A stretch of DNA of 64,000 nucleotides from Hydractinia symbiolongicarpus (taxonomy: Eukaryota > Cnidaria > Hydrozoa > Anthoathecata > Hydractiniidae), in NCBI RefSeq assembly GCF_029227915.1, contig NC_079886.1, forward strand, positions 24,404,501-24,468,500, written 5' to 3'. Shown here piece after piece: positions 1 through 64,000 of this stretch. The notes below the pieces were generated by a model. That model saw only the letters and a list, made by a program, of their open reading frames with translations. It had not been told where the DNA came from and searched no databases. Numbering within the stretch: the first letter of the stretch is position 1; the number at the start of each line of letters is the position of its first letter. A program made the translations under genes and the position numbers.

Positions 1-747
1 TCCATAATACCTTCTCTGCTAACCAGATTTCTCAGAAAGAAGTGTGCTATTAACCCTATGCTGGGGCCCACAGTTGCAAGAGACATGCCCTTTGCCTTCT
101 ATAGTTTAAAAGTGACATTGCCTTAACTCTCCTAACATTAATAGATAGTAAATAATATGAAAAGAACTGACCTGGCTACATGCAATGTCTCTTCTGATGA
201 AATATCCAAAGCTTTTTATCTAATGCCTCCTTGTGCAATATAATCCAGTATATACATAGAAAGATAATGGTTAGATAGATAGATTTGGCTTCCTAAATAA
301 CTGTAAGCTGTAAGGTACATCTGAAGAAATTGTGCAGTGTGGGATGTTGGGTTCTTATATGCAACCATTAATAATCAAGACCTGGGTAGGGTCCAGTTCC
401 TTTACAGGCAAGTGAGACTAATAACCCTGGCAATCTTTAAGATTAGTTCTATAGGTAGAAACCACGCCCACTGTGTCAGGCTCTACATGACATGTTCAAT
501 GACTAAGGTAAACCTAATGTATATTAACCACAATACTAAAGAACTGTAATTCTGTCACCACAATTAACATGAGCAAAACTTGCAGTTTATCTCCATTCCA
601 ATAGACAAGCGGAGGTATCTGTTAAATCAGCTAGAGATATATACAATATACTTTTGATGTAGGGAAAGAAATGGTATATAATACTATAATCAAGAGCGTT
701 TACTAGGGGAATCAGACATTGGCTGAGAAAAAGCACTCAAAAATGGC
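1..747. other. No gene recognised; probable repeat-derived DNA
   Basis: No convincing exon in either strand. A short open frame near 337-549 has no recognisable domain and no supporting splice sites. The stretch directly precedes a retroelement fragment and may belong to the same decayed insertion. Confidence 0.5.
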
Positions 748-1158
748 ATGCCTCTGAAGCCTCCCAAACAGCAAACTAAAGCTCTTTACAACAAGAATTC
801 CTCTGTTGCTTCTAATCATGCCAAGTCTATTATCAATCACGTCCAACGTAAACAAATCACCAAATGCAAATTTTCTGCTGGCTCTCATCGCCGTGGCTTC
901 TGCCCAGCGTATGGAAAACAATGTGCCAAATGCAAGAAAACTGGTCACTCCACACCGAAACCACCTCCAGTTCTAAGACCACCTGAAGCATCTAATCATA
1001 GTAGATACAACAAAAGCAAACACACTCTGTCAAATCTTGCTCATCCTATCAAGAGTTTAAGAACCACCAGCCAAAAGAACCACATCACGCACCACGCCGT
1101 TCCTGAGACACCTTGGACAAAACTTGTAACGGATCTAACTTATTTAGCCTTAAACTAA
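748..1158 (+). pseudogene. LTR-retrotransposon (gypsy-like) gag/pol remnant with internal deletion
   Basis: A 136-codon open stretch has two pieces that belong far apart in a retrotransposon polyprotein. At about residues 40-70 there is a gag-type cysteine/histidine stretch (SHRRGFCPAYGKQCAKCKKTGH), the zinc-knuckle region before the protease in K02A2.6-like gypsy elements, but with the first cysteine of the knuckle replaced. At about residues 110-135 there is the PETPWTKLVTDL motif that starts the integrase core in the same elements. Protease, reverse transcriptase and RNase H, which should lie between them, are missing. I see no flanking LTRs and no other pol domain. It is a non-functional, internally deleted copy, possibly the processed trace of a defective element. 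Confidence 0.6.
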
Positions 1159-1219
1159 AAAGAGCAATCCAATGGCTTCACTTATCTTAATATACATTCC
1201 TTTAACGTCTAGTAAGTTA

Positions 1220-1261
1220 AAGTAGCAAAGTAGCTAGCTAGCTCTAGCTACTTTGCTACTT
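1220..1261. repeat. 18-bp perfect inverted repeat, 6-nt loop
   Basis: The arm at 1220-1237 (AAGTAGCAAAGTAGCTAG) is the exact reverse complement of 1244-1261, with six bases between them. It could be the core of a small foldback element or a cruciform-prone site. No gene is adjacent. Confidence 0.8.
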
Positions 1262-1586
1262 AGCTAGTTATATTTTTTTAACGTAAAAGTTTGGTAGATT
1301 AGCTACAGAACAATTTTAAAATAAAATTCCCTTTGCAAAAGTCGCAGACATACATAAGTATCCTGTTATTATAGGGAGATGTAGATGAACGATTAGAAAA
1401 TTTTAAACAAAAAAACTCCTTCTCTTATCTTTCCACATGTGCGTTGCACATTGTTTTGGATTGTTAAACCATGGCTAAAAAATCCTTGGTTTCGCACTGT
1501 TGCAAAAGTGACTTTTCATATATGGGGCGCGAAGTCGGTAAAATCAAACCATTTATTTTAAACACTTTCGCTCCCTGTGTATCGTT

Positions 1587-1682
1587 AACTGCGTCCCCCA
1601 GGGCTTTTTATCTTCCCTGACAGTCTCAGGACGTGTCTCCTAAATGCATAAAAACCTATAAAAGCCCAGGCGACGAGGTTAA
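1587..1682. mobile_element. MITE-like element, CCCAGGGCT-type inverted ends
   Basis: The left end (AACTGCGTCCCCCAGGGCTT) and the right end, read as its reverse complement (TTAACCTCGTCGCCTGGGCT), are related inverted repeats about 96 bp apart. They match the end consensus CAACCTCGTCCCCAGGGC seen in other copies in this window. There is no coding capacity, as expected for a non-autonomous DNA transposon. Confidence 0.55.
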
Positions 1683-1757
1683 GTAATAACCAATATTAAA
1701 GTTTTAGGTGTGGCCGGGAACTGGAAATTGGCTCCATAGTGGTGTTTAATATAAAGT

Positions 1758-1902
1758 CAACCTCGGTACCCAAAACCTGTTGTTTCCTTTTGCATATTGG
1801 ACACCAGGACGAACTTTCGTCAGACCATAGTCTATTAACTATGGTCAGACCTATCAATAAGCACAGCGCCGATGAAAGACAAAAAGTCCTAGAGACGACG
1901 TT
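1758..1902. mobile_element. Diverged MITE-like element with internal palindrome
   Basis: Starts with CAACCTCGGTACC and ends with GTCCTAGAGACGACGTT, a degenerate form of the inverted end shared by the family. Within it, GACCATAGTCTATTAACTATGGTC at 1824-1847 is an almost perfect palindrome. Length and end sequences suggest another copy, older than the one at 11130. Confidence 0.4.
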
Positions 1903-2479
1903 AATTTGAATTGTGGATGGTATTTGAGGTAGCACACACATTAGCCAGCTATCAGGAGGGCGTGAGTGAAACTGACCTCCTGGGGACCGAATAAGTAGTT
2001 GATTTGTTTAATTTAACACCATATTTAAACTGCTCTCCGACGCATGTGTTATTTGACAGTAGTAGACTAGAAAAACATGTGTAGTTCACACAATTTTCGT
2101 TGTCAGACGAAGTAATGTTGACAAGTTATTGTTTTCGAACTCAGTTCCCTCCCAAAGGGTTATAAGATAAAATATTACTACTTTATTGGAACTAAAAATT
2201 AAAAACATATATATATATATTTTTATCGGCATTTCTTGTTTTGTTTAAAAACGCAGAACTTGCCTGAGAAGCCGACCCCGCAATTTTTGAATTTCCGCGC
2301 CCGAAGGCATAGGAAATTCTTTAAAACCGTCGTTTTTTTCTTTCGGAGCATTTTTTGAGAAAAAATCGACCCTGGGATTTCACATTGCTCCGCCACAGAT
2401 GTAAACTTCGTACCTATGCTCCTTAACTACTGGGAAGTCTCGCATTGACGTTTCAGGCTAAAGTTGGTATTTGTTTTCG

Positions 2480-3560
2480 ACAAAATTTGGCACAGTTAAC
2501 AAAAAAGTATGCTGAACATAATGGTGACATCAAAATTTTGATTTTTGTCACCTAAATGCCATTTTAGGCCAAAATTGGTCCAAAAATTAAAACTATTTTA
2601 TTTTCAACAAAATTTGGCACAGATAACAAATAAAGTATGCTGAACATGATGGTGACATCAAAATTTTGATTTTTGTCACCTAAATGCCATTTTAGGCCAA
2701 AATTGGTCCAAAAATTAAAACTATTTTATTTTCAACAAAATTTGCCAAAGTTAAGAAAACAAGTATGCTGAACATAATTTTTGTCACCTAAATGCCATTT
2801 TAGGCCAAAATTGGTCCAAAATTAAAACTACTTCATTTTCAACAAAATTTGGCACAGTTAACAAAAAAGTATGCTGAACATAATGGTGACATCAAAATTT
2901 TGATTTTTGTCACCTAAATGCCATTTTAGGCCAAAATTGGTCCAAAAATTAAAACTATTTTATTTTCAACAAAATTTGGCACAGTTAACAAATAAAGTAT
3001 GCTGAACATGATGGTGACATCAAAATTTTGATTTTTGTCACCTAAATGCCATTTTAGGCCAAAATTGGTCCAAAAATTAAAACTATTTTATTTTCAACAA
3101 AATTTGGCAAAGTTAAGAAAACAAGTATGCTGAACATAATGGTGACATCAAAATTTTGATTTTTGTCACCTAAATGCCATTTTAGGCCAAAATTGGTCCA
3201 AAAATTAAAACTATTTTATTTTCAACAAAATTTGGCACAGTTAACAAATAAAGTATGCTGAACATGATGGTGACATCAAAATTTTGATTTTTGTCACCTA
3301 AATGCCATTTTAGGCCAAAATTGGTCCAAAAATTAAAACTATTTTATTTTCAACAAAATTTGGCAAAGTTAAGAAAACAAGTATGCTGAACATAATGGTG
3401 ACATCAAAATTTTGATTTTTGTCACCTAAATGCCATTTTAGGCCAAAATTTATCCAAAAATTAAAACTGCTTTATTTTCGACTAAAATTGACACAGTTAA
3501 TAAAAAAAGTATGCTGAAAATGATGGTCACATCAAAATTTTGATTTTTTGTCAACTAATG
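2480..3560. repeat. Satellite array, 128-bp monomer, about 8.5 copies
   Basis: The marker ATGCTGAA recurs at 2510, 2637, 2765, 2871, 2999, 3127, 3255, 3383 and 3511: spacing is 127-128 bp except one step of 106. Units differ in the segment before the marker (ACAAAAAAG, AAATAAAG or AAAACAAG forms), and these forms run A-B-C, A-B-C, B-C. Each unit contains an imperfect dyad, GGTGAC...GTCACC around ATCAAAATTTTGAT. The 106-bp step lacks one arm of that dyad. The last unit (from 3460) is the most diverged, which marks the array edge. Confidence 0.95.
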
Positions 3561-6500
3561 CCGTTTAAGACCATAAACGTTTCAATCGCAAGACTTTCAA
3601 CCATGAATGATAGGCTGTATTTTTTGTTAGCAATTTCTTTTAAAATGTGAGTTTAATGACACGTTTGGTTTTGTTTGCGTTTGTTGTAAGATATAATGTC
3701 ACTAGTGTGCTTTATCTTCAGAGGTTCATGCACCAAACCCCTTCGAATGTTTGGCACAATAACACAACGAATTAGGTTTTCATCAAATATTTTAGTAGCG
3801 CGCGGAAATTCTTAGAGCCCCCAGGGCTTCTTGTTTTGTTTTGTTCACATTGTGAAAAAAAAAATTATTGTGCAAAAGGTATCATCATCCTTTAAAATTT
3901 TTACAAAAGCCTTACAAATATAAATTTGATTACATCAAAAATCTCCAGGTGCGCTAATGTTTGTTGACGTCAACCACGCCTGGATATCACAATTTTTCGG
4001 AACTTTCCAGATAGTTGAGCGGATTTTTCCATAATTCCGACTTTGTGGAAAGTAAATCTGGGACATTTTCTATTTTGGTTACTCGACCTACTTAATATAA
4101 AAAATTGTTGCCGTTTTGCTATTTTGAGGCCTTTTACAAAAATATTATGTCCGGAATTGTAGCTGCAAAGAAATATTATGGAAAATCTAATTGTAGTAAA
4201 GAATATAGCCATGTTACTTACCAACGAGTGTTTTTAAAAATGTACCGTTGTAACTAATAGCTCTCTGCACACCATCCAACCCTAAACTTTCTGAAAGAGT
4301 TTAAAATAACCTCCTGTAACACAAGCGTAAAATTTATTTAAAGCTTAAACGAAAATAAACCACGTCTTAAAGCATATAAATTATATTTTTCTTATATTAT
4401 AATATTTGCAAATAATGTTGTAAACGCACCGTACTTCACTTCGTTCACCTTCCGAAATGCGAAAAAAATTTACTACATACCTGCTTTAATTGTCAAAGAA
4501 AACCTGGATTTTCCGCCAAATGAAATTTGCTTTATTTCGATCACATGATTTTATTCGGAAAATAATATTGTTTTAATTTAATCACACGATTTAAAATGTA
4601 CACACAAACAGGAACTAGTGGCTTTTCTTGACAAAGATGTCGTAATTTTTCGGATACTTTAAAAGGATTTAAACACAACATTTTGCCTGTTGCAAACAAA
4701 CGCACACAACTTTAAGAAATTGGTCAATAATGCCTGTGAAAAAACCCACCTTCGCAGAAAACAATAAAAAAATTGGTTTTATTTTGGTCCAAGATAGTCC
4801 TAGTTATCCGTCCAGGAGATGACGTCAGTTATTCTACCTATTTCCAAAATTGAAAGTGCAATTCAATGGCTTCACTAATCGCCTATAATAATACGAGACT
4901 GTGTGTATGTCCGTCTGTGTATGTTTGTGTGTGTCTGTCTGTCTGTTTGCATCAGGCAAAGTAGATGTGTTCATTTTGGTTTGATGTAGCCGATAAATTT
5001 ATGTCTAAAACTTTTAATTTTCTGACGTTACGTACGATGTTAGTAACATTAATGTAACTTCAATATTTTAATTTTAATAAACGAAGCCATTCACAACGGT
5101 AAAAAAGTGAGGTAAAATGTCAAAGTATGTTTTTTGTCTATTTTGCCATATTATTTTAATTTTTCATAAAAATAGAAATTGTCTTCAGGATTTTTCTGTT
5201 TTTAATTTAGGTCACATGGTTGCTTAGAAATGCCCTCAAAGCAGGGCAGTTTTTTTAAAAACGATATACAAAAATTGGCGCGACTTTTAAATACTACGAG
5301 ATACTTTAGGTGGGAAGGAGGTATCATTATAAAATCATAGGTTGGTACATAGATATCATCCTGCAAAAAGTTGTTTGTGGGCGTTTCTGGATGGCGTTAA
5401 AGAGTAAATGGAATTTCGTTTAGCGAGTAATGTTTTCCAAATTTAACTAAATTCATTTTTTTATGGATTCAGAATGCATTATCTTTTTTATACTTTCATT
5501 AACATAGTTGCGTAATAACAACCAATGTGACTTTTGTTTGTATTTATTTACCTTGGGATAATTTATTTTATTTGACCAGAGATTCATAACTTTGTGATTT
5601 TCTCAATGTTTTTTAAAAAGATGAAGGGTTTACAACCATATTAAGCTACTTCGGAAAATCTTTAAACTTGGTCAAGTTATCGGTCAAATGATTTCAGCGA
5701 TTTTGTGTTTACAACATGGTGCATATTGACGCTCATGATGCGCCAATATTTACAAAATACCTTGAATTTTATCCCCGGAATTCACTTTATGCTCATTGTG
5801 CGCAACGGCGCAATAAAATTACCATGTTGTAAATTAAAAGTTGTTCATTTTTCAAGTTTTCACTCCAAATTTAAATGAGACGAAGTAGTCTACATAGCAT
5901 TTTGAATATTCATCTGGTTTTATTTGAATTCCGCCCTTATTAGTGTTATGAGATTCAATATATCTTTGGAATAGGTAATTTACCTCTTTTCTGCATACTT
6001 TTTGATGTAGATTTTTGAAACACTGTCCATTTCTACTTTTGTTTTAGTTTCAAATCTTTGCAAATGTTTGGGGCACTATACCTCGGGCGTTGGTTAAATT
6101 TTTAACCAAAATTTTCTCAATTTTTTTTCGAAAAATTTTTTATTTTTATTTTTTTAATTTTATATTTTTTTTAATTAAATTTTTTAACGAAATACAACAC
6201 AACTCCAGACGAAAAATAATTTCTCCAGATATTCAAGGGTAAGATTATAAAATCGATAGTAGCCGCAAACGGGAGATTTTTGTGCTTTTTTTACCGCCGT
6301 GTTTGCAATGCACATATAACTTCTTTCCAAGTTATTTGGCCCCATTGCAATGGCGTTATTAGTTCAAGTTAAGCTATTGACGGTAAATTGACGTTATTAA
6401 CATCGTGACGTTTAATTTGTCGATTATAACATTTAAGACATGTATTTTTCGGCGACCCGAAAGAAAATGAACACCTTGTTACAGACAGTTTTCGTATTGT

Positions 6501-8018
6501 TATAATAGGCTAGGAGATAAAACTCAGTTGTAATTTAAAAAGTCTTGTTAAAATGTGATTCCTTCTATCATTTCATTATTCTTATGTGGTTACAAAACTG
6601 TACAATGCACGCCAATACTCTTTCTTTCTCGAAATTCTTCTCGGGGTTAATAAAGAAAGTATTGTCGTCTCTACAATAATATATATTTTTATCTCTAATC
6701 GTCAGTTTAATACATTATTTAAAACATAATTTGAAAAACTAAATACTTTTGTGTTATAACAAAATAGAAGAAAATCAATAATTTAGTAAAAAATGAGTGG
6801 CTTTTTTTTAACTATTTCGTTCGCACGAGACGAATAAATTTGTGTCAGCTTTTGCCAAGAAGGAGAATCTGCAGCGGTATGATATAATTTGTATAGTTTT
6901 TTGTTCTGATATTATTTAAACTATTTAGTTTGTGTGTGCCTTATATTTTTACTCTTTTTTTCCATTCCATCTGTCATTTGATCACACTTTCTTTTACTTC
7001 TTAGGAGTGACTCATAGAGCGAAAAATGTGCGCTAAAAAAACTGGACATTTAGATTTTATTCTTTCTTGCTCTACCCTAAACGTTGAGATAAAACTTATA
7101 ATATTTAATATTCAAGTTTCATCAATCCATGAAATAACAAACCCATGAACATCCTTTGAATCGACGGTTAATAGTACGAAATATTTAACCGACAAAGGGT
7201 TTCACCTCTTCGTCAGTTTTGCCTTTAGTGTACACTTTTTCGCTTTGTAAGTCACCCTTAAATTGGGGAAGAGTTTAACTCTAAATGCTGTTAAAACTAA
7301 AAGCACCATTTTTGTTTTCTTCTTTTTCGTTGGAAAAAATAGGTACGAATTTTTAGCTTTACAAATACAATTTTTTATAGCCGTAAAAGTTTGAGCCAAA
7401 CGTTAAACATGTAATTCAACATTAGTTATTCTAATCAGTACACATAACAACACAAGAGTTTGTTTAAAAACAAAACATGCAAAACACCACACCGTGTTTC
7501 CACCAATATTTACATATTTTTTTTTAAATCAACTACGTGCTTGTCTTGAACAAACGTAAAACGTAAGAAGCATATGATAAATATATGTTGCACCTTATCG
7601 TCAGCGTTTGTTGCCTGATGTCAGAGGTGTTATGACAAGAACCCCCTGGCAAAGAGGTTTCTGGGGTAAATGTGTAGGGTGTTTTCAATTCCAAAAAGTT
7701 GTTTCCCTTACACTTGCCCCTATTTCAGATGAATATTAGTATTTTTTTACATGGCACAATGATATTAGGCAGCTGAGAATGTTTAAAGTTGAATATATTT
7801 GCTAAACAACATTTTTGCATAAAAATTCTTGTGCCTAGAAACTTGTTTATAAAAATCGTTCCAGTGTTTTTTAACTAACTTGTTATTTATAGAAATTACA
7901 ATAGAATTCAAAGTAGTGAAAATTCCACTTTTTCTTCATAAAATTTCTTATACAGAAAAATCTAAATTCTTTCCTTTTCCAAAAGTTTCTTAGCTGAAGT
8001 TAACAAGGAAACATAGAC
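3561..8018. other. Gene-free A+T-rich stretch
   Basis: No exon-like open frame with flanking splice signals and a recognisable domain in either strand. Contents noted: a GCCCCCAGGGCTTCTTG motif at about 3816 that resembles a solitary MITE end; a (TG/TCTG)-rich stretch at 4905-4950 preceded by CTATAATAATACGAGACTG, a form of an interspersed repeat seen again near 25.5 and 44.8 kb; and T-rich low-complexity sequence at 6110-6185. Confidence 0.6.
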
Positions 8019-8090
8019 ATTCTCTTTCCCAGAGCTTCTTGTGACTAAAACCTTTGAGGTTTATCTTAAAGAGCTCTGGGGTCAAGAATG
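8019..8090. mobile_element. Short MITE-like element (CCCAGAGCTT ends)
   Basis: Left end ATTCTCTTTCCCAGAGCTTC and right end AAAGAGCTCTGGGGTCAAGAAT are inverted relatives about 72 bp apart. They are a variant of the CCCAGGGC-ended family. Confidence 0.5.
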
Positions 8091-9396
8091 AGTCTGAAGC
8101 AATAAAAAAAGAAAATTAGATAAAGATATCGGGAACGAGTAACGTTCTGATGATAAACAACCTTATTTGGTATATTTTATTTTACTTTGACGTTTGGTTG
8201 TAATAAGGAAGCTATTATTGTACTACAGTTGTTGTTAAAATTGAACGTAAAACAATTTCGTCCCCAGGACCTAATTAAGCGTTTTTTATATCGTGAACTA
8301 GAATAACGCTGCAATCTTACGAAACTTTTAAGCTTTGTAGCTATGACGAAAACGACAAGTTGGTTCAATGAATGGCGCATTGTTTTATAATTCATTGTGC
8401 GTTGTCATGGCTACCACTTTACTACTCATTTTCGTGCGTGCATTAAATGAACCTAAATACAATCACACGAAACCCTGAAAGGCGGGAGCTGTAAATCCGT
8501 GTATTACTTAATTAGACGGCTTTCGATTTTATGTTCAGTTAGTAGGAGTTTCTGCCGACACATAAGAGATGTTGATAAATATGAGACAATGGATGTCTAG
8601 AAACTTTTTAGCATGCAACGAATCATGATGTTGCCAGTAAAGTCCTTACCAATCGCGGTAAATATAATGATTCATTAAGTTAGTTTACCACAAATTTCTT
8701 TTGTTGTTGAAAGTGGATCTAGATTTTTATTATTGCTAATGTCTGTGCAGCTGTTACGTAAGGTAGCTTTGATCGGCAATAATATGTCTGTTGGTGTATG
8801 TCGATTATAATGAGTTTATAAAGTATGTTTTTAACGTTGGTGTGAGACAACCGTTCTATAATAACTTCAGGGTGTCTGAACTTACCCAAGATCGTTTAAT
8901 AATAAGAATATCTTTATATATTTAAATGTAAGTTTATTGGGAAGAGATCCTGCTGAGACTAAACGTTTATTTAAATAAAACATAATAAAGCCAAAGCTTG
9001 CAGGCTTTTTTTACTTACCGTCACTTTTTGACTTTTCGTAAATGATGGCATTAAATTTCGTTCATTTACTCAGATTATTCAGGTTAGCCTGTTTAATTTC
9101 TATTCTTATTTTCTTTAATGAGACTCCTACAAAAGGCTTTCAAAGCATAATGCATTTAAGGTCCTAATTTTCACTACAAAAATCGCAAAGAACAGCAAGC
9201 GTTCAGTTAGACTACTGCCTGAGACATCTATCTTATTCTCATGTTGATCACTAAGTGAGAAGGATCGATAGGTTCCCAGTGCACTCACAGTTTCAATTCT
9301 TGCTACCGAATCGTGCAAGCACAGCGATATCTTAAGCCTAAGACTATTTTCATACTGAACACTAAACGAAAGTATCAGTCCACACTTTCATAAATA

Positions 9397-9458
9397 GGCC
9401 ATGGATTGAACCTACGGCCGCATTCAGTACTGGATAAATGCTTCACCACAAGACCACT
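9397..9458 (-). repeat. tRNA-like promoter segment (SINE head or tRNA pseudogene)
   Basis: On the minus strand, CTTGTGGTGAAGC resembles a polymerase III A box and GGTTCAATCC about 35 bases downstream matches a B box. I could not fold a full acceptor stem with CCA-ready pairing, so it is not called a functional tRNA. It is most likely the head of a tRNA-derived SINE. Confidence 0.4.
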
Positions 9459-10332
9459 AGTCGAAAAAAGTAGAACTTTGGTGTCCGTAGAGTTTCATCT
9501 TAACAACTGAATCCTCCACCCCTCTGACTTTTCCTTTATATTACCCGCCCGAAATACGCCCAGCATTGATTTAACTTGTCATGCTGATTACCAGTCAATG
9601 GATGATTTTAAATAAGGTTGCAAAACCACATTTAAAGTAAGCTATAATAAAGACTTCCATGAAGGTCTCCAACCTGGTGCATTTAAAACCCATTTGAAAA
9701 CTACTACAGTACTGACACTTAAAACAGCAGCGTAAAATTTTAGCACAGGGAGAGAGTTCTTCTTCCAAGTCCCAGGCATCCATTTGAGTACTTACAGCAA
9801 ATTTTTAAATAATATTATCAGTATGATGCTACTTTAGCATAAAAAGCACGTTATTAGATTGGAACTGGCAATTAATTTAATTGCTACTCCCCATTAGTAA
9901 CGGAAGGTTTCATGTATTTAAGGGATATCGGCATAATAAAGGTCCCTTCCTCTTCATCGACGGTTTCTTAGTTACATTCTGAAGTACCAAATAATATTGT
10001 TTTATTAAGGTTTAGTGTTTTGGTCACACTTAAACCACATATTTATTTTACCTTAATATAAGGGGCCGCAGCACGGCTCTGAAAACAAAGGGGTCACAGC
10101 AGTAGTAATACTGATATATATCTTCTCTATAATAAGAACCGTTGACTGTCCATCGGCCAAAACTGCACCATGCTAAACAACGCACGAAATATTTAGGGTA
10201 AAAAACAAATGCAATATATTTTTATAGATTGTTTCCACGATTAATATGTGGTTAACATCGAGAGCGACGAAAAGAGAGTGTTTAAAGCTCCCACTTGGGA
10301 TACGGAAATCTCTGAATTTTTTTCGCCAAATA

Positions 10333-10411
10333 GACCACGGCCTACCGATTAAACTCGTGACCTCTCGGACATGAGTATAGCGTTCTACTAATTGTGCTAC
10401 CGTTTCCCAGC
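10333..10411 (-). repeat. tRNA-derived element with CAT anticodon-like triplet
   Basis: Reading the minus strand, GGTAGCACAATTAGTAGAACG is A-box/D-arm-like, ACTCATGT sits where the anticodon loop belongs (CAT), and CACGAGTTTAATC is a T-arm/B box with one change from the consensus. The acceptor ends do not pair well. This looks like a decayed tRNA or a tRNA-derived SINE and probably not an active tRNA-Met. Confidence 0.45.
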
Positions 10412-11129
10412 GGAAAAAAAATGAACTTAAAGACACCAAAGTGATAGTTATCACAAAACTAGTGTTATCAGTAAATATTAATTCTGAGTTGAGTGTAGAA
10501 ATACGGGCTTAAATCAAATTTCCTGTTTATATCCGTACATTGTACACATGAAAATTTAATCAAATTATTTTTGTTCTTTTCTTAACTTTTCTATCGATAG
10601 ACAAGGTATAAATATTTTATCAAATTTTTCAGTAAAATTACTAACTGTTCTGTTCAGTGTTTTTCGAACCGAAAATGTAAGTACTATCCAAAGGCTCTTT
10701 TAAAATTATTCCGAAAGTTAAGAACACGAGACTGGGGGCGAAATGTATTTCTTACATGAAAAAGTATTTACGGTTGATTATAAGGTTGATTAACTCAAGA
10801 CAGCCATATGTTTATATCATCTTGAACGCGCGTTATTCTATTTTGAGTAAAGTTGTTGATTGTTGATTAATTTAGGATTTCCTGTATTTTAGCTAAATAA
10901 AAATGCAGGAAAGAATTGATGAAAAGTTGATGAAAAACTGCGTCCTCTGTTAACTGCTTAATTAATTAAAAAGTAGTGATGCATTATGCATGTGTTCTCA
11001 GCACATTTAATCAAATTTTGTAACGTAATTAATAGGTTTGGTTCTTGTCAAGATTAACTGTGAGTACAAGATTGGATTTTCATTTAGTAATTTATCGTTG
11101 TTGTTTTTGTTGATTTCTATGGTATACTT

Positions 11130-11213
11130 CAACCTTGTCCCCAGGGCTCTTCTACGTTTATAATAATCTGACTAGAATATCATAGGCGTAGAAGAACCCT
11201 GGGGACAAGGTTG
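11130..11213. mobile_element. Well-preserved 84-bp MITE
   Basis: The terminal inverted repeats are about 27 bp each (11130-11156 and 11187-11213) and differ at one position. They begin CAACCTTGTCCCCAGGG. Only about 30 bp lie between them, so the whole element can fold into a hairpin. It is the best-preserved member of the family here and supplies the end consensus used for the others. Confidence 0.8.
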
Positions 11214-14200
11214 TAGGGCATACTTTTCCTCACAAACATCTTCGATTGACAATTCTCAAGTACTATTACCGTAGCGTAACTTTCCCGAAAACGTTACCAC
11301 CAGATAAAAGGGTGAGATTCGGAATATGAAATTGATTATTTTGTATCTTTTGGAATAACTTTGAAACTTCTTTTCTTAGATTTCCAGGATTTACAAATGT
11401 ATACGAAAAATTTTTTTGTGTTGCCATTTCTGTCTTGAAACCATAAAAAACTTGACCCCCCTCCTTCTGTAAGATCATAGGTAAAAGCTAAAATGGTACT
11501 ATAAATTATTTGACACACTGTGTTTGAACTTAATTGCAAAAAAATAGAATTGGCTAACTGTATTTATCTTGTCAGAAAGTATAGACTAATATCTTTTATG
11601 TGCATTGAGATAGCATTGCGTCTCCTAATAATTATTTTACAAAACAAATATCTTTCTGTAAATTGATTATTTAATAAGAAAACAATTAAGTAAGCTTATC
11701 CAATTAGGAGTCTCTATTAATTAGAGTTGTTTTTAATTGTCTCTTGAGATAAATTTATTCAAAAGAAAGAATTTCTAATACTATGAAGACGGGTTGAATG
11801 ATTTGACGTTTACTTCAAAATTCGTTTGTTAGTAGTATTTTGCTTATTAATAATTTGTTTGTTTAGTTTAGTTTAATATTGGTTTATTTACCTTTAACTA
11901 CCAGAAAAAGATTTTGTATACTGCCAGAAATAACTCTATGATAGGGTTTGAGATTTCAAATGGAATCGTAAGTAGCTATGGTTTATGTTCGAAAAAACTA
12001 TTTTTTAGGTCTGAAAGTCTTGTGACTTGGCGTTTAGCGAATGACATTACACTATTTTTTGGGGGGAAACAAATACTTTGGTCAAACAACCCTAGAAAAT
12101 TTTCAAATAAATGTCACATGATAAATTTAGGTGAGGGCTATTTTTCTCACCAGACTTCTAAGAATGTAATATAAACTTCGGGGAAGCCTAAGTTACACAT
12201 GAGTTTCCATTTAGGAAGGTGTTTTTCAAAAAACCCTTTAATAATAATTTCCAACTTTCTTTCTTTCTTTCTTTCGTTCTTCAAAATAATCGTAACATTA
12301 AAACAACAAAAGTGTTACACATGCATTTTGGTAGTTTGTTTGTTTTGTCATTTCAAGGAAAACCTTTCTTCCCTTGTTTAGCAAATTGAATAGTTATCCT
12401 CTGTAAATATTCGTAAATAATAATAATAACATTAATCGTGTCATTCTTGCATCCATTATTATTTCTTTATAGATCTTGAATAAATGCACAAAATAATTCA
12501 AGAGAATGACCCTAAAACATGACCCGACTAAGAAAATGCTATTTTCGATATTATTGACGTAACAAAACCACTTGTAATCTGATGTTCTCGTTAAACAAAC
12601 TGATACACAAAGACCTAGCTTAATATGGAATGCTTTTATTTCGCGATTTACTAAGATGTAATTCACAGAAAATGTAACAATAAACCACAAAATTGGCGAG
12701 CCTAAATTTTTCATGATTCTAATTTAAAAGTCATTTAAATTTTGCTATCACTTTCTCTGACAAAATTTTATAATTTTCTTGAAAATATAAAAACAAGGAA
12801 TTCTAAAAAGGTTTTTTTAACAGAACCCTCCCAAGTTTCTCTTTATATTATGTCAGAAAAAAGTATTCGAAATTATTATCCCAAAGTTTTTATCTGTATA
12901 TGTGTACCTAATGCATATATTTTTAAAAGAGACATTTTTGTTCTCAACATTGTTAAGTAAAAACAACCTTTGAAATAGTTCAGTAAGAGATCTTTTTTCT
13001 GTAGCAGCGTGTTCATTTCCAAAAGCTTATTTATAGTTTTATTAGGTTTCAAATACAGGTATGATACCTGGACATACTTTAAAGGACATATCTAGCTGCA
13101 AAGCGAATATTCAAATGCTTTCTGTTTACTTTGACTCTTCTAACCTAACATTCATATCTAAAAAATCATTGCATAGATATAGATCGTTAAGTATCCTCGT
13201 ATCTTTTTCTTTTTACTTAAAGATTCTTCCTAAATGACCCTGTTAAACAATATCTTTTTGTGCAATTAGTTTTATATTTACTAACTATAAATTAATTCTC
13301 ATTTTCAAAATTTTCTTCAAGTGGTCAACACCACTTTCAAAGTAATTAATATTCGCGAGATTTAATTAAGATACAGCTATATGCGTTTGATTTTTCCGAA
13401 ATAATGATTTTTGATTTAATTTAGAAATCCTGCGTCATCTTTCCTATTCAACCAAATGATACTTAAGACATTTAAACTCGTTTCTTTTCATTTCCTAATA
13501 AACTTACTTAAGGAAGTTATTCAAAGTATAATTTCTCGTGCAAATCTGTTAATTAATCTTCATGGAAGTGATTTGTGCAACAAATTAAAGAGACTTTGTT
13601 GTTGCAGTCATTTTTTTTTTGTTTGTTTGTTTTTTTTTTTGTTGTTGTTGTTGTTGCTTCACACAGAAGTACAAAAAATCCAGAGACACTTGAAGACAAA
13701 ACTTGGGTGCAATTTTTTTAAGGTCACGAGAAATTAAAGGCAATGTTTTTAAAAATGTAAAGTTCTGTATAATAATACAATGTTCTGTATTTTGATAGTA
13801 AATATAAATGCTATTCAAGGTTTTAGTTTTGTAACTCAATATTAGGCCTGAGCAGTTGCGTTGAATTATTCTTACTAATAATTGATATTTCATGTGAAGA
13901 TATACCATGGAGCATGTTATACCATACGCCACATTTATTATTCAAACCATTTGAGCGTATGGCAGGAAGATTCACATACAGGAATCACATGATGAAGGCA
14001 TTCCAGAGACTGCCAGAGACTGCCAGGGGTAAAATGACTACGAAAATATGTGATTACACATGCACAGGACAATGGGAGGAGGGTTTCAAGGACATCCGCT
14101 TCAAGAAACACACACCCTTTAAACCGTTTTGTCAAATAAATCATTTTTGGAGGAAATAATGTAAGTATATTAAGAAGAAGAGAAAGAGGATTACTACCTA

Positions 14201-17200
14201 GTTTTCGGTTATATAAAAAGCTGTTGTTTAAGTGACGCAAACACGGGGTTCAATCATGGGTTCTGACTAAGTCACACAACGATTCTTTCTTATTGAAGTG
14301 ACTTCAGCGATAAGCATAGAGAGCATCAAGATTTTTTAACATGTCAATCACATTTCAGCAAAAATAACTCACTGAGGGTCTTTTGTAGACATCTTAACCC
14401 CAACCAATCTTTCTATACTCATACAGGGCATGGCATGTATTTCTAAAAAAATTTTTTTTTATTATCACACTATATAAGGCTAAGATAATGTCAAATTTTC
14501 GCTTGCTTTGTAAGTTTCGAATAACCTTGGTAGTACGCTTACGCTTGATTCCCATTGTGGTTAATTGTTGTTAAAAAAAATCGACATACAGAATTTTTTA
14601 AAAGAAAATATATCTGAAAGAGCAATAAGCAATGTTGTATAGGAACTTTTAAGAATAATAAAAAGAAAATTTTAGGTTTTTATTTTATATTTTAATTTTT
14701 CACCCTATTAGCTGTACCAGGCATGGCACTGGAGTACTCCGAACTAGGGCAATCTGAACACGAACTTTCACATATTTCTCTGAGCTTTTTCAATAGAATT
14801 CGAACTGTTCTGACTATAATTCGAATATTCGAAAGTTTCCAAATCATGCATCGGTTTTTAAAAACATAAACACAGCGTCGTAAATTCCAACAAAACATTT
14901 GTTCTTAGTTCTTTGCAAGACAAAAAAAATGCTCATAAAACGAAGAAGTTTAACAATAACCGTATGAATCCAAGATGCAGAGCTTTAAAAGTCTTGGAAA
15001 AGGAAATAAAAAATAAAGAAAAGGCAGCAAGGAAAAGCGTTGTTTTTATCAATAAATAACGAAACCTTATGAAAATTCAGTGGATTTGCTTTTACTTTTC
15101 AACCATATTATTTGCAGGTAACTAAGGAATCTAGTCTTTAAATGTAATGACCTAACGGTCGAACTTTAAAATAGCTATAAACCCGTAGTATGCCAGATAG
15201 GTAGTCGTAAACATTTTCTTAAACAATGAAAAATAATTTGTGTCAAACATATCAGTTTTGGTTGAAAGAAAGAAAATTCAATGAAAAAGGAAGTGCTGAT
15301 GTCATGGCTGTCTAATCCAGCAGTTACGTTCATGACTCTAATGGGATCTTAATGCGCTAAAAACCCTTTGCAAATAATAGTAATCATCATGTTATTTCCT
15401 ATGTCAGAGTGAGTGGAAAGTCGCATTGCATCTTTTGTATTCTTATGTATCTTATATAAATGTGTACATATGCTTATTTATTTCTGACTATCCACTTTCG
15501 TGTTTGAAACACTGTATCAATGTTTTTGCTGTGTTCTGAATGTATCCATTAAATACAATATAGTTGACTCTCTCTAGTTAATAATTTATGGAGAAGTTCG
15601 AATTTAAGAAATGGTGATGAAAGAAACATCGAAGAACATTGAAGAGATTCGTCAGTGACGGTGACTTTAAATTTGTTTGAAATATGGAAATATTCGAATT
15701 ACAAAGATTTAAACTAGAGAGAGTACACCGGCATTTCCTATCAAGGAAATCCAAGTTTGGCCATCCCACTTGCTATACATAACATCGTAATGGGCCAATC
15801 CATGGACCTTGATTCATGCGTACGATTAAGTGCTTCTAAAATTTTGGTAAAATAAATATGAAAAGGCTCATTTTCACTCATGAAACCTTCCAGTGACTAA
15901 ACAGTAAAACAACGCTAAAAGATAATTCATCTTCTTCTTTAGTATTTTAAAATTTGACGAGAGTAGGCGTTCAAATGATTGTCGTTTAATAGGATGTGTC
16001 CTACTTCTGCAGGAAGTTATTGTCATACAATACGATGAGAATTGTTATGTGATTTGCGGTTGTAGGATCATGATATATATCCTGACCTTAATCTTGTGAC
16101 TTTGTTACGTTTTGCACCCTCTACATAATTAACGGTACGGACAATTCTCCATCGCAGAGTTGCGGACAACGCTTCACCGTAGCGTTTTCGTAGCATTAGA
16201 AAAAAAAATTTCTAAACTATTTTAGGAGCTCATTCTAAATTTTAATACTTTCTTTTGTGACTAAAATTGTTCTTCACAATAAAAGTCTCTTTTTACCGGT
16301 GTTGCTATTAACTGCTTAGAAGATCTGGTGCATGAAAAGCAACTCTATAAACTAAAGAATTTGCCAATTTATGCATCCACTCAACTGGACAGCCATTGTA
16401 GATAACTTGTAAGCAGAAGCAAAAAACCCCAAATCATTATAATCGCTGACAACCACAATTGTCATCTTGTGTCACAATACTTTCACCACGCGTTAGTAAA
16501 CTCTTCTTCGCAGATGCTAAAAACAACCACTAGTTACAGAAAACCTCTACCAATTATGACTAACAAAAGAGTCTTTTGATTAACGATGCCTATTTGTCAT
16601 TTCTCTTAATGCGTTAATTTTATAGACAACGTTACGCAGATTGATTTTATTGTAAAAAAGCTGACCACGGAAAAGATGGTACTGCGGAAATTATGTAGTT
16701 TATATTACAATGAATTTACTCTAATGAAAAAATATAGTGTGGATGTTGCGAGAAAAAGAACGAAAAAGAAAAAAAACAACGAAGAAAAGGTGGATTATGA
16801 AAAACACGATTGTATAAACTATAAAATTTAATAAAGTTTTATCAAGTATATGCCATAATAATATAGAATAAAAGTCGTGCATAAACACAACATAAATGTA
16901 AAGTATATATTTACTGAGATGTGGCAGCTATGAATTAGTATTTGTTGAATTCTAGTTAAATTAACACAGTGACGTAAGTGTTGTAACAAGAACCAAAACA
17001 TACGGTAAGAAAGAAATATTCACAGAGTTTAAAATAACAATATAGTTATATTATATCACGCTAAGAAAAGAAAAGAAGAAATAGAAAAAGAAGATAATAT
17101 AAAAATAACCAGGTGACATATATAAATAAATTTGAAATTCAGACATTTATGAAAGATTCTCGACCATTTTTTTAAAAAAGTTAATGGCATCTCTGTTTAT

Positions 17201-18394
17201 TTTAACAGATTAATAAAACTTTCTCGTTAAAAGATTGGATTACTTATAGTGACGGATCATCTCATTTAAGCTGTAACTTTGTCAAAAAAGGTGTTTTATT
17301 TAACAGTAGAAGATACTATCAAAATTATTTAGCTGTTTAGAAGAGATACATAACAGTTGAGATGTCTCACTAAACGGCTTACTAAACTTAATGTGTTTTT
17401 TATTTGTAAACAGTTCATTGACTGGTCGGTAGGGTCAAGGAGGTTTTTTAACGATGTTTATAACATGATTAATGATTGGCTAGCTAATTGGTGATTGTTA
17501 TTGGTTAGTTACTATCTTGTGGATGTTTTCCAAACAATTATAGTAACTAAGTTTAGAATACGTCATGTTATGTGCTACTATGATGTTTTTGCCTGTATTT
17601 TATTTGTTGTTTTTATTCTTGGCTAATTTGAATCTGCTTATTTCTGTTTATTGCCAGGATTGTGCTTAGAGAACTTAATTATGAGTCACCAGGAAACGAA
17701 GGGAATAAAAAATGTACTTCTGTTAAATTTTTTAATATCTTATTTAATGAAAATGTTTAATTCGTAACAAGAAAACAGGATTCGGGAACTAGTGTGATAT
17801 TTTTGGCTTGCTAAATCAGTTTCTTTGACTAAAATACATTTGATAATTGAAGTATCTACGAGTCTAATCATTCTGTAGAAACTAGCGTGTCAATTATATC
17901 CTTTTGGCGTCCTTAAGTAAGTTCTTATAAAAAGGATTAGAGAATCAAGGATAAGTCAAAAGTTCAGGGTTCTCTTATTATATTTTTATCAGTTTGTCAC
18001 AGCAAAGTTTTTCCACCTAAAAAATTATGTTTTTAATGGCCTTGTGAACCATCATCTTAACTCCTTTTGTCTTCTCAAATGAAATGGATTATGCACGTGT
18101 TACCGCATAATGCGCGAAAAAAAGCCGACACATGGGAGGCGACCAAAAGAGATGTGTTTATATATTTCGTGAACTTTTTTGCTCTTAACCATACACGATT
18201 TAATATAGTGTACAATTGAATCTGTATAAGCAGTAATGGAGATTATTGATGGCAACAAAAATTGCAAGGAAACACGAACCGTGTTTATTTCCGCAACATT
18301 TTATTAGATGAAATGTGAACGGGATCTTAATTAACACGACTTTTGAATTTGTGTTAATTAAAAACTATTTTTTTTGCTATATTTGTCTGTATTT
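11214..18394. other. Gene-free A+T-rich stretch
   Basis: Several open frames of 60-115 codons occur, on both strands. They are of low complexity, lack conserved motifs and are not joined by phase-matching splice sites. A poly-T/(GTT)n tract lies at about 13608-13655. I see no gene, but a non-coding RNA or a 5' untranslated exon of the downstream semaphorin gene cannot be excluded. Confidence 0.55.
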
Positions 18395-18498
18395 TGTTGT
18401 TGTCGTCGCCATCATCGTTGTTGTTGTTGTCGTTGTTGTTGTCGTCGTCGTCGTCGTCATAGTTGTTGTTGTCGTCGTCGTCGTCGTTGTTGTTGTTG
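18395..18498. repeat. Compound (GTT/GTC)n microsatellite
   Basis: About 100 bp of trinucleotides, runs of GTT interrupted by GTC, 440 bp upstream of the semaphorin start codon. Its open frames on both strands reflect the three-base period and are not coding. Confidence 0.9.
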
Positions 18499-18934
18499 CG
18501 TTTTTTTGTCCAGTGATACCAACAGGGATTATTCAGTCAATTCGTCATGTTTTTAGTTGCTTTTGTCATGGTCTTTTACTTCCAACTTTTCCTCTTGACA
18601 TCCTCTTGGTTCTGAATCACTAAAATACGCGCGCAAATAAAGCGGGTTTACACTTGAACGAAACTGATCAAATAGATTGACGTCGAACGACCAATGTTTC
18701 CATTTCTTGTCGATCGTCGATGGATTCGAATGATTCGACCTTTTTCGTTAAAGTGGAAACTCTTCTTTAGAAACTAACTTCGTCATTCGTTAATTTATCT
18801 GTATTTAGTTCTTATAAATTTCGTAAAATAAGGTCATTGTTTATTTTCTTTTTAATTTGTACTGTTTAACTATATGGCGCAAATTCAATTTAGATTAAAA
18901 AAACACATTTTATAAAAGTACAAAAAGAACAAAA

Positions 18935-21900
18935 ATGAGAAAGATATTGGTATCTATATATTTCTGTATGCTATGTGTAACTCACATCGTATTTGGTGAT
19001 CTTTGCGTTCCATCAAAACATGAGATTCTTGGGAAAACAGAAACCGTGAAATGTAAGTCAATTTTCTTGCTGATATTTACTTTCTGTTTATCGTTTGTAT
19101 CGGCTAAAAGTCATTGCTGGAAGTCGAGTTTTGTGACGACTATGCAAGGCTGAAATAAAAAGATTTTTTAGTTCTGAAAAAAATTATTCTGTTCTTCTAA
19201 TAAAACTTTTGGATTTTTTTTCAATTTTTTTTCAATGCTGCCTAATATCTTGAACGGACAAAACGGAAACCTTGTAGACGGTTTAATACCTTTACACGCG
19301 GTGTATAACTCATTCCCGTAAGGACATAATTTATTTTTGAAAACAGTAATTATGTAACATTACATTTACGGCTCCAACTTTTTTCGAGTTGCGTCATGTT
19401 TTTTGTTGTGGCTGTCTTTAGGAAAGCCTTTGATTACCGCTGGTTTCATCTGTTTAACTCGGTTGTATTAAATAATGTCTGTAAAGATAAAATTTTAACC
19501 GCGCGCCAAGGACGACCTACTGTTGTACAAATCTTGTTTTTTCGTTTTTAAACAAAATTTTGAACAGTAAAAACTGTTCAAAATTTTGTTTAAAAAGATT
19601 TGTGAAAAGGTCGATCTTAAAATTACAGAAGTGAATTTTTAACATTTTTTCAAAACTTCCAGGTTTTTTATAGTTAGGTGGAGTGAATAAGGCACGATCC
19701 CGTACGTTAAGACCTAAAACAAGCTACTTTTAGTTGAGAAGAATAATGCAATTAATGTTACTAAAATAGCAATTAAACTAGATAATAACGCGTAATAAAT
19801 TCATAGCGCATGCGTGTAGTCAATAAAGAATATCTTGCGTCATTTTTGACCAACCTCGATCTCAGGACCTATTGTTGAACCAAACCTATCAATAAGTATA
19901 TAGTTCCGATAAGAGAAAAAAAGCCCTGGGAACGAGGTTGGTTTTTGGCAACATGAGCTTTTTTTTCACTTTCATTTTTTTTAGCTTTAAATCTACAAAC
20001 GTTTCAACCACGCAACGCTACGTATTTTCGCAGTTTTATACTCGACGAAAAATATAATCGACTGATAGTTGGCGCGAGGTGAGATATTATTTACAAAATA
20101 TAACATACCATTTGAAAGTAATATAACCAGACAACAACGCAAAACATATCTTTTCTACAAAATGAACAAATTTTTAATGATTTGCAACATTTTTTAGAGA
20201 TAATGTTTTCTTTCTAAACGATACAACCCTGGATGAGCTGAACGTATACGAATGGGCGTCTTCCCAAGATGATCTAAGCACTTGTTTGAAAGAAAAGAAC
20301 GAACAAAGACTGTGTCGGAATTACGTACAATTTTTAGCTATCCATAAAAACAAACTTGTAATGTGTGGTACAAACTCCTTATCACCGAGACATCAAATCC
20401 TCACATTGAATAACCTTACAGTCAAAGTTGACCAAGAAGAGAAGGATATATGTGCTGCACCATGTCCGGATAATACCGTAGTAGGTACGGTAACAAAGAG
20501 CGGAGAACTCATCACTGCGACATTCGCGGATAAAACCAATCGTTACCCGGAAATCGTTAGTTCGTTTACTGTCGAGAAAGCTGCAGTAAAAAGAGCAGAC
20601 TTGACAACGAGTACGTCCAAGAATAGAAATATTTTGGACGAACCACATTTCTTATCCAGTATACATGCAAATGATAGTATATATATGTTCTTCATGGAAA
20701 ATGCTGCCGAAAATGATAATTTAAGAACAGCAACTGTTGCTCGTGTTTGTGATACCGATAATGGTGGTAATGAATTTTTCGTGAAACACATGTGGACAAC
20801 GTTGCGGAAGCTGAGATTAGTTTGCAGTATAAAAGTCAACTCGCGTGAGGCGTATGAGTACAAAAATATGGGTAAGGGTATATTTTAGGTTGTAAAAAAA
20901 TATCTTATAATAGTGAATAAGTTAGTCAGTAAGCAACTAAGATTCTCGGAGATTCCACCATGATGACTGCTGAGTTACAAATATTCCTTGTTCTCATAAA
21001 CTTTCATTCTATAGAAACAAGGTAGATTTTGATTCTTCTCAAGATATCTACTAACATACGATTATATCATAAAAATATATGGATCACGATTTTAAGATTT
21101 AATTTTTGTTTTTTAGTTGATGTTGCGTACGATCGTACGAGAGATGTCTTTTATGGTGCTTTTACTATGTACAGGTATGTTTAAACTAACCTGTGAAGTA
21201 CATGACTTTTTATTTTCTCAAAAGATGCACTCAAATATTTATTTCTATTTTTTTAGCAACAAAAAATTGTCGTCAGCCATATGTACTTTTTCAAGGAAAG
21301 ATCTTGTCAACGCATTCAATGGTCGATTCTTAAGTAAAAGTGGAAATGTATGGAAACCAGTATCAAATGGAGATTTCTTAGATGGGGTAGGTTATAGAAG
21401 AAATCATCAAATCGTGAAGCTTAATAATCTTGACAATACTCTCGTTTATAACCTTTATAATATACACTTGTGTTTGAAAGTTTTTTTGTTTTGTTAAAAA
21501 ATATAGTTTTCCAAAACTACAATTGGTGTCTAAGGAAAAGACGTAGAAGGTTTTTATTTGATATTATTATGCGTATAAAGCATGTCAACCTCGTCCCCAG
21601 GGTCTTGTGAAGCCTGAGCCGTTATTACGGAGTGGCCGCTATCAACTTCATTAACAAAGCAAAATGCCCTAGGAACGAGGTTGGGAGCATTTATGCGCTG
21701 CTCCTTGAAGTTTTATATCTTCAATTAATTTTTTTCTCTGTGTTTTCCCCATTATTTGTTTTTTTCCAACTCTAGTATGATTCTAAAATTATAAATAAAA
21801 AATAATAATAAAAAAAATCGTAAATTGACATTGTGTAGGAATTAATTTAGTATTCCTGTCAAGGAAAGCAAAATAAGATAACTTTTTACGTCACTGGTAA

Positions 21901-24900
21901 CAATTTTTTTTAGTGTACGATTAAGCCTGACAAACTGGAATCCGATGTACTCAAAACATCACCAGGAAAAGAACCAACGAACAGTCTCGATATACCGTCA
22001 ATAAATGTCGCACTTCTGTACAACTTGATGGAAACCAAAGTGTACTCAACACAAAGTGGAATTTCCTTCATGTATCCTGCCACCAGGTAAAACCCTTTCT
22101 AATAAACATCAAATTATTTAAGTTTTTTTTTATCTTATAAGAAATATACTATTTAAGTTTACGCCTGGATGTTTCGTAACTTTTTTGGTAGTTTTTATCA
22201 AGTTTGCCTGATCCTTAATTCATATCTAAAAGGATTAGAAGAGAATAGGTTCTTCTATACTTCTTCTTCATTTGGACAACGATGGACAACATCAAGGAAC
22301 CCTGAGAAAGTTTGAAAAAATGCGGTTCTGCCTCGTGAAAAAAATTGTCTTTAATGCTTTTTAGTAGAACCCTTTTTACAAAAAAGGAATATAACAATTT
22401 TTTTTTTAGTTTCAGCAAATTCGCGTTTGACATTATAAAAACAAATGGTAGTTCACAAAACATGACCATCTTCTATATTGCAACAGGTACGCAAAATTAT
22501 TTTACTTCTTGGAATTGGCGTATTAAGTTTTTAATTTTCAGCCATACTTTTAGCATCAATTTTGAAATAATCATCTGCACGTATAATTAATTAAAAAACT
22601 GAATAAATTATCAAAAAAATCTAGCAGATGTTTAAAAAGTCTCACTTGAGCATCATTGCAATATTAGATTAATTGCAAAATAGGCATCAGAGAGTGTCCA
22701 TTTTAAGATGTTAATGCTCATAAGCAAATGCGATTTTTATTCTATTTAGACGACGGCAGTGTATTTGTAACCTACGAGAATACCATGTTGTCAACAACTT
22801 GTGTTATTGAAGAGTTAAGAACCGATTTAACAAATGTTCAAAAAATGTTTTTCAATAAAAAACAGGTAAGAGAAACTACCATCAGGCAAGTTTCTACTAC
22901 TCTATTTGCAAAACCTCTCCACTATCAGCTGATTCTGGTGAACCTAATAAAATAATGTATACAGAAAATTAAGTTTTGTCCTTTATGTTGATTTTACTCA
23001 AGAACCTTTTAAACTTTCATTGATAAAAGGGATCGTATCATTATTTTAGCGAATTTTATATCTTTCGTCAGACGAAAAGTTGATAAGCCTTGATTTTAAA
23101 AGCTGTGGTCGTTACAAGTATAAAATGTAAGTTTTCTCTTTTACTATTTTTCTTCTTAGTACATTTATTAATTCTTTAATATTATTCGTTATTTTTATTT
23201 TCTTATGTCATTTCTATTATTATTAGGTCATGTGTAGAAGCTCACAATCCTTTATGTGGATGGGACGAAAGAAAGCAAATGTGTTTATCTACATCTCTCC
23301 CGTAAGTGTTTCTCTTTAAATTTTGCTCTTGAAATAATAAGTATCCCTGAAAAGTAGCCAGCAATTATATTTGTTAGAATTTCTTGTGAGCCTTCTGTTT
23401 TGGTTTAGATCAAACTTAACGCAGGACTTATCAGCTTGCCCAAAAAGAACAGGTGATAAAATTTTTTGGAGTAATGATAACTTTTCCAATTCATTTCCAT
23501 GACAATAATTTCTTTCCATACGATTTTAATAACTGTACTTTTTTGTACCATGTTAATTCATGGAAAAAATTATATGTATAATTTGTAATAAAGCCGTAAA
23601 TCTTTAACGATTTCTCGACAAAATAAAGGTGTATCATGAAATAAATATCTCGTAATTTATTTTCACACCAGAATATTGGGGTGGTTGGTCCAATTGGGAA
23701 GCTTGCGAACAAACCAACACAAACAAATATTGTTTATGTCGTAAAAGAAACTGCTTGTCTTGTGACAAAATTCTTTGCAAAGGAGAAGATTTAATGCAAG
23801 TCGCCAACTGCACTGGTATGGTATTTTTTACTTGTTTAATTCTGGCACTAATATTTGTTCCTTGTAATGTCTCATGGTTAGATTCTTTAATGCTTTAATA
23901 ATTTACGTATTTACTTCATACTAACTGAGAAACTTTCTGCTACCTCTAAGGACTCCCATTATTGAGTCACGTAACAGCAACGTTATTTGTGAGATGTAAA
24001 ATTTGAGTTTAGTTTTAGAAGATTTCCTCTTGGCTTTGACCCACGATTGTAAAAATATCACAATTCTCTTACAAATTGGTAAACTTGAACTGGTTAAAAT
24101 CTGTTTTCTCCTCTTATGTAGACTCAACGGTGATACATCTGTGAGATTGTAATCATTTAATATATAAACCTCTAACGACACCTAAATCTTTTTTTAATCT
24201 TAGCTACACCTGTCAGTAACGTTCAAGCATGGTTAAAAACAGGAGCTGTAGATGGTCACTGGTCAGCATGGGGATCCTGGTTACCTTGCCATACAGGTTT
24301 GTGTGGTAAAGAAACAACAACAAGAAAACGTTCATGTACTTCACCATCGCCGACGAATGGTGGGAAAGAATGCTCTGGAGCTTCGTTTGAATGTAAATCT
24401 TGCGCCAAGAAGCCAGGTTCGGAATTCTTAACCTTTTAATTGTACGTGTTTGTAATTTTTTTGCTATTCGTGTAGTTATTTAGTTCAAGGATAATATTCT
24501 TCTACAAACTAGTTACATTGTAATACTTTGTAGTGAAAAAAGGCTACCTATAGTCAGGACCTCTTTGGCCTTCAAATATGTTAGCAGCAGTGCAATGAAA
24601 ATATATTTAACTAAATTGAGATTGACAGCGACTAACATTGCTGCTATATTGTTGGTCTAAAATATCTAAAAAAAACATTTTCTTCCCTTTAGAACCTTGC
24701 TTTTTAACACTGAGCACTTGGTCAAAATGGGGAGCATGTGCTAAGATGAACGAAGAAAAATATTTTCAAACGCGCACACGTTCATGCAGTCGATTGTCTG
24801 GATGCAATGGTGTTTTATCTGAAAGAAGGCATTGTGCACCAAAAGGAATAATTTGGGGAGAATGGAGCAAATGTAGTTGTTTTTACAAAGTTCAACATCG

Positions 24901-26098
24901 CTTGCCATTGTTCATTGCTGGCTGTGTCGATTGTCCACAGCTTCAAGAGGCACAGTATCAGAGATGCACACCTCAAAACTGTGTCGTACCAAGTATGTCT
25001 ATAATACTTTCTTTATATCACTGGTATTTCTCATGACTTTATGTCTGATCTGTTCTAGATGGTTCAAATGTGTGTATTCTGTCAAAAATGAAAAATAAAA
25101 AGAATACAGTGAAATCCCGCTAACTCGGACCTTTAAGAGGATAAAAAATTTGTCTCGATAATTCTTGATAACTTTCGTAAAAAATACGTTTTGGTGAAAA
25201 TAATAAATGCATTGGAAAACGTTTGCCTTTCTTGATTTCTTTTTAAATTTCATACTTTTTCAACAATCATACGTAATTGTATTCTTCGTCTCTTTCCGCT
25301 ACGTAACACCATGTTAAATGGGATTCTACTGTATAAGCTTTTCTATATTTTTTTTGTCTCTTTGATAATAACCGTCGTCCATCTGTCTGTCTGTCCGCGA
25401 AAGACGCGTCCTGTTACGGAAACACGAAATGCGGTATATAAAGGACGGGCGACCCCGTGGATTTTTTCACGGATTAACGGCTAGTCTCTATAATAATAGC
25501 CGTATTTTGCCTGTTTTGTCTGTTTGCAAGAAAAGTGTTGTGCAACGGGCACACGAACTAACGTGTATTTTAAAAACGGACGACCCCGTGGATTTTTTCA
25601 CGGGTTAACGACTAGTTTTAAAAATTGCTATAAAACAAATGTTATAGTTTTCGAATCACTTTCTTTTTTTTAGCTATAAGACCATCGAGACAAAACTCAA
25701 CAGGTAACAATGTTGAAAATATCACAACGACCACCATACCGTTACCCACACCGGAAACCAATGAGAGATTCCAATGCAATCGAGATGGTATTGTGATCAA
25801 GCTACATTCTTTGCTTATTGGAATAATTGTCCCTTGTGTATTAATCATAATAATCGGTATAGTAGTAGTCATTCTTGTGAGAAGAAAACAGGGCCAGTTT
25901 AAAGTTAAAGAAGACAAACAAGAATTGGCTTTAGAATATGAACTAGGAGGTCCTGATTTGATACGAAATCAAGGTGTGCCTCAATCACCAAATGATAAAA
26001 AGATGTTTGATGAAGATGGGATGTCTTTCAGGCCTAATGGAAAACTATATAATAAAGAAATTGATGAACCATTACTGCAAAGTACAAGCAGTGTATAG
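18935..26098 (+). CDS. Semaphorin, class-5-like: Sema-PSI-TSP1 repeats-TM
   Basis: A single-pass membrane guidance ligand or receptor of the semaphorin/plexin system. Exons: 18935-19052, 20200-20871, 21117-21174, 21257-21386, 21914-22086, 22410-22486, 22750-22865, 23050-23126, 23227-23301, 23409-23452, 23672-23815, 24204-24416, 24693-24992, 25674-26098; the sum is 2622 nt (873 aa plus stop) with all phases matching. Residues 1-21 form a signal peptide. The Sema propeller spans about 40-465, with DVAYDRTRDVFYGAF and SAICTFSRKDLVNAF typical of the fold. The PSI domain, about 466-514, carries SCVEAHNPLCGWD. Four cysteine/tryptophan-rich segments of TSP1 type follow (about 515-733; WGGWSNW, GHWSAWGSW, STWSKWG, IWGEWSKC). 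A transmembrane helix lies at about 778-801, then a 72-aa tail ending TSSV, a possible PDZ ligand. Semaphorin with TSP1 is the class 5 plan; vertebrate members have seven TSP1, so this one is shorter. In the 20198 region two AGs lie 2 bp apart and only the second keeps frame. Exon 1 is the least certain exon. Confidence 0.9.
19545..19596. repeat. 24-bp perfect inverted repeat with AAAA loop, in semaphorin intron 1
   Basis: The arm 19545-19568 is exactly complementary to 19573-19596 with a four-base loop; the core is ACAAAATTTTGAACAGT. Pairing resumes outside (ACAAATCTT near 19527 with AAGATTTGT near 19596) after a bulge on the left side. It lies on the transcribed strand of intron 1. It could be a foldback MITE or a pre-miRNA-like hairpin. 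Confidence 0.8.
19851..19940. mobile_element. MITE of the CAACCTCG family, semaphorin intron 1
   Basis: Starts CAACCTCGATCTCAGGACC and ends AAGCCCTGGGAACGAGGTTG, inverted ends 90 bp apart. No coding capacity. It shares the internal phrase ACCTATCAATAAG with the copy at 1758-1902, so both descend from one subfamily. Confidence 0.65.
21586..21683. mobile_element. MITE of the CAACCTCG family, semaphorin intron 4
   Basis: Starts CAACCTCGTCCCCAGGGTCT and ends ATGCCCTAGGAACGAGGTTG, 98 bp apart. It lies between exons ending at 21386 and starting at 21914. The flanks read GCATGT and GGAGCAT, so a short target duplication is not obvious. Confidence 0.7.
25366..25617. repeat. Interspersed repeat with internal duplication, semaphorin intron 13
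   Basis: The phrase CGACCCCGTGGATTTTTTCA followed by CGG.TTAACG.CTAG occurs twice (25451-25484 and 25583-25616). Between them is AATAATAGCCGTATTTTGCCTG. A related sequence lies in reverse orientation at 44822-44890, and a weaker relative at about 4880-4950. The family is unnamed here; no coding region is visible. Confidence 0.6.
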
Positions 26099-26656
26099 CC
26101 ATATAATACCTTTGATGGGAAGGTAAGATGCCTGGAATGGCAATTCAGAGCATCCATATTGGCTTCGCAATCTTCTTATCTTTAAAAAGATCTGAGAATG
26201 TTAACATCTGAGCTGCTGGATAGAATCCAATTGTTCGTATAAAAAACAAAAAACCGAAGAAACATACAGATCCAACGGAAAAAGTAATTTGCTTGCGAAA
26301 TCCGTTTTTGCGAGTAACTGGAAAATTTGTAAGATCATAAAGGTGAAAGTGGCTCTACCTACCTTTTCACCTTTATGGTAAAATACAATTTAACATACTT
26401 CAATGAAGACATGATTTATGCTAAAATTCACAACATTTGAAAAATTTCTTATGACGCACTTATGAACCTCCTATGGAGTGTTAACTTGATATGAAGAAAG
26501 GACGAGATATTTTTTTCCTGGAAGCAAAATATTTGCAAAATTCATATTATTTTGCAAATCTTAAAAAAATTAATTTTATTTTTATACAATATATGCTCTT
26601 TTGTGGATATTCATAAGTTTAATTGTAAATATAATTTATATAAATAATTTTTTCTT

Positions 26657-26662
26657 AATAAA
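26657..26662 (+). terminator. Polyadenylation signal AATAAA, semaphorin gene
   Basis: AATAAA about 560 bp after the semaphorin stop codon, the first canonical hexamer in an A+T-rich 3' region. Use of this site is inferred. Confidence 0.5.
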
Positions 26663-29600
26663 TATCTTCCAAGGATACATAATTCTTTAGCACCAGTGAT
26701 TGTTTAGTCATTGTTAATCATGTCAATACTAGAAAACCTTACCATGAAGCGTGTTACATTTACTACCTAATTTTAAAATCCAGACAATCATATCTTTTTT
26801 ACTGTAAAATGACCATTGCATCGATTAGAAACTGCAAAAACTAAGGGTAATGTCACATGCATTTACAAGTTGCTATACCATTTAAATCTTTATCTTCCCA
26901 AGGATGGGATAATTCAAACAACCCCTTATTTGACCAGTGTGTGTTTATAATGGTAATACCTGTTCCTACTGTCCAAACAAGTTTATACACTGGGAAAAGT
27001 GTCAGGTAATTATCCCAATTTTCATTTCGTGCTTAGCCAGATTATTCTTTTTTCGTATGTGCGATCCTAACATAATCATGGGGGTGTTGTGAAGGAGAAA
27101 GGATCAAATAACTTTAAAAAGTGCTGATGTATGCAAAAAACTTTTAACAAACAACCTAGACCAACTTAAAAGATGCTATCAATTCAAGATTCATACTTAG
27201 TGTCAGAATCTAAAATATATGCACGTATCACTTCACGCCTTCCATGTTGCCTGATATTTATGATAAAATAAACTTTTCAAGCAATAATTTTTTTTTCGTA
27301 TAAGGTATTATTATTTAATATTAGGAGGCATCGTCTCCAGATCTTTTTTCTCTTGTGATATGGTGTGATTCTCCAACGTTTTTATTTATATCCGGACTAA
27401 CCATTCTATTAACCAGGGCTTTTAGTCCAAGCTATACCATAAACAAACCTTCAAATATAAGTACACCCGGGTAAAAGCTTACCCTCTCCCCCAAACCCGT
27501 CCTTGTATAGGCCCATTATTTATAGATTTCTAACATTTCAATATATAATAATAGACCCATAGAAAGATAAAATAAAACCCTGCAGCGAAATTGTTGAAAC
27601 TATGATTTAGAGTTCATGTTATTTTTTGGAGGTGTAAGCCAAACATATTGTTGAGAATAAATGGGTTAATGTTGATACTAAGTTGCTAGGAGACCACACT
27701 AACATCTGTTGCTTGTTTTCTGAGTTGGTGCTCCTGCTAACCAGGTTCAATCCCACCCGTATAATACCCAATCACCTATGTATAAGAACATCACAAGATG
27801 TTGAAGTGGCATAAGCCGAGGGTATATTTCTATAGGTTTCAGCGTTTTATAGTGCTTTGATCAAGGACACTGTTGTCTGTTCTGAGTCTGTAAATTATGT
27901 CAAAGGTAAATATAAGGTCATCAACCTTTAGGTAGGATTTGAAAACGTTATCACACGATAATCTGGCAGGTGAGATGATGTCAAATATGCGCATTGCAGT
28001 AAATTCTACATATGAGTACGACGCAAAGGTTGTTGCTATAAAAAAATATCTATAGAATATATCTCGTGCAGACTGCTACCTTTATCATTATAGTTTTAGA
28101 TTGCGCAAAACAGAATTCCAAGTATTGTAAGATTACAAAACCCAATGGAAGCATTATTCCCTACACTCTTGTGTATATTGATCCAAATGATAGGTCCTTT
28201 GCAGCATGATGTATATCTCTTTCCTTGCTTTTCCGATGGTTGTAGCTTTTCTCACTTTTTATCAGGATATTCTTTCGCATGATAAATTTTACTCATTTGT
28301 ACTATACTATTTCTTGTGAATTTTTCTACGAAAAAAATTTTATGTTCACTGTGCTAGTCTCTCTCACAGCAACGGCATTGCTCTTAGTAATATTTTTCTA
28401 AGTTCCTTAAGCATTGTTGATTTTCGGAGAAATCACCTCTAAAAGTATCTCTTATCAGGCGCAAGTACATGATACATCATCTACAGGTGAAGCTCTACAG
28501 AATAGATAGAATCTTAGATCATTGATTCTTTCCATTGTTTTTTTGCTTGAATGATTTTCCATGGACTTTACAACTAATTTTCTGTTTCCCATATGCATCA
28601 GAGCTATAATGGTATGTTTTAAATTTATACTTTGAATTCATCATGTAAAACATAATATATATGAATATCAGCATCTTGAACGACTCTAGATGATTTGCAG
28701 TTTATAACACAGCGAGCGGTTTTGTAAGAAACCTGGCTGGCGTACAAGCTGACTAAAATCCTCATCAAAATATATTGAAACAACGCAGCAATTGTCAAAA
28801 CTCACTTGCCAGTATTCAGGGTACACTTAGGACTTACACTTATGTCCTAGTTAGTACTGATGTCTGCACATTCATTTTCACAAATCTGGGGACCTTTGAT
28901 GGCCTGGACGTGGACTATTTCATTGTGTGAGTGTGCTAGAAAGTGTGCGTAGTAAATTCTGAAAATTGTGCACCTTGATTATAAGTGTATTAAGCATCGA
29001 TACTTTAACCTACTGGTTTGACACTTCTGTCCATATTTGACAAATGACGAAAAAACTGTCATCGTTGTATCAATTCTGTCCAAGATTGTAGATAGATGAT
29101 AATATTCCCAATGACTGGATCTCCCCAAATGCTTGTTCACAATACATTCTCAGATAGCGTCTTGACGGCCTTACTTTCCTATTTTTCACAGAACAAAAGT
29201 TGAACAAAATCGGCATAGAATTTGCGTTCGCTTCATCAAGAGTGATGTATACAAACAAATGGTCTTTGCTTTATGCTATTGCATCCTTTAAAACTCGACA
29301 TTTATAGACTTGCTTTTACTTAGCTTCAGCAAAATTATCTACTAAAAATATCAGCAGCCACAGTAATTCTTATTATATCCTGCTTATATCTTAAGAAGAT
29401 GTAAAAAGACAAGAATGCGGTAAAAATATACACAGTGATGAGAAGTTTATTTGCAAATCTCTAAATTAGGAGGACAGACAAAGAGATAAGTGATTTTAAG
29501 AAGTTATTTTCATTTCATCCATCTAGTTCTCAACCATGGATGAAAAGGGGAATAACCAAAAAAACTTAGAAAATATATGGTTTCAAAATACCGCTGTGCT

Positions 29601-29680
29601 ATACGTTGACATTTTCCCCTCTGAATATATTCTCCGTGCTAGTAATGTCATTTTATTCTCATTTACCCTTGTCCCCAGGT
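26663..29680. other. Intergenic, no gene recognised
   Basis: No exon that I can support. A minus-strand open stretch at 29070-29258 has non-random-looking composition but no motif I recognise; its upstream and downstream frames contain stops, so at most it is a relic. CAGGTTCAATCCCACC near 27743 looks like an isolated polymerase III B box. Confidence 0.5.
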
Positions 29681-29715
29681 TTAGGGTTAGGGTTAGGGTT
29701 AGGGTTAGGGTTAGG
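29681..29715. repeat. Interstitial telomeric repeat (TTAGGG), 5 units plus a partial one
   Basis: Five perfect TTAGGG units and a final TTAGG. The bases immediately to the left, CTTGTCCCCAGG, match the terminal sequence of the local MITE family, so the array sits exactly at what looks like a broken element end. The forward frame reads as an Arg-Val repeat and is not coding. Confidence 0.95.
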
Positions 29716-29894
29716 ACGATAGACATCGTCGTCATAACTATGAAGGATACCTTGATTGCATTATCAGGGGTGTTTCTATTCTCCCCCACATGCAATTTTA
29801 TAGGCTATTTCTATAATACATTCATATATTTTGAACTTACCGAAGTTTACTTAGAATTTGAAGTTTTTTGGTTACATTCAAAATATCAAATGTT

Positions 29895-30632
29895 TAACCT
29901 CGTCCCAGGGCTCTTCTGACTTAAAACAAGTACTTGTCTATCTTGACTCACTCATTTCAGTTTTTACGACAAAAGTTATTTACTTATTTATTTATCAAGC
30001 CCCCTCTTTCGAAATTTAAAACGATTTCAATTTTTTTTTTTGTGATCTTCAACAATTTCCCGCACGTGATTAGACCACAAAATCTCAAAAAACATTAGCC
30101 TACGCTTTAGATGACGAAAGAGTAACAAGTACATAAATTACCCGACTGATTAGTGCTGAATTAATTAATAGCTGCCTTGGATGATACTCCGTCCTCGCGT
30201 CAGAAAAGATACATTATATTCTGGGGCCAAGAATTTAGTAATTCTAGTCTCATCATTTCTTGTTCTATTTTTAGCTTTTGCGTCACTATATTGATTTTGC
30301 AGACGCCAGGCTTTGTAGAATATGAAATATGGGTTGTATGCATCAGTTTTTTACGATTATTTTACTAAACAACAAATAATTAAAGTATTGTATGGAATGG
30401 AACACTACATTTTAAACTTCATAACATAAATTACTTTAAATATAATAACACTTCCTGGTATCACTTTAAAAAACTTACATCAGCTTTTCCCATTACTTTT
30501 TATAATGAGTGAACGCTAATTATTATAAATCAGCTGTTTATCACACAAGGTGATTCCGTGGGTCACTTCCAAGAAAATAATTACCATAACAAATAGCTTC
30601 CTGTAAGAAAAAAAGCCCTGGGAACGAAGTAT
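29895..30632. mobile_element. Possible longer element bounded by MITE-type ends
   Basis: AACCTCGTCCCAGGGCTCTTC starts at about 29896, and an inverted end, AAGCCCTGGGAACGAAGT, lies at 30612-30630. They could be the two ends of one 740-bp element or two solitary ends of different copies. No transposase frame is visible between them. Confidence 0.35.
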
Positions 30633-31475
30633 AATGTAATAGAATATGCTTGTTCATCAGCAAAAAGTTCATTCAGCAACAACAAAATTATCTTGCGTTA
30701 TATTTAATTAACTAAGTTAATATTTATATCAAGATTCACGTGTAAAAAATTGAAATTAAGATTCTTCACCAAATCATAGTGTGCACGTTTTGATATCCTG
30801 CGTACGCGTTTTCTCTGTCCTGTAATTTTTTTTGTGGTAATAATTAAAATATGTTTTCCCTGAGAGGAAAATTGTGCAGCAGTTTAGAGAATTTGGCGAA
30901 GACACCGTAAAAAGAAAAGATAAACCCTGCCTTAAGGCTTACTTTAAAGAGCTTTGGGAGGGAGAATAAAGTTGGGCTTCTAAGGTCAAGGTTAATCGTA
31001 CTCTTAATCACCTGACAAGGAAAGGTATTCTTATTCTTAAGAAAAGTTGCATCAGAAAGCGTAAACAAAGCACTGGGAACGAAATTAGTGGCGGGAATTG
31101 AGCACGTAGGTCACGTCACTTTTTTTAAATTCCCAGAAATAACAGCGAGAAACAAACAATCCGCGAGGTCCCCTTCAGGAATTTCCCGACATCTATCCGA
31201 TTTAAAAACAAAAACAAAGCTTCGTTAAAAATTAAAATTGTGGCAAATTGCGGGCATGTGGTTCTGACAGATATATAAAATAATGTAAAATTAAAGAAAA
31301 ATGCTTTCTTAGTGTTAGGAGAGGTTGCAAGCTAGGATGTATACATAAAAATAAATGTGGTAAAAGACTAGTGTGAAAACATTAGGACAAAAACATGAGT
31401 GAGCTACAAATGCGTATTGTTAGTTCACTAGGTGTACTTCATGAGTGTTTATGTTTGGTATTAAAGACCTTATCA
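30633..31475. other. Intergenic; presumed 5' region of the HEPN gene
   Basis: No coding exon is visible. CACTGGGAACGAAATTAG at 31071 is another partial MITE-like end. The promoter and any 5' untranslated exon of the following gene should lie here; I could not identify a core promoter with confidence. Confidence 0.45.
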
Positions 31476-31519
31476 GTTAGACAAGGACATTGGGTGGAGA
31501 CCCAATGTCCTTGTCTAAC
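31476..31519 (+). promoter_or_regulatory. 20-bp perfect hairpin enclosing the start codon of the HEPN gene
   Basis: GTTAGACAAGGACATTGGGT (31476-31495) is exactly complementary to 31500-31519 with loop GGAG. The proposed ATG at 31505 lies in the right arm, and residues 1-5 are encoded by the stem. If transcribed, this would be a very stable hairpin over the initiation site. It could be a translational control element, or an assembly/foldback artefact. Confidence 0.7.
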
Positions 31520-34500
31520 GATGGTGACACTGCTTTATCACAAGTACTTAAAACGGTACCCTTAGAATTTTTAAAAACCATTGATTCACTGACTTATCCA
31601 GGAAACAAGGAAAAGATCTACGATGGTGGTGCAGTATGGCCAAAAATAACTATCAATGCTTTAGACACAACCTTAATTTTTAACATTTTAATTTCAATTA
31701 AAGGTTATCCAACTTGTTACAAAAGCAGTTCTACAAAAAAGAAAAAGAAAGGTAAATCCTGTAAACAAACAGACAATGGGCACACTGGAAGGTGTTGTGT
31801 GACTTGCACACACACATGCCTTAAATGTAAGAAAGGCACAGAATGTTGCAAATGTTGCAAAATGATTGGTGCGAAATGTAATCATAACTGCCATAATGTG
31901 GAATGTAGCATGCTGAAATATGACTGTTATAAATGGTCAAAGATATGTTGCAATAAATGCATGACTTGCGGGCATTGTAATGCTATAAAGCCGGTGAATG
32001 AGCAATGTGCCATTTACAAGTTAAAGGTTGCTATTGCTAATATTCATAATATTCGAAATTTATTCTCACATGGATTGGAGTTTGATGTGGAGCCCTTAAA
32101 AGAGGGAACCTTTTTTCACCCAAACTTTCCAAACTGCAGTAAATGGGAATCATTTTGTGCATTAATGGATAAATCCTTGGAATATTGTCTTCAATTTCTC
32201 AGTGATACCGGACATACCAAACACATGCGTTTAAAGCAAGAAGTAGTTGATCGTATGAAAAACGATCTTCATGTTGCTGAACATAAATCAATAAAAGAGA
32301 TTGAAGGACACTTCAACGTTTCTTGTGATGAAATCTGGAAGTACATGCACCAAATTGTTAAGATAAACGAGATGCAATATAAAAAAACTAAAAAGTTTGT
32401 TAAAAGGGCGCTCAAAAGAAATTCAGTGGAAACAAACAAACAACTTAATTTGATTTTAAAACATTTGGAAACTCCTACAAAGAAAAACAAAACAATGAAA
32501 GGTGAAAAATTAAATCTCATTTTCGTTATAAGTGATAAAGTACTGTATATAGTTGTTTAATTACTTCTGCACTCAAATGCACCCAGTCAATTTATATGCT
32601 GTTCCTAAAACAGTGGTATTATTCAAATCTGTAATCCTTAGTTATGTATATAACGTGAGACAAACATTAATAGTACTCTAAGTGTTGAACAATATCCATT
32701 TATAATGAATTTTTATATGAACAGGAATTCAATTGAAATTTGAAATATTCTAAATAAATAGTTATGATACGAAAAGTTGATTTTGAAAAAAATCCCTTCA
32801 GATAAAATTCTTTTCTTGAATAATCCTGCCTATGCTTTAAAAAATGTAATATACGATGAGGCCAAGCATTGATAAGTATGATTGATGAAAATAAAGTCTT
32901 TTGAGATACTTCCATGATTCATACAAAATTATGAGACTGTATAGTTTTTACATGTTTGATTTACAAATTGGAATAAAAACAATTCAAGAAGGGCATAGGA
33001 ATATGTTAGCTTGTAAGGACACCAGTACAAGAAATTACTAGGATTAATTTCAGTTGTAAACATAATAACATAAGAACCTTTAATAAGGGATACTTGAAAC
33101 AGGAAAAATAGTTGCAGTATTTTGGATCAGATCATTTTCATGTTGTTTTTTAGAACTGAATTATATCGACTACGACAAAAGGTTAGCATTTTTTTCCATA
33201 TGTTATATATGCTGTGTTATATATGTGAGCAATCCGATGTTTATAGGCAGCAAGGTGTTACCTGCTCATTTGATGATTGCTGAAATAAATCTTCTTGAAT
33301 GAAACGTATTTACTCTATTATTCCTGCTTCTTTAATATCCCGGTTTCTCTAGTAAACTTAGCTTTTGACATGGCTCGAAAAGACAATCCTGTCTTTTTAA
33401 TAATCTTGCATGCAGAATTGCTTTGTGTTGTTGTATATTTTATAGTTTGTACTTTGCATATGTTCTTCAATATTTTTACTGCATGGCGGTGTGAGTAGGC
33501 TCATATGACAATTTCAAATCCATACAGAATCTATTAAAAGTTGGAAATGTTGCATTTTCATTGGCATAGCAAATTTGCATTAAACCTATTTGTGTTTTAT
33601 AGCTTTTTACTAAACATACTTAAATGACTATACTTATGTCAGTTTCTTTTGTTGAAAATATAGATACTAATCTTCATAGTTTGAAATGATAACCCAGCCT
33701 ATCTTTATTTTTAAAATTGAAATGCTAATCCCATAGTGGAATAATAGAGTTAATATTAAATGTGCCACTAAGGAAAGCATTTTCTTTCTGGAAATCTGAC
33801 TTTATTTAGCAAGTGTAATCCCACTGGATTTTTCTGTAAAAAGCAAAATTTTGTTTTTTCTAATACATAATTGACAAGACTATGTATTTGCCAATTTTTT
33901 TTTTCACTTTGGTGTGTTTTACAGACCAGGTGAATAACAGGACAGATGACCTATTTCATACAACTTAATACTAAGTGCTACAAGTTTTGTCAAAATTCAG
34001 TAAATTATTTACTTCTTCTCAAGAGGTAAAAACATGCTTTCCATCCTGAAATTTCACAATATACTTTCCATAACAGCACTATTTGTTACTAAATATGGCA
34101 GTACGATGGTCTCAGAACCCAAAATTTGTTATTTATGTTCAAAATAGATCTGGTCCATAAATTGTACGTAAAATTGATATAAAAAATTGACATTAACTGA
34201 ATTTGATTCTTCATAGGATTACTAAATTGCTTTTAAGAAAATAATCCATTATTTTTGTTAATAACAAAAGATTATTTATTAATCTTTTGTGTGCTATTGT
34301 ACTTTAGATTTTATTTGGTTAGAAAGACAGCAAGTGGATGTGTTTTGTCATGTGTTATTGATACACCAATCCAAATAGACAAAATTCTGATTTCACGTGA
34401 ATGGGATGATTGGATGAGTACCACTCAATCTTCATATGGTATTCAAGGTAACAAACTCTACTTGGATATTCAGAATCTTGAGATTGGATATAAATATAGT

Positions 34501-37500
34501 TTTCGAGTATCTCTAAAAGAAGCTGGAGAATTTGAAGAAGAAATCAGTGTGATTGGTTTTGATGATTTGGAAGTTGTAGGTAAGGTTTGAAGAAGCTTTT
34601 TGATGAATTATGCTTTGTTTACAAAAAAATAATATCTATATGTTAAAAATTTTTGTAAGGAAACGGAAAGATCCTCTGATTTAAACTATCTCTTTAATTT
34701 CAGATGGTGACAAATGTAACCACGTATCAAGTGTTGATGGCATTATTGTTTGTGCACATAACAGAGGTGATGTAGACGACGCTCACGTTTTTGTTGGAGA
34801 AGTAGAAAACTTAAAAAGAGCTGACAAAATAATGTGTTCTTTTACACCTGGAGCAAATATCAACAGAATAACTTTGAGTGAGTTTCAAGAACTAGGAGAC
34901 AAGTATCTTTACCGAAATTCGTGCAAGGAACTAAAACCGTACATTGAGGATGTCCTACGTTTCCCTGCTTCATATTTAGTTGAGAAGAATGACGAAATAT
35001 TACAAGTCACTAACATGCTTGAGAAGCGCCTAGAGAAATATAAATCCCATTTCCGCGCAATTATATCTCAATATAATGATGAATATCACTTAAAGTATGC
35101 TGGGTACACACGTAAACAATTGGACGAACAGGGTATTTATTCAAGAAATCATAAAAATAGGATTGTTTTACTTACTTCAACCTTGCCAGCTGTAGTTAAT
35201 ATTCGCATAGCTTCTGGTGATTTAAACGAAATTCAGAAAGCATTCAGCGCTACGAACATAGACTTAAAGTCATTGCTACTGACTTATAAGTACCTTTTAA
35301 AAGGGAAACACATCCCCTTGTTTGGAGTTGTGGCTTGTCCATCTTTAACAAGACATCAAATTGACGAGTTTCAATTCCTGTGTGATACATGCAAGCCATT
35401 TGTGCTTACAAAGGATGATTTACGCGACGTTGATGCATTTAAGCAATGGTGGTTGGTTACTCTGCAAGAAACTGTTGATTCGTCTTTGAAGCAGTATGAT
35501 GCACCAATGACAGATAATCTGAATACGCTGTTCTTCCAGATTACAAGCCAAACAGTTGCAGTCATGGCAACTATTCGTACTGACCTCCCTACATTATCAG
35601 CTAACGTGAATGACCAAGTTACATCAATAATGCTGAACAAGCACCAACTGGAAGCAATTTATGGTCCGGAAATGAAGAAAATCGTAAAAGGTTCTTACGG
35701 TAGTGGAAAGAGCGTGGTGGCTAAACAAATTGTGAAATCTATTTTCTCTAATTCAACTGTAAAGACGTGTTTGTATTATATATGTGGTGATCCGTTTACA
35801 CTGCTTGATTATGAAATGAGGAGGTTTGCTGATGAGCTTCACAGGGTTTACAGTAATAGCCCTGTTGAAATTATATGCAAGAATATCACTGAAATGGCAG
35901 GAGAATATGACCTGGAAGACTTCACACCTTATGGTCTTTTGCATCAGCTGGGTGAGAAACATAAAGAAACGTCTGGTTGCCGTGTCCACGTTGTGATTGA
36001 TGAGTATGATGGGGAGTATTTCCGCCAAGGCGAATCCAGCAGACTTCGTACTTTATTTCAGTTTAATGATGCCTTTAAAAATTCATACGTTGTCATTATG
36101 ACTCGTGGTCTAGAAAAGGAGAGAACGCTACATGTTGGAGAAAAGATGCATCCGCATTTTAGTAACTGCTTTCAAGGTACTGGTATGGAAATTATCAACT
36201 TGCCGTCAACCATGCGTTTTTCCAACGATGTACATCAGCTGCTTGCATCTGCGCAGCATACCATCTTTAAAACAAGGAGTTGCCTTCACTCAGTCATTGA
36301 TACAAGCAAAGATAATATTGACGCGAGCATTAAGTCTGTGGACAGTGTTGAAACACTCCATGCAAGAAGAAATAAAGAGTCAAGCTATCTATTCGCCCAT
36401 AACAGTTTAAATGGCGAAGAAATTAATCTTTATTCGGAGAACCTCTGTGAAAATCAGAATATTCCCCCAATGAGAAATTTTGTTACCAATACGTTTACTA
36501 CTGCTGCCATTAATTCCAATGCTACAACACCTGAACCCTATCCTTCCTCAATCAAAACCAATTCACGAATCAAGTTGGATTTCGATCAAGTGTCACACCT
36601 GGTTGGCCTTGATGAATCACACAGCAACGCTATGACAACAACCGTCTTTAACTATATTCGTGGAGATTGTGGCCACTCACTAACTGGACAGAAACCAACT
36701 ATGTATTATTTTCCCATGGAATTCCATGACAGAGGTATAATTGCTCTTAGCATGCTCTCCCAAGTTCTCCACCATGAATGTCTTAATACATCCGGAAAAG
36801 TGGTGATCATTTGTAACGACATAAGAGATAATGAACTAGTAGTCAACGCATTCCGTGTGTTGATCACACGATCAGATTTTACCTACGTGAATTATGTTCC
36901 TGGCCTGACAGGTCAAGTACCGACCAGAAAAGAGAAGGATGCAATCGTCGAAAAATTCCACGGATATAAGAAATGTGTTCTTATTACAGATAATCAAGGT
37001 TTTCGGGGTTTAGAGTGTGAGACTGTAGTAATGACAATCAATCCGAACGAATACTACAAACGTCATTTCTTGGCTGAAAGTGTTGCAAGATCTACATCGA
37101 GATTATTCATGCTGGTAACATCACAAAAAGAATCTAGAAATAAACAAGGTACATTTCAGAGTGTGATTGATGCTTGGATTCGGGATGATTTGGTTCGAGT
37201 TAGAAGAGTCAAGACAGGACTCTACTCGAACATTTGTAAGCGAAGTGAAGAAGAATGTATAGTTGATCTGGATCTGATTGACAAAGAGAGTATACAAACG
37301 CAGTCGATTCATAGCAACGCTGTAGCCTTTGCTTTGGAAGATGCCAGGTTAGATTTTAATATTTAATTTATCTTAAACAATACTATAAAAGAAAAGAGAT
37401 GCAGCAATAACGTGACATGACTTCAATTCGCCTCTTCTAAGGCGGATATGTTAACCTTATTTGGTATGGGTGTATAAAGTACCTGCGGCAAATTCAAATT

Positions 37501-39334
37501 TTAATATCTATTAAATTATTTTAAGCACAGAAACTTTCACGTTTTTTGCTTTTTTGGTCATTTTCATGCCTTTAACCAACAACATTTGGTTTTTTTATTC
37601 ATTTCTTTGCTATCCCGATTCCTTCAAACAGTTGCAGATTTTTGATTACCAATAAAAAAAAAGAAAAAACTAAAGAGGATTGTTGCCATTCGCGCAAGAT
37701 TTTTTCCTTGCAAATGAAGTGATTTTTTTAGTTTCGCGAAAGTTTTTTACGTGAAACTCATCCAATAGTTTTTGTTGCAAAAAAGTAGTTGTTGAATGTG
37801 ACTATTAATATTTTTATTTATTGGCACATTTTCCAACAATTTTGATGACGTCACAAATATTATTATACATCGCTAAAAGCCACCATAGAAAACTCTTCAA
37901 AACAAAAACAAAAAATAATGATCATATGAGCATGAAAATTTTACATTGTTATTAACTCAAATGTTGCCACCATCTGTTTTGCTCAATTTTGACGATCTTA
38001 AACACTGATCCATTTTTTTGCAAAAACGTGAAAATATGTTTTACAAAATGTGACAAAATATTGCCCAAAACACGATTTTCATAGATAATGGTTTTTTCCT
38101 CAATTTTAAAATTGCTGATGATGCTACACATCCAAAAATACTGATGTCAGCAAAGAAATAATTATGTCTATAAACTGTAACTCTGTCAACAGTTGTGGAC
38201 AGCGGGCACTTTTAAGCCCCCTGCACTGTCATGGCCCAAAAACGCCCATGCCAAATAGGGTCAGAAAATGAATTCATCAAAGAAAAATGTTTCTTCATGA
38301 AGTGAATTTGCAGAATTCGGTATTTCAACCAGTAAGAAAAATGTTAGGTTATTGTGAACATTATTTACTAAAAAGTTGCATTTTTTAGACGCGTGCATGA
38401 ACGTTTTAATGCTGTTGCTATAAGTATTGGGTAAGAATTTATTGTTATTTTCGGGGTTTTTTTGTTTTTTTAGTATTTAAGCTAATTTTCACCTTATTTA
38501 TTTATCCAAGGTCTCAACTTGATGACGCAGCTAAGGAACTTCCGCAAGACGGTAAAACTCTGTATAGTAATATTTTCTTTAAGAAGCAGACTGGCGTCAT
38601 TTTTTAGTGCATTTTAAAAAGTGAAACAATTTTTGTATGCTCTCTCACGCTTATTTTGCTAGAAAGTAAAAAGAATGTTGTGTGTTATCTTGACGTTATG
38701 TTATCTAGAAGTCTTAACATAACACCCCGAAATAAATTTCATTTTGCTGAAAAGCGTTTGAATACAGAATCTGAGTCCGAGCTACAGATTAAAACGAGTT
38801 ATGGTTGCCTTTTTGTAGATTTCTAAATTTGGATCGAATTACTTTTTTCTTTTAGTGATTGATTCGATCGAAGCAGAAAACAAGGAAGATATATTTGTAG
38901 CACTGTTGAACGAAAATCCTGATATAATAAAAATGTGTGACAGAAAGAACAAACGCAATCCTCTTCTTTGGTCCGCTTATCATAATCGTCCAAAGATCAT
39001 GAAATCTTTGCTGCAACAAGGTTGCGATGTAGGCGTTGCTGATAACTTACCTTTAACGTCATATCACTGGTGTGCACGTAACGGCTACAGCGAATGCCTA
39101 CACATGCTTTTAGAGCGTGATTGTTCCTACATTGATAAACTAGACGGAGTAAGTCAGACGGCTTTAATACTTGCCGCGAAGCATGGCCAAATTGATTGCG
39201 TGAAATTGCTACTTCGGTATGGTGCAAATGCTCAAATAAGGAATGTTTCTTCGCAAACAGCGTATGATGTTGCTGGCACGAGAACGTTAACGCAAAATAA
39301 AAAAGCTGTCGAGGACTTACTTTCATCAGTATAA
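31505..39334 (+). CDS. HEPN - SF1-like helicase/NTPase - ankyrin-repeat protein
   Basis: Exons: 31505-32501, 33154-33181, 34308-34579, 34704-37347, 38389-38430, 38511-38551, 38856-39334; the sum is 4503 nt (1500 aa plus stop), all phases match. Residues 1-270 resemble the DZIP3-like HEPN domain, with the Rx4H RNase signature RNLFSH at 184-189, interrupted by a 62-residue cysteine-rich insert (97-158, 18 Cys). Residues about 345-430 form a beta-rich module (REWDDW...YKYSFRV), like CBM48 or another Ig-like fold. Residues about 755-1240 are a two-lobed P-loop motor: Walker A GSYGSGKS 762-769, Walker B VIDE 863-866, NLPSTMRFS, then motif V-like GFRGLE 1198-1203 and motif VI-like VARSTSR 1226-1232. 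About four ankyrin repeats end the protein (1342-1500). HEPN domains of this kind usually cleave RNA; the ATPase may sense nucleic acid or remodel a complex. The role in defence is inference. The ATG at 31505 is the first in-frame ATG of the exon. Confidence 0.85.
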
Positions 39335-40770
39335 CGTCACTGTCAAATGATTCAGACTGAACAGTAAATGCAAGTGTTTAAGTTTGCCAATGGTTAGAAT
39401 GAAAAACTAAAAAAAAAAAATCGTTGAGTAATTTGGTAGCTACTCTAAGAAAAGTACACGCTTTTTATAAGAACCAGTAAAATCTGACCTGCGCCTGGAT
39501 GTTCTTATTCTCTTCCTATTTTGTTTTTAATAAAAAGAACGCGACATGACAATTCAGCCTTATGTTCTTCTTATTTATGGATTTTTTTCCTCAAATTTTG
39601 TTTTATATGAAAAGATTGGTGTTTCTTGTTGCAAATGGAGCTCTGCAATTGTCTTCATCAACAATCGAGTCAAAAAAATGACTGATTGAGAGTAGAATAG
39701 AATTTACATCTAATAATTTTGTTTATTTTTTAACCAAAATTCAGACTTAGTTAACAATAATTTGCACCTAAACAGACTGTTCTTATGTTGTTCTTATTTT
39801 TCGACAAAATCCGAGGCTCGTGTTCTTATAAAATTGTTCTTATAAAAAGGCGTGACATAAAAAATTCGACTTTATATATTTATTTTTGTGTGTATGTAAT
39901 AACTTATATGTTGTGCGTTCAGTGCACATATTTATAGTCGGCTGTTTTGCAATATTTTGATTGTATTATGCTATATTTTGATTGGGTCAACTTTTATTTT
40001 TGCAGTAAATAATATTGGATAAAAAATCAAAAAATTTATCTATATTCCATTTTTTCAGAAACTCAGGGGAAATTTTTTTCAAGACTCAGGGAAAAAAGGT
40101 TTCTTTTTATTATACTTGGGAAAAAAGTGCCCTCCATCGTTTGGCATCAAGCCATTGTAAAACATATTGTTATTTTTATTTACACATTTGTGTTTTCTTA
40201 ACTTTGTATATAAAAAATATGTATTATGTATATTCACTTATTATTTAAATTTTTTTGTATGTATATATTCGTATTTAAAACAGCGCTTGTTTTCATTCAC
40301 CTGATTTCACATGGACAATAAAGTTGTTTTCACCAAAAATTATTTATCTCAAAGCAAAATAAAAACTTTTTTTTTTCCCTCTATGTTCGCCCTGAATATC
40401 TTTCATAATGTTGCGTTCCTTTTCCGATCCTTGTGACTTTTCTAAGAAAATTTTTCGCGTTGGAACTAAAATCAAACTAAAAGAAAATGTTGTACTACCG
40501 CGTCCTTGATAATATTTTTTGTCCGTGTGAACCTAGCTTAACACATGGACTATGCTGTATTTAACACTTACACATCAGATTGTTATTTTTGTCTCAGGAA
40601 AAACCTTTAATCCTTAGGAAGAGTTTCTATCAATAAGCAAATTCAGATTGTGCTACTTTTTTGTATCGTTATGTAATCTCTTACGGTGCATTGTCAAGTT
40701 TTTAATTGGCAGGAATGTTAGAAAAATCGAGGTCAACTTTTGAGCGGCCTCTCTTATTTTCTAGACTGTG
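39335..40770. other. 3' region of the HEPN gene and intergenic DNA
   Basis: The canonical hexamer AATAAA at 39529-39534, 195 bp after the stop codon, is the likely polyadenylation signal. Beyond it I see only A+T-rich sequence without exon-like frames. Confidence 0.5.
39529..39534 (+). terminator. Polyadenylation signal AATAAA, HEPN gene
   Basis: First AATAAA after the stop codon at 39332-39334. Use of the site is inferred from position only. Confidence 0.6.
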
Positions 40771-40830
40771 AAGATGGTGTAGTGGTCGCGCCTTTGACTT
40801 TCAATCATAAGTTGCAAGTTCGAGTCCCCA
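40771..40830 (+). repeat. tRNA-like SINE head
   Basis: GATGGTGTAGTGGTCGCGC is A-box-like and GCAAGTTCGAGTCCCCA contains a near-perfect B box at the expected distance. The acceptor stem does not pair convincingly, so a tRNA-derived SINE is more likely than a working tRNA. Confidence 0.45.
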
Positions 40831-40986
40831 CTTAGCGCGCTTTAATTGCAGTGTTGTCGGCCGATTTGGACCATCTACTGAACGCGACCAGTTTGTGTAG
40901 CAGGCAAGCAAATTAGATTAATACTATATGAATCTTTAGCGGGTAACGTAATAGTTGCAGTCAAAGTGACGGAAAGCCAAACGTTA

Positions 40987-41051
40987 CAACAGTATCCCCA
41001 AGGAGTAAACATCCGTTGTAGATCTCAAAGAGCTCTGGGGACCAGAACGGT
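40987..41051. mobile_element. Short MITE-like element (CTCTGGGG ends)
   Basis: Left ACAACAGTATCCCCAAGGA and right AAAGAGCTCTGGGGACCAGAA are weakly inverted. The right end is nearly identical to that of the copy at 8019-8090, which supports the assignment. Confidence 0.35.
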
Positions 41052-42034
41052 AAGTTAGTAGTATTAGAATTATTTCTTGAGTTTAAAAGCCATGAATAGC
41101 GTTAGAAATCTGATAAAATTATCCCGGAAAAGACGGGTATTTTTTGTTGCAAATTATGTAAATACCCTGAAATAGTTAAATCAAAAAAATATTGTAAATA
41201 TAGGGAAAAACTATATGACGCAGGAAAATTTAAAGGACTTTTGTTACGAATTCGAAAAAAATTAAGAAATCTTTCCTGATATCTTTTTTATGAATCATTT
41301 ATCTTTTCAGGCGTTATATTTTTATTGTGAAAACACGAAAAAAAAAGAGATTTGACTCAAACATTTTTAAATCAACAACTTACATGACAACAGGAAAAAA
41401 ATGAAGGGTTCAAACACAGAATAAAATTTCTGACACCAACTCTAGTATTGGGGGGGGGGGTACTATTGGAGGCTACAGAATTCTAGAATTAAAATAAAGA
41501 AGAGTGTGCTTATAACACAACAAGAAGCCCTGCGGCTTAAAGATTTCCGCCATTAGCAACAATCTGAACTTTGAAGAGGACCGAGTAATATGGGGGAACA
41601 AAATCATTGAATATTCTAAAATCTTAAAATTCAATTCTTGATTATTATTGAAACTGTAAATCATAGCTAACTTAACTTACATAAACTTCATTTCTCTATA
41701 AGAACAATTTTAAAAGAAAAATAATTAACCTGATGAACAATAAAAACAAAATAAGAACAACGGCAAGGCTGAAAATTTATTTATTTTTTATTTTTCTCTG
41801 AAAATAGCGTGGAAAAAAATATCTTTAAAAGTGGCAGCAAATTATTTTTTACATAATCAGTTACGAAAGATAACTTTTCTTTTATAACACACTTGTCACA
41901 ATTTTTATAGCTATAATACATTATCTTTCACCAAAAATATTCAGGCTCAACAATTTCTTTTTAAATTAAAATTCATGAATAATTAATTAGTTCTGCTGGA
42001 TATAGTTTTTTTGTTATGAGGATGAAACGCGTAC
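41052..42034. other. No gene recognised
   Basis: A+T-rich DNA with a ten-G homopolymer at about 41451-41460. No supported exon in either strand. Confidence 0.5.
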
Positions 42035-42530
42035 GCAAACAATTTGTTGCACTTGGGGACACAATTTACCCGTATTACGAAGCAATCCATACACATTAAA
42101 TTCGGTTTTTTTAGGAAATTCCATCTTTGAAAAAATCATTAAGGAGACAATTTACCCGTATTAGAAAGCAAACAATACATATAAGATTAGCCTGATATAA
42201 CAACTTTGACCTTTTGCAAAGAAAACTTAAGAAAGAAATTAATCCATGCAGATGTGATTAGCTCAATTTTGAAAATTAAGCATTTACAAAACTAAGGAGA
42301 AAATTTCCAAATCAAGATCCATACACGCGACATTAGCCCGATTTTAGACAAAAAGCAATCTATACACATGAAAGCAGCTTATATTTGTAAACTAGGCGAT
42401 TGCAAAACAGAGAGAGAATTTCCAGATCAAGAAGCCATCCATGTACACCAGGTTAGGCCGCTTCAAATACGTTTTAGATCGATTTCTCTAATTGAACAAG
42501 TAATCTACGACACACCAGATTAGCTTTAAT
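42035..42530. repeat. Degenerate tandem repeat, roughly 60-120 bp period
   Basis: The phrase ACAATTTACCCGTATTA(C/A)GAA(A)GCAA..ATACA(C/T)AT recurs near 42061 and 42149, and looser forms (AATTTCCA.ATCAAGA..CCAT..ACAC..G) near 42303 and 42418. It is an old, badly decayed array. Confidence 0.5.
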
Positions 42531-42589
42531 TTGTAAGTTGGGCATTTTCAAAAAACAGTACTCTAAGGGTTAAAAAGAGATTTTCCACT

Positions 42590-42790
42590 CGTTTGCCTTG
42601 TTTCGTTGACTGAAAGCAAATATTTAGAAGAAAAAGTTCCGAATCGAATACTACACCGTGATATCATTCGTAATGCGCACTCTGTTTGTCTTGTTTCGTT
42701 GAATTTAGAGACTGAAAACAAATTTTTCGAAGAAAAAGATCCAAATCGAATACTAGACCATATTATCATTCGTAATGCGCACTTTGTTTA
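42590..42790. repeat. Two-copy direct tandem duplication of about 95-102 bp
   Basis: TGTTTCGTTGA...ACTGAAA.CAAAT followed by GAAGAAAAAG.TCC and AATCGAATACTA..CC, ending TCATTCGTAATGCGCACT, occurs at 42598-42694 and again at 42692-42790. The second copy has a 7-bp addition and scattered substitutions. Open frames on both strands simply repeat with it. No gene is inferred. Confidence 0.75.
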
Positions 42791-43249
42791 GACCAAAAAT
42801 TTTTCGTTGATGTTTTTAACTTAAAATATAAGTTAGTTTATTTAGATTTTGACCTGAGCTGTGGCATACGGAAATTTAATACATACAGTTTATATTTTTA
42901 CTCAATGATGTTTTAATTAGAATTTAGGAAAAAATAATTTTTTGAGGAAACTAAATTTTTTCACTTCCTATTTAACCGAGGAAGGCGAGTAAAACAATGA
43001 CAGAAGTTCGTAGAGAAGCGTATATTTTAAATTCTACGTAAAATTGCCAAATACTTGCCGTTGATTTAATCAGTTTTCGTTCCCCAGACACGCAATTCTG
43101 TGTCGTTTTCTGAAACTATATTCTTTCGATTTGTTCCATTGGTGAATGAAGAATTGCAGATAGAACAAGAAATGTGCTTGGCTCATCAATCTAACTGAAC
43201 TTTTTATCTAAAGAATGAAGCTATTCACAAATCGACGTAACCACGCTCG

Positions 43250-44345
43250 CGAAAAAAGGATGGAATTTAAGTAAAATGCAGTGGTAAACTTATGAGTGTA
43301 CCCGTGAAAACATCATGAAAAAGCGCGTGTGTTGGTAGAATCTTAATTTTCTGTTCTTGACGTATTCGCTTAAAATGCACGCATGATCATAGAACATATC
43401 TAATGGGGCCTCTTCTAGATGTATATAAAAAGAAGCAGGTGCATCTTTTCGGCCTTTAATACTAGGTATGACGTGAAATCCACAGCAGTGGCCATGTATT
43501 GGGTAAAAAGAACACAAACTTCATGTCTTGCTTGCTCACTTGTAGAAATGACTTTTGACAAACTTCAATAGGGACGTCGTCGTATTTGCTTGAGTTGCTG
43601 GAGTCGGCAGAAAATATCCTAACTTGTTTGCCATAATTTGAAGAATAAAAAACAAAGGCCAAACTCAGCTGGATTGTAAGAACCTTCAAATAACTGTTCT
43701 GGTTGCATTTTAAAGGAATGAATTGTTTTCACAAAATATGCAGGGTACAAAGGTAAATTAATCACATCGTTGCGTGGAAGACAATTTAGAGAGTGTTCTG
43801 AAGACTTAATAATTACATCTGCAACCTTTTGATAGAATTGTTGCTGGTAACAAAATACCAGTACAGACGAGCGAGTCCCCCTACCTACTTGACATGCAAA
43901 TTCCAAATCTATAATAATATTTACTGCACGGAATGGTATAAGAGTATCAACACAAGAATCGTTGGACAACTGTTTAAAAACGGACGCTATTGCTTTTTTT
44001 TTCATTTATGTTGGTATTATCAGATATCAAGCGGCAGTAAAGACCGACGGACATCGATGACAAATGTGTGTGTGATTGCTCCTAATGGAAACATAATGCA
44101 TCGTCACCTATTCGATTTTTTTCTGAGATCTATTTTTAGTACGTACAATAAGCTACGAAGAGGACGATATAATTTCCTATTATTGTCAGTTCTTGATGTT
44201 ATAAAGCAACTGCCAAGCCTTCTAAAACGAGAAGAAATAACTTTGTCTGCTTGCAGGATTTCTATTGGTTCTACAAATGCATTCTTGAACCCCATTCTTC
44301 CTACCGTCACATGAAAGCACGTTAGGTTTCCCATCACATTCTACG
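43250..44345 (-). pseudogene. Degraded KDZ-like transposase fragment
   Basis: Read on the minus strand, overlapping open pieces in different frames join into one recognisable protein with frameshifts. Near 44340 there is a CDGKPNVLSCDG segment, resembling the C..CG..P.VL..D segment of these proteins. Around 43700-43880 there is a middle part with a cysteine and PAEFGLCFLFF. At 43330-43500 comes PIHGHCCGFHVIPSIKGRKD, then FYDHACILSEYVKNR and RFYQHTRFF, typical of the core of Kyakuja-Dileera-Zisupton-like transposases in invertebrates. A further frameshift near 43320 is needed to read on into FHDVF. Stops and frameshifts show that it is dead. Family assignment is from motif memory and is moderate. 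Confidence 0.5.
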
Positions 44346-46049
44346 CATGTTTTCCGGAAATCAATATCCATGTGAGACGCTCAACCCAACTACTATGCTA
44401 TGAATAATGGAACTGACATGAATTTTTCATTTAGAACACGGCGACAATATCGAGCTTCCATTATTTTTATAACACCCCTGAAAGTAATTTTTTCGTTATT
44501 CACGGCCTCTGTAAACTCCCAACCTATTTCATAACCAGCGCAAATTTTAGAGGATCAATAATACCAACAGCATATTTAACTTAACATGTAAAAATATATA
44601 AAAAAACAAGGACAGACTTATCAACGTCAACGTTACGCAACTTTCAAAATGGCCGTAATAACACGGCTCTCTGCTTTACACATCCCTTTGTCGTGGCTGC
44701 AAAATCTCGGATTGGTTTTTCAAAAATATCAGGCGTTGCAATTGAATGCTACACGCGGGAGAATAAAACAAAGTCGGTAAATATATATCGCATTTGGTAT
44801 TTTGTGCAGATATAAGAATTTCGTGATTAATTAACAGGACGCGCTTTTCGCGGACAAACAGGCAAAATACCGCTATTATTAAAAAGACTAACGATATCAT
44901 ACGTCTATTGGTTTTTCGGTCAGTTGCTCATAAAGTTGATCTTGTTAACTCACCATATGATTTTTTAACAATAGCCAATAATAATTACATTATTTAGAAC
45001 TATTTTCAGCTTTTGTACTCTGATCCTAACTTCAATGGAATATCAAATCTACGGAGACTCTTTAAATGAGATAAATTTTATACTTATGCCTTTTTGGAAC
45101 ATCTTTGTTCCATGTAAATAGAAGTTTTGACTTTTAATTTGGAATTCTTCCATATCTGTTAAAAAAAGTATTTTTTTCTTTTTCCTAATGATACGTTATA
45201 TTACTGACATGCCTTCTACAGAATTCCAGCCTAAGAGCCTTTGCCGATAAAAAGTTATGACCTGTGAAATTTTAACTACATGGAATAATTTCATCGTAAA
45301 CGGCTCTAAACTTTAATGTGATATAGCTTCTCTACGGCAGCAGCTTCTTCAGTCAAAAATCATTGGAACATTTAAATTTTTATGCATCTAAGAGATTTAT
45401 TTGGTTTAAGAACTAATCAAGCTATACTATTGAAATACTGCCCCGAAAAAAAGAGATAGAATTTACACTTTTGCATGGTCTGAAATAAAAACACACGTAA
45501 TGTCTTTGGATTGATTGGCCTGCTTTAGCGCGTTTGATGCGTCATTTTCAGGGAAGACACTTGTTTCTACTGCTGTACGGATAAGTACATAACAGTAACG
45601 CCCGGTAAATTTATAGTATAATTATCCGACATCCTCTCTATATAACAAATACATATTTTTTCTATGTCGATAAAGTATGAAGGTTGTTAGTTATGTTGTA
45701 CGTCGTGTGTCGGGACCAGTTAGCCCGGTGCTAAATGAAGTCATTGCCGTCCTCAGGGGTTCTTGCCTATTTGACATTAAGGCTAGCGGCTTTTAGTCGG
45801 ACAACAAACCCTGGAAACGAGAATGATCGATCCTGAAAACAACTGAAGTGCTCGTGGAGGGGTACGGCTGGTCAGTTTTTCTTAAATTCCATTAGATTGA
45901 TAGATGTTTTTTGTATTTTTTTCCTCTCAGCTACCTACCACCCAAAAGACATTTTTCCGCCCTACATTTGCGCCCTATGTTTACATAATGATGACCAGAG
46001 CTGCGGCAGATATAATTATTTTGTACTTTTTTAACATAGCTAGCTAGTT
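44346..46049. other. Intergenic with scattered repeats
   Basis: Contains the inverted copy of the 25.5-kb repeat family at 44822-44890 (AACAGGACGCGCTTTTCGCG ... CAGGCAAAATACCGCTATTA) and a MITE at 45743-45825. No exon recognised. Confidence 0.5.
45743..45825. mobile_element. MITE-like element, 5' of the UBA-UBX-LRR gene
   Basis: CATTGCCGTCCTCAGGGGTT at the left and AAACCCTGGAAACGAGAATG at the right are imperfect inverted ends 83 bp apart. It lies about 225 bp upstream of the next start codon, so it may lie in or near the promoter. Confidence 0.5.
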
Positions 46050-49000
46050 ATGTCAAAAAATAATGACGAAACTCTGCTAACTTTAATGTCAATGGGATTT
46101 GAGTATGCTGAGTGTAAAACCGTTTTGCAGGATGGCTTAAAAGACGTAGAAGAAGCGATTCAAAGGTAAAACTAAGGCTAACTAGCTACACAACTGACAA
46201 CTAATTTAGGGATTTCTGTATGAAAGCCAAACATTGTCGTATGCTTTTACTAATATATCTATAGCTACATATATAGCTAGCTAGAGAGATGTCAACTATT
46301 TTGGTGTAGCTCAGAGGATTCTCAAATCCAGGTCAACTGTCTTGATATTTTCTGATCATTTTAAAAAAAGAAAATGAACAACTTACCGGATCCACCTGTA
46401 TGGTCTTTTGTAGACCAACATATCAGGGGTTGTTTTAGAACTGGGGCAGGCAGTCTTCTTTGACTTGCCCCCTAACAGTCGCAAAATGTGGTTTATGATT
46501 GCTGTAAAGGAAAAACTCACTTGATGAGTTAGTTTCAGAAAAACCCTTATAATTTATCAATACTTTTTTATTTTTTCTTATTTTTTTTTGTTTCTGAATG
46601 CTTGATGAAAGATGTATTTAATGGTGTTATTTTTTATTTTCTCAAAAGAAAATATGTTAAATAAACATCCCATTTTTTTTTCACCCTACGTTTTAAAATT
46701 GCTTCTTTTTCCAAACGCGTGGTTGTAGACTTCAAGTTTTAGCACTATTGCATTCAGCATAAATTAAATTCAAAAAGGTTCCTGTTTTTTTTTACTAATA
46801 AGGTCATTATAAAATTATTTGTAATTTTATATATATAATTATTAAAAAAATGCATATATATTTTTGTTGTTGTTGTCATAATTGCTTATAACTAATTTAG
46901 CTATATATATATACAAAAAAATCCGGAACTTTTTGTGCATAACTTATTCAGCTTTCCATTACCAAAAATTTGAATGAGACAATAAAAAGTTTGCGAAAAT
47001 TTACTAAGATATTTGTTTTTAAAGATTTTTGTAGGTGTTAAGAAAATGTGCAAACAGTATGTGCAAAAAGTATGCAGAAAGATGATAGAAGTGGAAAATT
47101 TTTCTTTATGCTAAATATGCGTGCACGCGTTAAATTATTAATAGACAGAAGTCATGGTTACATGAGACAGCGCAATTAAAAAATGCCTCTCACCTGTGGA
47201 CTTGTTAGTAATTCTGTTTGTTATTCTTAAAAAGATGATTACGTTATTGTTAGGACAATTATCTACATCAGCTAGCTTCGAATTTTTCACAATCTTTGAT
47301 CTCATATACATATATACTCCTTAACTTTATTTTTTTTCTATGATTTTTTATACAACAACAATTGATGGTGGAAGTAAACTAAGAAATATTATTATGCATA
47401 TATTTTTTCCAGAAAAAAGGGATTTCCAAATATTTTCATGGAATATAGAATATGTTATTCGAAAGAGAATTTTTTCTTCTATATGTCATAAATTTTTTGC
47501 AAAAAACCTAAAAAAACATTGGTTTCCTTTACAGTTACCTTCGTAAACTTTTTAAGAATGTTTATTGAAGTGGCAGACACTGCTTTCTCTGGTTCCATTT
47601 CTTAATAACCGAGGAACAAATGAATTTTTTCTTTATCCAGTCTACTACAGTACTGTAAAAAGGTATCTTAACATCGTGATCCTCTATTATGCAGGATGCG
47701 AACGATACGCATATTTTTGTCTCAATAGAAGCGAATCATATTGCGTCTATCAGTATGTCGCGATAGGCTCGATCTATCGCGTAGTATTACTCGATGACTG
47801 AACTTCAAACAAAACAAAACAATGCTTAAAAGAGTTTCTTTTTTTCTATGATAATTTAGGAATAATAATTCTTGTGTGAATAAAGTTACACAAAGTTGCC
47901 TGACTTTCGACAAAAGTAATTTATCTGGAGGTGTAAAACGTTGTTAGTTTACAAACATTTTTATATAAGAATCATTCTTTTTTTGTTTGTTAAAAATCGA
48001 CATTTCGAGCCTTGAATAATTCGTAAGATTCTTAAAATGTGATCTAAAAAAGCTTTTCTATTGCAGTTCTTCGTTCTTAAACTTTTAAAATGCAATCTAA
48101 AAAAGCTTTTCTATCGCCGTTCTTTGTTCTTAAACTTTTAAAATGCAATCTAAAAAAGCTTTTCTATCGCCTTTCTTCGTTCTTAAGTTTTTAAAATGCG
48201 ATCTAAAAAAGTATTTCTATCGCCGCTTTTCGTTCTTAAGTTCTTAAAATGCGATCTAAAAAAGCTTTTCTATGTTCGTTCTTTCTTTCGAAAATTTGAA
48301 ATATCACCAATTATTTCTAAAATATTATCAAGAAGGAGTTTTCTTTGGTTACCATAAAAACTACAGCGCAAGAGGAAGTGAGACATGGTTTCTGATTCTA
48401 AAATTCCACAATTACATAAGCGTATCAGCGAAGTTATGCCGATGCTTATGGTCCTTTAGGTGACTCATACTAACTCTTAAACTTGTTAACAATTCCAAAC
48501 CAAGAGAGTCTATTATATTATAAATAGGAGAAGGTTTAGGGCGAATAAACTTGAGAATGGATTTTTTAAACAAGGGCAAAGAATCTAATTCCCTGATTGC
48601 TACATCGAGTTTGTTCCATTCACTTATCAAGTATGGGAAAAAAGAATTCGCAAAGTAGTTACTTCGTGATGGGATGCGATTAAATAAATTTTTACGAAAA
48701 ACACTATGTGAACTAGGAAAAATATCAATGAGAGGAGCATCTCCACTATGTTGGACTACGTTGAATTTTTCAAAATAAAATAGGATACTTTATAATATTT
48801 TGAAAAATTTCCTGCTAAGATTTTAATATAGGAAATAGTTTCCCCATTTATATTTTTAGTATATAATCTTTAGACTCCTGTGTAAAAAGGGTGGTAGCAA
48901 AGAAGAAAATTATGAAGTAAATGACGTTTTAAATGGCAGTCGAAACTCATTAGATGAAGCTTGTCCCACATCTTATGATGTTGTAGAAAATGAGGTATAG

Positions 49001-52000
49001 TTTTTTAATAGAAGCTCATTACCACAGCACGATGTTTGCTAAAATTTTTATTTATGACATCACAATTCATTGTTGTAAAGGTTTAAGACCATGAATAACA
49101 GGAATCCAAATAGCCATTAGATGTCGAGCATTGGTGTTTTCATGTTTACTTCAGAGGGTGCTTTGGTGCACAATCGTGTATCTCACATATCTAAAAGTTA
49201 TATTATATCAATGCATAAAGCTCTATGTGCAAAACCACTTGTTTAAATCCATTTGTGTTTAAGTCCATTTGTGAATTTTTTTCTCTGTAGTATCCTCAAA
49301 AGTCCTCTTCTACCATGTCTTGCTATAAACCGGATTTTTAACATTAAAAAAGTCTCATAGCTATGCTTATCAGTTACACAACAGTATTTATTGCATCATG
49401 TTTCCGCATGTTGGACGGAAGTTATTAAAAATATGAGAAGTCATTACAAAACAAATTAACTTCACAACAAAAAACAAGTTTTTAGGGAAAATGGATTAAA
49501 GGGGTTACAATGTGTTTAATGATAGTTGTAATTTATGTTTTATATTTTAGAAAATAAAAAGCCGCTATGAGTTATCTGATAAACATCATCAACAAAAGGA
49601 ACAGTTTAATAAAAAATATAGAGATGCTATTGACCAATCAGCAAAAAAGCAACGGCTTGAAGAAAGAAAAGTACGTTGTTATAAGAAAAAAAATACAATT
49701 TACTAAAAATTTATTGTGTTGTTAATTTTTTTCAATTTTAATCTTAAATATCTTTAGCTGAAGCAAGATATTCTCAATAAAATAAAATTGGATAGACAAA
49801 GTAAAGTGGAAAAGAGACTTGTAATGTCTAGTGCAACTCAACCTGTTTTAAAAGAAAGAGGTAATAAAGATGAAGTACCAGTTAAATCTGATTGTAAAAT
49901 ACAGGTAACTAGATATGTAGGTTTCTTGGAAAATTTGTCATAAAGTAAAGAACTATTACGTTGTGCTTGAACTGTTTTTTTATTGCTTTTATACTGTGCA
50001 AATTTTGTATCATTCAACTTTCATCTTGCAACAAAAAAAAATTAAAACAAGAGAAAAATGTCACCTAACTTGAAAAAAAACACTTTGGCATATTTTTCGA
50101 CGAAAAATTTTAAGGAAAATTAAAGCTGAATAAAAGATAGAAAGATAAAAAAGGTGTCACTATATAAGCCCATAGAAAGTTATGAAAAAAAGTAGAACAG
50201 GGGAGGCGGCTATCAGCTTCGCACCAGCGTGAATAGTGTTAAAAGGATTACAATTTAACTACTATTTTATGCATAGTAAAAAAATGAAGATTTGCCAAGT
50301 TAAGCTCTACAAAGGGGTTTTTGCTGATACAATTTTGAATAATGGCCTCAAATGCATTACAAACTTAAATTTTTATGGCTTTATTTTTTAGATTCGACTT
50401 CCATCTGGAGCAACCCTGCAAGCATCATTTGACAGGCACTGCTTGTTGAAATCTGTAATGAAATATGTAACAAATCATGTAGATATCAGTAACGTCTTAC
50501 AGAATCCCTCATTAATGCAAGTATGTAATTGTTTACATTGACAGTATTTTGGCACGCTCCTTTCTTTTAATAGCAACAAAATTTACATACCTTTCCATTT
50601 TCTACTTTGCGGTTCTTATTGTTAATTTTTATATTTTAGCCATTTCCAAGACGTGAGTTCACAGAAAAAGATATGGGAAAGACGTTAAACGATCTTTCCC
50701 TTTATCCATCGGCAATGTTAGTTGTCCATGAACAATGTCAACCCTCTATTGACATGCAAGAACATGAGGGTGGTGATTGTTTAGAAGGCCACATTGATGC
50801 ATCTGATAAAGGTTTAAACAATCAAGCATGTGCTAACTCCAGAATTCTTCAGGGAAGATTTATTAATAATGTAGAAGATAACATTTCACATTGTAACGAC
50901 CAGAGTAAAAAACATGGTCACCATTCAGATTCTTTCTTATTTCAACAAGCTGTTGAAAAACGTCTACGACACACTGGTATGATAATTTAATTCCTCACAT
51001 GTTTTTTCTGTAAGAAACTAGTTTATAAGAACGTTAACTTTGAGATTTTCATAAGAATTAAGAATGTATGTTAAGAATGTGTATTAAAAACATAATTAGT
51101 CTGAATTTCTTCATCGATTAGGAACGAAATAATGTTGGTCTCTAAAAAAAAAATTTTCGAACAGGGTTTTTATTTTTTACTAATATACTAACTTGTGTCT
51201 ATTTACAATAAGGAAATTGTGTCTACTGGTTTATTGACTTTTGTTCTAAGGTTTAGGTTCTCCAGAAGATATAGTAAACATCTCTCGTGATATTCCACAG
51301 TTGCAACAACTTGCTGCAAAATGTGCTGCTTGTCATTTGTTACAACTGCATCCAAATGTTGTTAACTCAATGGCAAGATTATCATCAAAATCTGCAACAA
51401 CTATTATGACGTACCTGAAATCAAAAAAGAAGCTAACTCCGAATGTTATGAATTTTTTTCTTCCATGGTAAGGACATTGCAAGATAGACGTTAGACTAAC
51501 AAAAAGGGAAATTAAAACATGGCATTACCTTATTCCATGAAGTTGATGAGTCAAGAAATTAAGTTAACGGTCATGAATTTAACGTGGTTCAATGACATTA
51601 TTTTGAAAAATGCATTTAATTAACGCGAATTTAAGTAAGAAGTGAGAAAAAAATTTAACAGTAAGTAAACTTTTTTCCTATAATATGAACTTGTAATTTT
51701 ACAAAAATTAGTCCATGTTGATTTGGCTATTTGCTTCTCTGGTGCTTTTCAATGTTTCTGTTATCCCAGCAGCCTCCAACAAGCAGTGATGATTTTACAA
51801 CCTTTTTTCTGTTTGGAAATGTCTTTCATGAGTTTCACATGTTCTTGTTTTGAAGTTGACAAGCAAAGATCAACTTTAATGGTTGTAACGTCTTGATCAA
51901 GGTTTAAATAGTGAAGCAGTCTCCTCTATTACAAGGTGCTTTGTAAATTGAAATAAATGTTTACATTGTTTTTAAAGACAATTTTGAAATTTAAAAATCT

Positions 52001-55000
52001 TGGAAGAAAACGTGCTTTAATTTTCCATTTGGATCAAATTATGAAGATGATACAAAAACGATTTTTAAAAAGATGCCTGAAAAAAGAACATCATTGAGCT
52101 ACTTTCCAATGAGAAGAAAACAGTAAAAAATTGTATTATTTAGGCTTTTATATATTATAAAAAAGTCACCAAATTAACAGTATTTTAATTAACACTGCAT
52201 TCAATTAACTGTCATTAATTAACGCGAATTTTAAAAAAAACTGCGTTAATTTCATGACTCAGTATTTCATGGAGTAAGGTATGTCTTGGTCTGTCAGTTA
52301 CTGCCTGTATACAACCTCGATTCGGAAAGATAAAACAGTTCTCGGTAGAATCCTTGCTGGCAGTGTGGAAGATCATAGTTTCTTAACTCTAATAAGTCAT
52401 CATTATAACAGGAAAATTATGCATCTCAAATGTAAGCTTTACATGTTACCTCTCTGCAAAAATCTTATTGATAACAGAACTGGTAGGCACTAGAACAGTT
52501 AGCCTGTGTGCGAACATTTAGCCTGCATATTTAGACATAATAATCATTTTTTAGTAAATTGCAAGAGATCAATTTGGATTTTTATATGTTAACTACTAAT
52601 GATCTGTTGGAAAGGATGAGGTGAGTTTTAAAATCTTTTTTTGCAGAAAGAAATTAGAGAAATAAGAAGTTGAAGAGTTACTATGAATTTATGTCAGAGA
52701 ATTAGACACCATGCGATTGGCATTTAAAATTCTTCATTGAATTAAAAGTTATGTTATGGATGATCAGAGAATATATAAATTATTCAAAAGAATATAATAT
52801 AACATGTTTTCTAATTTTTTCAATTTTCTTTTTATTACCCAAGTGGGGACGCTTGATAAAACAAATGAAACAAAATTATTCAAAGGAGATATACATTACA
52901 TTTTTTTAGGTGGCATTATAACATTTCGAAAATGAGCTTGAAATCATGTGCTTGCATCACTGACACTGGGTTATCAACAGCTCTTACAGGTATATTGTGT
53001 GTCTTTTTTATTGGGAGATCCTATAGGCAAATAAAGGAGTTTGATTTCTAACACATATAAAAATTATGAAAAAGGCTTTGAGAAGTTTTTTAACTTTTTT
53101 AAATTTTATTTGCTTACGCTATATGACAAGAAGCTTGTGAAATAAGAAATTGCTTTTTTATTTATTGATTTATTTACAGGGTTACATTCATTGCAATATC
53201 TAAACTTGACAGAATGTACACAATTAACAGGACGAATACTTGACCATATTGCAGGTTTGTTTTTTTGTTTGTTTGCTTTTTGTTTGTTTTATGTTTGTTT
53301 GTTGGTTGGTTCGAGTGTTGGTTGGTTTGTTCAGTTCGTTCTTTTCTTTATTTCTTTGTTTCTTTATTCCTTCATTCAGTTACTTTCTAAAATGAAATTA
53401 TTCACTGGTATAGTGAGAGAGAGAGGAGTACTAAAATGAATTAAAGAGATTATTCTGGTAAACGAACATAAATATTAGTTTGTGTATTGCATATTTTATT
53501 TCTTTTCAGAGTTAACAAAGCTAAGAGTATTAATCATGGACAGGACAAAGGTGATGGATATTAAGCTGGATTTTAAAAAAACAAATTTATCGGACCAGAA
53601 TTTTTTTTGTGCTTCTTTGAAAGAAAAATGCGATGTAATCACAACTATCTTTTTAAAAGTTATGTTTGCAATTGCTATGAATAACTGGCAAATAATCAAA
53701 TTTTATTATGAATTATGTGGCATCAAAGTCAACACAAGTATCACAAAACAAGACTACATTAAGTAGAAACAAGCGATAATTCGCCATTAACCAAACCAAC
53801 ACATTGTGTTAATGTTAACGATGGTTCCATAGCTACATTTCTATTTGTCTTGAACAAAAAGTTCACTTAAAACAAAATAATCTGTCCAGCTTTAACTGTT
53901 TGGTACAAGAAATCTCACTTAAATGCGATTTTGCCATATCGTGTTTTTTACTTCAAATTTTTAATCCTTTTTTCTGCTTTGAACGTGTCTTTGTCCACCA
54001 TGCTGTTTTTAATTTCAACAACACTTACACTATTATCCTGAAAAGCTAAATAACTTGTTTGTTATAAATCTTGTTATGAAGTATGTCGCTAGGCAACTTA
54101 AAATTTACTGCTTTAGAATTGACATTATTTTTTTTCTGCAGGTAAAAGATAAAAATGTGCAACAGTTTTTCAAAACAACAAAATCACAAAGTTTAACTGA
54201 ACTGAGTTTTAATTATTGTTCAATAGGAAGCGATGCATTTCATGATGTTCCAGGTATAAAAAAAGATTTAAGTTTAATAAAAATAAAAAGATATCGAAGA
54301 TAAATTTATAACTATGTATAGAAAAAATACTGCTCCTTGTCGAGAAATTAATGCTTCAAATCTGCTTCCCCACAACACAATTTTCTTTGCATATACCATG
54401 CTTTGAGATTATAACCATGACTTCTTTGTTTTTAAAACAATCCATTTATTTTTTTACAAGCTTAATATAATGTTGCCATTTCTATATGAATTGTAATTAA
54501 AACTGCAAACATGGTAACTTTTCATTAAATTTCAGAGTGTCCTTCTCTTGTGGTATTGTCAGTCAACCACACCAAGGTATGAAGTTTTTAGAGACTAGCA
54601 AGAATCGGTGGTAATTCTTATATTTTCCTTTATATTTTTGTTTACTTGTTTTACTTTGCAGGTATCTCGTTTGGATTTTATTACACAATTTAACAATTTA
54701 AGGATGCTTGGAATAAAAAGCACTTCAGTAACAGACGATCAAACAGTCCTTCTCGAAGGTTTGACTGGCTTGTTTTCACTTGAACTTCAGGGGACTCCTG
54801 TAACGAATGAAGGTTTACCATCAATTAAAGGTACGCTAAAGGTTGGATTTTTTGTAGACCGTGTAATGCCAGAGTACTGGTAATTTTATTTCATCTATAT
54901 TTTGATGTACAGCCATTATCTATAACATTAATATGTTGTTGTTGTTGTTGTTGTTATTGTTGTTGTTGCAATCACTGTATCAATATCCATGTAACCGTCC

Positions 55001-58000
55001 TTCAAAAACACATGATCATATACATTTTCTTGATCAGTATTAGAGCCCTACAAAAAAAAGGAAACGTGTTAACATATGTTTAAAAAATAAAATGTCTTAT
55101 GAGGTCACTAGTCATTGATGACGTCATGAAAATATATCTCTGACGTCATGAAAATATATCTCTGGCTCTCTAATTAAGTAAATTTTTGACGGGGTTATTT
55201 AACCAAACGTATCTTTTTTTTTTAGGTTTAAAACTAACACATTTGTCTTTACCTGATCGACAAATGGTTGACGACGTAACAATTTCTATTATAGCAGGTA
55301 GCTATCAAACAGTAAAAGCAAGCTGTTTTTTTCTTCTAAAAATATGACATATATACGAGACTTTTTAAAGGAAGTTTTAGAAAATTAAAAAAAATGATTA
55401 GTTTTTTCCCATGCGTTATTTTCTGTTTATGCTCAAAACTTACGGTAATATAATGTATACACGAATTACTTACATCATTTTTTTGAGGAGATTTGCTTGT
55501 GTTTTTTTTTATTATTCCTTATATCCTTTTTCTTATACAGGATGTCCTCTCAATTCACTGGATTTAGGAGGTTATATTAAACTCACAGGGCGTTGTCTTT
55601 ACAGCATATCTCAAATGAAAAGGTAGGAAGAACAACTTGTACAATCGTTTATACACGTTCGGTTGGTCAGTCCTGAATAATTCTGAGTTTTCTTGTCTAT
55701 GGTTGTTCTGGAATTTTATATTAAACAATAAGCTGTAAAATAGCCACGAGGCGTCTTAAACACCACAAACTGCTGTATTTTTTTGCGTTTCTATAGGATG
55801 TTGTTCCAGGATGTTGTTGTTGAAAGTTTGTTAAAAGGATGACTCAAGTAATAAACAGTCAGGCTTAATAAAGCTAGTTTAGAAAACTACCAGCTTTGTC
55901 TTCTTTGACTTTTAGAATTTTAGAATTGAATTTAGCCTTTCCATCTCCAACATGTCATGGCAATAAAGAGTACATTGTGTATGTTGAGTTAATTTTAATT
56001 CGTTTCAATTCTATAATTGTTTCTCTTTTCTGTGTTAGTCTCAAAGATTTATCATTGTCCAACACCAAGATAACTGATAATGGCATCGAGTTGCTATGTG
56101 GTAAGTTAATAAGGTATTCACATATTTTAAAAACCATATTGAAGACTCTTTTGCACAATTAGAAATGTGAGGTTACGTGGAGTTTCAGCCCGAGCTAAAA
56201 ATTCCAGCTGGCTTTATAGAAGAAACTTTACTCACTATAGCTAATCGCAATTCAATTTTATCATTAATTCCGTAAGATACAAGAGCTAACTCTTTAACCC
56301 AGCTAATTTGTCTGTAATTTCACCCCGGCCGGAAATTAATCGGTCTTCTTAGTATGCTGGTAAGTATATAAAAGTATGGAATACATCAGAAGAGTATGAA
56401 TAAACTTAAGTAGTTCGAAACATTTTTTTTTTTGTTAATTCTTCACAATTAAAAAAAAAAAAGATTATATGCGAGAACAAACATTCGTATGTTCAACCTA
56501 AAATTCGGTAATTGGAAAAACAAGCTCTCGCTTTAGTTTACATGATGTTGGTGCAAGTCTGATGTAAAATATAGTATTGGATTCTTTTGGCTAGAATTTA
56601 GTAGATATCAACCTGATTCCCAGTTCATTTAGCCTTTATGATATCCTTAAAACAAGAATGAATGGATGTCACATTTGGTGTTAAAAGAAAGGATATTTAA
56701 AATAATATTATCGATCCTATTAAAATGTTCAGATGGATTTCGATAGAGCAGCATTTTTCTTCGCTGCCATTAATCGCCTGGGTGATTACTTGTGCATGTG
56801 CAATAGACAAAAAACGCCGCTGGTTCAAATATCTTTGTGATCCAGCGATAGAATTTAAAAACCAATTGGTATGCGGACGGACGAGATAAAATCGTCGTCC
56901 CAAAAAACTCGTCCCATTTTATGCTAAGGTGCAAAAATCTGCTTCATGGAAATCCAACTTTACCACGAAGAAAGAGATGTAATTAGACGCGTAAATTAAA
57001 CAAGTATATCACGTTCTTTCCTAACTGCTGCATTTTCGTCCCGAAAAAAGTTTCTGCCAGTTAGGTATTTTAGTACCTAAATGGCAGGGTACTATAGCTT
57101 GTTTTATAAATTATTGAGTAGAACTGTGGACGGTCCAGCTAATATACTGCAGTAGTACGATTAATTATGTATCAAGTTTTTGTGTTTTGTTAGGACTGGA
57201 TCGTTTGGAAGCGTTGGATCTATCAAGAACATCAATTTCAAATCGTATTAGCGTTGTTTTAATTGGTATGTAATAATTTTTATTAAAACTACCCTGTTAT
57301 TCTACTCTTTCTGCGAATCACGAGTTCGTTGAGAAGAGAGAGAATTTACATTAGACGTAGTAGAGGTGGCGATACTGGAATTTCTTGCCGAACTTTGATC
57401 TTACAACACTCTCGTAAATCGCATCCTTAAAGGAGAACTGCTTCAGTCAAAGGCTATGCACCAGTTCAGTTTAATCTTTTTACGAACAGTATATATTCAT
57501 ATTAAAGAAAGTTTAAGCCGACATATCAGATTTAAGGCACGTAAAATATTTATCAAATTTTTATATTTTGTCCTGCCTAATTTTTTACTTCGTTGTAGCT
57601 CTTCCGTTACTTGAAACTTTGAATTTATCCTGGACGAAGGTGGACGACGACGTTGTCGAGCACTTAAATAGTTGTTGTAATTTGATGAAACTGAATTTAG
57701 CACACACAGGTATAACGAATAAAGGAATAGCACGATTAGTTCTTCATTATCTAAACGTGTTGTTGTTGGATTGGACGGAAGTGACGTTAGAGGGAATTCA
57801 ACAATGTTTAGAAAGTAAGTGTTTCACACGTGATAAAAGTAATTTAACTATTTTATCCTGGCCATTAACTGTTTTTTTAGTCTAAGTGAGTTTGACCACA
57901 AGCATTTAAATAAGGATACAACAATTCACGAAATGTTAATTAGCTTTGTAACAACTTTTGGTTACGTTGAGTTTTGACGTTGTTCATAGCCCTGAGAATC

Positions 58001-58227
58001 TTACCTAAACATTTTTAAATTTGTTTTTTTGCTGGTGCTGCTGTTGTTGTTGTTGTTGTTGTTGTTGTTTTTGTCGTTGTTGTTGTTGTTGTTGTTGTTG
58101 TTGTTATTGTTTTTTCTTTTATTTTTTCCGCTTGAACTTTGTCAATTATTTCTTTCATTTAGACTGCTGCCGGTTAATGACAGTCCGAAACAGCAAATAT
58201 AAAGTTTCCTTCACAAAGAACGGTTGA
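46050..58227 (+). CDS. UBA-UBX-leucine-rich-repeat protein (probable p97/VCP cofactor)
   Basis: Exons: 46050-46165, 48874-48994, 49551-49670, 49758-49904, 50392-50520, 50640-50976, 51257-51467, 52555-52620, 52910-52989, 53180-53254, 53510-53550, 54142-54253, 54536-54576, 54662-54830, 55226-55297, 55541-55622, 55916-55978, 56039-56100, 57194-57265, 57599-57814, 58163-58227; 2397 nt, 798 aa plus stop, all phases match. Residues 6-39 are a UBA domain (LMSMGFEYAECKTVLQ), the ubiquitin-binding fold. A charged helical stretch (about 80-168) precedes a UBX domain (about 169-240) with the PFPRREF loop known to dock on p97. A low-complexity linker follows, then about 15 cysteine- and asparagine-type leucine-rich repeats (LxxLxLxxTxITDxGL), mostly one repeat per short exon. 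UBA-UBX proteins bring ubiquitinated cargo to p97; the LRR could pick substrates. Exon 7 has a second possible acceptor 6 bp upstream. I know no standard animal UBX protein with this LRR tail. Confidence 0.85.
48008..48285. repeat. 53-bp tandem repeat, about five copies, in intron 1
   Basis: ATCTAAAAAAG recurs at 48042, 48095, 48148, 48201 and 48254, exactly 53 bp apart each time. The rest of the unit is CTTTTCTATCGCCGTTCTTCGTTCTTAA with few changes. The near-identity points to recent expansion. Confidence 0.95.
48285..48740 (-). pseudogene. Non-LTR retrotransposon 3' remnant, antisense in intron 1
   Basis: On the minus strand: FRKNLFNRIPSRSNYFANS, then EWNKLDVAIRELDSLPLFKK, then LRVSMSHLKDHKHRHNFADT, and after a frameshift a CNCG...ETMSHFLLRC zinc-knuckle-like motif. 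This order is the C-terminal end of reverse transcriptases in LINE-type elements common in invertebrates. The N-terminal endonuclease and RT core are missing, as in a 5'-truncated insertion. The frameshift shows it is dead. Confidence 0.65.
54935..54968. repeat. (GTT)n microsatellite in an intron
   Basis: About eleven GTT units with one ATT interruption, between the exons ending at 54830 and starting at 55226 of the UBA-UBX-LRR gene. Confidence 0.9.
58037..58110. repeat. (GTT)n microsatellite in the last intron
   Basis: More than twenty GTT units with a few changes, 50 bp upstream of the last exon of the UBA-UBX-LRR gene. It lies inside the pyrimidine-rich region before the acceptor and could affect splicing. 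Confidence 0.9.
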
Positions 58228-58323
58228 TGGTTATATACGATTCTCTTTTTTAAGATCTCCACTTCTCTCTAAGCATCGTCTGCCGATGAGCAGAAGTCAA
58301 AGAATATTATATATAAAATAATG

Positions 58324-58329
58324 AATAAA
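58324..58329 (+). terminator. Polyadenylation signal AATAAA, UBA-UBX-LRR gene
   Basis: Canonical hexamer 97 bp after the stop codon; by position, the likely 3' end signal. Confidence 0.6.
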
Positions 58330-60667
58330 TTTTAATTGGTGATGGGTAGTTGTTACGAAATGTTACCCTATATTTTTTTGCATAAGAACTTGAAAATTTG
58401 AAATAAGGCTGCTTCTGCGAAAAACACAATTAGTTTTATGTTAAATGAAGAAAACAAAAGAATAAAGAATTAAACGTTGCCTTGTGAGCTATGTGATTAA
58501 ATAGTCCTATTTAAAAAATAAACCACAAGACAGGTATAAGTACACGAAGCCAAGTTTAGATTTTGTCTTTCTTCCTCCAAAGTAATATCTTGGAGGGACG
58601 GTCGTATTAATCACGGCATAAAAGACTAATTAAAATACTTTTAAAACACATGAAAAAGATTCATCAATGCGAATAATGCAATTAATATGTGCTTAAAAAC
58701 ATCCACTATCTGGTACTAAATATGTTTATAAGTAAAAACATGCACCTTCCATCACATGCGAATATTAATTCCCCAGAAGTGCGAATATTTCACATTCTTT
58801 TTTAAACTGTGAAATTTCTGATAAAGCCAATAAGTGCTCTTCAATGTTTATTTTTATAATTCTTTCGTTTTTCTTGACAATTCTTGTTATTTGTAAGTTT
58901 TGTAGTTCGTACTCTAGGTATACGTTTTGGAAAGTTTAATATTTTATTGTTGTGTATTAAAATAAATTGTAAAAATAAATTAAAATAAGTCCGGACGTCT
59001 GATTTTCCGATAATGTTAATGTTGTTCACAAATGCAGGATGTCTGCCAGGAAATCTTATTTTAAGACTAGTTGACCTTGAAATCCTGATCCTCGTGAGTT
59101 CATCTGTGAAAACAGGTATTCCCACGCGTGTCGTTAACAAGTAATCGATCATAGTCTTTTTGTATAAACATAGTGTATACTTTTTCAGCTTCGGTATGTT
59201 AATGAAACAATTTTCACCTTAACCTTTCCCCAGGACAAATATAAAAAGCGTAACAATTCCTAAGGATGAGGTTTATTTCAACCCTGAAAAATGAAAACTA
59301 AATGAAAACTTTTTTGAACTTTTAGGATGTATAGTTAAAACTTTGGTGCGAGCCACTTGAATTTTGAAAATCTTTGAAAGCATGCTTTAATTGAAGAGCT
59401 AAAAAAAGTGCGTTTGCTCAATCAAATATCATTTTTGACCACTCCCCCTTTATTCGCTCGAGTTCGCGTTTGTCATACCTTGAAACTTCTCAACGTTTAA
59501 ATGTAATGCTTATTATTGAAAAATTTTACTTTTTCATAAAAGTATTTAGTATTCATCTCGCAAAACCCAATATTCAAAAATAACTAAAGGTCAAAATTTT
59601 GAAGGGTTTAGTGGCTTCACGAAAGCCTAGCTTATGACGGAAGGAAAGTTTTGAGGGCAATGAGGACAAAAACAACATCTTAAATCCTCTTTGATATCGT
59701 GTTTGACATCCAAATATAACTAAAATTATGTATATATACTTTTTTTATTTAAAAAATGTGCCAAATCATAGAAAAGCGATTTTTTCTTTGCCAATAATGT
59801 GGATGTAACTTTTTGTAGCTTGACCATCTGATTGGTCTCGTTATTACGCTATTTTATTCAGAATGTGCGAGGATGGTGCGAGGGATGGAGCGAGGATTAT
59901 CAGTGACGGAGATCTTACCTTGAGCCGTTTTATAGCCACTTTAATTTTCCACTTGTTTTGATAAGGCTTGTTTTCGAGAAAAAGTCAGATATTAGTACAA
60001 AATTAAAAACTGTGTTGTTTCTCATATAGCAAATTTCACAATTTTTAAAGTTTGAATCAAGGAATTTATATATCAATGCCATTTTTTTAAAAAAAAGGTC
60101 ATGAAAAGCTGCGAGGCATTCAAAGTCTCGAGTTCCGGGTTCCGAGTGGTCAAAGTCCTGGATCCCGAGTCCCACTTTTCCGATATGCCAAGATGGATTC
60201 TCGGAATTTTTATTTGAAATCGGTACTTCGTCGTAGAGCTTAGTTTATGGAATCGTTGTTCTCCGACTTACTTACGGGAAAAGTCATTGAAAAATGTTCT
60301 AAGGCAAACATAATCACAGATCCTACTGGTTGGACAGTTATTTCTTTCCTTATAATAAAATTCATTTTGTTATTCCTCCTTGACTGTTGTGAACGGTGAA
60401 GGAGACCAAAAAGGAATTTGACGGCAATAAACCGTGATTGGTTAGACTAATTTCTTTTATTTTCCTTTTTAAAACTATCTACAACATTTCGTGTGACCAC
60501 GAAACAAAAACATAGTTAAAAAGGGAAATTTGTTGGCGTAATAAAATTCGAAAGTTCGTTATTAATCATCAGCAATATTTAAATGCAAATAAGTGCTTTA
60601 AATGTGAAATACCTTATCCCTAACGGATAAGAATAATATGTATATCTTTCTTTAATCACAACAAAAT
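58330..60667. other. Intergenic region upstream of the TAX1BP1-like gene
   Basis: No exon is supported. A 103-codon minus-strand frame (58841-59152) has no motif I recognise. At 60118-60175 there are reiterated short phrases (TCGAGTTCCGGGTTCCGAGT, GATCCCGAGTCCC), a decayed G+C-richer minisatellite. The promoter of the next gene should lie in the last few hundred bases; nothing diagnostic was found. Confidence 0.5.
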
Positions 60668-63600
60668 ATGGAAGATTCTGTTATGGACTCGTTTGATGGG
60701 GTTATATTTCATAATGTCAGGGAATATTGCTCTGCAAATGATGTTATTACCTGTCACTTTGCAGTAAAAGAAAATTGTGATATTAATGTTCCTAGTGATT
60801 GTTATGTTGGTTTATTTCATGTTGGTTGGAACACCCTATCCAGCTGTTTAACTAGGAAAAGTTTTACTTTGGTTGAGCATTTGACAAGTGGTTTATACAG
60901 TTTGGAATTCCATGCGAATGAAACACCAAAAGCAAATTATGATGAGTTTTACCAATTTTGTTTTTTTAATGAGAAAACAGAAGTTGTTTTTGGTGCTAGT
61001 TGTCCGTTTCAAATATGTGATTTAAAGCATATGGAATCGTTTACCCCAGTAGGTCATGAAGATGTTTGGTGGGCTTCTCGAAACCCAAATCCTGTTGATG
61101 AAGATGTTGATGATACCGTGTTGATTCACAACAAAACAACAATGCTGGAAGAATCATTAGCCAAAACTGTTGAAGAAAACGAATTACTGAAAACCATAAA
61201 ACAAAAGTTTGAAGCAGATCTAGCAAAATGCTGCATGGATAAAGAAAAATACATAAAGGAATCAGAAGAAGAGATGATCGAGTTACGAGAGAAAGTTAAA
61301 TTTCAGCAAGATCGGTCTAATATTTTTGAACAAAGTTTGGCAGATTCAGACGAGATCATAAATCACCTTAATGGAAAAATTAGGGACCTAAATGAATATG
61401 TTGCAGAGTATGCTGAAAAGTTGAAAACCAATGAAAAATCATTTGCAGAAATTTCGAACGAATACAAGGCAGTTATGATGGAAAAAGAAATTTTGATTAA
61501 CAAATTGACTGAAAGTATACAACTTAATGAAGAAGAAATTAAGAAATCTTTGGATTTAGAAGAAAAGTTTAAGACACACCTCCAGGAATTTGAAGCCATA
61601 AAAAAGAAGCTGGAGTATGAAAAGAGTGCTAATGCTAATCTTGAATTGGAGTATCAAGATATGGTATCATCCTTTACAAAGCAGATTGAAGCATTGTCTA
61701 AGGAAAACAGTGATTCTAAAGAGCTACATGATAGAATTGCTGATATGGATAACAAGTTAAATGCGGAAAAGAAGAAAAACTCATCCTTGTTAATTGATGT
61801 GAACAACTTGGAGACAGCGCTGGAAAATGCAGAAGCCAAACAGAAAAAAGGACAGCTTACCTTCCAATCTGAAAAGTCCAGGCTTTTGGAAATCATTGAA
61901 GAAAGATCTAATTTTATTCAGCAACTGAACAATGAAAAGGAAGAGTTACTAAAGAAATTAAAGGAAGAAGAGAAAAAGTGTTTGAAAATGATTGAAAAGA
62001 ATAGAGATGTGGTTTCTAAAATGGAAAGCAAAATAGATAAATCGGAATCAACTTTTTCTAGTGTGAAATCGGATTTGATAAAGCAGCAGGAAGAATTTTC
62101 TAAGATAATTGGGGAAAAAGATGCATATATTGGTGAGTTGGAAGAAAATTTGATATCTTTAAAATCCAAAGTTGCTGAATTACATGAAGTTATTGGAGAG
62201 CAACAAAAAAATGCAAGTAAATCAATTGCAGAATTTAAAGCCAAGGAAACTGAACTTCATCAGCTCCTTGAAGAATTAAATTCTAAGCAAAACTTGTCTA
62301 AGAAACCTGCTAAGTCACGAAGTAATGGATCTCTTCATGCTCTTCAAATTGCAACTGCTCATATGCAAAAACAAGTAACAAATTTGAAAAAGGAAAAAGA
62401 TTCCTTTCAAAAAATGTTTAACCAGCAACACCTTGGTGGTGATGTTGGTACACAAGAATTAAGAAGAGTAAATGAAGAAATGAGATTACGACTGCACTTA
62501 GGAAAAGAAAAATACAAGGAAAAGTATTTTGAGTGCCAGCACTTGCAGATGGAACTTGAACAACTGAGAAATGAAAAAAAACAAAATAACATGAATAATG
62601 TACATGAAGGAGAGAAGACTGAGGTATATACACCTGTTTGTTGTGTTATACATTATAAAAATTCCAGTCATTTTCACAAATATCACCCGATCTTTATGAC
62701 AGCCAATGAATTAACTTTAACAATTTTTTTACATATCTTAGCACAAGGCTTGTGAGACTACACCTAAAAAAAATGTATGATGTGGTTGTTATTTTTAGTC
62801 AGAACAGAGCTCCTCCTCTTAATATATTGTAAAGGAGGGGATATATGTTTGAGATTTTGCCATCTGATGTCGCCTTTCAAAAACCTCCTATTTTAAAGTA
62901 TTTTTGAAAATCATTCCCTACTTATCTCCCTCTTAATTTCACATATAATTAAAGATTGGAAAAAATATTAGTTGTATAAGCTATTTAATACTAAAACTAG
63001 GAAATTTTCAAAGATGTTTTTAAAGCCTGGCTTATATTACGGGATACATTTTGTTCGTTAAAATTGTTCCTGTTTTTTCTTAGATGGAATATGTTGCAGC
63101 ACATTTTGTTGAACAGATGAAAGTACAACACAGTCAGGAGCTAGATAAACTGAAGTCAGAAAAAGAAGTGTTGGAAAAGAAGTATTCCGAAGCTCAAAAC
63201 AATTTGACCAAATCTGAACAAGAGGTGTCAGACCTCTCGAAGGATGTTGAGGGAATGAAAGTTAAAACAAAGAAACTTGCTGAGCATTATGAAGGGAAGA
63301 TTAAGTTAATGGTGGAAGAAAATGGGGTGTTAAAGAAGCAAAGAGATGCTGTATTGGTAGGAGGTATGTAAACATGTTATTCAAAGCTTAGGGTAAGCCT
63401 TTTATACATAAACCATTCTGATGACCTTTGAAATAAATAATTTTTAGGGAAGCCCATGTTTTATATTTAAATTGCATGACCCTTAAAATTATATCAACAG
63501 ATTCCAACATAAAATTAATGACACAAGAAAAACCTGTTGAGCAAGAGACATTGAAATCGTGTGATGCAATCTACCATCCTCCTTCTGGAGAGGAGAAGCG

Positions 63601-63940
63601 CGTAATTCATCAGCAGCCTGATGCGTGGAACGAAATCATGTATCCTCCCAGCTTAAATGTTATCAGTGGTAGAAATAAGAATGCTTGGCTTCCTGGTGCT
63701 GTTCCAACAAGTCACATCAAAGCAAAAGATATATCAGGAAAATATGACGCTCCACTAACGCAAGTAATACCAAGACATGAAAGCAGACAGACTGTCCTCA
63801 CTGGGCGTGGTAAAACAGTCGATTCAAGTTATCAAAAACCAACGTATCAATGTCCAGTTTGTAACATGGCATTCCCGCCTGGTTTTTCTGATGTGTCTGC
63901 TACTCATCATGTAAACAGTCACTTTAACGACAAAAAATAA
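60668..63940 (+). CDS. TAX1BP1/CALCOCO-family autophagy adaptor (SKICH-coiled coil-zinc finger)
   Basis: Exons: 60668-62623, 63084-63363, 63501-63940; 2676 nt, 891 aa plus stop, phases match. Residues about 10-118 form a SKICH domain (VIFHNVREY, then YVGLFHVGW, then YQFCFFNEKTEVVFGASCPFQI). A short linker carries VLI at 151-153 after acidic residues, where NDP52 and TAX1BP1 have their non-canonical LC3-binding (CLIR) motif. A long coiled coil runs from about 155 to 750 with a break near 545-570. The C-terminal zinc finger is C863-x2-C866-x15-H882-x3-H886, the spacing of the ubiquitin-binding UBZ fingers of TAX1BP1. The family links ubiquitinated cargo (damaged organelles, bacteria, aggregates) to the autophagosome and motors. 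The orthologue within the family cannot be decided from this; an ancestral single member is likely. The start ATG has A at -3 and G at +4. The 3' untranslated region runs past the window. Confidence 0.9.
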
Positions 63941-64000
63941 TTTTGTTCCATTGTTAATATTATTTTATTGATTTACATTTTTTTTTTATAAAAGTAAATT

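Follow-up and report, generated by a model that had tools for sequence, protein, structure and literature searches.

In the Schlafen proteins of group 3 (SLFN5 and SLFN11), an N-terminal nucleic-acid/RNase module is joined to a C-terminal SF1-type helicase domain, and in RNase L the order is ankyrin repeats, kinase-like part and KEN/HEPN domain. HEPN domains of the CXorf38 family carry a zinc ribbon inserted in the domain, are predicted to be active and have cnidarian members, and their reported fusions include NACHT, ankyrin, CARD, DEATH and dsRBD, according to the parts of PMC3710099 drawn on here. The same parts describe bacterial fusions of HEPN to SF1 helicases (the MTES_1575 group; DUF4145-UvrD) as predicted defence proteins (PMC3710099). 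The CXorf38 paper PMC12196990 makes no mention of HEPN, RNase, DUF4559 or a zinc ribbon.

The locus described here lies in a 64,000-nucleotide stretch of the Hydractinia symbiolongicarpus genome, called the window, and resembles each of these systems in part. Its HEPN domain has a Cys-rich insert, like that of the CXorf38 family as described; it is joined to an SF1-like motor, and neither such a motor nor the KH tail of its relatives is among the features reported for CXorf38 in the parts of PMC3710099 used. With the DZIP3/hRUL138-like HEPN proteins (PF18738), including the cnidarian and bivalve HEPN-NACHT receptors, it shares an N-terminal RNx3H HEPN, a central NTPase, C-terminal repeats and lineage-specific expansion, but its HEPN has the Cys insert and no PF18738 match, and its NTPase looks SF1-like rather than NACHT. 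As in Schlafen group 3, a putative nucleic-acid or RNase module precedes an SF1-like motor, and the motor profile has both SLFN5 and SLFN11 near the head of its PDB matches. These matches are sub-threshold and extend only from the Q motif to shortly after Walker A; the N-terminal module is a HEPN domain, and a Schlafen core is not among the matches listed. RNase L likewise has ankyrin repeats, a nucleotide-binding part and a HEPN-class domain in one chain; the window protein has the reverse order, HEPN first and ankyrins last, and no kinase match among those listed. The MTES_1575 group and DUF4145-UvrD proteins also join HEPN to an SF1-type helicase part, but these fusions are bacterial, and the MTES_1575 group includes transglutaminase, Vsr nuclease and wHTH parts.

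Exon structure of the locus

Six phase-matched exons on the forward strand (31505-39334) join into a single frame of 1486 aa with one terminal stop. The first-pass annotation had proposed seven phase-matching exons and 1500 aa; the phase-consistent joined frame was retained, and exon number and length were revised. The open frames that underlie the model are 31481-32560 for the HEPN exon, 34237-34590 for the beta exon, 34685-37366 for the motor (893 codons) and 38819-39334 for the ankyrin exon. Exon 1 as read (31505..32501) encodes the HEPN domain with the Cys-rich insert and RNLFSH, and follows its open frame to a donor at 32502 that is good on a crude splice score (6.6). A candidate 28-nt exon encoding ELNYIDYDK (33154..33181; acceptor 3.6, donor 7.0) restores the phase from exon 1 to the beta exon; it scored highest of five phase-compatible candidates at relaxed thresholds, and stricter thresholds gave zero candidates. 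The third exon (34308..34579) is small and beta-rich, FN3-like by eye and without match in a Pfam search, with a weak acceptor at 34308 (1.8) and a good donor at 34580 (9.9). The motor exon (34704..37347, 881 codons) is defined by its 893-codon open frame and conserved motif residues, and has a good acceptor at 34704 and a good donor at 37348. A candidate 41-nt exon, SQLDDAAKELPQD (38511..38551), is entered in phase 2 and left in phase 1, with a weak acceptor at 38511 (1.0) and a donor of 4.8. The last exon (38856..39334), whose acceptor at 38856 is good (6.1), encodes C-terminal ankyrin repeats and the stop codon. With moderate confidence, the locus is read as one protein composed of a HEPN domain with Cys insert, a small beta domain, an SF1-type P-loop ATPase exon and an ankyrin tail.

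A HEPN domain with a cysteine-rich insert

The RNx3H (Rx4H) site of the window HEPN is intact. RNLFSH falls at residues 184-189 of the 1486-aa model (R184, N185, H189), and the numbering given earlier for R184 and H189 is therefore exact. Translation and alignments place a Cys-rich insert, a candidate zinc ribbon, after the LDTT helix and before the RNxxxH helix, at approximately 31760..32008 on the forward strand; the insert was absent from the first-pass annotation. R, N, H and six Cys are invariant in 8/8 aligned insert-type HEPN rows, and R, N and H in 5/5 aligned DZIP3-type rows of the same genome. Alignment A1 of the HEPN domains was made without L014, which is split over two frames, and A5 without L014 and L015; the DZIP3-type alignment (A6) holds five of ten loci, four having been excluded as cut short and one as near-identical. 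Judged by sequence, the window HEPN is a member of a small subgroup with a Cys-rich insert of the kind described for CXorf38-family HEPNs.

With the insert removed, which was the analyst's choice, hhalign aligned the domain in register with the DZIP3-type HEPN alignment of the genome at a score of 28.6 and a probability of 22.6% (7 and 5 sequences). The best of 200 shuffles scored 20.5, none reaching 28.6, and the reversed control scored 9.7. When the insert was kept, the probability was 13.9% and the first half alone aligned. The window HEPN exon matched no Pfam HEPN model. Its earlier description as DZIP3-like was dropped, as the PF18738 (DZIP3) model found no match in this exon; the relative L055 matches PF18738 (E 6.9e-21), and one of the eight insert-type members touches DUF4145 (E 0.024). 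A PDB sequence search with the single window HEPN exon found nothing, and the chains that the two HEPN profiles matched in the PDB all seemed unrelated.

The domain could also be a non-cutting module for RNA binding or oligomerisation. The protein would then be an RNA surveillance or silencing ATPase, acting in RNP remodelling or transposon control, with the ankyrin or KH part choosing the partner or RNA. A KH domain is present in the tails of 3/3 insert-type relatives, which fits RNA handling, and the HEPNs of nematodes, in some cases joined to a helicase-type ATPase that is inactive, have been proposed to act as RNA receptors rather than RNases (PMC3710099, in the parts used). However, invariance of R, N and H in every aligned insert-type and DZIP3-type row is what is expected of a kept active site, and we consider the non-cutting module unlikely, though of appreciable weight.

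The 5' end of the HEPN exon

A perfect inverted repeat with 20-bp arms and a 4-nt loop (31476..31519) overlaps the place where the HEPN exon is presumed to begin, and its left arm holds an in-frame stop (31478-31480). Exon 1 as read is about 30 N-terminal residues short compared with insert-type relatives. Because these residues are absent at the start and the in-frame stop lies just upstream, the window copy may be damaged. An out-of-frame peptide at 31395-31475 resembled the missing HEPN helix by eye and was rejected at an hmmsearch E-value of 6.6, 21st of 2106 window ORFs; since this peptide is not significant, a frameshift in the window HEPN start is unproven. On this reading the copy would be decaying or 5'-disrupted, the hairpin having broken the HEPN start, and its product would be a non-working enzyme. 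The stop within the perfect hairpin and the additional N-terminal residues of the relatives are consistent with such decay, but the rest of the frame is open for 1486 codons with its motifs intact, and the helix-like upstream peptide lends it nothing significant. We judge a non-working product improbable.

Ankyrin and KH tails

The identity of the window tail as ankyrin repeats, stated earlier, is certain (Pfam Ank_2, E 1.2e-21), and an NCBIfam search gave mainly ankyrin matches on this exon. Uniqueness of the protein was not supported: the general order recurs across a large family, and the insert-type relatives end in KH, not ankyrins. The window ankyrin exon has a homologue at L056:5185-5709 (32% identity, 69 bits) and is more similar to an ankyrin exon on contig C6 (L001, 88 bits); likeness between ankyrin tails is weak evidence, because such tails are common.

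The ankyrin exon might belong to a separate gene, the window gene stopping at the motor or having lost a KH tail. Such a boundary would agree with the weak acceptor (1.0) of the linking 41-nt exon, with the KH tails of the three insert-type relatives and with the closer match of the ankyrin exon to contig C6 than to L056. Against it, phases match from the motor through the 41-nt exon to the ankyrin exon, and the phase-2 AG/GT donor at the end of the motor exon, read by eye, recurs at the corresponding position in the three insert-type relatives. In addition, in two of the three DZIP3-type genes read, ankyrin exons follow the motor in the same orientation. A separate ankyrin gene seems improbable.

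A P-loop motor with SF1-like motifs

The motor exon begins with a conserved region of about 300 aa without assignment, followed by the P-loop motor. The motor holds a Q motif, Walker A GSYGSGKS (residue 762), VIDEYDGE, TMR in motif IV, TDNQGFRGLE in motif V and ESVARSTSRL in motif VI; we take the SF1 motif names, and the assignment of the window residues to them, to apply. The Walker A K and the Walker B DE are invariant in 17/17 motor rows, in agreement with the P-loop motor reported from GSYGSGKS and VIDE in the first-pass annotation. In 11/11 rows, Q, GxxGxGK, DE, R (IV), T/G/E (V) and E/R/L (VI) are invariant and ordered Q-I-II-IV-V-VI. From these motifs and from sub-threshold matches, the motor looks SF1-like, as had been proposed, and the top PDB matches of the motor profile are helicases, all sub-threshold: Schlafen-5 (best, E 0.057), the DNA helicase 5fhd, presumably a Pif1, and Schlafen-11. 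The full motor profile returned Schlafen-5 (E 0.079) and Schlafen-11 amid unrelated chains, mitochondrial ribosomal proteins among them, and the DNA helicase match had the motif IV stretch in order, but at an i-Evalue of 120. A PDB sequence search with the single window motor exon found nothing.

Against Pfam, the window motor had zero matches above cut-off. Below it were NPHP3_N (E 1.3e-3; 19.4 vs 24.8 bits), AAA_22 (17.4 vs 27 bits) and SLFN-g3_helicase (16 bits, cut-off 24); a Schlafen core was not among the listed matches. Among the 17 motor members, sub-threshold families were AAA_22 (9/17), ResIII (8/17), NPHP3_N (6/17) and DEAD (1), and the PADLOC model NERD+UvrD touched 2/11 (E 2.1e-4) and 2/17 motor members, but mad8 and other models touched members too. 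No NACHT model was among the listed Pfam results for the window or the 17 members. A viral or prokaryotic origin of the motor was dropped, no relative having been confirmed in viral contigs or prokaryote genomes; that search is weak because its patterns were built from two motifs only.

These matches also bear on whether the P-loop part is a STAND/AAA-type, NACHT-like switch, which would make the protein a divergent HEPN-NLR. NPHP3_N and AAA_22, sub-threshold on the window motor and recurring among the members, would suit such a switch, as would the richness of cnidarians in HEPN-NACHT fusions (PMC8260672, in the part used). Conservation nevertheless continues past the Walker motifs, with T..G..G.E (V) and E...R....L (VI) in 11/11 rows, and the SF1-kind helicases at the top of the sub-threshold PDB matches, the NERD+UvrD, ResIII and DEAD matches, and the listed Pfam results without NACHT all argue against it. 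The STAND switch is accordingly rated quite improbable.

An expanded HEPN-motor family

The motor exon occurs at no fewer than 51 places in the genome, the window included (109 candidates, 51 scored). The number is a lower bound, and it counts places, not independent genes, because several contig C2 copies score equally and are possible duplicates. For 43/51 motor exons, a HEPN exon lies no more than 13 kb upstream in the same orientation, and none has one on the opposite strand; about 0.08 motor-HEPN pairs would be expected with uniform placement, clustering ignored. Of the 66 motor rows, 15 were set aside as further stretches of exons already represented, leaving 51 for the count; of the 128 DZIP3-type HEPN rows the 101 strongest were kept and the other 27 omitted, and the insert-type set entered whole with its 9 rows. 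In front of 39/51 motor exons, the HEPN resembles that of L055. In a tree of 15 chosen motors, the four insert-type motors cluster together (100/99), and HEPN subtype agrees with motor group. The window motor has a very long branch (2.29), and its placement is unsure according to a warning of the tree program; the rows closest to it in path length are C15b (4.6, no HEPN found), C2f (4.61) and C8 (4.64).

Linkage and tree thus uphold the placing of HEPN and motor in one gene by the first-pass annotation. That they are two neighbouring genes, as the roughly 1.8 kb from HEPN exon to beta exon and a bridging 28-nt exon picked from five candidates might suggest, is very improbable given the same-strand HEPN upstream of 43/51 motors and none opposite, the roughly 0.08 pairs expected under uniform placement with clustering ignored, and the agreement of motor group with HEPN subtype. 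The motors of the family are under purifying selection, with dN/dS of 0.17-0.84 over 15 chosen pairs; this was read on relatives, the highest identity of the window motor being 24%. The window gene may well belong, as a divergent member, to a large family of HEPN-motor genes in H. symbiolongicarpus, a view we hold in even balance.

Proposed function

The best reading of the locus, to which we give about equal weight for and against, is one in which an SF1-type ATPase gates a HEPN RNase and the sensor tail can be exchanged. The domain layout, the intact motifs, the family, the two kinds of tail and purifying selection on family motors are observed; that the HEPN cuts RNA, that ATP gates it, that it dimerises and that the protein serves in defence are inferences. 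The motor and tail would sense nucleic acid or a ligand, and ATP binding or turnover would change conformation or oligomeric state. HEPN domains would thereby be brought together into a composite, metal-independent RNase site, which could cut viral, transposon or host RNA. In SLFN11, RNase activity is switched together with dimerisation, ATP binding and ssDNA binding (PMC11615386, in the part consulted), a precedent for such gating, and expansions of animal HEPNs fused to NTPases and repeats have been read as immune in the parts of PMC3710099, PMC9646362 and PMC8260672 used. More tentatively, and somewhat short of an even balance, the family could be an uncharacterised class of expanded animal immune-type receptors in which a HEPN RNase is combined with an SF1-type motor in place of the NACHT/STAND switch and with exchangeable ankyrin or KH tails. 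Its Schlafen-like logic would have arisen independently, with at least two HEPN subfamilies on the same motor.

Implications

Surveys of cnidarian and bivalve immune repertoires have relied on known domain models, NACHT among them, and a HEPN family whose ATPase falls below Pfam cut-offs could escape them. The same kind of motor with either a KH or an ankyrin tail offers a direct route to asking what each tail senses. If the HEPN domain does cut RNA under control of the motor, the family would add a further animal RNase switched by nucleotide and nucleic-acid sensing, beside RNase L and the Schlafens.

Exon structure and 5' end of the window gene

The assembly that contains the window comprises 481 Mb in 76 contigs, and the window occupies C12:24404501-24468500. 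The four large coding pieces proposed by the first-pass annotation were recovered as stop-to-stop frames of 359, 117, 893 and 171 codons on the + strand. Splice sites were then scanned with a crude weight score, and phases were required to match. The resulting + strand model has six exons: the HEPN exon (31505-32501), a 28-nt exon (33154-33181), a piece of the 117-codon frame (34308-34579), the large exon with the predicted P-loop ATPase, or motor exon (34704-37347), a fifth exon (38511-38551), and the ankyrin exon (38856-39334). Joined, these give 4461 nt in one frame with a single terminal stop, encoding 1486 aa with RNLFSH at residue 184 and GSYGSGKS at 762. The seven exons and 1500 aa suggested earlier were near these values but not identical, and the position given for R184 was the same. 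The acceptors at 34308 (1.8) and 38511 (1.0) are weak on the crude score, and the 28-nt exon was the top scorer of five phase-compatible candidates found at relaxed thresholds, with none at stricter ones. By eye, the motor exon closes with a phase-2 AG|GT donor whose position is the same in three relatives with a Cys-rich insert in the HEPN (insert-type relatives C3a, C3b and C8), and therefore the stop at 37366 that closes the window motor frame is probably intronic.

Insert-type relatives have about 30 residues N-terminal to the point where the window exon starts. An in-frame stop (31478-31480) sits within a perfect 20-bp hairpin at 31476-31519. A peptide from an upstream ATG in another frame resembles the missing helix by eye but reaches only E 6.6, rank 21 of 2106 ORFs. 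The start of the exon as read is provisional, and this copy may be damaged. The window contains three such perfect hairpins, at 1220-1261, 19545-19596 and 31476-31519, whose arms measure 18-24 bp and whose loops measure 4-6 nt; they may stem from template switching or from a small mobile element.

A HEPN domain with a cysteine-rich insert

No Pfam HEPN model matched the window HEPN exon, and the expected DZIP3-like HMM match was thus not obtained. The proposed Rx4H motif was well conserved, with R184, N185 and H189, together with six Cys, invariant in an eight-row alignment of insert-type HEPNs. The exon has eight further matches in the genome, including four on contig C3 (27.67-27.71 Mb) and one on C8. 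The cysteines are placed in an insert that separates the conserved LDxT helix from the helix bearing RNxxxH, and much of the first half of the insert is missing from two of the eight rows (L016 and L017). The insert may be comparable to the zinc ribbon that is described as inserted into HEPN in the CXorf38 family, for which fusions with dsRBD, NACHT, ankyrin, CARD and DEATH are described (PMC3710099).

A second HEPN type (DZIP3-type) was found upstream of other motor exons, and one copy, L055, matches PF18738 with an E of 6.9e-21. When the Cys insert was cut out, profile alignment of the two types placed FDIT and RNxxxH in register with a score of 28.6, which was reached by 0 of 200 column shuffles (best 20.5) and compares with 9.7 for the reversed profile, although the reported probability was just 22.6% and the alignments are very small. 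With the insert kept, the first half alone was aligned, at a probability of 13.9%. The window domain is taken, from these comparisons, as a HEPN in a subgroup of its own. The open-frame length of DZIP3-type HEPN exons varies between copies, and at L055:5086-6831 the exon runs on into many repeat copies like KQNQDDIKANKDNIQQNEDGI.

The motor exon

The motor exon has at least 66 matches at no fewer than 51 places genome-wide, the window counted. All 17 aligned rows keep the Q, the lysine of Walker A, DE and a motif IV arginine, and a set of 11 diverse rows keeps T..G..G.E and E...R....L throughout. Database matches were weak. PDB matches of the core profile were all below significance: Schlafen-5 (E 0.057), the DNA helicase 5fhd (E 0.13), which we take to be a Pif1 and whose second stretch covers motif IV in order but at an i-Evalue of 120, and Schlafen-11 (E 0.28), followed by a capsid protein (E 0.29). 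In Pfam the window motor gave sub-threshold matches alone (NPHP3_N, AAA_22, SLFN-g3 and others), and across 17 members AAA_22 touched nine and ResIII eight. PADLOC returned mad8 and two others for the window motor, all weak, and NERD+UvrD touched two of 11 members in one set and two of 17 in the other. An SF1-type motor is the best reading, yet the family is remote from all models.

The initial 300 aa of the motor exon (34704-35600) form a conserved region in which H7, H19, N166, R168, D187 and a CxxC (C227, C230) are invariant in 17 rows, and which could be an enzyme or zinc site.

Linkage of HEPN and motor

Of the 51 motor exons, 43 are preceded on their own strand by a HEPN exon no more than 13 kb away (39 DZIP3-type and four insert-type), against about 0.08 pairs expected if places were uniform, a figure that ignores clustering. 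The other eight have no upstream HEPN. An opposite-strand HEPN was seen for none of the 51, and a single motor exon, in the C3 array, has an additional insert-type HEPN downstream. In a maximum-likelihood tree of 15 motors, the window motor groups with the other three of insert type (100/99), and the seven motors labelled as DZIP3-type all fall into one group (100/100). HEPN subtype agrees with motor group, as expected if HEPN and motor belong to one gene. Counting against this grouping, the branch leading to the window motor has a great length (2.29), and the tree program warns that placement of such a row is unsure; by path its closest motors are C15b (4.6) and C2f (4.61), slightly before C8 (4.64), and its top identity, 24%, is to a DZIP3-type row. 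The motor family is under constraint, because dN/dS was 0.17-0.84 in 15 of 15 motor pairs drawn from its other members.

Three motor places on C15 showed no HEPN upstream. Two of them (L051:839-1183 and L067:1222-1545, both - strand) have a short helical exon upstream that is death-fold-like by eye; a Pfam search of the L051 copy found no death-domain match. On C2, motor and HEPN copies at ~6.3-7.0 Mb and 11.1-12.5 Mb have equal scores (e.g. 7010896 and 12158401), which hints either that a large segment was duplicated recently or that the assembly contains it twice.

Tails and neighbouring features

The insert-type genes C3a, C3b and C8 have a KH-domain exon downstream, with ankyrins absent at that place (Pfam KH_1: L048, E 3e-7; L053, E 2.3e-7; L052, E 5.1e-12, two stretches). 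Behind KH they share a further conserved region of ~300 aa that has no Pfam name, with HHG..H, GPGY-like, STRxN and RRSERK-like motifs (L048:3664-5064, - strand; L052:7665-9365, + strand; L053:4386-6008, - strand). In DZIP3-type relatives an FN3-like exon follows the motor (Pfam fn3, E 0.0024, under the cut-off). An ankyrin exon is present in two of the three DZIP3-type genes read far enough (L056:5185-5709 and L068:1148-1735), and none was found in the ~6 kb following C15:10000190. The window gene therefore joins an ankyrin tail to a HEPN and motor of the insert type, whose relatives carry KH.

Elsewhere in the window, by eye, successive frames at 20181-26098 (+) resemble a semaphorin-like ectodomain, a thrombospondin-type repeat and a transmembrane segment, a 699-codon frame at 60656-62755 (+) resembles an autophagy-receptor-like protein with SKICH and coiled-coil parts, and a frame at 48412-48789 (-) resembles the terminal part of a LINE-type reverse-transcriptase ORF.

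Relation to described families and proposed mechanism

Corals, other cnidarians and pearl oyster have expanded HEPN sets that have been interpreted as immune (PMC10236652, PMC8260672, PMC9646362), and Rx4H is the most frequent motif among the DZIP3-HEPNs of PMC9646362. TRADD-N domains joined to HEPN, other RNase and helicase parts are described in cnidarians and brachiopods, with an architecture, as outlined there, unlike that of the window family (PMC8195603). Bacterial HEPN-SF1 fusions are already known (PMC3710099). Searches of open PubMed Central text turned up no evident account of an animal HEPN-SF1 motor-ankyrin or -KH family. The family may already be present in protein databases under predicted names.

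HEPN RNases act as dimers. In SLFN11, a switch couples dimerisation, ATP and ssDNA binding, and the switched form has lower ribonuclease activity (PMC11615386). By analogy with both, the tail and motor are proposed to act as sensors of a ligand or of nucleic acid, and sensing would release or pair the HEPN domains, leading to RNA cleavage. The KH tails of the insert-type relatives point to RNA.
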